Shown here: piece after piece, positions 1 to 64,000 of the stretch
Numbering within the stretch: the stretch's first letter is position 1
How the letters are laid out: every line of letters begins with the position of its first letter
From: Astropecten irregularis
Taxonomy: Eukaryota > Echinodermata > Asteroidea > Paxillosida > Astropectinidae
Reading direction: 5' to 3'
DNA: 64,000 nucleotides
NCBI GenBank assembly: GCA_963971285.1
Contig: OZ020245.1
Coordinates: 20,102,983 to 20,166,982 of the forward strand
Made by a program: the position numbers and the translations under genes
Notes under the pieces: model-generated
What the model saw: only the letters and a program-made list of their open reading frames with translations
The model's database searches: none
What the model was told of the DNA's origin: nothing

Positions 1-660
1 CTAGAGCAGACTAGTCGAAACGTTGAGACCTAATTGCGAGAAGTGCAAATGATATAGAAGTACAAACGATATAGAAGTGCGAAAGTACGAACGATTATTA
101 CATGGTGTTTCCGCAAACCGATCCACATACCAATTGTCACCATGCAAAGCCTCAAATCTTTCTTAAGAGTCAAAGGGATGACTACAATAAAGGATTGGTA
201 AAGGACACTGTACAGTGCTTGCATCTTAACTGATTGGCCATGTACATTGAATAACACATCTGTGAAAGCTTGGACCCAACCATGCCAGCCAAGTCATAAG
301 GAAATAGTACTAAAATGACTCAACAACTTTTTTTCACCCCCCCAAAAAATAGCAATAGCTTTTGATGTACCCGAGATGTAAATTTTATTTGACTATTTGC
401 AGAACCTCCCTGAATCTACCACAGACCAAGACTGTTCCAAGAATCCCATGGGCATTTTAATAGGACTTGATCCAAGTTGAGCCATCAAGATACAAAGTTA
501 CAGTACCTGGTTCCTCTCTGTTCCAGGTCCCTCAAAATTGTCTGCAATACCAAATACGGCTCTAGGATTTTGGATGGTAAGGGATTCATGAGTGACAGAC
601 CTTCATGCTGGGCCTAATATATTTCACGATGGTCAGAGAGGCTGAAGCACAAATAGCTCC
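1..660. other. BIRC6 intron, no recognised element
   Basis: AT-rich intron sequence downstream of the last exon in the window. I see no coding segment or clear repeat in it. Confidence 0.6.
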
Positions 661-980
661 TATACAGTAATCTGAACACAAGTTTTTGAAGGGCGCCCTC
701 TTTTGATTAAAAAGAAAAACTGCGGTGGTGTTGGTTTTTTTTTTGTGTACAATCCGAGAAGCCGGAAAGCTAATCATGAGCAAAAGACTGGTGGGGAAAT
801 CCGGGAGATGTTGTCCATGTCGAATTTTCTTCTAACTCTCTGTGTTCCTTTCAGGAATGAATCACACACCATGTACCGAGCCACAGTTGTAGTGCATTTG
901 GATCGATAAACACCACCGCAGTTTCTTGTTCTAATCAAAAGAGGGCGCCATTCAAAACCATGTGCTCGGATTAATGTATA
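661..980. repeat. MITE family L (TA-flanked, Tc1/mariner-like ends)
   Basis: About 320 bases with inverted ends: TACAGTAATCTGAACACAAG at the left and its counterpart GCTCGGATTAATGTA at the right, with GCGCCCTCTTTTGATTA in inverted orientation inside both. A second copy lies at 23969-24306 and a fragment at 43078-43150. Confidence 0.75.
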
Positions 981-1090
981 GATTATTCAAATTTGGAATG
1001 CAAGTGACCCTTACACAAGGAAACTGGTCTTGCCAAAAATTGACATTTGGGGCTGGAATACTGTTGATTAAGGTTGTTTTGGTTACGTAC

Positions 1091-2023
1091 CACAGACATC
1101 TGTAACTAGGGTTCCTACTGTTGTCGTCATCTTAGGTTCCATAACTCTGAACTTGTGGCCGACGCCAAAGCGAGGGTGCGAGGCCCCAAAGCTGGTGACT
1201 TTGCCCCGCCCTTTGTACAGCTGGCACTCCCCTTGGATGTAGACCAGGACCTTCTCGTCTTCGAGCATGAGCTGCAGGATCAGGCGGCGGGTGAAGCCCG
1301 AGATGGCCAGGCGCACGCCGGCCTGGCTGCTGCGACTGCAGGCCACCTCGCACACCACCTGGGCCAGCAGCCTCTGGTTGGCTGGGTGGCAGGAGATGAC
1401 ATGGGTGAAGAACGCGATCGTCGAGGTCTCAACGGCCGAGCGCTGCTGCGAGGTCATGACCTTAACCTTTGGTTGAGCACTGGCTGCCGCCGTTGTGCGG
1501 AGCTGCACAATATTGGAGTTGACGCTGCACAGCAGCATGAGCAACGACGACCAGAAAATGCTGCCCTCCGGTCCGCCCAGCCAGTTCTTCATCACCAACT
1601 CGCTGCTGAGTTCCGTGAACAGATCCAAAATTGGGGCGATCTTGTCGGAGGTTATATGGATCACCGACACCGTGCTGCCATCAAAGCTTCCAGTGCTGTA
1701 AGTCCGCGGGGACGACAGCCCCTGTCCCTCGATCAGTTTATACGAGTCCGTCTGCCAGGCCGGGCTTTCCTCGGTGTCTCCCTGCCGGCTGCGATAGATC
1801 TCATAGTTGCAGAAGTCCATCAGTGCGTTGGCCAGCATGTTGGGAAAGTTGGACTCCAGGAGAATCCTGATGGATGCCGGTGACTGCGAGGCAAGGGCCA
1901 GTGTGGACAAGTGAAGCTGGTCCAGCATGTTGATGTGTACCGGACGGCTGGGTGAGTGCTGGCTGGCACCCTTGGTGTCGTCCGTCAGACTCCGGCCAAA
2001 GTCATGAGCATCCTTGCTATCAT
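1091..2023 (-). CDS. BIRC6: BIRC6 exon 47, last coding exon in the window
   Basis: Residues 3704-4014 and one further base. Acceptor ATTCACCAG, donor TGTG/GTACGT, phase 1, so the protein continues left of the window. LALASQSPASIRILLES, KNWLGGPEGSIFWSSLL, AFFTHVISCHPANQRL and ILQLMLEDEKVLVYIQG match vertebrate blocks leading towards the ubiquitin-like region. Confidence 0.96.
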
Positions 2024-5000
2024 CTGGTGAATTATAAAGAAGCCACAGATCATTTGAGATTCGAAAAAAATATTGAAAACTGAAGAAATGAATCACTTAT
2101 CTTCTCATGAGGGTTTCTCTGTAATGCAAATCACTAGATGTAAGGCCAAAATATCCATGTGTGGTCCACTACAGTGGTACACCTCTATAACGAACACCTC
2201 TATACCAAACATTTGGCTATACCGAACATCATCCTTGACTCCCAATTTTTTAATGTACAATGTATAGGCATGCTGAACATTGTTCACTCTAACGAACAAC
2301 CACTATAACAAACAACTTCTATGCATCCCGGCGTGTTTGTTATAGTGGCGTTCCACTGTATTAAAGGAAGTATCATACTTTTTGGTAGCATACCGAAACA
2401 GACATCTTCACAGATTTACCTATAACTTACAGGGTATAAAGATGGTGATGGTAGAAACATACCGTTAAAATGTTTCTGCCTGAAATGCTGTATTTATCCA
2501 GAAAAGAGTAAAACCAATGACTAAAATTTTTTTTTATCTTTTAAAGAGAAAAGACTTAAGAAATACTACATGGCTGTTTTTCACTGTTTTCTCAAAAAGT
2601 GGGCACCGTATGGGACTGAAATTTTCACTGATGACTGTGACTGTATCTTCCTTGATATTTTTGCCCATGAATCTGTATTCATTGAGAAAAACCAAAGTAT
2701 GCTACTACCTTTAAGAAAATTTACTCCTTCACAATGAAAGAAACGAATCAAGAATGAATGTCTCTTGTATGTTATACTTCAGACTGGAAAGAGTACATTG
2801 TCTACTGCAATATGCCACCAGGCCTAAGGAGTAAAGAAACCAGCCCTCAACACTAAAAACAAGACAGATTGGTCTCAATCCCATACAAATAGGTATGGAA
2901 GGGGTACCTAGTCCAAAGCAAGGCAATAGCACTCCGCACTTGCGCTAAAAATAGCAGGCTAAATGCTGTATCGTCACACTGGATCTCAGACAAACATTGC
3001 AACGTGTGGTGGGTGGCCTTGTAAGCTTGTTCATGCATAGTGTACACAATGCGTGTGAGTCAATGTTTGTCTGACATCCGGGGATTTAGTACATGCATGC
3101 GCTGGCCAAATCACTCGTGTGACGTCATTAGTGCAGAGCGCTATTACAAGCTCCTGGGTCACCCACCTGTAAGAGCTTCCTCCAGTTCCATCTCTTCCTC
3201 TGGGGTGTTGATGATTCCCATCCAGGACAGCATGGCAATGTAGAAGGAGGGGTGAACGTGGCACATGGCCGACAGGACGTAGCCTGTAGCTTGCTTCAGG
3301 GGTGAGCTCAGCGGCACCACAACAGACCATTCATATAGGGAACTGCAAATAAAATATAAAACTTAAATTTTCAAATGGAACCCTTCGTATTAAAGGTACA
3401 GTACATGTTTGGTAACATACCTAATTAGAAATGGTCACAGATTTGTGTATAACTTTCAGGATATGAAGATGGTGCTGGTAGAAACATACCATTAAAATAT
3501 TTCCAGCTGGTTGATTACTCTGGGGCCACTTTCACGGCCTTGCTTAGCTTAGTGTATCACTTGTGATTGTTCTTCAGGCTGTTCACTGACCATGAATATC
3601 AAATGGTGGTGTTAATGGTGGTTTGTTTTATTGGGCAATACATCTTTGTGGTTTTGTGCTTAGCAGCTCCATGAAATTGGACCCTGATCCTGTGTCAAAT
3701 AATGGCAAATTCATTCAATGACTAGATTTAAAAAATAAATGCTTTACCTGAACAAGTCCTTGGTGATGAGGCTTCCCAAGTCGTAGGGCGCCTTCATTTC
3801 GTGGCTGGACCAGATTATGGAGGCCACGGCCATGATGTGGGCAGGGGCGGGGCTCAGGAGACTGACCTCAGTAGGGGAGAAGGTGAGGGGGCTTCGATGG
3901 AAGCTGCTGTTCTTGTGCAGGTGGACCCTGGCCGTGTCTCCCAACCAATCAAGAAGGGCTTGAACCCTGATGGCGGGGGAAAAAAGGTGTTGGAGTGTCG
4001 AAGATGGATTTCACTTTGAGAACATACACACAATTCAAAAGTAGGAAGCTTGATTGGTGATTTGCATTTAGTTTGTTTGAAAGCTCACTACTTAGAAAGG
4101 AAAGGGTTAATCATTGTGGTAGATACAGGTAGGTAATCAATGTCACGCGATGTAACAAGCAACCAGCAACACGACACCCGGTGACATTGATCACCTTTTT
4201 TCCTTACCTCACTACTCATAACTTTATGAAAACTTTCCCTCTGAAATGCTGCCATATTAACAAAAAGTTTTGAAAAACTGGAAAATTGCACTGCCTGATT
4301 TCAAAAATATGAACATTTGATGATATTTCCACAAGTTAGTATTATGATATGGTACACAGTAGTAACGGAGGGACTAGCTGCCTATCTACTGATCATACCT
4401 TTCCCTGGTGCCCTGGTCTAGAGTGGTTCCTAGCTGGTAGATGATGTCCACTGTGGACTCTGTCGAGGAATCGATGTTACGACCCATCAACGGAGAGCCA
4501 TTGTCTGGAAGAGAAATTTGAGCACAGAAAGTTTTTATTGAGTGACTATTTAAGATAATTAATTTGCAGTAACGCCATTAGTCATAAATTATATGCTTTT
4601 TTGAGTTGTTTGGCGTAAAAAAGATCTGGTTAACTCAATGTTTCGGGCTGTATACTCTGGCAGTCTTCAGGAGAACGAGTGACTCTTGATAAGTCACTTG
4701 CATACCGATCATGATCCAACAAGGTCGACCCAAAGGGATATATGTGGGCAATTAGAGAAGCACTGAGGACCTTTCTCAAAGCTCGGCTCCAGCTCCGCCT
4801 CCATTTCGTGAATCCATTTCAAAATTACAGGTATCAAAATAGAGGCTTTTGGCTGCAGTTAGGAAGTAGATTTTCTGGTTTGAAAAGGACAACATAGCTT
4901 CAGCTTCAATGGCAAATCACAACCTATATTTTCAGCGTATGAAAACAGAGACGAAGCCGGAGCCGGAGTTGCAGTCGAGCTTTGAGAAAGGCCCTGAGAC

Positions 5001-8000
5001 AACATCCTTGCAAGTCTGTTGCATATTGATCAGGATCTCACCGTCTTCGCTGCCATAGATGTTCCGCAGGATGATGTCGAAGAGTGTCAGACCCACCTCG
5101 GTGCTGCACAGGCCCAGCTTGAGCAGGACAGCCTCGATGCTGATGGCGTGCTCCTGGCAGTGGGGTGACAGCAGGAGGGACGTACAGGTGGTCAGCAGGG
5201 AGGGCATGGCAGAGGCCGTGGTGGCAATGGGGGCCTCTAAGTGAGGGGCCTGGACCAGGCAATGGTGAAGGAGACGCAGCCATCTCATACTGGAACAGAG
5301 AAGGAAGGTCCAGGATTAAAACAAGTAGGATATTATTTACAGAAATCCCAAGTGATATTTGGGGCCAATTTCATGGAGCTGCTAAGCACAAAAAAATTGC
5401 TAAGCACAAAAAATTGCTTAGCACAAAAATGTATTGCCCAATAAAACAAACCACCGTCAAAAAGTCCATTTGATGTTCATGGTCAGCAAACAACACCCAA
5501 AGAACAATCACAAGCCATACATAACACATGGACATTTGGTCGTTAACCTTGTTTTTATTAAGACAGAAATGTCATGCTTAGCAAATTTGTGTACTAAGCA
5601 GCGCCGTGAAATTGGCCCTGGTGTTTTCAAGATGAAGACTACATATTTTGACAAACTTCACTCATTTTTACAGATAAACATTTATTTCTAGTTGCCTTTT
5701 TACACATTCTTAGGGCCATCTTGTGTCCGCAGTGTTATTTGCCCTAATGTACCCAGTTGAAACAGTGTGAGATACCACATGACCTTGTGGTCAATGACAG
5801 AGTAATCAGCAAAGTAAAAGAAAAGGGAAAGAGAGATTGCCAATAGACCTTATTCACGGTGCATCCATCCTACATCTGAAGCAGTATAATCAAACCGAGG
5901 CTTGGATTCCAAGTAGTCTGGTACCTGTTTTCTTTTTGAATTGGTGTTATCTTTTCCAAGGGGTATACAAGGAAAGTGACAAGATGAATATGTCGTGAAT
6001 AAGGCACATTGCTGTGGCTATAACTTTGTAAGAGCACCTGTCTGCTATGAAACATAGACCATTTACGAAACGGAGGCTCAGGCTCAAAATAGATGCTTTT
6101 GGCTGTGGTTCTGAAGTAGATTCTCGGGTTGAAAAGGAAAACACAACTTCAGCTTCAATGAAAAACCACAACCTATATTTTCAGCATACGGATGACAGAG
6201 CTGGAGCCTGAGCCTGAGCCTGAGTTTCGTAAACGCCCATAGGCTGCGTGTCAATATCCAGCCATAGTAGGCCCAGGAAAAGACTAGCATTACTCAGGGG
6301 AGAACAGGAACAAGACCTGCAAGATAGGAAGGGCTATGGGGGGCTGTCCACCTTGCATGAATGGCTACTAATGATCATAAATGCTAATGACCATCTGACT
6401 CTGACCAGGCCTACCTCATTTTGGTAGCGTGATCTTCCCAGGGCAGGGCCAGGCTCTGCTGGGCCGTGCTTGTCCCACTTCCGTTACCGCCACCGCTACC
6501 TCCGCCGTTGCTGAACGCAGCCGAACCAAGCAGCATGATCTGCGACAGGCCGATGGTGCTGGAGTCCAGAGGCCGGTGCAAGCGCAGGCAGACGGAGGTC
6601 ACCACCTCGGGCCGGGGCAGCTGCAGCTTGATGTAGGTCAGGCCCGTAGTGGAGACAGGAGGACAGACGGGGGTGGGCGAGGAGCCCAGGGCGTTGCTGA
6701 TCTCAAAGGAGACTGAAGATGGACAGGCTGAAGAGACACAAACAACAGAGAAAAAGGATTCTTCAGTTAAGATTCCGTGTATTTAGATTCAAAGCATTCC
6801 TACAATTTGCATCAAAAGAAAGTCGATGTGGTAGAAGTGAACTTCACATTGGATGAACAATGCTGGTTATTGCAAGTAACAATAATACAAACATAATTCT
6901 GACAACCAACTAGCGAGTCCAAAGTTGCTCATCTTTGACCATAAAAAATATTTGTTTTCAACCGAAAGCTGTCCTGGTTTGTTCAGGATACAGTATCGAG
7001 TGATATCCCATAGTAAAAGACTAAACATCATGAACATCTTTCTGTCAGATGAATTGACACAGAGAAGCAATAACGTGATCGTCAGACTAATTCTGTGGGA
7101 CATGTGGTCGATTTCACTAAACTCTTTGTAACTTTATACTATCAATCGTAGGACTTTGGATGCATTGAAGTCCTACTTGGGACAGGTCCAATGCGATGGG
7201 TTATCTTTCGTAACTTGAGCCACGATCAATCGCAGTGCTTCGTGAAATCGACCCAGGTCACACACGTACAAAACATATTCAGCTTCGCAATGCAATCTGC
7301 AGAGAATGCACAATGACATTGAATCCTTGGGACACTTCACATTAGCGTTGACAGCCGGGACTTACTTGCAAGGGAGGTCAGGTGAGGTTGGATGTGCACT
7401 TCCTTCAGCAAGACGGCACTGGGTAGGGATATCGTCAGGTCGCACCAGGTCTCCTCCGGGTAGAAGTGGTAGGACCAGGCTGCCGATCGAGCTCTCCGAT
7501 GTGGCGCAGTGGGTTGGAGTAGAACCTCTGCCGGCTGAGCTGTTGGACTGCTTGAGTTAATGCCACCTGCAGAACCAAAACAGAGCCATAAAATATCAAA
7601 AGTGAATGCAAGTAACAAACTTCTGCAAACTGCTCATCAGAGCTTGGAGTTAGGAGGGGCTAGACGTGTTTCGATAAAGATCCTGCTAGGATCGATACGA
7701 GCCAGGCTTCCAAATAAAAAGAAGTGGTTAAATAGCATAGTGGATGCTCACTCCATAGAGCTATATTAAAATTACTAGTGCGCTAGCTCCGCGTTCTCCG
7801 TGCGTAAATGCTTTGAAGCATTCCTTGGCACAGTCATTTTGTATTTGTGTGCGTGTCTGTGGAACAATTAAACTATGACTGGAATGCCTTTTGAAGAGTG
7901 TACTCTATATGCAACGCGCAAGTACGTGCGAGTATGTGCAAGTACGCGCAAGTACTGAAATGCAGAGTGTGTTCGTGCTCTGCGCAAAATGAAACACGCA

Positions 8001-11000
8001 TTTACCGAAGGTGCGTCAGATTTTGGGCGTATTGAGCATCGATAATGCACTTGATAGAACACAAACGCAGGTATGCAAATAGACGTACAAGAAACGTACA
8101 CAATTTTGTGTTTTCCATAGGTTTGTGCACAAACATGGATGCGCCCAACAGGCATCACTCTGTACACGGAGCTAGTGCTCTAGTATTTTTAATATAACTC
8201 TATGGCTCACTCCAACCAAAAGAGATGCCATCAAGCAAATTCCGGGTTGAAATGTGGAAACCTAACTCAGAAGCAGACTTACCAAAGGGGGCAAAGTTCG
8301 TCAGCCCTTCAGCATTTTCGGTTTCAGCAGCTGTGGCCGACGAGGAGGAGCTGTTCGTCTTGGACCAACGTGAGGTAGAAGCGGCATTTCTCAGGGACGC
8401 TCCCAGGTGCTGCATGATGGCCGAGATGTTACTGGGGGAGCTATCGATGAAGGAACGATTGCTGGCGACGAGGTTACGACATATCAGTTGTATACCGCCT
8501 GCAAGGAGAGGGTTAAACCATTTCAAGACAAGATATCAAAATGACCGTGTCTTACACTCGTTTGAAACGCTGTTCAGTGTGTTGACTGACATAATGAACA
8601 AGTGAATTAAAGGTAGTATCATACTTTGGTGTTTATCAAAGAATTCATGGGCAAATATATCAAGACAGATACAGTAACAGTCATCTGTGAAAATTTCAGT
8701 CCCATACGGTGCCTACTTTTTGAGAAAACAGTGAAAAACAGCCACAGTATTTCTTATTAAGTCTTCTCTCTTTTATTTTTGATCTTTTAAAAGATCAAAA
8801 AGATTTTCGGGCGTTGTTTTACTAATTTCTGGATAAATTACACCATTTCAGGCGGAAAGTTTGTAATGGTATGGTTCTACCACCACCATCTTCATACCCT
8901 GTAAGCTATACGTAAATCTGTGAACATTTCTGTTTCGGCTTCTTACCAAAGTATGATACTACCTTTGAGGGTGATCATGCCTTCACTTACCCATTTCATG
9001 GAAAGACTGCAGGGCCCCTTCTGGAGCCAGCACCTTGAGAATCAACCACAGCAGGGGTTCCGAGAGGACACATGAGGACCCTCCCTGGCCCCGACCGTTT
9101 CCCCCAACCCCTCCTAGATAGGTCAAGAGAGGCCGAAGCATCAGATTCACCGATGTGACCTTGGCAGCGATGGTGCAGAGAATCTGGAAGATGTTATCGC
9201 CGACCGACACGGGCTCCATGTTGGCGATGGGGTCTGTGGGCATCTGGTAGAGGGAAGGGCTGGTGTTGAGGTTGAGGAAGGAGGCCATCTTGTTGCTGTT
9301 ACAGTGACTGAGGGAGGACAGAAGGAGAGGGATAGAGTCACCCATCGTCAGGACTGCATCCGCTATGCATGGAGTCACAGGCTCAGGAGCTGCAGGCGGG
9401 GCAGTCTCTGAGGAACGTTCCTTATCGTCGTCACTGAGAGAACTGGATCGGGGCATGGCTTGTGGGCTGGATGCTGATCTCGAGGTAAGATTCCTCGTCT
9501 CGGAACTTGTCTCAGCAGGCTGGATAGTGGCAGCCGTCATGCCCAAGGTCCGTCCGGGCAACCCCTGCTGGAATCTGGCCGCCGCGTCGTGGTCCAGCGG
9601 GATCTTCACCAGCTGGTTAACCAGCTTCAGCAGCTGGCACATCAGCAGGTTCCGGTTGGCCTCGCTGCTGTTGCTCCGCGTCTCGCCCGGCCGTAGCATG
9701 CTGGCAAAGAGCCCTCCGAAGCAGGACCGGGCGTTGATGCTGGAGGTGGTGCCCCGCCTGCTGAGACTGATGTGGTTGTGCACCAGGAGACTGATGGCAT
9801 CGATGGTGTACGTGATGTTGCTGACGTCAGCATGGTTGTACGTCTGCTCGTTGACAAACTCCATCATCTTGACCTGGGCATCTAGAGGTCCGGTACCCGT
9901 ATGGAATGCACCTCTGTACATGCTGAAAAACATTTGGGATTGTTGTATCTTAATTCACTGATGAAATTCAGAGAATATCCAGCCTCCTAACAATTTATGG
10001 AAAGCAGATGTAGGTTTTTCGCTACTAGTATGATGGTCATTCACAGCCAGACCAAGAATTCATCTTGAAAGGTTCTCATTTTCAAACGGATGTTTCATGC
10101 CTTCAATCAAAGACACAAACACTGCATCATCACTGATACCTCACAGTAAAAAACATCACTGATGCAATACACAGAATGCTTTTTAGTAGTGTGTTCACAC
10201 CAAGACTTTCAGAGGCCAGGGTTTTATAATTATCATAGTTCATTTTGCCTTTGATTCTGTTTTCTTACTTACTTTAACCTTTACATCAAATGTGATGTCA
10301 CTTTACAGAGTTGGAATTAAATGTGCTATTGAATGGGAGATTTTGGAGCATCGGTCTTCAAGTCAACAGCGCACGCGCACGCACACGCACAACAAAGCGC
10401 ATGCTCACAATTGCACAGCGCTCAGAGATAGCAAAAACAGACTTCTGTCGACGTCTCAAAAGTCTTCCATTGAGTTGAGTTGAATTGAAATTGAATACAG
10501 CTTGCTCGTACAGAGCCCAATCTGGACAATAAAGGTCACTTCACAAGAGCATGACAAACTATCTGAAGAAGAAACAGTTGAACAGGGTGAAGATGAACTT
10601 ACTGTGGCTCTGCTAGTATCTGTACCACTCTCAGTAACAGGCTGTTCAGATCAGGGGCGTTGGCGGCTGGAGAGGAGCCTAGTCTCAGCTTCATCCTCAC
10701 CAGAAACTCATACATCGCCTGTGTGACTGTGGGACCCACCTGCAAATTCAAACCAAAGTGATCACATCACTGACATCAGGGCAAGTCATACTGCAGCAAA
10801 ATGACCTGTGGTCTATTTCACAAAGCAATTAAGACTGATCTCAAACAGTGAATCAATCTTAATTGCGTAGCAAAAGTTTGCCATCGCCATACAAATCACT
10901 TAGGAAATACTGACAGCTCAAAGTTAATAAGATTAAGCTTAGTGTTTATGTGACATTGACCCCTGGGGTCGATTTCACCAAACTCATCGTAACTTATTAT

Positions 11001-14000
11001 AAATTGTATGACTTATGATGCATTGCAGTCCAACGTAGGATAGGCCCCTATGATGGGTTATCCTTCATAACTTGAGTTATTAAAATGGAGCATATAGGAT
11101 TTACAAAGATGTGCGTTTTGGCTGAATCTAGTACTTTAACAGAAGTGAAGGTCTTAAACTTCCTTTCAGACTTTGTTTCATGTACCTCTTCACGCTTTGT
11201 TCATCTGGATAGCAGAAATACGGCCGAAATAATCTTGCCCCCCTCCGAATCCTTCACGGTTACACCATGCTTTCGAAATGCTACTATAAAATCGTTCGGA
11301 CAAACAATCTTTAAAAAGACATACTAAATCTTGATTTCCTTGAAAAACCCAGCATCTAATGAACCAAGATTTCCCATGGTGACTGTTTGCACTGTTTACA
11401 AACTGTTCATTTTTCTGTCTCAAACTCAATAAATTCTTTTTGGAGGCCATGCAAATTATGTACGCTGCCTTTAAGATCAAACGTAGGGCTTCCTGAAATC
11501 GACCACGGATCCTACAAAATCAGTTAAATTTAATAAGCAAGAAAACTTGTGCAGTTTCAATGTTATTTCAGTAAAGCAAAGTAAAGAAGCATACCTGTTG
11601 GTAGTGCAGACTGCCTACAGGTCCATGCATGGTGCTACCCGACAGGAAGTGCACAAGGACGGCAATCAATGAACCATGGTTCAAGATGACATGGGCCGCA
11701 CTCTGAGACTTGCCATCCACCTCCGTCTTGCTGTTGACCAGCGCCAGCAGGCAGTGGAAGGCCAGGCACCAGGTGTGGACGGGCAGGTTGACGTTCCAGG
11801 CCAGGGCGTGGAGGAGGCAGCCGATGGAGTCGGCGCTGAGGGCCACCACGGGCACCAGGCTGGTGTCAAAGGCCCCGTCCTGCTTGGTGTCACACTCCGG
11901 GCCGACTTCGTTCAAGGTCAGCCACAGCTTCAGAACGGCATCTAAGTGGACCTGAAAGCACACAACCAAATTCATCGTCACAGTGGTTGGAGTCATCAAG
12001 CTTTCAAATTAGTCCAACCTTTTGATTGGTATCAAACTTGTTCAGGCATTTGTTTTCCTTCAAGCCAACTCTAATAAACCCTTCCGGCCTGTCAATCAAA
12101 CTGTGCGCATTGACCAATCGGAGGATGCCTTTTAAACAGGTGACCACGAAAGCCATGGTCAAACTCGGTCACAGCTGTATGTAAAACACACACATGGGCG
12201 GGGCTTAAGAGCAAACCTGGAACAGTCCATTGCTTCTCTTCTCTCCAGAAGCAAATGAAATTCTTTCAGGAGATGTTGCAACAGCACACTTGATGGCACT
12301 TAAAAAAGACAGTTTAAAGGGCACGTACAACACTGGTAAAGGTGACAGAGCAGATGCAGGCTGCTCATAATTTGATTTGTCATGGAATAAAACCAATCCT
12401 GTGAAATTGGAAACAGTAGAAAACAGCAAAAAAACATTGCAATTGTTATGCCAAATTGTGAGGGAATAGCTGTCTCATTTGTTCTCATCTTGTTCTTCCC
12501 AAATCAAAAATGTTTTGGTGTTTGACTGGATAAATACAGCATTTCAGGCAGAACATTTTTTCACAGTTTCTACCATTACCATCTTTATACCCTGTACATT
12601 ATGTATACATAAATCAGTGAACATTTCTGTTTTGCTTTGTTACCAATATTGTATATACTCTTTAAAGGTAGTATCATACTTTGGTAAGACACCAAAACAG
12701 AAATGTTCACAGATTTACGTATAACTTACAGGGTATGAAGATGGTGGTGGTAGACACAAATCCTCTGAAATGGTGTATTTATCCAGAAATGAGTAAAACA
12801 ACGACCGAAAAACTTTTTGATCTCTTAACAGATCAAAAATAAAAGAGAAAAGACTCAAGAAAAACTGTGGCTGTTTTTCACTGTTTTCTCAAAAAGTGGG
12901 CACCGTATGGGACTGAAATTTTCACAGATGACTGTTACTGTATCTGTCTTGATATTTTTGTCCATGAATCTGTATTTCTTTGATAAAAACCAAAGTATGA
13001 TATTACCTTTATTAAAAATCAAAATATTTCTGACAAAAAAAACAACTATACCTGATTGGTCGGCAGTCTGGTGAAAAGCTGATCGAAACAGCTGCTCAGC
13101 ATCTTACTGGAGGTCATGGATGCCCGACGAGGCAGGGCACTTGACACATCAGGCCGGGTGTCGCTGGCAGGGGTCTCACTGGGCCGAGAGGGTGCCGGCA
13201 AGGAGGTCAGAGGGACAGTTCCCATCAGGGTCTGACTGACCGAGTTAGCTTCCATCAGTGACTTGATCTTTGATGAGGAGGTCCAAAAGAATCAACGTGT
13301 GAAAGAGATGCAATTTGAACTGCTATGTTTACAATGTAACACTATATAAAGTACAGCAGTCAGATTATGTAACAACAACGTACAGTACATTAACATTGTT
13401 ATAGCTTGATGCCAAGTGTTACCCAACCTAGAGCTATATTTAAATTTCTAGAGCGCTAGCTCCGTGTACAGAGTGATGCCTGCTGGGCGTATCCATGTTT
13501 GTGCACAAATCTATGGAAAACACAAAATTGTGTAAGTCTATTTGCCTATCTGTTTTGTGTTCTATACAGGTGCGTTATCAAAGCCCTATAAGCCCAAAGT
13601 CTGGCGCACACCTTGCGCGTTGCATTTAAAGTACATTCTTCGAAAGGCATTCCAGGCAAAGTTTTATTGTTCCACAGACACGCACTCAAATTCAAAATGA
13701 CTGCGCCCAGGACGGCTTCAAAGCGTCTATGCACGGAGAACGTGGAGCTAGTGCTCTAGTAATTGTAATATAGCTCTATAGATCAAACCTTTCAAAGCTG
13801 AGATTATGTTCCCAAAGCCAATCTGTACAGCAGCAATAAATGCTATGATGTTTACCCTCAAACCAATGTGGTATTACAGTCCCAATGGACACGCATGCCA
13901 GTCAGTTTGACAGTCGTAAAACAGCAAGTTTGACTATCGCACAATGATGAATGTATTCCAATTTAAACTTCTCCAGTATCTTTTCGCTATGCTTTCACAG

Positions 14001-17000
14001 GGCCTGTTTGTTTCGGCACGCGATGAAGAATCCTGCAGATCCACATCCCATGCAGGATACGCTAAAATGGGATCTGGATCAGCAGGATCCAGAATCTCAT
14101 GCGTCAAACAAACAAGGGCCAATTTAATAGAGCTGCTTAGCAAAAAAATTCGCTAAGCATGACATTTCTGTCTCAGTAAAAACAGGATTAACAACCAAAT
14201 TTCCGTGTGTTGTGTATCACTTGCAATTGTTCTTTGCCTGTTGTTCGCTGACCATGAATATCAAATGGAATTTTCAATGGTGGTTTATTTTATTGGGCAA
14301 GCTATTTTTGTGCTAAGCAATAATTTTTGTGTGCTAAGCAGCTCTATGAAATTGGCCCCAGGCCCACAATCTCCTTCTGGTTTGGACATTCTTACCTTCA
14401 GGTACCACTCCACTTGCATCTCCAGGCCTTGCTCCAGTCTGGCATCCATGGCCATGGAGACGTCAGGTAGGCAGTTGGGCGTCAACTTGGACTGGTCTCC
14501 ATTGTTGCTGTTGACTTTGGCATATCTACAAACAGCAGACAATACGGGAAACAAGAGAGGATTGGTTGCAAGTCTAATAATTGACGGTTTAAGAGAATTT
14601 TCTTTGATTGAGCTCTTGGGAGAGGTACGATAGAGGAAATGAGGCATCAGAATTGGAAGCCCAATTTCATCAAGTAATGGTCAGCAAATTTTCATGCCAA
14701 CTTAGCAAGAATTTGTTTTTTACTTTTGCATTCACTATGGATTTCCATTCTTATGTTACCAATGTCAAAGCAATAGCCACCATCTCAAGTTCTTATGATT
14801 TCATAATAATTTAATTCTTATGAATTTAATTCAATAAATTGACAATCGCATCAATCAAAGTCACATCAGCAATTCATGAAAGCTTGCCAGGCATTGATTT
14901 TAAAATGTTGTATTAAAAGTTCATTTGGAAACTATTTTAAGGTTAGCATCACTAATGGAACAGAATGTGCTGCACTGACAAGCATGGATAATTAGACTGT
15001 TGTAGCCAGTACTCTGAATCTCACCTGCTTCCCTTGCGATGTAGTGAGGAGGCCGAACTGCTGTTACTGCCAAACGGGGACATGGACTGGACCCCGGCAA
15101 ACTTGCAGGCCACCTTGTTGAAACCTTGCACCTTGTCCAGACACATCTCCAGATCGTCGTACTTGGTGGAGCCGTAGATCATGTCCATCATGAACTGGGG
15201 ATCGTAGGGGTCCACCGGCGCGCCGCTGGAGTACTCGGACAGGTCGTGGTCACCCAGAGGGTTCAGGGGCTCTGAGGCAAGGGGGTAGAGAAAATGAATT
15301 TAAGGTAATGACAGAGCACAACAATGTCAAAAATGTATATCTCATACCTAGGAAATGTCAGCAGTAGATACAATTTTATCCCTGAATTACTATAGGCACG
15401 CAACTCAAACTTAAAGGTAATATCATACTTTGGTTTTTGTCGAAGAAATGCAGATTCATGAGCAAAAATTTCAAGAAAGATACAGAGACAGTGATCAGTG
15501 AAAATTTCAGTCCCACTTTTTGAGAAAACAGTGAAAAACGGTAACGGTAATTCTTAAGTATTTTCTCTTTAATTTTTTATCTTTTAAAAGATCAAAAAGA
15601 TTTCCGGTTGCTGTTTGACTAATTTCTGGATAAATACACCATTTCAGGCGGAAACATTTTAACGGTATGTTTCTACCACCACCATCTTCCTACCCTGTAA
15701 GTTATAGGTAAAACTGTGAACATTTCTATTTTGGTTTCTTCCCAAAGTATGATACTACCTTAAACAAAAAACGAGGAAATTCCAATCTCTACAAGATTTA
15801 GTGCTGTGTTTTTCTATTTTCAATGAGAAAATCAGCTGATCCCAGGAAATGTTGCACGCCTGTTACTAAACCAAAAGAGTGACTCTTGAAACCATTTCAA
15901 TCCCCTGAGATGTATAAATAATTGGATGCTATCTGAAGACACAAAGGCTTAGGAACTTGTTAACTTCTGGATAAGGGAAAAGTGTCTTGCTCAAGGATGT
16001 AAAAACCCACAATCCCTAGTGGCCGGGATCCAAGCCACAGCCTGTGGAATTATCCACATGATGTTGAAATTTGACACAGCATATCACTTAGGACAATCAG
16101 GGGGTAGAATACTTGCACGGTACTCAGGGATGAGATTGACCAATGATAAAAATGTCTGAAAACAGCTGACAGGGAGCATAAAAAGTCTGAAATCTGAAAA
16201 TCTCTTATACTTTTGTACACAGCCTATGAGGAAAAAAATCTGAAATCAAAAAATAAAATAAAATCTGAAATCAGATTTTAATCTGAGAAATCTCATCCCT
16301 GGGTACTTCATAGGACTTAGGTTCAAGTCCCGTTTTAATAGTCCGGTTTATTTTGCCCACTGACTGAAATGATGGTCAAAGGTCCATCTACCTTCATCCC
16401 CTCCACTGTCCTCTCCCGGTCCTCCCATTGCACCTCCTACTGCCTCCAGATCCTCAGGGATGGCATCCGAATCTACCTCCTCATCAATATCCGGTTCTTC
16501 CTGCCCTCCTACCGCTCCCAGAGAGTCCAGGCCAAAGGGGTACAGCTTCTCCCCTGGCAGACAGGAACAAGTCATGGGTTTATAGCATGCATGCTCCTTA
16601 CAAACAGGGCAAATCTTCACGCTAAGCAAGAATTACCTGGGATCCAATAATGGTACAATGAGAACAGGGGCCAATTTCATGGAGCTGTTTAGCACCAAAA
16701 ACAAAATGCTTAGCACAAAATGTCTTGCTCAATGAAAAAAAAAAACACCATTAAAAATTCCTTTTGATATTCATGGTCAGCGAACAACAGCCAAAGAACA
16801 ATTGCAAGTGATACACAACACATGAATATTTGGCAGTTAATCCTGTTTTTTATTAAGACAGAAATTTCATGGTTAGCAAATTTGTGTGCTAAGCAGGGCC
16901 GTGAAATAGAAATGGGAGACTTTTGAGAACCGGTCTTCAAGTCAATAGCGCACGCGCATGCAGGTGTGAGCATGCGCGCGTTGTTTTCTGCCTGCACTGT

Positions 17001-20000
17001 TGTGTGTGCGCGTGCGCAGTTAACTTGAAGACCGATTAAGTCTCCCATTGGAGAGTGCAACTTCCATTTAGACGACTTTTAAAGCTTGAATACCTCTTTC
17101 ATCAAAATGTAAGGTCAATGTTTAAATTTGTTATTTTAGAAAGATGCAGCTCCTTAGTCTTCATTCCAGCATTTAATCAACGGGACAGAACTAGTTACTG
17201 GTTCCAAGTCACTCAGAGCTTAAGTGCAGGAGGAATTTTGTGTAAGAGACAACTCTACAGCTAGGACATATTTGTTCCCCCAATCCAGAACCACGTTAAC
17301 CCAGCCAAGCAGTGTCCTACCTTCGAGCATATCCTGCAAGAGGTACGTGATAGCCATGGTGGCCCAGGGTCCGCCCCACGAGGATGTGCCGCGGTTGTAG
17401 TCAGCACCCACGCAGAGCGTCAGCAGTTGGATCAGCTGCTCGCTGGTGGCGATTTCAGACAAGGAGATAGCTGGACGGGTCGAGTTTGACACTCTGGCCA
17501 GCACCTGGCAGTTTCAAACAAAAGGAAAGAAATTTCTAGTCACTTCAAGATAGCTATAAATCCGGAAATATGGAAAAATGGTGATGTCTTCATCTTCAAA
17601 TGAGATTATACTTTGAAATCTTTATCCCAAATGGGATGATTTTTGTTCCTTAGGATGCAAACCTTTTTTAGCTAGAAAAGTTGGATGGAGAAAGATTAAG
17701 AAATAGCTCAAAAGAGGATTAAAGGGCATGTACAACATTGGTAACAACCAAAACAGAAATGTTCACAGATTTGCGTATAACGTATAAAATTCAGCCCGAT
17801 TTTGCTTAAATTCTACATGGTGATAGCCAAGACATGGTTGTATCATATAGCTGAATCTTGAAGTGATAAACAGTTTAATTTTAACATAATGGTTCCCGAC
17901 AAAGTGTTGCGTTTCTTTTGGGACACGTACATGCCCTTGTTGTGAGCAAGCTTCAGGAAAGTCTCTGTAACATCCCATCTTAAATTATTATTGTTACACT
18001 TATTTATATCATAATCATTGAATATCTTGTTATCAATATCCTCAGATCTGAATCTGACCTTGCATGCAAACAGGAAGAGGTCGGCATGACAGGTGAAGTC
18101 CATGACCAGTAGCAGGTGCATGATGCCCTGGACCACAGGGATGCAACGCTCCCTCAGAAGGTTCACCTCCGGCAGGCGTAGGTGCGACTTCTCTGGTGCC
18201 GCCGGCGGGTCAGTCAGCGTGCCTCGTGATCGCATATTACGCTCGGTGATGCGTCGGATGCGCAGGATGTCACGGAGATGCTTGAAGGTTGAAAAGAAAC
18301 AGAACACAGAATATGATTCGTCTTGCAGATAAACCCACGCCGGCTCGGCATAATTTAGTCAATAGGGTTGGATTATGTCACAAAGTCTATCAACAAATTT
18401 GAATGTTTGGCTAACATCTGGGGCATGTTTTGCTAACATCTGGGGCATACTTTGCCGGCCCGAACCATGAACAGGTTTCTGTGTTGGTTACAGGTCCGGC
18501 GTTTTTGGCAACTTCGGTTCTGCTTCGATGACATCATTAGTTCAACCGAACCAGACAGAACCCAGGGAAGGGCCTGGTTTACGGTCGGTCGTTGCCAGTC
18601 CAACATGGTGGAAAGGTAAGCAGATGTGCGCTATGGAGCACAGTAAGTACAGATAAGGAAAAATGTCCATCTCGCGCCACCATTCTTTGCCGTCTTGTGC
18701 ATGATATGCATAGTTATTTTTACACAGTGAATAATGTAATGCACGACCCAAGTTATGTGTTATGTTGCTGGTGGCGATGTTCTCAGTTGCCTGATGAAGG
18801 CTAGCAGTTCCAGCAGCCAAAACGTCACTACCAGCAACACAACATCGCGTGACATCGATCACCTTTTTCCTGATGAATTCATCTTACCTTTGATGCGTGC
18901 TGCTGGAGTTTCTTCTTCAAGTGGACCTGAACCGCTGGGTCCGATTCCTTGCCTCCCTCTGCCATCTTAGCCTGAATGGCTTTGTGCATATTCTGCAAGA
19001 CAAGAGACAGATAGGGCACCAGACTGTTAACCAGACTACACAGGCTAGTTACTATACAGGAGCTAATTTCATGGAGCTGTTAAGCACAACAAAAATTGTT
19101 TAGCACAAAATGTCTTGCTCAATAAAACAAACCAACATTAAAAATTCCATTTGATAATCATGGTCAGTGAACAACAGCCAAAGGACAAACACAAGTGATA
19201 CACAACAAATGGAAATTTGGTTGTTAATCCTGTTCTTATTGAGACAGAAATTTCATGGTTTGCAATTTTTGTGCTAAGCAGGGCTCCAGATCTTTAGTTT
19301 GGATCCGGCTCTGAAAAAGTGTGATTAGAAATCCATGAAGAGAAAAAGTGCCAAGTGTGCATAAAAATACAAAACATGTGGCCAATTCACTTTGTGCATG
19401 ATAGTTGGGCTCAATTGTGGTTGAAATTTGTTATTCCCCATTTTCTATCTGCCACTGATCATTCTGCCCCTTTGAAATTTTTGATCTCAAGTTCTGCTAG
19501 GAACCGTCATCAGTCTGTGCTTCTTCTGACTTTTTCCGGCAAAATAAAAGAGTTGACCAAGAATGGCCGGGTATTCACCTGCAGCTTGGCCAGTTGCTCC
19601 TTGTGCAGCAGTAGCTGACGCTTGAGCTTGCTCTGGATACGACTCTGGGTGGTGCTCCGGCCGCCCTGTGCCACCTGACCCACCACCACCTGGGGTGAGC
19701 TGGCCATGAAGTTCCAGCGAGCGCTCGCCGAGGAAGAACCTTCCAAAAAAAGGAGTTGAAAACAGAAACAGGGTTGGTGACATTTGTCTATGCTCGGACC
19801 AGAGTACTAGGGGCGGATTGCAATAAAACGGTCTAAAATGGTGGGCTTAAATATGCAGACTTATAAGCTGACTTTCTCTCTTAGCCAGTCTTGGGTAAGA
19901 CAACAAAGTTAACTCATTGCAATAAGGCAGTCTTTCATAGCCCCTTGTGGAGTAAATGATTCATCCATGGTTACTGGAAAATTTTCCACTCTGTGATGTG

Positions 20001-23000
20001 CATAACAATGTACAGTATGAACAACATGTGCACATAATCACACATGTTGCTCGACGGCTTGAATCGCAATGGAGAAATTGGAAAATCAAAATGGAAAAAC
20101 TCATCGAATCCTTTTTGGGTATATCTCATTATTTGTAATGCCATTTGGGCAACAAAACCTATTACAATAGCGCTCCGCACTAATGACGTCACAAAATCCC
20201 CGTATGTCAGACAAACATTGTCTCACACACGCAGTGTACACTCACGCGCACCCACACACGGTTGCATGATTGCAATGTTTGTCTGAGATCTGGTGCTATT
20301 TTTAGCGCAAGTGCGGAGCACTATTGCAACTGAGTAAAGGAAATTCCAAGCAAAGACAGTTTTAAGCCTACTCCAAGCAGGTTAACTCTTTTAAGACTGG
20401 CTAAGCAGTAAGACTGTTTCATTGCAATGGTCTATCTTATAGACCGACTAGCTCTAAGCCATTTAACACCAGCTAAGGCATATAGACAGCTTTAAGACTG
20501 CTTATTGCAATCCACCCCAGTGGTCGATTTCACGAAGCCCTGTGATCCATCGTAACTTGAGTTACGAAGGATAACCCATCGTAGGGGGCCTATCCCACGT
20601 AGGGCTTCAATGCATCCTACGATTGATAGTAAGTTACAAAGAGTTTGGTGAAATCGACCCCAGGACTCTCTTATACTATAGAGAGTCTTCCGTGGACAGG
20701 GAAGCATTAAAAGCATCTTGTCATCTGGACCACCCCATTATTTCAGTGTCCCTTGTTAGTCTGCACTCCAGGTAGAACATTTATCATTTCATTGATGCAT
20801 TTATAATTGTAGTTACAAAATGTCATGATATGGCGTTGCAATTCAATACCGCATATCGTGATATGTGAGGTAATCGACCATTTCATAAAACTGCCGGGAA
20901 AAAGATCAATACAAATTTTCTCCAGTTTTTAGCAGTAAAGAAATCGAGTATGACCCAAACTAGAATTTGCTGTCGTGGGCCAAATCAAATATAAATTTGC
21001 ATGCCCACTTCTTGTGCGTAGCCTTACTTCGATCTCTGTCCTTCCCATGAGTCTTTGGGGCAGCTGTTGCCCCGGCAACATCCTCTTGGTCGTCACTTGA
21101 CATACTGGTGGCGGATGTATGATCCAGGGTACGGGACAGGAACAGCAGCACCCAACCGATGAGAGCTAGATCTAGTGAACCTGCCAAAAGTACAAAAAAT
21201 CACTCAATATAAAAAAAACAGCCTCTCATTGCACTGATTACATTGACGTTAACCACAAGCAGAACCTTCCGGGCATGTTTGTTTCAGCACACGGTCAGTG
21301 ATTTGCAGATCCAAGTCCCATACAGGATACGCTAAAATGGGATCCCGATCCGCAAAACAGGCCCTCCTCCGTCTGCTTAACATATTGGCTCACTCTGCAG
21401 CGTGAGTGTGACAACCATGACTTTGGCCTGTTCTTGCAGCTAACAGGCTGATTCGTATTCGCTGCGTATTCATTTACTGCGTACGAAGCACGCCGTTCAA
21501 TTTCGAAGTGTCTGTCCTGTGGGTAAGAACATGCACTGCATACTGAAATTGCACGTCTTTGTGCGAGGCATTTCGAACCTTCTACAACCAGCTTACTTCA
21601 GACTTTACTAGCCCATTTAGATTTTTACTAGCCCGTAAATATGTGGATCCATACCTAAACAGGTAGGTTATTATTTGAAAATGAAAAAAGGTTGTACGCA
21701 CCAATTTGACCCACATTCGTACAAGTTAAAATATTTTAACAATCGGCGGATGCGTACACGCAGTAGAGACTTGAAAGATGGCAGAGGATGAACATTGAAT
21801 GTGACATTCACGTTAAACGCTGTGTGTGCGTAAACAAAGAGACCATGAACCGGCCTTAACTCTAACTCCCTTGATAACAAAGCAAGTAGGAGGACTGCGA
21901 AGGATATTCCTCTTGTGACGTGTACAAGCTCAGTGTCTCCCAACAAAAAAAATCCAAACGATGAAATCCAAGGATGTATTGTCAAGGAACCTACCTCCGG
22001 CACCACTCTGCACCGTGCCGTTCAGCAGTGGGGCCATCAGCTTGGCCAACAGGTCTAGCAGACTCTCCAACACGCTGGCTGAATTGTTGGATGCGAGGGA
22101 CTTCTGGCCGAGGTATGCCAACAAGATGAACACTCTACAGAGAGAAATGACAACGTCCAGGGATTTAGACAAGGGCATTTAATGCGAGACCCTGTCCCTT
22201 AATACAAACACCACTAAGGGTCGATTTCACCAAACTCATCATAACTTACTATCAATTGTAGGACTTGAAGGATACGATGGGTTATCCTTCGTATCCTTGA
22301 ATTACGATCGATCGTAAGGCTTCATGAAATCGACCCCTGAAGCATTTACGAAGAGTAACACCTACCTGTCCTGGGGGAAAACCATAGCCTGCTCGGACGA
22401 GAAGAATTCCTGGAGCGAGGAAGCGAGGAATCCTCCCCACCAGGGCTGACTGCTGCAGTTTCTGACCAGCAAGGTGCCAGTGCGTAGTCTCAGCGATGGT
22501 GTGCCCATCACGCACAGGTTCTTGAACAATGCCTTGCAGTCTTTCTCCTGTGGGGGACAATAGTGTCCACAAAATTGCGTAGAATGTTTAGTGGTAGGTG
22601 TAGTCTCATGGGCATATTTTCAGGCAGGGAAGTTTCTTCTCTTTGTTCACTTTTCAATGATATGAATATGAAATAACGTAAACAAATTGCACTTCATTTG
22701 AATTGTGCTACAATTTCCTTTACTGGTATGACGATGAGTGACTCATATTGTCCCATTTCAAGTCTGGAAATAACCGGAGGCAAAGGAGGTCATGGCCTTC
22801 GTTGCTCTGGTTCTTGGCCTTGGTGCCCCTTCAAATGTTTCCATAGACATTTTGATTTTCCAATGGAAGTGCCCCTTGCAGTGGAAATTTGGCCTTGCCC
22901 TCACCAAACCTTATTTCCAGCCGTGCCATTTGCTCATACATTGCGTCTTCTCAACGCAGTGCCTTTAATAATAACATTCACTGGCAAAAAGATTTTCTCC

Positions 23001-26000
23001 ATTCATACCTTCAGAACGCTCTGCAGCTTGAAGGGCAATATTGCCGGGCCGTTGGTCAGACTCAACAGGGTGTCCAGCAGGTACTCGGACAGCAGACGTA
23101 GTTGGTCCGAGGCGGCATCCTTGACGGCCTGGGCGGCGCTGGGCACTGAGCGCTGCCTCTCCACCGGCTGGTCACTCTGCTGCAGACGGGTGATGGTCCG
23201 CTGGACGGCATTCAGCTGGGTCTGTAGTTGGATGCACTCCTGAAAAAAGGCAAAATATAACAAGAAGAAGACAAAAATCAGATGATTTCTGTGCTGAAAT
23301 CTTCACTGCGGTGCCACGATGATGCGCTCCAGTCGAGTGATCAGTGCTGGATTTCACTAAGAGTAATCTCAAGATGAGTTGTTCACCACAGTGATTTGTA
23401 ATGTGCCATCACACGTTGCTTAGCAATTGAGATCAATTCACACTTAAGATCAAATCTTAGAACTTCCTAAAATCGGCCCAAACTTAGGATCTCTGTGGTG
23501 AATCTGGCATGACTCATTTCTAGGATTTTTTAAAAGGATTTCTAAGGGTACAGGAACAATTTACTGATACACTTTACAAGAGGGCTTGTGACCCAGCTTT
23601 TAAGGCTATTTAAATCTAATGAACATGCCATGGTAATGGGCACAGGGATACTGCACAATGCTGGATTTTCAGAAGGGAATTAGAGTTAATAAGTACACGT
23701 TTCATTGCGATATTGAAAGCAAAGTTTTCATAATCAAAGTAGAGGAGAAAAAGGAAAATATTGGCCAATGCTATTAATGGAGAACCATACAAATCATGCC
23801 TCAACCATGTGAGGTGACTGGTGCAGTTGATAACACAACACACCTTACAAGTACAGTTGGACGCCGCTATAACGAACATGGAGGGACGCACATATATTGT
23901 CCGTTATAGAAGAACCATATTGGGTATGTATTGTACACAAAAAATGGGAGCCAAGGATGATGTTTGGTATACAGTAATTCGGGCACACGGTTTTGAAGAG
24001 CGCCCTCTTTTGATTAAAACAAGAAACTGTTGTGGTGTTGGTATATTATTTTGTACACCGGCAATCATCTTTTATTGAAATCTGGGAAGCTGAAAAGCTA
24101 ATCATGAGCAAAAGACCGGTTTGGAAATACGGGAGATGTTGTCCATGCCGAATATTGGCCTAACTCAGTGTTCCTTTTTGGAATAAATCGCGCAGCACAT
24201 ACCGAGACGGAGTTGTAGTTCATTTAGATCGATAAACACCACCTCAGTTTCTTGCTTTAATCAATAGAGGGTGCCACTCAAAAACTTGCGTTCGGATTAC
24301 TGTATAGCCAAATATTCGGTATACCGATGTGCGTTATAGTGGCATTCCACTGTACAAAGGGGATTCTGTCTGGTAGACAGGAATGACCAAAGGAGGTTGT
24401 ATTCAATGACTGGCTGAAATCATCCAAATGATGATGAGAGACAAAGTTACCAACCTCGTAAGACTGCCGCACCTCCTGGCTACTCTCACTCCTTTCCTCT
24501 TTCTGCTGCGACAGGAAGGAGCCTCCGCCAGCCGGCGGGCCTATGTCCACCCCCTGCAGGAGCCGCTGTAGCCTGCTGCAGGCGAGGCTGTAGCGGCACT
24601 GGATGTCTTCCTGCACGGCCAGCGCCATGTTCAGGAACTGCTCCTGCTGGATCAGGTGGTGCCTGGAGGCTGCCACGGCCTCCTCGGAGTCTGGCATGCG
24701 GTGCGGACCGTTCTCAAACGGGTAGATGTAGGTGTGGCCGTAGAAGACGCCCAGGGGGATCTTGGAACGAACTGTGTTGCCTCCGTACCGTCCGACGATG
24801 GTCAGCTATTAAAGACAAGGAGAGAAAACAAAAACTTCCTTGTAAAAAAAATTCTTCCTTGTTTTGACTTTCTAGGCATGCAATTAGGTTGATTTAAGAG
24901 CCAGGCTCAATTTCCATCCCTAGGGTATCCGGTTCCAAACCCATCAAGGGCAATGTGCTGATTGAAACCCTATATTAACTGTAGCATGGGATTTTCCTCA
25001 TTGTCTGAGGTTCTAAATCTTCAAAACTGACTTTTCCTATCGTGTCTTCTCTCCGTATGTTTAGGATTGTACATTGTAAATTTGCTGTTCTCAGAATCCC
25101 TGGTTAATGAAATGGAAATGAACGAAACGTTTTCAAATTTGGAGTGGTTTATGAGTAGTCTATGCGTATCTCTTAACTCTTCTGTAATGAAGTCTGCAAA
25201 GGTGGTCAGATTTTGAATCCCGGATGTATCATTGCCAAAAGGGCTATCACCAAGGGCTATCAAAAGGGCTGTTATAAATCTCCTCAGCCTTACCTTCAAG
25301 TAGCGACATGAAGCTGGTGGCAGCAGGTCATTCATGACCAGGTCTCGGTAGCCGATGTCAAGCGCCACGGCCAGCCTGCGTCCGTCCACTTCCTCGCTTT
25401 TAGTCCACACGTCCACCGACAGAGATGCAAGGTCCGAGCAGGCAGGGATGAAGATGTCCGTCAGTAGCACCAGGTGACCGAAATCAAGAACAGCAAACCT
25501 TCTGGCTCCTGCAAGGAAACATGCATCCAAAACTCCATCACTTTTAACAATCTCTCCTAATCAGGACTCATTGATTGGACAAAAATTGACTGGAGTGGGA
25601 TTCGAACCGACGACCTCCAGAACAGGCGCTCTACCAACTGAGCTATCACCAACTGAGCTATCCATCCCTATGTTGGTGGTGTCCCTAATAGTCAATTATC
25701 TTTGTTCGTTTGGCAGTCAGAAGCCATGAAACCAACCACAATGATCCCAGGAATCATTTTATCAATACTAATAATTTTATCATTATATCTGATTCTAATC
25801 AGGACTCAATATTTTATGAACATGAGCATCCAGATTCTATTCCCGGCTGAATAATAATAATACACCCTTCATTCTTTTGGTCTAATGAATGCGCTATAAG
25901 GGAGCAGGGCGTTAATGTTGATTCGGCTTTCTCGAAAAGAGTCTTCACCGGGCCGTGACTACGTCGCGGCCCTACGGCCTTTTTAATCCCCTGAACAAAT

Positions 26001-29000
26001 ACAAAGGGCACTTCGCCAATGAATGGAGCTCGACCAGTCTCCATTGTTAGGATAGACTTGACTGGCACTTCTTGTCAGTCTTTCATCATGCCGCTAATCC
26101 GGCCGAACTGTATAACAAAGGGAACAATGGAATCTGAGTGGAAGAGTTTCCTGGCTGTAATTGAGTGACAACTCAGTTATTCTTCTTCAAGAGGTGCAAC
26201 TTTACTTCGGCCGAGCCGTGAATAATAAGTTTGGCAGTCGACTAGAGTGGAATTATTTTGCGCAACCAGTAGCAAGTTCCTGACAATTTCCATGCAGTAT
26301 ATCGGGCATTTTACTCTTTGTATACATGGATGTCTAAACCATCGGTACGAAGGTCTGTTTGCCGTATCCCCTGAAAGTTGATCCTTCCCCTTAAAATAAA
26401 TCCTGTTCATCTGAAAAATACATGTAAATAAATCCTGAGCCCCTGAAAAAAAAAATCGGCCAGCAACGAATGCTGCGGGCCGGGTGTGTGTGCTTTAATT
26501 GTGAGGGTGAATGTAGGTCTTTATGGCAGTTTGCCGAATTTTCCTGAGTATTTTTTTTATAAAGTATTAATGTTTATATGTATATGGCTCATTTTATTTC
26601 TTTTAAATGCTTTTTGATGCCTGTAAGTGGCGGTTAACCGCTGTTGGTTTTCACTGAATAAATAGGTATAAAGTAAAAAAAAATATAGGCCTTTTTATAA
26701 ATACCGATATTCTTGAAAAAATCTTCGGCGCACGGGATGAAAACGATCTCGGGGATCGACACTGACGGTTGCCCTGTGCTTTTAGTAATAGAAATAAGAT
26801 GTCGGACGACTATTAAAAGTATTATTAAAGTTTCAGCGGCCGATCGGGCAATTAAAAAACGGCACCGCTATGTGAGATTCTGGTCTCGATGTGGGCGAGT
26901 GTTCGGGAGTAGGCCTATTGCAATATTCTATTGCTGGAGCAACCTTACAGAATATTCAGAGTCGATCATGAGTGGAATTGCTCAGCGTGACAGGCTTTTT
27001 GGGACGAGTAAAAGCGGATTCTTACCGTAAAATTATGTAGGCCTACCGAAGCCGGCCGCGCCGCCACGGTATCGGTAACGCACTATAGTGACTGACTCCA
27101 TTTATACACGCACGTAAAGTAGGCTTCCGGCCTACACGTGGTTGAAACTATTTCGCTGGTGCACGGGTCATTTAAGATAGTGGCTTTTACGGGCGCGGAT
27201 ACCAGGCTGACTGCTGAGCGGTGTGCGTGCATGTGGCCGTGGTTGCCCGATGATTTTGCCTACGGCAATGCGCCGATCCGTGACTGGAGGCCGGGGAACT
27301 TACGGCACGATATTTTTACATCAAGCACATGAAACGAATGTTTCTACCAATAGCGAATTGGAAGAAATAACCGAGCGAAATTCAAGCAAGATTTAGCCGG
27401 TAGGCCCCTACCTTGGATTCGAGAACAATCACAGCCATACCTAATTCTCGCAACGATATGCATACATATCCGTTCGGTACGTGTACACTCTGCAGGCGTG
27501 TTTTCTGTTTTCTTTATTTTTTCGGGCTTCATGATTGGGCCACAAAAAATGTTACGAAGATTTTAGTGGCCCGAATGGGTCACCAACAAACCAAATAGTT
27601 AGTGTCGAACCCTTCCTAGAAAAAAAAACATGAATTCCGATCCCCTGGAAAGTATCCGTACCCCGACCGTCTTAAAGCAACCCCGACAACTAGACAGAAA
27701 AAGACCTCCAAAAAAATTACGATCACTAAAAACCACGATCCCTAAGAGAAAAAACATAGACAGTTTTTAGGTTTCTCATATATACCCCGAAACATCCCCA
27801 AACTGATATAATCCATCCCCAAAAATATCAATTCTGATCCCCTTGAAAAAATGCTTGCCATGGGATAAAACGATCCCCGAGAAAAAATAACAAATCCCGA
27901 TGCCGTGAAAAAATAAATCCCAACCCTCTGAAACTTGATCTCTGTGAGAAAAAAAAACATCACCAACTTGAAACAAAACTTGACTCTCTTCCAAGAATTA
28001 TTGACAGCTGTATTGTTAGGAACGCAGCCCTAGCCATATCAGATATTATCTGGCCTATAATAATTCCCAAAAAAGACCCCCGTGAAAAATAGAAGAAAAT
28101 ACCACAAGCAAGAAAAATCACGATCCTCTAAAAAAGCAAAACAAGAAAAACAAAACAAAACAGAATCCCCTGAATTGAAGACGGCTTCCCGATCCCAAAT
28201 CTTCTGGATCCCACCCAATCCCCGAGAGAAATAGAAGAAAAAGAAATAAATGCACGACCTTCTGAAATTATGGATTAGTCAGGATCCCCTGAACCCCAAC
28301 AAAACGATCTCCAGAAATATATTCATATCGCTAGAAAAATAAATTCCGATTCCAGTGGGATAGATTCATTACATGAAAAGGAAATCCGGAGCCCCTGAGA
28401 CCCAATAAGAAAAAAATCATCAAACCACATCCCGGGGAAAAAGACAGTCTTCCCCTATTATAATAACTATAAATCCGGCCCGATCCCCTTGAAAATGTTT
28501 GCCAGGGGATAAAACAGGTTTTTGTTGGCTTTCTAAGAAAACAAATTAAATCCCGATCCCCTAAAACTGAATGTATCCCGTCTGAAAAAAAAACGATAAG
28601 ATTTCAGAAAGTACTTTCTTCTCCTCTCCAAATAAAGTTCGAGAATATATAAATTTGCGCTTTCAGCCCCTTCGCTGAAATGTTTTATGGTATCCACGCA
28701 AGAAATAACTCGTCATATAATAATCCACCAAAAGATCCCCGTGAAAAAAATCATGACAATGAAGAGAAACCACGATCCTCTGAAAGAAAAAAAACCACAG
28801 AATCGGATTCCGTTGGTTTCCCCAACGATCTTCGGAAATATATTTCATCCCCAGAAAAAAAAAAGAATAAGACAAAAATTATCCCTGAATAAAATGCCGA
28901 TCCCGAGACAAAAAAGGTGGAAACAAATCACGACCACCAAAATGCACAACGATCCGCTGAAAGTAAAAATGAGTTGGGAAAAGGAAATCCCGAGCCCCTG

Positions 29001-32000
29001 AAGAAAGACCCCATTGTGACTATTATTTTATACTGATGATGCTGAAGTCTTCAAGGAAATGTTGTAAAGTTCCAGCATTGGGATGACTGTAGTCGACCGC
29101 TCAAGAAATAAACCCGTCGGCAATGTCCTACCCTCAAAGAAATTCCCGTAATAGGCTGATGTCAAGTATGAATAGGGCAGGCACAATAGGACTCCGATAA
29201 TGAGCTATGCTTGGCTGAACTCCAGGCCGGCCATCCTGAGAGATGGTGCAAACGTTCAGATTAACTGGGTCTCTTTTGTAGGGGGATTAGGGCACACAAT
29301 GGACCCGAAAAAGTTTGCAGGGCCGCGGCCTGGTGAAGACTCTTCTCGGGAAAGCCGAATCAACATTAACGCCCTGCTCCCTAAGTCAAATGCCATCATA
29401 GAAAGTACATGTTAAAAAAACAAATCCCTCTTCAAAACAATATTGAAGTATTGTGACATAAGGCATAGCTTAATACTATGCTGTAGTTCTGCCCAAGATG
29501 GCATCGAAAGGCCGCCCTCAATAGTGGCCCGTGTTGCCACATTACACTGTGCATTTGCTTCTAAGCACAATAACAAAGGGGTCATTCTGTAAAATTTGGG
29601 AGGGGAGGACCGATTAGCTTTCTTCTTGTCCCTGTCATTAACCGGCACGTGATGTTTGTTAAGCTTTACCTGAATGCATCCTGTCAACGATGAGGACATG
29701 AGACGGTGGTGGGTTGAGGAGATTCCGCACCAGGAGAGGGTTGCTTGGCGTCAGGTCAACACCCAGCTTGGAATTATCTCCCTGAATTTCAGGAAAAAAA
29801 AAAAAAAGTTCATTTTTTGATCGACTGCTGTTTCTTTTTTATGTCTCCATCATTACTTTCACAAATACGAGCAGGGGTTAATTTCACCAAACTCATCGTA
29901 ACTTACAGTCAATCGTAGGACTTATGATGCTTTGCAGGCCTATGCAGGATACGATGGGTTTTTCTTTGAAACTCAAGTTTCGCTTCGTAAAGCTTCGCTT
30001 CGTAGCGATCGTAAAGCTTAGTGAAATCGACCCCTCTTATCCTTGAGAGAGCAAGATGAATACTTGAAGGCAAATCAAAATGTGAAACGGCTAGTGGCCA
30101 CTGTTATTGTATGCTGCATAACATCAGCCACTGCATTTGAAATGGATGCTGACTTGCAGAAAATGATTTCATATCTTGGCAAATTTTAATGTTTTTGCAA
30201 AAACAGCCGCATACAATCACAAGCAATATGCATATGCATTGCGTGATGTTTGGTTGCTCAAATACAAATGCGTATAAAGTGAAACACACTGGCTTCTTAT
30301 AGCCACTTAGCAGTTCCATGAAGATGGCCTTTAATGACAAGATGTCCTACAACCAGAGTTGTTGACTCGAGTCTGTGACTTGGTCTCGAGTCCGACTCGA
30401 GTCACCAATTTTCGTGACTTGCGACTTGACTTGACTTGGAACAAAATGACTCGAGACTTGACTTGACTTGAGAAAATTTGACTTGCGACTTGACTTGACT
30501 TGTGAAAATTTGATTTGGTTACAACTCTGCCTGCAACTGACCTCCCCTCGGACAGTCCTACTCACCTTAGTCTTGCACTTCCCACCCCCACTCTTGTTCT
30601 TCTCCAACCCCTGCAGCACGCAGTACCCAAACATGTCCCCGTAGTCCCAACCGCCCTCCCCTCGGACAGTCCTACCCACCTTAGTCTTGCCCTTCCCACC
30701 CCCACTCTTGTTCTTCTCCAGCCCCTGCAGCACGCCGTACCCAAACATGTCCCGGTAGTCCCACCCGACCTCCCCTCGGACAGTCCTTCTCACCTTAGTC
30801 TTGCACTTCCCACCCCCACTCTTGTTCTTCTCCAGCCCCTGCAGCACGCCGTACCCAAACATGTCCCGGTAGTCCCACCCGACCTCCCCTCGGACAGTCC
30901 TTCTCACCTTAGTCTTGCACTTCCCACCCCCACTCTTGTTCTTCTCCAGCCCCTGCAGCACGCCGTACCCAAGCATGTCCCCGTAGTCCCAACCGCCCTC
31001 CCCTCGGACAGTCCTACTCACCTTAGTCTTGCCCTTCCCACCTCCACTCTTGTTCTTCTCCAGCCCCTGCAGCACGCCGTACCCAAACATGTCCCCGTAG
31101 TCCCACCCGCCGGGTGGCGGCGGAACCGACAGGAACCCCATGCTCTCGTTGGGCGGGGTCAGGGGTGGAGTCATGAAGAAGGGCGTGTTCTTGGGTGTGG
31201 TCGGCAGGAACTCGTACATGTGGTTGCCGGGCATGCTGTTGGTCGTTGCCGAGGCGCTGGTCTCCTGCAGTTTCTGTTCCAGTTTCTGCTTCTGCAATTG
31301 ATTATAGACGATACAAACAACATTTGGAAAACGTTTAACTTTATAGAGAATTGCAATTTAGTTAACAAGAATCAAACCTCACTGCTTTTTCCTCTATCCC
31401 ATTGAAGGTTGATTGGCTCATTCAATAAGGGCCTGATTTTTTTGCACACGGGATCTCAGATCTGCGGATCCACGTCCCATTCAGGATACACTAAAATGGG
31501 ATCTGGATCAGCAGGATCCGTGATCTTGTGCGTGAAACAAACAGGCCCCAATCCTTTCGACAATTAAATTTGAATGATTTTATTGGACACAAAAAGATTC
31601 AGTATTTGAACTGTTTAAAGCCATGTGATTCAAGGAAGGTAATGCGTTCAAAGACAAGAACTGAAAATAACAAATATTGCTGAGACCAAGGGCAAATGTG
31701 TCGACAAGCGCAATGAAAATACATGGGCCAATGACTGTACAAGAGCATACGCCTGAACTGGAGTACTGGAACTTAAAGAGGATGTTCAACACTCAACAAA
31801 CCTTGCTTATGTAAGAACTATTATCCTTAAATTACTTGAAATGAGAAAAAAAAAATTATCTTACACGGAATACAGAAAGAGAGTCTTTTTTTGATGATTT
31901 TTCTCTCAGCCCGCAAGCTCCCCAAAATTTCAGTTTGTCTGAATTTCGTCAATGGGGACAGCAGACAAATTTGTGTGATTGTGTGACGTCAGATATGGGA

Positions 32001-35000
32001 GTCTTTTCTTTTGAATAAATCATCCAAAAAGACTCTCTTTCTGTGTTCAGTGTGAGATAAATATTATTTTTCTCATGTCAAGTAATTTAAGGATTATAGT
32101 TCTAACAAATAAAGTGAGGTTTGTTGAGAGTTGAACATCCTCTTTAAGAATGAACTGAGGAAATTGAGGAAAAAGTCACAGCCGGGTAAATTCTCAGCCT
32201 TCCTAGACTGGAGAAGATAGGCTTATGAAACCATAGTGACTAGAATGATATAAACAGACCTGCTGATTGAGCTTGATCAGTGTCTGTGTCTTGTGCTGTA
32301 GCAGCTGAAGCTGTTGCTCAGCGGAGGACATCGTTGCTGACAGCGACGAGGTCAGAGATTCGGGCATGGTCGGGTGACCCGTATTGATAGCTACTGAACC
32401 CTGCACACTCTCTGCACCTATAAGGAGGACCATCCAGGACATTGAAATAATTACACTGATCCAGAAAGGAAAAATAATATTGAACAAAAAAGACGCACCT
32501 GCAGTTGTGCAATCTCATTTTTGGCAAAAAAAATAATTTAACCCCTTCAGCCCGGGATTATTTTCAGCCTTGCTTGTTCCGACCTCATTATCAGCCACCG
32601 GTCACAATAGAGGTCAGCTGGCCCGGCTTTGTGTGCAGGGCTCGGCGTAAACAATGCAGACACGCATTGGTTGAATAGCACCGCACAAAAGATCGCATTC
32701 AAGGCGGACTCTAATCCGTTCACGCCCAGATGTTCGGAACTCAGAGATTGCCGTTCTCTCGAAAATGCAGATCTTTTCAAATGCAAATTATGGGGGTGAA
32801 TGTACCACAATGAGCGGATCTTTGTGGACAATAAAGGTTCCCAGAACCTCTTGTTCCAGACAGTACCCCCATTCAATGCATTTCAATGGAAATAACAAAG
32901 AAATCATGAATATTCTCAGGCCATGACATGGGGCTGCTATGGATGCTCCCCGGGCTGAAGGGGTTAACTGAACTTCTCTCGTTCAATTGAGAGATTATGA
33001 GACTAAGAAAGATGCTCGGACCTGATCCAACACGTTCCACGTGCGTGCCGTCGCTGGTGCTGCAGCAGACGAAATGCAGCGGCTCCACTTCCAGCAGACC
33101 CCTCATGAAGTGGGTACCACTCAGGGGGCTGCCGATGGGGTCGCTGCTCAGCTTGCTGCCCCCCTGGCTGCTGCCCACCATGTCCGGCACGTCTCCGCTG
33201 AACCCCGAGGCCGGGATGCCCGAGGGGTGGGGGAAGGTCGACGGCATGGCATTGGAGGTGGCTGATGATGAGGAGGAGGAGGATGATTTCGGGGCCGGGC
33301 TCATGACGGGCGGCTCCATGTCAAAGAGGATTGGGTCTAGGGGCGTACCGTATAACCCAAATCTGAAATGAACCATACAATACATTGTTATTCTTCAATT
33401 CATAAAAAATTATCATGATAAAACCTGTTACTTTAAAAAAAAAAATGGTGCTGGGAAGAAATGTTACCTGGCTCTGAGGATGGCGTGTTCGGGGAGCGTC
33501 CTGTCGGCCAGCTCGTTGGCGGCTTCCATGAGGAGGCCAGTGCAGGCTTCCCAGGTGGTCTCCGTGTCCTGCTGCTTGACCATACCCAGCATGGAGAAGA
33601 ACCAGTGCATGGAGCCAGAGGACAGGCAGGCCGGCAGCGAGGGCATGATGCGCAGGAGACTCTGCAGGAGAGCCACCTTCAGGTCCAGGTACGTGCCGTA
33701 GGTCAGGTTGCGCTTGGCCCAGCTAAATGAAAAACAGACGAAGACAACAACAAAAAATTGAAACATTAAAACGGAAATTGACATTCTCGAGACCTCCACA
33801 AACTGATGTTGCGTTTCACAATGGGAGACTTTGGAGAACCGGTCTTGAGTCAACAGCGCACGCGCAAACCATGCTTGCGCAATTGGGAGCATGCGCGCGT
33901 TGCTTTGCGCGTGCGCTGTTGACTTGAAGACCGGTTGTCCAAAGTCTCCCATTACCATTCATCCTGATATGGAGACGGATCTAGTGGACTCATGGATAAC
34001 CAGAGTGCAACTCACCCCATGCAGAGTGCCAAGAGCTGACTGCACTTGTGGGCGATACTCCTGTTGGCTTGGATGTAGCAAGCCTGCACCAGGTCGGCTA
34101 GGTGCGTCAGGGTGGTCCCTACTAGATTGGTGCAATTGGCCACACTGTAAATATCAACCGACAAGACACAGGTTATCGTCAAATGAATTTTATTTTGGTA
34201 TTTATCTTAATCTTAATTTTTATTTCAATTGGTATTATTTGTTAATTAATTAGAGCCTTTGATCACTTTGTAAGTGGAATTGTCTGCACTTTATAAATAA
34301 AAATCCTTATTATTATTATGAACACAAGGGAAACTGGGATGGGTAGCTCAGTTGGTAGAGCGCCGGTACGGCATTTTGGAGGTCGCTGGTTCGAGTCCCA
34401 CTCAAGATGCACTCAATACACATCCATGCTTTGGCACATTGGGGATACAATAAGACAGTTATGGATTATGGTGCACCATGTGAAGCTTACTCTTTTTTTT
34501 GGGGGGGGCGTGGGTTGGGAAAAGTGATGGTACTGTTTCAAGGTCCTAAAGTATTACACCTGAACATGCACTTTGTCAAAAAAAGGTTGCAGCATTGCTA
34601 ATGTTGCATGTTTCTTCAATGATCTTTTGGAAATAGCAGTATGTGCACGGTTTCATGGCTTCTAACTGCCAAATGAACAAAGATAATTCACTATCATGGA
34701 CACCGCCAACATAGGGCTAGGTAGCTCAGTCAGTAAGAGTGCCAGTACAGTATTCCAGAGGTTGCTGGTTCGAATCCCGCTCCAAATTAATTTTTCTCTG
34801 TTCACTTTACAATGAAAAAAAGAAAATGGTTACAAAAGGAAATCATTTTCATTTACCTGATTGGCTCACATATATGAACGCTTGCAATCCAACAGAGTAC
34901 GTCCAGACATATCTGCTGAAAGTGCTGCCACGTTGTTATGTCAGAAGGCGGGGGCGCCAGACCAATCACGCCCAGCACCAGACTCTCCTGGAATGCCATG

Positions 35001-38000
35001 GATTCTAGCATTGCAACTCGCTGCAACCTGCAAAACGCCCCAACACCAAAACGATATAGAATTTGACAAAAACATGACGGCCGACTTATTCAAACACAGG
35101 AACTTCAAGGTGTGACTATGTCCTGTCTTCAATACAGCACAGGATGGGTGTACACATTTTGGAAAGTCCATAAAGAAAAATATTAACCTTTTGCAATTGA
35201 AGGTAATATCATACTGTGGTTTTTGTCAAAGAAATACAGATTCATGGGCAAAAATATCAAGGAAAATACAGTGACAGTAATCTGTGAAAATTTCAGTCCA
35301 ATACGGTGCACACTTTTTGATCTTTAAACGATGAAAAATAATTTTGGTCACTAGTTTTCTCTTTTCTGGATAAATACAGCATTTCAGGCAGAAAAGTTAT
35401 AACGGTGTGTTTCTACCACCACCATCTTCATACCCAGTAAGTTATAGGTAATTTTGTAAAGATTTCTGTTTCGGTATGCTACCAAAGTATGATACTACCT
35501 TTAAAGTCTTTGCATATGAAGAAATTCTCTGGGCCAGTTGTTTCAAAGAGGGCACACGGAACATTGGTTCTGCCCTGGTGGTATTTTCAAACATTCCCTT
35601 GGTCACTCTGTGTTTTGTTACAAATAAAAAAAATTACCGTGACCTGCCTTGACCTACCTGTCTCTGCTGAGGTTGACTTTCTTAGTTCTACGTATTGTGA
35701 TGGACAGCTCCTGTATCCAGTCGCAGCCACGGTATTTATCGGTCTCTTTCCTGAGTGCAGTGGCGGCGAGTCGCTCAGTGGCACTAGCCGGTGGCGTATT
35801 CTGAAGGAGCGTTATCAGATGGGAACCTGTGCCAGAAGAAGCATGCACACAGTTAATACCAGTGTTGTATCCGAGTACCAAAATTTGAGTACCAAGTTTT
35901 CCGAGTACACACAGTGCCGAGTACATTTTAATTGAGTCCTGGGCCAAAAACAAATGAGTTCGAGTTTTTCAGAGTTCGAGTACGGGCCAAGTCCGAGTAC
36001 AAAGACATCGAGTACATCCCAAGTACATTTTTAAACTAGAACATTGCGCCATGATCGCATTAGAGAATGTGACACATTTGTGTATAAAATGTGAACAACC
36101 TCTCCCCCACATACAATCTTTCCTTATCTTGTAAGTTACTTAAAAACATGGTACATAAAAGAAGGTTGCGATATATTTCGCTGGTATTTTTGCATGTAGT
36201 GTTCAATAGGAATAGGACGATACAAAATGTGCTGCATAGAGTCGAATGCAATATCGAAAAATGTAAATAAAAAAAAATAGAATTTTACTTCAAGTACTTG
36301 CAACTGGGATCGAGTTCCCCAAGTACAATTTGTCAAGTTCGGGGATGCGTCCGAATATGAAATTACAAGTACAGGCTGAGTACTTGGTTTTTTTATTTAG
36401 TACTTATGGCCGAGTACTCAAGAACAAGTACGAGTACTCCAACACTTGTTAATACATGACGATTCTAGGAACTTAGATGCCATCTACCCCAAGAAGTCCT
36501 TCCATTCCAATGACTGCGACTCTCTCACCTTTATCCTTGTCTAGATCCTTGGAGGAAGCATTGCTCTCACTCTCAGCCGTGTCCAGGGCAAAGATGTGCA
36601 AGAGGAAAGACCGGCTCTTGCAGAGGATGAGCTGCCGGCTGGTCAGTGTGACCATGCCGTTCAGTCCCGGCACGTCGATGAAGCTCTCCATGTTGCAGGG
36701 CCCGCACAGGATGTCGTCCAGGTGACTCTCCAAGTAGGCCGAGTGCATCAGGGCGTCACCGTTGTACTGGGGAGGCCGTGGACCCGATGAGAGGTCGCCC
36801 AGGTCTACATCGATGTTCTGGACTTTGGGCTCCGATGCAGAAGCCTCCATGTTGAAGTCTATCTTTGCGTCCACAGGGGTTGACTTGATGTTCATGGAAT
36901 TTTTCTCTGCTCAATTTTAAGAAAAGAAACAAGACAGCATTTAGAGCTTTAACAAAAATTGTTATCAGTCATATTAAAGATTATGAAAGAGATTTCAAAG
37001 GACTTCCGCTTTTTTCCATTATAAATTAACTTAATGATGATCAGTTCATACAGAAAACCACGGATATAGGAATGATAAATATCGCCAGTTATGTTACATA
37101 TTACTCTAAAAATTTGCGCACAGTCAGCAAACTTGAAGTCATCAGCAAAAACAAATTTGCTGACTTCAACAACCCAACCAAGGCGGGCACTACAAGGAGG
37201 CTGAATGAGGGGAAATTGGCCCTGTGTCCCTTGTTATTGCCAAGCAGTGCCTTCAGATGTTCCAAAAGACATTTCCACTTCTCTCATCAGAAGTGCCCGT
37301 TGTACATTGATAAAGAGGACTTTACCTTGCCCCCCACCTTCTTAACCCCTTCAGCCCGGGGGACATCCATAGCAGTCCCAAGTCATGGCCTGAGAATATT
37401 CATGATTGCTTTGTTATTTCCATTGAAATGCATTGAATGGGGGCACTGTCTGGAACAAGAGGTTCTGGAAACCTTTATTGTCCACAAAGATCGGCTCATT
37501 GTGGTACATTCACCTCCATAATTTGCATTTGAAAAGATCTGCAGTTTCGAGTGGATGGCAATCTCTGAGGTCCGAACATCTGGGCGTGAACGGATTAGAG
37601 TCCGCCTTGAATGCGATCTTTTGTGCGGTGCTATTCAACCAATGCGTGCCTGCATTGTTTACGCCGAGCAACCTGCACACAAAGCCGGGCCAGATGACCT
37701 CTACGTGACCAGTGGCTGATAATGAGGTCGGAACAAGCAGGGCTGAAAATAATCCCGGGCTGAAGGGGTAAAGATTAAAGAGCCCACCCTTCCGGACTAG
37801 CAGCCTCCCTGTGGCATTACCTTTCTTGCACTGGGTTCCACTCTGCTTCAGCAAGGTCAGCTGGATGCGGGGAGCCTTTGGACAACTGGAGTGCAGGTTG
37901 AACTTCACGTCCACGTGGCCCACGCAGCAAGACTTGGGCAAGACTATCTCAAAGAGGTGCTCCTTCCAGCTGGTGCTGAGTCAGGACACAGAAGAAAGGG

Positions 38001-41000
38001 AATTGAAGCAAACATAAGCAAAAAATAACCAAAACACTTGATTTGAGCCCAATCAAACATCTGAGTCAAGAGAAAATAGCGAAAACCTGACAAAATTTGT
38101 TGATCTTACCCCCAATATCAAAACTGATTTCAGTCTTTGTTTTACTAAATTCTGGATAAATGCACCATTTCAGGCAAGGCGAAAGCCTTGAATTTAATGG
38201 AGGCCACGGAGGCCATGGCCTTTGTTGCCCTGGTTCTTGGCCTTGGTGCCTCCTTCAAATATTTCCATAGACATGATTTTCCAATTGAAGTGCCCCTTGC
38301 AATGGAAAAGTGGCCTTGCCCCTTTCAGAACCAAATTCAAGGCCTGCAGGCGGAAATATTTTAACTGTATGTTTCTACCAGCACCATCCCATCTTCATAC
38401 CCTGAAAGTTATACGTAAATCTGCGAACATTTCTGTTTGGGTATGTTATCAATCCTGTACTGTACCTTTAAGGTATGACTTTCCTGAAATGTGAAATATT
38501 TGAGTTGATTTTAATCTGATATATTTCCGACATTTTCTTCATTAGAAGTTTGTTAAGATCTGCTTCTGATGTGTAGTCCCATAGATGGCACCTTCACTAG
38601 CAAATCATTAAGGCTTATTGCTGATCATAATCAGAGACAGGAAGAATGAAAATCATTTCTGAGACTTCACACATGGAAATGAATTACTACAGCAGTGTTG
38701 TATGACTCGAGGCTGTCCTCGGCCTCGAGGCTGGAAATTTGCTGACTCAGCCTTGGCCTTGGCCTCAAATAATTTTGAATGAATGATGACTCGGCTTGAG
38801 GCCGGGAAAAATTTTCACTGAATTTTTCATTAAATACACTTACAGAAAGAAAACATCATGCAAATAGCGCTCACCTATATCGCAACATTATAATGTAATA
38901 CATCGAATGTAATGAATTGAGAGCATGGTGCCCTGTGCTAGTGTGGTTATAAACTGCATTGGGAAGTTCAGGTACCGCGTCTAGACTAGCAAACAGTGTC
39001 TCGCGGAGTGAAATGATATGCTTGTGTGTGACTCGGCCTTGGCCTCGGCTGCTTGTGAGAAACTCTGCCTCGGAGACCCATGACTCGGACTCGGCCTCGG
39101 CCTCGGAGGTTGTGGACTCGGATACAACACTGTACTACAGACTATACCTAGCACCCTATTACTGAAGATATTCACGTTAACTCAATAAAAAATCCACTGA
39201 TGGATTGCAAAGGTGTCGCATGCAAATATTTAAGTTGTACATCCCCCTACCTGTCAGGCTGTAGTTTCCACGTGCGGGTGTGCTGCGTGGCGTCGCCTTG
39301 TTGCCGCTGGTGCAGGTGCTGCGGATGACGGCGCTGCTGCTGCTCTTGCTGGATCTCCACCCAGCACGGCGGCACGGTGGCCGAGAAGCGGGGCACCAGG
39401 GTCTCAAACTGAGTCAGCTGCCACAGGGTGCACAGGTTCTTCATGGACACCGGCTGGTAGGCAAGGAAATCATCCTCTGCTCGGGAAACAAAATTATCAG
39501 CTATCAAATAATCTGGGCAAGCGTATGATACAGCATCACTGTATCTAAGGCATGGGTTTGAGGCAGTGCTGTGAGACTCGAGTCCGGTCTTGGACTCGAG
39601 ACCGTATTTTCCGGACTTGGTCTCACCAGTTTTGATTTCACCAGTTTTGAGTGTATGCCAACTTTATTTCTTACTGCAAAGTCAGTAGCTTTTCACAATA
39701 TCAAAAACAGATTTCTTATTAAACAAATCAGTATTTCAACTTGGTGTCTCTGTAATTTAGAAGGAAAAACAAAAGTAAATTGATACAGGTCTGTGAGATT
39801 TTGATTGATTTTGTACATTTTTTGTACAAGTGCTGGACTCGGACTCGGACTAGGTCTTGGACTCGGACTGACTGGACTCGGACACAGCACTGGTTTGAGG
39901 GTTTCACCCAAAAAATACATTATTTGTTGGTGAGATAGGGTCTATACTAATAGTACAAGCCGACTCAGCAATGTATCAAAATAGACTAATCCATAGGGCT
40001 TCATCCCTTATGAATGGACCAATTAATTTATGCAAAATGCCTTGAGGTTAAGCCACCGGCCCATCATATCTCTGGGCACTCATATCTCTATATCATAATC
40101 ATATTTCTACACGAATGAATATAGATGGGATTTGAAATCTTTTTTATGATCAAAAAAGTTAATATTGATCAATGATTATTAGCGCCAAATTCCGCAGTAA
40201 GCAGATCAATGAAACTGAGCACCGTTTTCCTCGGAACCACTCCAGAAAAGGAGCACATTCCATGGTTACACCTCTCTAGATTGTACTGACCTCCTTCCAA
40301 AGCCTCAAAGCTATTTCATTTGTGATTTGAATGAATGCTTACGTTGTTTTTCATCAGCGGCGTCAGTCTCCTCCTCCATGGTAACTTCCTGTTCGGGGAA
40401 GGCCTTCTTGGTTGTTTTACCTCGCCCGATCAACCCCTGGCCACTGTTCGCCAGCAGCTGCAGGAATTGGACACGACCCGATTCGGTGCTCACGCATAGC
40501 CTCTCCATTCCGGCACAGTATGTGAGTGCTACAAATTGATCGGACCTGGTGGCAGCATGTTTCTGGGGCACGGGGTAGCAGGCCAGGACCGACCACGTGC
40601 AGACATCGATGATCTTGACCGTGCCACTTCTCGTCAGAACGGCGCACGTGCCCAACTGTTTGTCCAGGGGTTTGGAGTCCGGCTCGTCGAGACTGAGGGC
40701 TGCTAACTCAGCTGATATGGAGTCTGCGTTAGCCTGGGCTTCGGAAGCCACTGGGTTCTGCTGCAAGGACTCTCCCTCTTCATCACTGGTGACATCACAA
40801 AGATCGGACGGTAGTGGAATGAGGGTTTTCACTATTTCGTCCAGAGAGGTTATTTCATGGATGGCAACAGGATCCTCCTGTAGCACGGTCACGCCATTCT
40901 GAGCGGCAATCTGATAAATAAGGACAAATCCGCTCTTGCCATCATTGCACTCCATAGAATCGCTTCTAGGTTCTGTGGTGGTCCTGGTACTTGGGTCCAA

Positions 41001-44000
41001 GCAGGCACCAGCACTGTCTGCTCCTAGTCCTGTTCCGGCCTCATCAGAACCGCTGCTGCTCTCTTTATTCAGGTCATTCTGCTCGCTACACTGGCTCTCC
41101 CTTGCCGAACTATTGCACTGCGATTTGGCCACCTCGTCGTTATCTAGCTGTCCACCGTGCGGCCCTAGCACGACCAGTACGTGTTTCTTATCCGGACACG
41201 GAGCCATGCACGTCACCCATAGATCATCACTCTGGGCACATGAGGGCAGGTCAATGCACTGCACTGCAGTTTCACTGGTTCGAAATGTCTTAGCACTCAT
41301 CCCATCTAGAAGAGTGATACCTGATGACTGCTCATTAGTCAGGTCCTCAATACTGATTGGTTCCTCGACCAAAGCCTGCTGCTCCTCCTCCATTTCAAGA
41401 ATCTGTGACATGTACATCTTGGGGAGGGTCGACGGCCCTGGCTGGGTGCTAAATAAGCCTCCTTTCGACTTGTCCAAGCTTTTCTTTCGCATGGGGATGT
41501 TTCTTACGAGCGGCGAGGCAGCATAGACTATCAAGCAGCTGCGTTGACGGGAACCAGAGTCCGGTTCCTTAACCTCTGCTCCTCCCTTGGAATCCACTTC
41601 GTCTCCTAGATAGTTGTCGGCAAATTCTGGAGTCCTGTTGGAGATGTCCACACCAAGTCCTGCCTCGTCCACGGGAGAGGCCTCGTCGTCGGCAGTGCGG
41701 ATTTTCTCAAAGGCCGACACAAATGGGTTCCTGGGTTTCACTACGGGTGAAGGGTCATCTATACAGTCTACATGGGATATTGTTTTTGCGCCGTCTTCAC
41801 TGGCGCCTTTGGGTTTTCGTATACAGAGTGCGGCTATGAGGCAGGGAGTGGTTAACAGATCTTCATCATTTGACAGGTTGGGGTCCGAGGAGCTGGCGGA
41901 CGGCTCTTTTGGTAGACCCTTGAGGATGCTTAGCGAGGACACGATGATGTCAGGGGAGAACTTTTGGCATCCTGTTGGTAATGAACAATATGATAACAAG
42001 AATAATCTTGGTTTGCAAGCAGGTTGAATTTGAACTGTTAAAAATACTCAAGACATTTGATATTGTACAGGGTGTCCCAGACACCCTGAAAAAATTTCCC
42101 AGAAAAAATGCAACATTGTGTCGGGACCCATTATGTTAAAATTAAACTGTTTATCACTTCAAAATTCAGGTATGTGATAAAACCATGTCTTGGCTATCAC
42201 CATGTAGAATTTAAGAATATTTGGGCTGAAATTGGCGAAAATATGACCAATTGAAAGAGTACTCCTTAACAAATTTGCAGGGATAAATCGCATAGAGGTC
42301 AATACACAAATAATGTGTATGGAAGAAAAATGAAAATCGGGTTTTGAGGTTGGGTATTTAAGTTTGAGTTTTTCCCCTCAATTTCATTCCAATTTTGCTC
42401 AAATTCTACAAGGTGATAGCCAAGACATAGCTGTATTACATATCTGAATCTTGAAGTGACAAACAGTTTAATTTTCATATAATAGTTCTTGACAAAAAAG
42501 TTTCTTTCTTTTTGAGATACCCTGTATAGCATGAGTTCAGAAAATGTCCCATTCCAGTACCTAAAGCTTCTAAAGTAAGCTGAAATGGTCTAATGAATTT
42601 ATATTGGACCAGTGAGTAAGGGTAACAATACGTGCAATGACCACTGTAAATGTGCTGAAGAGCACTGGCATTTCAGGCCTGCCTAATCTAATAGCAAGAT
42701 ACCCTTTAAGGATGCCCTTTGTTCATACCTTTGGATTTCACACCGACATTCGTTTCACTACTGCATGGATCTGTCGATGATTCCCCACTGTTCCGCCAGG
42801 CCCCGCCCACTTCAATCACCTCAATGGTGCCGTAACTCTTCTCTGCAATGCAAAAAAAAAAAAGAAGAAGTAGAATAAACCCAGCATCTCTGATACTTAA
42901 ACAAGATTAATGACAAATTACAACTTCTGCTTTACAATTTTTATCAAAATATATAACACCAAGGGCCGATTTCACTAATGCTTTGCGATCATCACTAAAG
43001 CCCAAATCCATCGCTAAACGGAAAATCAATCACTACATTGCGTAGCTATTAATTAATAAATTAAACATTTAATATACTGACACCACCTCATTTTCTTTTT
43101 TAATCAAAAGAGGGTGCCATTCAAAAACTTGTGTTCCGATAACTGTATACACCTGTCTTGTGTGTATAGAGCTCAATGGCTTGACGTACCTTTGTTCGTA
43201 ATCTCAGAATGGAGTGAGCTGGCAGCCGGGTCTCGGTCTTGTTCCCCGTCTCTGATCACATCAGGACTGCACTCGCTGCTCAGGTTTGCACTGCTTGAAG
43301 AGCACAAACGTCACATCAATTTCAAATGGTCTGGCTCCCACTAAACCCGAAAACCTTCTCTTTGGTCTCATCTGGGGTCAATCACTAATGCTTCGCGATC
43401 ATCACTAAAGCCCAAAACCATCGCTAAACGGAAAATCGATTGTTACTTTTTGTAGCAATTTTCTGAAAGCCGATGGATTTGGGCTTTAGCGAGATCCCAA
43501 AGCGTTAGTGAAATCGGCCCCCGGTCTCTCCCACCCCGCTTGTCATTCTATTGTCCGCTGTTTTTAGTTATGGAAATATGTTTGTATACATATATTTCTC
43601 ATAAAAAGTTATTTTGTTTTAATGCAAAACATAACACAATTTTTTTTTCAATTCCATTGCAATATTCTGCTGATAGTCAAATTAAAAGCACATAATAATA
43701 TAAAATTCATACAAGCAATAGAATTTCATCACAAACTAAAACCACATTGGGCATGTAGGCCTGAGAAAACATTACAAATGCCATTACTGAGTTTTCTTCA
43801 ATACACCGATCCAGTAGGCCATGCCCCTTGACAAATTGACCAATCACAACGTGTTATTTAAGGTGCGACAAAAATGCCGCCATTTTGTCCGACAAAACGT
43901 TATGAATTTTGTATTCTTTACTACACACTTTTCGTACAAGGCAATTCTTTTACAACCCCGAGCTTTATCCTTAACCATGGTCAAGCGGTGTTTATATTTT

Positions 44001-47000
44001 CTTTATATTTCTGAATCTCGATACCCTTGCAAAAGAGGAAATGTACATTTTTGGCCTTTTGCAAAACCATAGTCAAACGGAGAGAAGTGCTTTCGGTGAT
44101 TGAGGGTATGTAATTTGTCACATGTGGGCGATTGTGACACATTGTGCATTGTTGCTTGGCCGTTACTATGGTGGTCGTGGCCTAAATCAGTGTTTTCTTT
44201 ATGCTTGATGCCTTTACGGCTTTTCGCACATTTAATCACACTAGTCATTTCATGCCCTGTCTTGCACCGTGAACTACTCACTTTTCATCCTCCTTGGCAT
44301 TGCCCTTGATCTCAGTCAGACTGGTCTCTTCAACCCATGCCTCCGGTATCTTGGCCAGCGGCCTCTTAGCGGCACCGGCCGCCGCCGCCTCTTCCTCCGT
44401 GGGCTCCACCTTCCCCGTCAGGACCGGATCCTGGGGATCCACCTGGAAGCTAGAGATCAGCTTCAGCTGGTGGGCCACGTCCCAGATGCTGATGTTGCCG
44501 TGGCGGCTGGAGGTGGCCATCAAATGAGGACAGGAGGAGTTGCTTACGCAGGTGATCTGTCGGAGGGAGAACATGATCATTTGTCATCCAACTCATTTGG
44601 ACTGTCAACCCATTTTGGACAAGCAAGTCTTATAGTGTTAAAGGTAATTTCATACTTAAAGGTGGTATCATACTTTGGTAGCATACCGAAACAGAAATCT
44701 TCACAGATTTACCTACAACTTACAAGAGTATAAAGATGGTGATGGTAGAAACATACCATTAAAATTGTTCTGCCTGAAATGCTGTATTTATCCAGAAAAA
44801 GAGTAAAACCAGTGACCAAAATTATTTTTGATCTTTTAAAGATCAAAAGTAAAAGAGAAAAGACTTCAGAAATACTTTTGCTGTTTTTCACTGTTTTCTC
44901 AAAAGGTGGGCACCCTGAAATTTTCACAGATGACTGTTACTGTATCTTCCTTGACATTTTTGCCCATGAATCTGTATTTCTTTGACAAAAACCACAGTAT
45001 GATATTACCTTTAAGTATGATGATAACTTTAAGCATTTTGCTTGTGCTTAGCGGCTAAATGAATCCAACCCCTGGTACTATTACCTTGTAGAACACATGA
45101 AATGGCCCCACTGATAATTCCATTTTTGAATGGTAGCTGTTTGTACACCGGGAAAAGTGGCTTTATTCATTCAAGCATTTAAGGCCGGAATTGTATTTCC
45201 ATCTCTTTTTTTAGAGCTTACCTTTTGGGTTCCATCACCATGGATCTGGGCAGGCCCCGTTGCCAGGGTAAAAGACAAGGGTACATTTTCTGTTGGCTCT
45301 CCACGAACAAACGGGCAGTTGGGAGAGTGTCTCTCATGCTCCGACCTAGAACGGGAAAGCAAACAGAATTAATCAGGGAGAGTTTAAACAATGCACGATA
45401 TGATCAACTGTGTTGTTGTTCGCCCTTCGCGGCCAAAGATGACCATGACTTCAACTCAGTGAGGGTGGGGGTGAGTGCGGAGATGGCTGATCAGGCCAAT
45501 CTTCGCTCAGCAAACGTCTTTTGCAGGGGAGACAGGGGATGTGGGATGCTGGACCAGGCTAGGAGATGGAGCTCTCACATCTGGCATCTCTGTTCTTTGT
45601 TCCTGATACACCTCTCTTCGAAGTGAGACACTCCGGAACTCACGAGGTACTACCAGACAGGGCGGTCTACTGCAGACTCTTCGCAAGTGGAATGGGGAAG
45701 CCACATTTCTTAAAGGATGCCTTTTAAAATGATAATTTTATAATAATAAGAATTTTAACAACAGATATTGTCATGTACACATATGAACACCAAAAAAGGA
45801 CAAAAAAGAAAATTGTTTCATGGAATGGTCTCACTGAAAGGAGAATATTATAAAGAATATGTGAAATATCTCACCAAGGTTCGTCTGTTGGTTCCCAGCA
45901 TACTAGACACACACTGCATGTGAAACACATGGCCCGGTCATCGCCAGTTGAGCTCGGCTGCAAAATGTGGGATGAACAATCATAAGTCGTTGACAAAACA
46001 TCACAAAAGCTGTGACGGATAGGTTTTACTCTTTTCTGGATAAATACAGCATTTCATGCAGAACTATTTTAACGGTATGTTTCTACCATCACCATCTTTA
46101 TTCCCTGTAAATCTGTGAAGATTTCTGCTTCGGTATGCTACCAAAGTATGATAGTACCTTTAAGGGGACTACAGCACCTTTCGCCCCCAAACCCTAGATC
46201 CCTCAATGTGCTCTCCTTTAAAAAAAACTGACCTTGATTTGGGGCTAATTTCCCAAAAAATTGCTTGGCACAAAAATAGCTTGCCCAATAAAACAAACCA
46301 CCATGAAAAATTCCTCTTGATATTCAAGGTCAGCAAACAACAGCCAAAGAACAAGTGAGACAAAACACAGGGAAATGTGGTTGTTAATCCTGTTTGTCAT
46401 GCTTAGCGAATTTTTGTGCTAAGCAGCTCTATGAAATAAGTCCCTGGTAAGTTGCTGGAAAACTGTTACATCATAAACTGTGGTTTATGATGTAACAGTT
46501 TTAGTAATAAGATATTCTTGGCAGTAATCTGAATATGTGATCTTAGTTTACCTGGTGGTAGAAGCCAGCCTGTGCCATTGGTTCTGGGAGAGCCCATCTA
46601 TGAATAAAACAAAAAACAGAATGAACAGTGAAAAATTAACAAAAGAAGATTTGGAGGGTGGTTGTGATGAAGGTTACGATTGCAAATAGTGCTTCAATCC
46701 ATGTTCTGAACAGAAAACGTACGTCTTCACTGGAACAAAAACAAATCAATTGATGATGGGTGACGAAGCCTATGAAAATGAACTTGCTTAAAACACTTCT
46801 GCTGGAATCCACTGTTTTCTCGCAATGATTAACTCAGGTTGGTGTTGTATGTTATCGAGTAGAATGTGGCTTCTTGACAAAAGAAAACTAATGGATGCAA
46901 AGTAACCGGTGAACTCAAGCTTTCGTTTTTTTGCCAGGCACTACAATTTTGTTCAAGTTTTGCAGGACTAAAATTTAACAGAGTTCACCAGGAGATTCTG

Positions 47001-50000
47001 CTGGATGCTAGTAAGAATGACTTGCAGGGTTTAGGGTTAATGACATCACCATCACAAACAAGGCCTGCTGTTAAAGGGAGCATATAGTTATTACAGGAAG
47101 CATATAGGATTTGCAAAGATGTGCGTTTTGGCTGAATTTGGTACTTAAACACAAGTGAAGGTCTTAAACTTCCTTACAGACTATGTTTCATGTATCTTTT
47201 TACGCTTAATTCATCTGAATAGCAGAAATACAGCTGAAATAATCTTGCCCCCCTCCAAATCCTTCACAGTTACACCACGCTTTCGAAATGCAACTAAAAT
47301 CGTTCGCACGAACGATCTTTTTTAAAAGACACTAAATCTTGATTTCATTGAAAAACCCAGCATCTAATGAACCAAGATTTCCCATGGTGACTGTTTGCAT
47401 TGTTTACGAACTGTTAAGTCCATTTTCTGTCTCAAACTCAATAATTTTTTTTGGGGGAGGCCTTGCAAATCCTGTACGCTGCCTTTAACAATGACCAGAA
47501 AAAAACCTCCGGACTCACTTGTAGTTCATATGGGGCCAGGTCAAGAACGTCTCCCGCCGCGCCGCCTCACTGTACATCTGAGCTCTGTCCACCGTGTGGG
47601 AGCCAACGCTGCGGCTGGGCTCCGGGTACAGTGCCTGCAGCCGGTCGGTGATGGCTGCGGCGATGGCGAGACCGGTCACGTGCTGGTTGGAGCGGCGCAG
47701 CTCGTCCAGGAGACTGCGGCAGACCGAGCGGAGGGCACAGAGGGAGACACGCAGGAGGATCGTGGCCCACTGCAGAGGGAAAGCAGTCAACGTCACTATA
47801 AAGGTTGCATTTCAACGCATGGAACAGCATCCAACTCTCATTTACAACTAATCAAGATCTATAATTTAAGAGCTAATACCAACTGCTTTTTAACTATAAA
47901 AGAGACCTGAAATGCACATGGAAAACTGAATTGAGGGGCCACATTTCAAACCCTAAAAAATCTTCAATGCCAAAAAGGGCAAAAGTAGAATTGCTTAAAG
48001 GCCATGTAACACTTTTAAAAACACATACATCACAACAGCACACAGAATGGTAAACTAGGCTTTCCATCTCCAACATGGTTCACATCACTTGAAGAAGTTT
48101 CAAACACAAACAAAGGTTACTACAGAATTACAAATTCTGTAAGAATTTGAAATGCAAAGGTGATGATGATTAAAATAAGATAAATTGCCCAATTACCCCT
48201 AAGCCTAAATTAGGTGGGTCAGACCCAGTGTTGTAGTCAAGACCTGGAAGTCCGAGACCAAGACCGAGACCTGATGGTCTGAGACCAAGGCCGAGACACC
48301 AGGAAGAAAGAGACCGGTCATTTGATTGCATTTGATTAGGTGATTCACTAGCAATCCAAGACATTTGGTCAGTGTTGTAGTCAAGACCTGGAAGTCCAAG
48401 ACCTGATGGTCTGAGACCAAGGCCGAGACACCAGGAAGAAAGAGACCGGTCATTTGATTGCATTTGATTAGGTGATTCACTAGCAATCCAAGACATTTGG
48501 TCAGTGTTGTAGTCAAGACCTGGAAGTCCGAGACCAAGACCGAGACCTGATGGTCTGAGATCAAGGCCGAGACACCAGGAAGAAAGAGACCGGTCATTTG
48601 ATTGCATTTGATTAGGTGATTCACTAGCAATCCAAGACATTTGGTCAGTGTTGTAGTCAAGACCTGGAAGTCCGAGACCTGATGGTCCAAGACTGAGACC
48701 AAGACCGAGACCTGTTTCTTTGAGACCCGAGACCACGGCTTCGAGACCGAGACTTTTGCAGGTCGAGACCGAGACCGAGACCATGATATTCGAGACCGAG
48801 ACCGAGACCGAGACCACACATCAACAAATGTGAAGATTTTACAAAAGTACAGTAGAAATACAATACATTATTAAGTACAATATGTACAAAAGAAAACATT
48901 AGCATCAACACACAAAGACACAAAACAAATACTTGTTGAAGACAACAATTTCAAAATATTTAAAACTGGGGCTGGCACATTTTGTCTGACGGCATTCATG
49001 TCAAACTCAAACAAACTGACCGGTACCTTTGTGACTTTGTGGTAGGACTGGGACTGGACGGAGCTGCCCACCAGACTCAGCTCGGTCTCCAGCCGGGACT
49101 GGACCTCATCCACGTACTCCTGCTGACTGGACGATGCCTTGATGGACTTCTTCAGGCATTCTAGTAAGTGGGAGGCCTGGAGAAAAATCGTTAACAATCC
49201 GTGGGTGAGATTAATTAGGCAATGATCCCTCATAAACAAGCAAACTATGCAATATACCCAAAGGCAAGTTTACATTTCAAATCAATCAACAAGAAGAAAA
49301 ATGGTACACCAACAATTTTTCACAAAGGTTGATTTTAAAAACCCATTTGAACATATTATTTTGTGTATCACATACAAAATAATTGAATAATTGAATTTTT
49401 CAAACTGTAGTCATTGAAATATTGATACTATTTGCAGACTGACATATCAACAGAATATCACCTGAAAATATCAAACTAAATTATATTGGTACATTGAAAA
49501 ATTTAAATTAGTTTTAATAATAGCACTGGTCTTACATCATGCATCACACAAAAGTTAATGCTACGAAGTAACTGAATCAATAATGACATTTTAAGGTATG
49601 ATTTGAACTTGTTATCGGTTCCAGCAGTTCTGACATGCGGGAAGGAGAATGTCCCAGAGGCAAAACTTTGTATTTTGTGACAATGTTATTTGTTATCTTA
49701 TTTACATGGTACACATGCACAAGAACATGGCCATTTTGAATATTTTAAAATATTAGTTGACGCCATAGAGCTATATCAAAATTATTAGAGCGCTAGATCT
49801 GCGTTTTCCGTTCGTAGACGCTTTGAAGCCGTCCCAGCGAAGTCATTTTGAAATTGAGTGCATGTCCGTGGAACAAGAAAAGTTTAACTGGAATGCCTTT
49901 CGAAGAATGTACTCTAAATGCAACGCGCAAGTACACCGTATGTGCAAATGTTACAGGAAGTACTAGGTCTAGAAGGTGCATCAGACTTTGGGCGTATTGG

Positions 50001-52247: not shown

Positions 52248-52340
52248 ATTGCGTGACGTCACGATTTCGGGCTTCTCCCTTAAGTTATTTTGAGTACAAA
52301 ACGTGCAGATTGTGTCGAAACAGTGACTTTGCACAAGTCG
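52248..52340 (-). promoter_or_regulatory. BIRC6 promoter-proximal region with a full CRE and YY1-like motif
   Basis: TGACGTCA, a perfect palindromic CREB/ATF site, lies at 52254-52261, 7 bases upstream of the chosen ATG. AATATGG (52244-52250) over the ATG fits the YY1 CCATNTT motif, which often sits at the start of TATA-less genes. No TATA box is visible. Function is inferred from motif and position only. Confidence 0.4.
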
Positions 52341-53035
52341 TACTGGTTTCCTAAAAAATGATGTCCGAAGTTCAATATTTAGCAGATCTACATTTATTCC
52401 GATTCTTAGCAGGAGATTACAAATATATCAATGATAATACCATGTTTTCAGTCAACATAATATTGCCTTAAACTACATGCGCTATATCACGTATGTATAA
52501 AAAAATAATGACGTAATTCCTTATGAAAGGTGCAGAGGGTTATTTTTCATTCGTGTTCCGCAATACCACGTCCGTGACGGACACTAGTAATCGAATGCTG
52601 TTTAATGCCATTTTCATTTACTGTATATTCAATGTCGTATTTAATTGTATGTCCCGCAATTATCATGAAAGCCACAATGCGATTTTAAAACAAAACTGAA
52701 CTGCAAACTAGTGAAATTGCAATGCCATCCCATGCATATGCAGGGGTATGATCGATTGTGATAAGTATTTCGCACTCGGCGCGATCCTAGCTGGTACTTG
52801 GTAGTTAGGCCTACGGCAAAATCATTTTCCAATTTGCATTTAAAATTAGTCCCAAATTACTAAAAGTCTAAAATAGTCATTCTCAGCCTCCATAATGATA
52901 CAGGGTTGGTTTGTGTCCTGTGTGCTTTGAATTTTCCCCGAAAACGGTGCATTTTTATTAAGTGATATGATCATGAGCTAATTAATTAATTAGCCGATAA
53001 TATTGTTTTTAATTGTATAAATTTATTTATTTTTG
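52335..53035. other. Intergenic, upstream of BIRC6
   Basis: AT-rich, with TAATTAATTAATTAG at 52978-52992. No coding segment or repeat recognised. Confidence 0.5.
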
Positions 53036-53258
53036 TTGTCAAAGTGAACAAAGAAAAATTGACTGGAACGGGATCCGAACCATCGACCACAGGAATACCG
53101 CACCGGCGCTCTTAGTAAGAACTTACCCGTCCAGCCCCCTATTGTATATTATGCTCTGTGCTTTGCCGATGGTCGCTTTAATTACATGTACTCCCCTAAC
53201 TCGGTCCCGCGCGCCAGTCAATTGTCTTTGTTCACTTGTCAACTATCAAAATTAATCC
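53036..53258 (-). mobile_element. tRNA-like SINE, minus orientation
   Basis: GTTGTCAAAGTGAACAAAGA at one end and TCTTTGTTCACTTGTCAAC at the other are inverted. Inside are GATCCGAACCATCGACC (box B, inverted) and degenerate box A sequence with an insertion. Confidence 0.7.
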
Positions 53259-54102
53259 AGTAAAAAAATTGTTGTGATTTTTTTTTTTAATCAGTTAATA
53301 TAATTTGTTCGCCGCCTATCATGTCAATTTCTAGGAAACCCAACTATAGTTGACGATTTCTTTTCATGATTGGGGGGGGGGGGGGTATGATTGGTGATTT
53401 TGGCGTCCTATATTGTCAGGCCTACGGGGAGCGAAGCGACCGGGCGGGGGTACTAGATACCCCCTCCCAAACCAGGGACTTTTTAATAAAAACAGAGTCG
53501 AAAAGTCGCATATTAGAGCATTTAAAAAAGATATTCAGAAGAATTAAACATAGTATAAATTCAATGCGAAGACTAAAAAAGAAACCAAGGATCCGAACTT
53601 GAATGATATAATTCAACCTCGAAATATTGGTGTGATGGGAATGATAATACACGCCATTCCCCGACCTCAATTGTTTTTGGGGGACTACCCCCCCCCCCCC
53701 CCCCCCCCCCCGGGATCGACACCCATGAACCCAACTACCGTTCGATCCAGCATTTCAATTTCCTTCTTCTTTTATTCTCCTGGCTTTATTTCTTTTGGAT
53801 AAAATTCAGTATATAGACGCTCGTGACTAGCCATGAAAATAATGACTGGATGAAAATTGTTCCGCGTGAAAGAGAAATTCCCACTGAAAACTTTTTCAAG
53901 GAGTGATGATGCCGTGTCATGTGTAACGATGCAATCAAACATCTGAAAATTTGGCATATGGCACGGTGTATCGCGTTCGAACGGAGCAAACAAAAAAAGA
54001 TTCGATCACATCATTCAAGACGAATCTGAGAGTCAGGAAAAAACATCATAAACACCAGAAATGCCGCATGCATAGTATCGTAATTAATGCACTGTGCAAG
54101 TG
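53259..54102. other. Intergenic with G and C homopolymers
   Basis: A run of G at 53371-53386 and a run of C at about 53690-53711 stand in otherwise ordinary AT-rich DNA. Short open frames here have no recognisable motif. Confidence 0.5.
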
Positions 54103-54453
54103 ACCTAAAAAGTACTGAATCATACTTTGTTTTTTGTCATAGAAGTACAGATTCATGGGCGAAAATATCAAGGAAGATACAATCACAGTCATCTGTGCAA
54201 ATTTCAGTCCCATACGGTGCCCATTTTTTGAGAAAATCTTGCCAAAACAGCCGCTCTATTTCTTAAGTCTTTTCTCTTTTATTTTTGGTCGTTGTTTTAG
54301 TCATTTCTGGATAAGTACACCATTTCAGGCGAAACAAAATTAACGGTAGGTTTCTACTTGCATCATCTTCATACCATGAAAGTTATACGTAAATCTGTGA
54401 ACATTTCTGTTTTGGTTTCTTACCAAAGTATGATACATGTACTTCCTTTTAAC
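54103..54453. repeat. MITE family A, copy 8 (inverted)
   Basis: AGTACTGAATCATACTTTGT to GTATGATACATGTACTTCCT; interior is typical, with the central GATC palindrome lost. Confidence 0.78.
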
Positions 54454-54562
54454 AGTTTCCATTGTGTTTAATTTCGATTGTTTAAAGGTACAGTATAGAA
54501 TTGGTAACACATAATTATACCCAAACAGAATTGTTCACAGATTTACCTATAACTTTCAGGGT

Positions 54563-57067
54563 ATGAAGATGATGCTTGAGACTTTCTTTGAGGACTTTTC
54601 TGTTGTTCTTGATGATGTCATGAATATGTTTAATTCCAGAGTCATGCTAGAATTGACCTGTATGGGCGATTTTAATGTTGATTATTTAAAGTCCAGTTCA
54701 AAGTATTGGTCAAAATTAAAGCAGCTTTTTAACAATTTTGCAATGAATCAATTAATCACTTGTCCTACAAGAATAACTCAACTGAGTTCTACTTGCATAG
54801 ATCATATATGGACCAATCGTCCTTCTATGTACACTCAATTCGGAACTAACGACATTAATCTTAGCGATCATCTTCTTATTTTTACTGTCCGTAAGTCTGC
54901 AAAAATCCTAAAAGAGCACAAATATATCCAGGCTCGTTCATTCCGGAATTTTAATGAACACATTTTTAATTATGACCTTAAACAGCAATCATGGAATACA
55001 CTGCAGTTATTCAGCAATCCTAATGCAGCATGGGGTGTTTTTAAGGACATGTTAATGAATGTTTGTGATATCCATAGCCCAGTCAGAAGCTTGAGAGTTT
55101 GTACCAAGAAAGCGGAATGGATTAATGATGAATACTTAGAACTTCGGCGTAAATCTATGAGGGCCAAACACCTAGCTAATGTTGTAAGAAATGATGGGTA
55201 TTATCGAGCAGCCAAGGTCCTGCGAAATAAACTGAATACTCTGGGCGTTAAACTTAAAAGGCAGTATGTTACAAAAGTTTTGCACAATAATGTTGGAAAT
55301 ACTAAACAAATTTGGACCTTTCTTAAAAGTATGCTTCCAAGTAAGAAATCAGCTTATACCCATTTTGGAGATGATGAAAGGAATCATGAGGCTGCTAATA
55401 ACTTTAACGATCACTTTGCTAGTGTTGGAGTGAATCATGATGCTCAGTTTGATACAATGTCTGAAACTGGATTGGTCCTGGATGGTAACAGTTTGAGTGG
55501 TAATGATAAACATATTTTTAAATTTTGTCCAGTCACTCACATTGAGGTATTGAAGCTCCTGAAGAAATTGCCAGTTGGAAAAGCTTTTGGCATGGATGGG
55601 ATTAATGGTCGTTTCTTAAAATCTGGTGCCAGCGTTCTTGCCAAACCGCTAGCTGTAATTTTTCAACTAAGCTTAATGACTGGTATTGTTCCTAACGATT
55701 GGAAATTGGCCAAGGTTACCCCAATTCATAAAGGGGGAGATGTTCATGATCCTAATCAATATAGGCCCATTTCTGTTATTTCAATTGTTATGAAAATTTT
55801 TGAGCGTATCATCTACCAACAATTATTCCATTTCTTAACAGAGAATGATTGCCTTGCCCGGGAGCAGTCGGGTTTCAGACCTCTTCACTCCACACATACG
55901 GCTTTACTTGATGTTTCTGATTATTTGCTCAAACAGCTGGATATTGGTCAATTTGTTGGAGTAGCATTTTTGGATCTTCGCAAAGCATTTGACACAGTTA
56001 ATCACAATATTTTGATTCGGAAATTACATACCTTGGGTGTTAGAGGTCTGGAGCTCGACTGGTTCCGGTCTTATCTTAATGGGAGGACCCAAATGACTAA
56101 AATAGGAAATTCTTTATCTAGCAAAACCTACATCAACTTTGGAGTTCCTCAGGGAACTATACTGGGCCCTTTATTATTTACCATTTTTATCAATGATATT
56201 ACGACTGTGATTGATCATACTAAAATTGCACTTTATGCTGACGATACTGCATTGTTTTATCCTAGTAAAGATGTTCAGCAGATAAATCTCTTTTTAAATC
56301 ATGACTTGCAGAAAATTTCTACTTGGCTCACTGACAACAGACTTCAACTAAACATTTCCAAGTCAAAAAGCATGTTAATTGGTTCTGCCCAGAAGCTTGC
56401 TAGGTGCTTAAATCCTAATATTGATATTTTTGTTGACGGTAACTGCCTGGATCAAATCACCACTTATAAATATCTTGGTGTTCATATTGACAGTAAAATG
56501 AAATGGACTGAGCATATTGAGCATATTGAAAAAGCTGTTTCTAAGAGAATAGGTGTCCTGAATAGACTAAAAAATATTTTACCTGTGTCTACCCTTAACT
56601 TTCTCGTCAAAAGCCTTATCTTTCCCCAATTTGATTATTGTGATCTTGTTTGGAGTAATGCTTCAAAATCACTAACGCAACGGCTTGATGTAGTTTTGAA
56701 TAGAGCTGGACGGACAATTCTTAAGGCTCAAACTAGAACATCAGCTTCTGTTATCAGGAATAGATTAGGATGGAAGACTCTGCAGGCAAGACGAGATATC
56801 CATATAAATACCATGGTTTTTAAATGTCTAACTGGTAAAGCTCCTATGTATCTTAATGTTTTTACTCCAGTCAGTGAATCACATAAATATCAAACAAGGA
56901 ATAGCACTGTTGGTAATGTCGTCCTCCCACATCCCAGAACTGAAAGTGGAAGAAGAACATTTAGTTTCAGGGGTGCTCAAGCATGGAATATTTTACCAAT
57001 TAACACAAAAACATGTCAAACTGTAAGCCTAAATACCTTTGTCAACCAACTCAAACAGCTCAATTAA
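54563..57067 (+). CDS. LINE endonuclease (partial)-reverse transcriptase polyprotein
   Basis: An 834-codon frame from a non-LTR retrotransposon that copies its RNA into nicked target DNA. The N-terminal 120 residues are the end of an AP-type endonuclease (GDFNVDYLKSS, STCIDHIWTN, SDHLLIF). The reverse transcriptase follows: NQYRPISVISIVMKIFE, EQSGFRPLHSTHTALLD, motif A FLDLRKAFDTVNHNIL (Asp about 471), GVPQGTILGPLLFTIF and the catalytic YADD (about 558). A C-terminal segment of about 200 residues follows the RT. The type is that of the jockey/CR1/L2 group, and the exact clade is undecided. The first codons, including every ATG in MKMM, belong to the flanking family B repeat, not to the LINE, so this is a chance start and the natural protein would be longer. 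No frameshift or stop interrupts it. Confidence 0.9.
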   Translation: MKMMLETFFEDFSVVLDDVMNMFNSRVMLELTCMGDFNVDYLKSSSKYWSKLKQLFNNFAMNQLITCPTRITQLSSTCIDHIWTNRPSMYTQFGTNDINLSDHLLIFTVRKSAKILKEHKYIQARSFRNFNEHIFNYDLKQQSWNTLQLFSNPNAAWGVFKDMLMNVCDIHSPVRSLRVCTKKAEWINDEYLELRRKSMRAKHLANVVRNDGYYRAAKVLRNKLNTLGVKLKRQYVTKVLHNNVGNTKQIWTFLKSMLPSKKSAYTHFGDDERNHEAANNFNDHFASVGVNHDAQFDTMSETGLVLDGNSLSGNDKHIFKFCPVTHIEVLKLLKKLPVGKAFGMDGINGRFLKSGASVLAKPLAVIFQLSLMTGIVPNDWKLAKVTPIHKGGDVHDPNQYRPISVISIVMKIFERIIYQQLFHFLTENDCLAREQSGFRPLHSTHTALLDVSDYLLKQLDIGQFVGVAFLDLRKAFDTVNHNILIRKLHTLGVRGLELDWFRSYLNGRTQMTKIGNSLSSKTYINFGVPQGTILGPLLFTIFINDITTVIDHTKIALYADDTALFYPSKDVQQINLFLNHDLQKISTWLTDNRLQLNISKSKSMLIGSAQKLARCLNPNIDIFVDGNCLDQITTYKYLGVHIDSKMKWTEHIEHIEKAVSKRIGVLNRLKNILPVSTLNFLVKSLIFPQFDYCDLVWSNASKSLTQRLDVVLNRAGRTILKAQTRTSASVIRNRLGWKTLQARRDIHINTMVFKCLTGKAPMYLNVFTPVSESHKYQTRNSTVGNVVLPHPRTESGRRTFSFRGAQAWNILPINTKTCQTVSLNTFVNQLKQLN

Positions 57068-57267
57068 TTGTGTCTTCATTGTTGTTGTTTTAGTTCTGTG
57101 GTTTGTGTAATTTTTAATGTATGCTTTTTCTTACCTGTATTTTTGTATTGGTATTTTTTATCACATTTTGTAGTTTTGTAAGCTGGGATCCATGGGAGAT
57201 CAGTAACTTTTTCCTTGTAACTGAATGGATCACCCAGGGTAAAATAAGAAATAAATAAATAAATAAA
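54577..57267 (+). mobile_element. 5'-truncated LINE retrotransposon with (AAAT)n tail
   Basis: The 2.7-kb insertion is flanked by ATGCT on both sides (54572-54576, 57268-57272) and ends AAGAAATAAATAAATAAATA, a LINE-type tail. It starts inside the endonuclease domain, so it is a 5'-truncated copy. The single coding frame is undamaged, which suggests recent insertion. Confidence 0.9.
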
Positions 57268-57440
57268 ATGCTGGTAGACACAAACCGTTCAAATAATTCC
57301 GCCTGAAATGGTGAATTAAACAAGGACCAAAAACAGTTTTGATCTCGGGGTAAGATCAAAACTTTTCTTTATGTTTTATAGGAAAAAGTGAGTCGGTTTT
57401 TCGCTATTTTCTCGTGACTCAGAACTGATGTCCAATTGAG

Positions 57441-57672
57441 GTCAAATTTTCACAAATTTATTATCATGTACAAGCTGGATTGGACAAATTAAAGTGCGAG
57501 TGCTGTTATGTGAACTTTACCAATCATAATCGTAACCGTCGATGTTATCAGTCGATGTTGCAGGCAACATCGTTGTAAAACAACGACCGAAAATGCCTTT
57601 GATATTATCATGGTAAAGGTCATGATCCTTCCTCACCCATAGATTGACAGTTACGATTATCGCAACTCGGTG
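57441..57672. other. Intergenic, no recognised element
   Basis: Short unassigned spacer between the family B and family A elements, with a small hairpin GTTGCAGGCAACATCG. Confidence 0.4.
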
Positions 57673-58353
57673 TTTAAAAGGTATAGTATCATAAAACTGA
57701 GACCAAAACAGAAATGTTCAAAGATTTACGTATAACTCAGGGTATGAAGATGATGCTAGTAGAAAACTATACCGTTAAAATGTTTCCGCCTCAAATGGTG
57801 TATTTATCCAGAAATGAGTAAAACAACGACCGAAAATCTTTTTGATCTTTTAAAAGATCAAAAATAAAAGAGAAAAGACTTAAGAAATACTGTGGCCGAT
57901 TTTCACGATTTTCTCAAAAAGTGGGCACCAGGCGCGGTTCTAGAGTCAAAATTTTGGGGGGGCTAGAAGAGCCATTATTTTTTGGGGGGGCTAGAAGACC
58001 CAATATTTTGGGTTCTTCTAACACTCGCTTCTGCTATGTCTTATAAGGGGTCGAAAACATGCACATTATAGCCCACAAAACACGTTTTTTATGTCATTGG
58101 CGCTTAATAACTGGAAACTATCCAGTATTTTCAAGAATTTTTTTTTTTTCACTTGCATTTTTTTGGGGGGGCTAGACAAAATTTGGGGGGGGGGCTACAG
58201 CCCCCCCTAGCCCCCCCCCGTAGAACCGCGCCTGGTGGGCACCGTATGGAATTGAAATTTTCACAGACTGACTGTGACTGTATCTTCCTTGATATTTTTG
58301 CCCATGAATCTGTACTTCTTTGACAAAAACCAAAGTATGATTATTACCTTTAT
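57673..58353. repeat. MITE family A, copy 9, interrupted by a hAT-type MITE
   Basis: TTAAAAGGTATAGTATCATA to GTATGATTATTACCTTTA. At GTGGGCAC it is split by the insertion at 57929-58234. Confidence 0.85.
57921..58242. mobile_element. hAT-type MITE with exact 8-bp duplication, nested in family A
   Basis: GTGGGCAC at 57921-57928 and 58235-58242 flanks 306 bases with perfect inverted ends CAGGCGCGGTTCTA and TAGAACCGCGCCTG. Subterminal runs of G and C (GGGGGGGCTAG and CTAGCCCCCCC) lie inside. Confidence 0.94.
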
Positions 58354-58354
58354 T

Positions 58355-58600
58355 AAGGTATATTTTTATACAGTACAGGATTAGTAACATACCCAAACAG
58401 ATATTATATACGTGCACGGATTTACCTAAGAACTTTCAGGGTATGAAGATGGTGCTGGTAGAAATGGGTGTATTTATCCAGAAATTAGTCAAACAAAGAC
58501 CGGACATTGATCTCGGGGTATGATTAAAACCATTCTTTATGTTTTATAAGAAAAGTTGAGTCGGATTTTTGCTGTTTTCTCGTCACGGATTTAATGTACA
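58355..58600. repeat. MITE family B, diverged copy
   Basis: TATACAGTACAGGATTAGTA to TTTTTGCTGTTTTCTCG, sharing GAAGATGGTGCTGGTAGAAA and TTGATCTCGGGGTA with the LINE-split copy. Confidence 0.65.
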
Positions 58601-59225
58601 TGCTTGATCAGGCAAAGTGTGAATCCATTTAGTGCGATTGTCTCGAAGCAAGGTAATATTATTGTGACTCGTATCGTGGAAATGAAGAGCGCCACCAATA
58701 ATAATTGAGAGAAATAATAATGCAAGTGGGCGTGATCATTGCGCTACATTGCATTGAAAGTCACGTCGCGGGGAATCCCGATAGTTTCCCAGAATTATGA
58801 GTAAACTGTATTGTATTGTATTTCAAGTAATACTGAGTCCCCTTTTCACCAATTAGAAAACACCTTACTTTTTTTTACAGTGCAGGTCTTGTAGTCCGGT
58901 TGTTTTTAATTATTTTGGTGTTCTCCTGTTTATGCATTCACTTATTGTCTTTAATTTGTACTCTTTGTCATTATTTCATCACAATGTTGCAAATAAAGGT
59001 GGTCTCCCTTTTTTTGTGGGGGGGGGGGGGTATGTTGCAATGATCGTAACCCTATAGGTCTACAAACTTTACATGCACCAAGCCAAGGGTAACGATCATT
59101 GTAACTATTTTCTATGCAGGTTGATGAGAAATCACTACTGACTTTTTTGGGCCAATGTTCATCTTTGTTGGGGAGGGGGACGGGTCGGGGTGGGGGGGGG
59201 GGGGGGGTCCACATAATATGCTGTG
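58601..59225. other. Intergenic with poly-G tracts
   Basis: Unassigned AT-rich DNA with G runs near 59020-59032 and 59190-59208. Nothing else recognised. Confidence 0.45.
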
Positions 59226-59239
59226 TGAGTGAAACTTTT

Positions 59240-59545
59240 TTTTGGGGGGGGGGCTAGAAGAGCCATTATTTGGGGTGTTTTTTTTTTTGGGGGGGGGCCA
59301 AAAGACCCAATATTTTGGGTTCTTCTAACACTCACTTCTGCTATGTCTTATTAAGGGTCGAAAAACATGCACATTATAGCCCACACAACGCGTTTTTTAT
59401 ATAATTGGCGCTTAATAACTGAAAAAATCCAGGATTTTCAAGATTTTAGTTTTCACTTGCATTTTTTTTGGGGGGAGGGGGCTAGACAAATTTTTGGGGG
59501 GATACAGTCCCCCTAGCCCCCCCCCCCCCCGTAGAACCGCGCCTG
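59240..59545. repeat. Second copy of the CAGGCGCGGTTCTA hAT-type MITE, left end lost
   Basis: Shares GGGGGGCTAGAAGAGCC, TTCTAACACTC and GCACATTATAGCCCACA with the nested copy and ends GTAGAACCGCGCCTG; the left terminal repeat is missing. Confidence 0.82.
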
Positions 59546-61008
59546 GTCAGCGGATGAATTCGTACAAAACTTAAAGAATGCCTACATTTTGTTTAGCACT
59601 TGAAGGGAAAGGCGGTTTAATCCCAATGATAAACAGGAAATATGATGCCTTGATAAACAACTGGTTGGAAGACATTTTTGAGAAAATTATTCAATGAGGC
59701 CTAAGTAAAAAAAAGGGGGGGGGGGACGTACTCGTTCAAACAAAAATATATCCTAACATTTCTTTAAACCTTTTAATGTAGAAAAGCTATTAGTTTTTAG
59801 TTGTTTTGTTTAAAAGTTCAACGTACTCTGTTCTTAGACGGTTTAGGCCGATAGTTACTTTACGTAACATCATTTTTTTTTTCCCGACAATCTTTCATTT
59901 TCTGCATTGAGAGTTCCCGATAGCATCTACAACTAATTGTTATTGGTCGGCAATTATTGGTTGACAAAAATTGGCAAGAGTGCAAAACCTGGCAAAGATG
60001 GCCGGTTGCCCATTGCACTGGTGCGACACTGCGCTAGAGGAGCGACAGATCGTGCGTGTCCAACCATGTCCTTCCTCCATGGTCCAACTAGCCTGGTCGA
60101 CGGACTCCTCACAGACAACCCATGGTCCAACTTGAAGGGGAAATTGATAAAGGGCGCCCTCTTCTTTGTATTGGGTGCGTTTGTTTAGCTTTTGCATGGC
60201 ATAATTAATTTTGTACATGTGAGAAGGTGAACGATCCAGGTTGACTGAAGTCGACTCGTGGAAGCGAAACGAACGCTCCACTGGCATGCAAAGTATGCAT
60301 TGAATCCGAAACATGAAGTCGAGCTGACCCTCCACCGTTTTCCAAAATTATACGCCCAGCATTAATTTCGTGCCCAGGTGTCATCATGATGACTTTTGTT
60401 CACGTTTTGTGCTATAACAAACGAAAGGGAAACTTCGGGATTTCCTGAAAATTGCCCATTTTTGCCAGCAATTGGGAATGAGGAAGTGCCCCCAGTCCTG
60501 AATATCTGTGACACCCCGAAATTTCACTAATACAGAGTTCCTAACTAAGTCTAAAACTGCAATCTTTTTGTCCCAGAGCGGACCCATGCATGGGAATTGT
60601 GCCTGTCCATTATTTTGCTGTTTTATTGACAAACAAAATAATTATTACAGCCGGACATTATTCTTTCTCATATTGACAGCATAATTATTCTGTATAATAA
60701 AAAGAAAGAAAGGACGGGTGAACCGTATTTTTTATAAAAAAAAATAATAATTTAAATCGGACAATTCTTTGAAAAATTATGGGCTTCCGATTTTCTGCCA
60801 AACAATTATACAAACTCTGGGCCTACGATATTCATAAGTAGAATATTCCACGTCATTCTCATTACAAAGCCGCACAACTGTTTTCTCGTTAAGTCGCATT
60901 TCTAGCAATTTCCATGGATTATTTTTTGCCAATGCCTCTCCATCCGTGGAATGGTTGAGTAATGTGGACCCCTTCATAGATAATGATACCACCCGTTGAA
61001 CATCCGGT
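59546..61008. other. Intergenic, far upstream of HSP90
   Basis: A more GC-rich patch at about 59990-60170 has short open frames on both strands but no motif I recognise. GAATATTC at 60841-60848 fits a heat-shock element dimer (GAAnnTTC), too distant to weigh heavily. Confidence 0.4.
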
Positions 61009-61295
61009 AGTAGAACTTGCTAGAACAACCGCATTACATGTAATGATGTATGCCTACAACTTCCTGTTTTAAATAGTGCCATGCATTTAACATAATTTTT
61101 AAAAATTTTACCATGACGAATGACAAAAAATGATAAACAAATTGCTAAAAGGATTAATTTGAAAATAACTGTGATTCATTTGTGAATGGTTTTGTTTGTG
61201 TTCTTGTTTGTAATATGGCGGATTGATACGCATTTTAAATACCCGGAAAGGCTGACCATGTGGGCATAAAAGGAACATGTGCGTTTTTGTAATAG
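61009..61295 (+). promoter_or_regulatory. Probable HSP90 promoter with TATA-like box
   Basis: GGGCATAAAAGGAAC (61262-61276) contains a TATA-like CATAAAAG, about 30 bases upstream of an inferred start near 61295. AGAACTTGCTAGAAC (61012-61026) is an imperfect heat-shock element: two GAA units 10 bases apart with a degenerate centre. The downstream donor AAAG/GTAAGT at 61407 supports a short non-coding first exon. Confidence 0.5.
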
Positions 61296-61407
61296 TCATA
61301 CTGCACACGCGAAAACCGCTTGCGTACAAGAACGTACTCCCTTAGCTGGTCCAATTACCTTAACAGGATAAATCTTTTGCTGAACGAGCATTAAATTGAA
61401 CATAAAG
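61295..61407 (+). other. Inferred non-coding first exon of HSP90
   Basis: Bounded by the presumed transcription start about 30 bases after the TATA-like box and by AAAG/GTAAGT at 61407. HSP90 genes commonly have a 5'-UTR intron just before the ATG; the acceptor at 62170-62171 ends exactly at the start codon here. Exact left end unknown. Confidence 0.5.
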
Positions 61408-62171
61408 GTAAGTATTACTTTAAACTTTTAATTATTCCCTCGTTATTTCCATTTTCCTGCTACTGCCCGTGTTTTTGCCTGACGAAATTTAGTCGATTTC
61501 TCGAATTATGACTTTTCTAGTGAGCCGGATCGGAGTCGGCATTGTCCATTGAATTGGTTTCTTTTTGTCTCTAACGTAAGACACACCTGGCCATTATTCT
61601 GTGGAAGTTTAACTTAAATTAAAGAAATGTTGGTCGTCTTAAAAATGTTGTGTTGTTTAGTTTGCCTTACTGAAATAGTTTTCATAATCTTTTGCATGTA
61701 GGCCTATAGATTTTTGTAACATTTCACTTTTTCATTTTTAATTTAGGCTTTGGCTCCATTCATTAGGCATATTATTACGAAATCACTGTGGACTTTTCTG
61801 GAAGTAATGACTAATTTTAACATGGAAAAGTTAAAAAAAAAAAAATGAAAAATTAAAATGAAAAATGAGGATAAAACTAAATTTAAACTTAATAAATAGG
61901 AAAAGTGAAAATTGAATGAATCGGGTTGGCCTGCGATATGATGAACTGGTTTTTGTGGCAAGACTTCAGTCTATTGCTGATTGCGATATCCCACAAAAAC
62001 GCAAAGCATCATGGAGTGGTAAAGGGGGCATCGAATGCGCGTCGAGTATAGTGGATGCACCCTTTTATTAAAGGGCGCTTCCTGTTTATTAACCGATCGA
62101 CAATAGGGTCTATGAATAATGCTCGAAAGTTCCATGGTTTCATTATTTGGTGATTACTGTTTTACTTTTAG
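61408..62171 (+). promoter_or_regulatory. HSP90 first intron with three candidate heat-shock elements
   Basis: A 764-base intron. TTCTCGAA (61498-61505), TTCTGGAA (61796-61803) and GAAAGTTC (62125-62132) each match the two-unit heat-shock factor site. Vertebrate HSP90 genes are known to use intronic elements, so these are plausible, but dimers this short also arise by chance. No other feature seen. Confidence 0.4.
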
Positions 62172-62324
62172 ATGTCGACTGATCCACAGCAACCCACGGA
62201 GGATGTTGAGACCGAGACCTTCGCCTTCCAGGCGGAGATTGCTCAGCTCATGAGTCTAATCATCAACACCTTCTACTCCAACAAAGAAATCTTTCTGAGA
62301 GAGTTGATCTCCAATGCCTCTGAT
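62172..62324 (+). CDS. HSP90: HSP90 coding exon 1
   Basis: 51 codons. The start ATG is the first base after the acceptor [27 protein letters not shown] is invariant HSP90 sequence. Donor GAT/GTAAGT, phase 0. The leader ([14 protein letters not shown]) is longer and more acidic than in most relatives. Confidence 0.97.
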
Positions 62325-63645
62325 GTAAGTCGGTATAATTTGGGCGACTTTTTTTTCGGGGGAGGGGGGGGGCCTTGCGCAACCACTGCATTTTTCATTG
62401 GAAGTTGACTTGGTGATGTTTTTTCGAAGTAAGTTCATTCATAAAATAAGCAGAGATTGAAATCTGATTGATAATAAGCAAAATCATGTCAGAGGAAAAA
62501 AACCCAGAATTAAACACTAACCTGGAAGTGACGACCAGATGTAGAATTTGGAAATTCTTTGATCTGTGTGACTTCCGAAAGGTTTTTGCATCACCATGAA
62601 AACAAGATCTCATTGTGAAAACACTTTGCAGACTCTCAGAAGATTCCCTACCTGTACAAACTCTTCCTGTTTTTGTTATTTACCTAACAGGCCCTTGATA
62701 AGATCAGGTACGAAAGCCTGACGGACCCAGCCCGGGTGGAGACTGGCGGCAAGGACTTCACCATCAAGATCATCCCCAACAAGGAGGAGAAGACCCTGAC
62801 CCTCATTGACACTGGTGTGGGAATGACCAAGGCCGATCTGGTCAACAACCTGGGTACCATCGCCAAGAGTGGCACCAAGGCCTTCATGGAAGCCTTGGAG
62901 GTAATTAAGGGGCACCTTGCTTTGGAGAATAGGGGTTGGTAGATTTTGACGGGAGTTGAATATTGGTGATAAATAGGACCGGGAGCTTTGGAAATGCATA
63001 AATGGGGACAGAATTCTTCAAAAACTTCAGTTACAAATTTCAAATAATTGTTCACTCTTGCAGGCTGGAGCTGACATTTCTATGATCGGTCAGTTTGGCG
63101 TGGGATTCTACTCGGCATACCTTGTTGCCGACAGAGTGACGGTGTACTCCAAGCACTCTGATGACGAAAGCTACATCTGGGAATCCTCAGCCGGTGGCTC
63201 GTTCACTGTCAGATCAGCACCCAGTAAGTGAAAACAGCCTGTTGACCTCAGTTGCTGAGGCTTACTGTTAATGAAGGGAAATCTTCATGTCTCCATTGAC
63301 AGCAGTTGAAAAACAATTCATCATCTGCCTCGATAACTTGATTGAACCATTTGCACTTTAATTGCAGCATTGTGGGTATCGGATGCTCTTTGGCTCGGTA
63401 TTAATTATTGGATAATAGAAAAATCAAAATTCAAAACAGATAAATGCAGTGATAGGAGAGTTTACTCATCAAATGAGTAATTTCGTCATTTTTGTTCTAT
63501 TCCGACAGTTTCTAATGATCTGAAGCGTGGTACCATGATCGTCCTACACATGAAGGAGGATCAGACGGAGTATACCGATGAGAAGAGGATCCGTGAAATC
63601 ATCAAGAAGCACAGCCAGTTCATTGGCTATCCCATTGCACTCCAG
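62172..63645 (+). CDS. HSP90: HSP90 cytosolic molecular chaperone, 5' part (four coding exons)
   Basis: HSP90 is the ATP-driven dimeric chaperone of the cytosol that matures kinases, steroid receptors and heat-shock factor. Coding exons are 62172-62324, 62691-62900, 63064-63223 and 63509-63645; phases join exactly (153, 210, 160 and 137 bases, 220 codons). The N-terminal GHKL ATPase domain shows [15 protein letters not shown] (catalytic Glu and magnesium-binding Asn), DTGVGM (ATP-binding Asp), [18 protein letters not shown] (lid) and [37 protein letters not shown] and SQFIGYPI lead to the charged linker. The short N-terminus without signal peptide points to the cytosolic form, not the ER paralogue. 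The remaining two thirds lies right of the window. It is transcribed away from BIRC6. Confidence 0.97.
62691..62900 (+). CDS. HSP90: HSP90 coding exon 2
   Basis: 70 codons, phase 0 at both ends. Acceptor CCTAACAG, donor [42 protein letters not shown] and [12 protein letters not shown] are the ATP-binding core. [10 protein letters not shown] replaces the usual SKLDSGKEL-type loop. Confidence 0.97.
63064..63223 (+). CDS. HSP90: HSP90 coding exon 3
   Basis: Acceptor CTTGCAG, donor CCCA/GTAAGT, phase 1. [20 protein letters not shown] and [20 protein letters not shown] finish the nucleotide-binding domain. Confidence 0.97.
63509..63645 (+). CDS. HSP90: HSP90 coding exon 4
   Basis: Acceptor TTCCGACAG, donor CAG/GTAAGA, phase 0. 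[20 protein letters not shown] and [16 protein letters not shown] end the N-terminal domain. Confidence 0.97.
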
Positions 63646-63737
63646 GTAAGATTAGCAAGTGTGTAGGCTTTCTGGGAAGTTCAAAACATAATCATCAAAT
63701 AACCACAAGGGAAACTGACTGAATTTTGAAGTCATTG

Positions 63738-63959
63738 AAAAGTGAACAAAGACCCCCCTTGGGGTATGGCAGTGTGTGTGTGGTTTCGTGGCTTCTGACT
63801 GCCTAATGAACAAAGATAATTTACTATTGGGGTCACCACCAACATAGGTAGGGCTGGACTGCTCAGTTGGTAGAGTGCCTTTACGCCGGTATTCAGGAGG
63901 TCGCCGGTTCGAATCTCGCTCCAGTCAACTTTTCTTTGTTCACTTTTCAATAAGTTCAA
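63738..63959 (+). mobile_element. tRNA-like SINE in HSP90 intron
   Basis: AAAAGTGAACAAAGACCC at the left and TTTCTTTGTTCACTTTTC at the right are inverted. Between are GTGGCTTCTGACTGCC, box A (TGCTCAGTTGGTAGAGTG) and box B (GGTTCGAATCTCGCTCC). Confidence 0.82.
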
Positions 63960-64000
63960 AACATGTTATATGATATTGCACACATGACGATTCCATCTGA

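Follow-up and report, generated by a model that had tools for sequence, protein, structure and literature searches.

Five tandem in-phase copies of a 5′ splice site at the end of a BIRC6 exon in the starfish Astropecten irregularis

Coding tandem repeats usually lie wholly inside one exon. PRDM7 and CBS 844ins68 may be analogues of the array described here. The closest known case that we found is the intron-18 VNTR of human ABCA7, whose 25-bp unit includes the exon-18 donor and starts with the GT of that donor (PMC5954066). When splicing shifts to the donor of the following unit, one unit is reported to stay in the mRNA, with a shift of frame, at a level of 2 ± 1%, and the true retention rate is higher because such one-unit transcripts rise when decay is blocked with cycloheximide; longer arrays are also reported to cause more exon 19 skipping (PMC5954066). 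In addition, introns may be gained by tandem duplication of AGGT segments, as described for a multi-copy 24-bp segment of fission yeast in which introns span two or four of the copies (PMC4974935), and duplications whose length is a multiple of three are reported to allow alternative retention (PMC2891723).

The array of A. irregularis shares with the ABCA7 VNTR a tandem repeat that takes in an exon's own donor and a donor in every unit (5/5 here). The ABCA7 unit is 25 bp long, intronic and out of frame (leading to a premature stop and nonsense-mediated decay), and is present in twelve or more copies that are polymorphic, whereas the starfish BIRC6 unit is 114 bp long, of which 90 bp are derived from the exon, and is in frame and present in five copies in one assembly. 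In ABCA7 a downstream donor is used in the mRNA, as might be the case in the starfish array. The intron-gain cases likewise involve tandem duplication that copies splice-site sequence within a coding gene, and a unit that is a multiple of three likewise permits in-frame retention; however, there the product is a new intron with a copied AG as its acceptor, whereas here an existing donor has been copied. Copy-number variation of coding tandem repeats (PMC1273636) likewise concerns an in-frame repeat able to alter protein length, but the starfish array differs in having its own splice donor in every unit, so that the repeat count could depend both on copy number and on splicing. Tandem copying of a splice site is known from other genes, and five in-phase donor copies carried along with a coding exon end are a variant of this kind of structure. 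No earlier report of such a donor array was found among the matches listed for our queries, none of which combined starfish with BIRC6.

The BIRC6 exon and the array at its end

All positions below are those of the window, the whole stretch of 64,000 nucleotides that was analysed. The relevant features are as follows.

31022..31291, minus strand: BIRC6 exon in its shortest form (number 21 in the count of the initial annotation), 270 nt or 90 codons up to donor 1
30998..31111, minus strand: repeat copy 1, 90 nt of exon end and 24 nt of intron start, with donor 1 GTGAGT from 31021
30884..30997, minus strand: repeat copy 2, with donor 2 GTGAGA from 30907
30770..30883, minus strand: repeat copy 3, with donor 3 GTGAGA from 30793
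30656..30769, minus strand: repeat copy 4, with donor 4 GTGGGT from 30679
30542..30655, minus strand: repeat copy 5, with donor 5 GTGAGT from 30565, followed by intron sequence outside the array
29670..29781, minus strand: next BIRC6 exon, GDNSKLGVD...NPPPSHVLIVDRMHS, 112 nt, in frame after any of the five donors

By sequence similarity the gene is BIRC6, as the initial annotation had named it. A query that ran from the exon, cut at donor 1, through the next exon into the beginning of the one after it, with boundaries placed by eye, matched five different BIRC6 sequences of the PDB, which we take to be human, at E values from 6e-44 to 1e-43; in the best match, residues 24-201 of the donor-1 join align with residues 1691-1861 of 8atm_A. 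The following exons contribute the bulk of this match; with the exon by itself the E value is 0.00017. The aligned stretch is 178 residues long in the donor-1 form and 171 in the BIRC6 chain, and no counterpart of the 38-residue repeat was present in the solved BIRC6 chains in the alignment to PDB chains. One stretch of this alignment is poorly matched, which fits the earlier description of a variable loop.

The array itself, on the minus strand at 31111..30542, comprises five tandem 114-bp copies, each with 90 bp derived from the exon end and 24 bp derived from the start of the intron. Tandem Repeats Finder (TRF) placed it at 30541-31111 with a period of 114, 5.0 copies, 95% matches, 0% indels and a score of 1037, and thus recovered the five 114-base copies that had been noticed by inspection; the limits first given for them, 30541..31110, are one base out of register, and the last exon bases (31022, 30908, 30794, 30680 and 30566) were exact. 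In register, the units are all distinct, with 3 to 7 differences over 114 positions in each pair. The exon with its array has one match in the 475.7-Mb, 168-contig assembly, for which only the best candidates were scored, and within the same scope no retrocopy that would expose a spliced junction was seen. Folding of RNA across the array is not unusual (z -1.15, with 16/100 shuffles folding equally well or better), and Rfam gave no match at gathering scores in 28000-34000. A Pfam search with the frame through the array returned two matches, both below cut-offs (E 0.033 and 0.05), and one with the spliced segment returned none at E up to 1.

The exon 31291..31022 is bounded by the acceptor TTGCAG before 31291 and the donor GTGAGT after 31022, is of phase 0 at both ends and contains no stop; the exon before it ends at about 32260, as judged by eye. 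None of the five possible joins, from donors 1 to 5 into the next exon (29781..29670), contains a stop, in agreement with the exon edge, shared phase and stop-free frame first described. From donor 1 to donor 5, the exon would be 270, 384, 498, 612 or 726 nt long and would encode 0, 38, 76, 114 or 152 extra residues, which corresponds to zero to four of the 38-residue repeats. Since the unit consists of 38 stop-free codons and all donors are of phase 0, expansion leaves the frame unbroken. The open frame was considered as proof of coding and dropped: it is weak evidence because a unit that is a stop-free multiple of three stays open at any copy number, and it carries little weight because an antisense frame across the array is likewise free of stops; a 299-codon antisense ORF spans the array. 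The proposal that splicing could add 0 to 4 repeats is possible as far as the in-frame joins are concerned; coding constraint is not detectable among the copies (see below) and the antisense strand is also open. The placing of all five copies inside exon 21 describes one of five possible outcomes and does not hold if donor 1 is used, since the intron then takes in copies 2-5 as well as the final 24 nt of copy 1. Overall, the observation made in the initial annotation is confirmed and its interpretation is partly supported.

Ten of the 114 columns vary between copies, eight in the 90-nt exon-derived part and two in the 24-nt intron-derived part, densities that do not differ (8/90 vs 2/24, Fisher p 1.0). 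The donor columns are not spared (2/9 vs 8/105 elsewhere, p 0.18). Among variable codon columns of the exon part, five are non-synonymous and three are synonymous, against 200 and 56 possible changes of the two kinds (Fisher p 0.38). Coding constraint among the copies was thus not detectable by the column-density, donor-column or codon tests, which have little power with ten variable columns. Half of the informative-column pairs (5/10) show all four combinations, which suggests that the copies have probably exchanged sequence.

Several other elements were noticed in the vicinity and elsewhere in the assembly. The intron that holds the donor array also has, right after it, a CAAGTC-type short tandem repeat (30415-30517, period 32, 3.2 copies by TRF). 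Another long tandem array in the window (48260-48687, period 132/144, 3.2 copies by TRF), apparently between early BIRC6 exons, contains no strong donor by U1 score and has two minus-strand frames that are stop-free. On the plus strand, an 850-codon open frame (54515-57067) is non-LTR reverse transcriptase-like by translation, and HSP90-like exons, also by translation, are located at 62172-63666, on the opposite strand and past the apparent start of BIRC6. Elsewhere in the assembly, a pattern that we take to represent NG peptides gave two adjacent matches reading KRNGFFYGKRNGFFYGKR, a tandem NGFFYamide precursor. NGFFYamide is reported as a peptide of the starfish Asterias rubens (PMC6156427), in keeping with a starfish source. 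A pattern for the starfish peptide S1 (SALMFamide) gave no match, and neither did GFP, which had been looked for with amphioxus in mind; since the control genomes gave no GFP match either, these empty results prove nothing about the kind of animal.

Strength and surroundings of the five donors

The five donors read AAG/GTGAGT, AAG/GTGAGA, AAG/GTGAGA, AAG/GTGGGT and AAG/GTGAGT from donor 1 to donor 5 (the slash marks the exon edge), so that a donor is kept in 5/5 copies and always in phase 0. Duplex energies with the 5′ end of U1 were -12.3, -9.6, -9.6, -11.5 and -12.3 kcal/mol in an 11-base context and -11.8, -9.6, -9.6, -11.0 and -11.8 over 10 bases. Putative ends of seven exons nearby, located by eye, gave -11.8, -8.3, -10.4, -8.0, -6.3, -6.9 and -8.3 (11-base), so that all five donors are strong, and the usable appearance first noted for each of the GTGAGT, GTGAGA and GTGGGT sites is upheld by U1 pairing. 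The best donor sequence is found in the two outer copies, donors 1 and 5 being equal in U1 pairing and both exceeding donors 2-4 of the three inner copies.

Sites with a U1 energy of -9.6 or lower are sparse in this contig, with 112 in 400 kb of strand (200 kb of the contig, 0.28 per kb), which by simple arithmetic corresponds to a chance of about 3% per 114-nt strand. No strong U1 site was present in any of 14 control TRF rows (period of at least 40, at least 2.5 copies, some of them overlapping). The scarcity of such sites in the contig, together with their absence from the control arrays, indicates that the five donors are copies of a real exon edge and not chance sites. The U1 score is nevertheless crude, since it flags eight sites in the array, namely the five donors and three CGG/GTGGGA sites in copies 1, 3 and 4 (31106, 30878 and 30764), which at -9.6 are level with donors 2 and 3. 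The stretch G000:C8:24000000-24009999 is satellite throughout its positions 1-10000 (period 216, 46.2 copies, 95% matches).

G-runs bound by hnRNP H/F are reported to enhance splicing when downstream of a donor and to repress it when upstream or within the exon (PMC10334793). In the array, runs of at least three G at +7 to +76 number 6, 6, 6, 6 and 1 after donors 1 to 5, which sets donor 5 apart and does not distinguish donor 1 from donors 2-4; this rule, like that for SRSF1 and hnRNP A1 below, is mammalian and is applied here to starfish sequence.

As for the intron-gain (Rogers) model, in which the copied segment has to supply a usable AG acceptor along with a GT donor, pyrimidine counts, a crude measure, are 4-5/20 before each copied AAG preceding a GT, compared with 11 for the acceptor of the exon and 16 for that of the next exon. 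The CTGCAG in the unit is preceded by 10 or 11 of 20 pyrimidines, and it is a conceivable acceptor because this count is not below that of the exon's own acceptor (11/20).

Donor choice and competing explanations

We favour the view that a minisatellite copied a genuine exon edge, with donor 1 mainly used and leaky, in-frame use of the others, and on the sequence we give this reading about an even chance of being correct. A segment of 114 bp that spans the end of the exon and its donor would have been duplicated in tandem and have grown to five copies, with variants probably passed between copies by unequal crossing-over or conversion. The spliceosome would still chiefly pick the first donor (31022/31021), and the downstream donors may be used at a low level or to a degree that depends on the tissue, so that some BIRC6 isoforms would carry additional Gly/Lys-rich repeats of 38 residues in a region of low conservation. 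Donor 1 is favoured because the exon that it yields comes closest in length to solved BIRC6, and because it is unsurpassed in U1 pairing and is followed by six G-runs; low-level use of downstream donors has a precedent in the ABCA7 VNTR, whose next-unit donor is used at 2 ± 1%, a figure lowered there by nonsense-mediated decay. Length polymorphism between individuals may fairly be inferred from the near-identical units. A further extension is doubtful and would make the array a two-level dial of repeat length, in which DNA copy number and the choice among five in-phase donors together set the repeat count; the same doubt applies to its corollary that Gly/Lys-rich repeats in a BIRC6 linker may vary across tissues and individuals.

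The serious rival to the donor-1 reading, which we regard as less probable though a real possibility, is that most transcripts are spliced from the final, intron-proximal donor (30566), all five copies then being constitutive and contributing 152 extra residues as an in-frame coding repeat. Where 5′ splice sites compete, SRSF1 is reported to favour intron-proximal sites and hnRNP A1 the distal one (PMC5585400), and the dominance of donor 1 is weakened because donor 5 pairs equally well with U1 and SRSF1 activates intron-proximal sites. The whole stretch is open, and the codon changes (5:3 vs 200:56) lean to constraint, though not significantly. However, donor 5 is followed by a single G-run against six after each other donor, the solved BIRC6 chains have no counterpart, and the copies differ by Gly/Cys, Gly/Arg and Gly/Val. 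The exon would also reach 726 nt, a length that is conceivable because a 578-codon stop-to-stop frame (42047-40311), a candidate single exon, appears to represent a much larger exon in the same gene.

It is rather improbable that the array is a silent intronic minisatellite, with donor 1 used exclusively, copies 2-5 entirely intronic and the protein unaffected. The equal density of variable columns, the unspared donor columns and the stop-free antisense frame speak for this explanation, although the sequence tests that bear on it have little power. Against it, donors 2-5 are still strong by U1 pairing, and in ABCA7 the next-unit donor is used at about 2% in spite of nonsense-mediated decay (PMC5954066).

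An assembly artefact, with a wrong copy number or a false expansion, is very improbable, since a simple assembly duplication would not yield copies that are all distinct, and the array is situated inside a 38.2-Mb contig. The splicing of mini-introns within the array, in which one copy's donor joins the next copy's CTGCAG (69 nt away and in frame, by reading) and each extra copy adds 15 residues rather than 38, is unlikely on the sequence and, in our estimate, has only a minute probability, for although tandem copying is a reported route to new introns (PMC4974935, PMC2891723) and CTGCAG matches the exon's own acceptor in pyrimidines, the next exon's acceptor CAG is far richer (16/20) and a 69-nt intron would be very short compared with the flanking introns.

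As it stands, the array does not demonstrate a mechanism but offers a clear-cut case that is easy to test. Exclusive use of donor 1 would make it a harmless minisatellite within an intron. Use of the downstream donors would make it a natural experiment on spliceosomal choice among five near-identical 5′ splice sites at even spacing, with all outcomes in frame; extra-repeat transcripts would then escape nonsense-mediated decay because every outcome is in frame, in contrast to ABCA7, in which the retained unit is reported to shift the frame and to subject the transcript to decay (PMC5954066). Such use would also show a minisatellite at an exon edge adding repeats to a protein while the gene remains intact.
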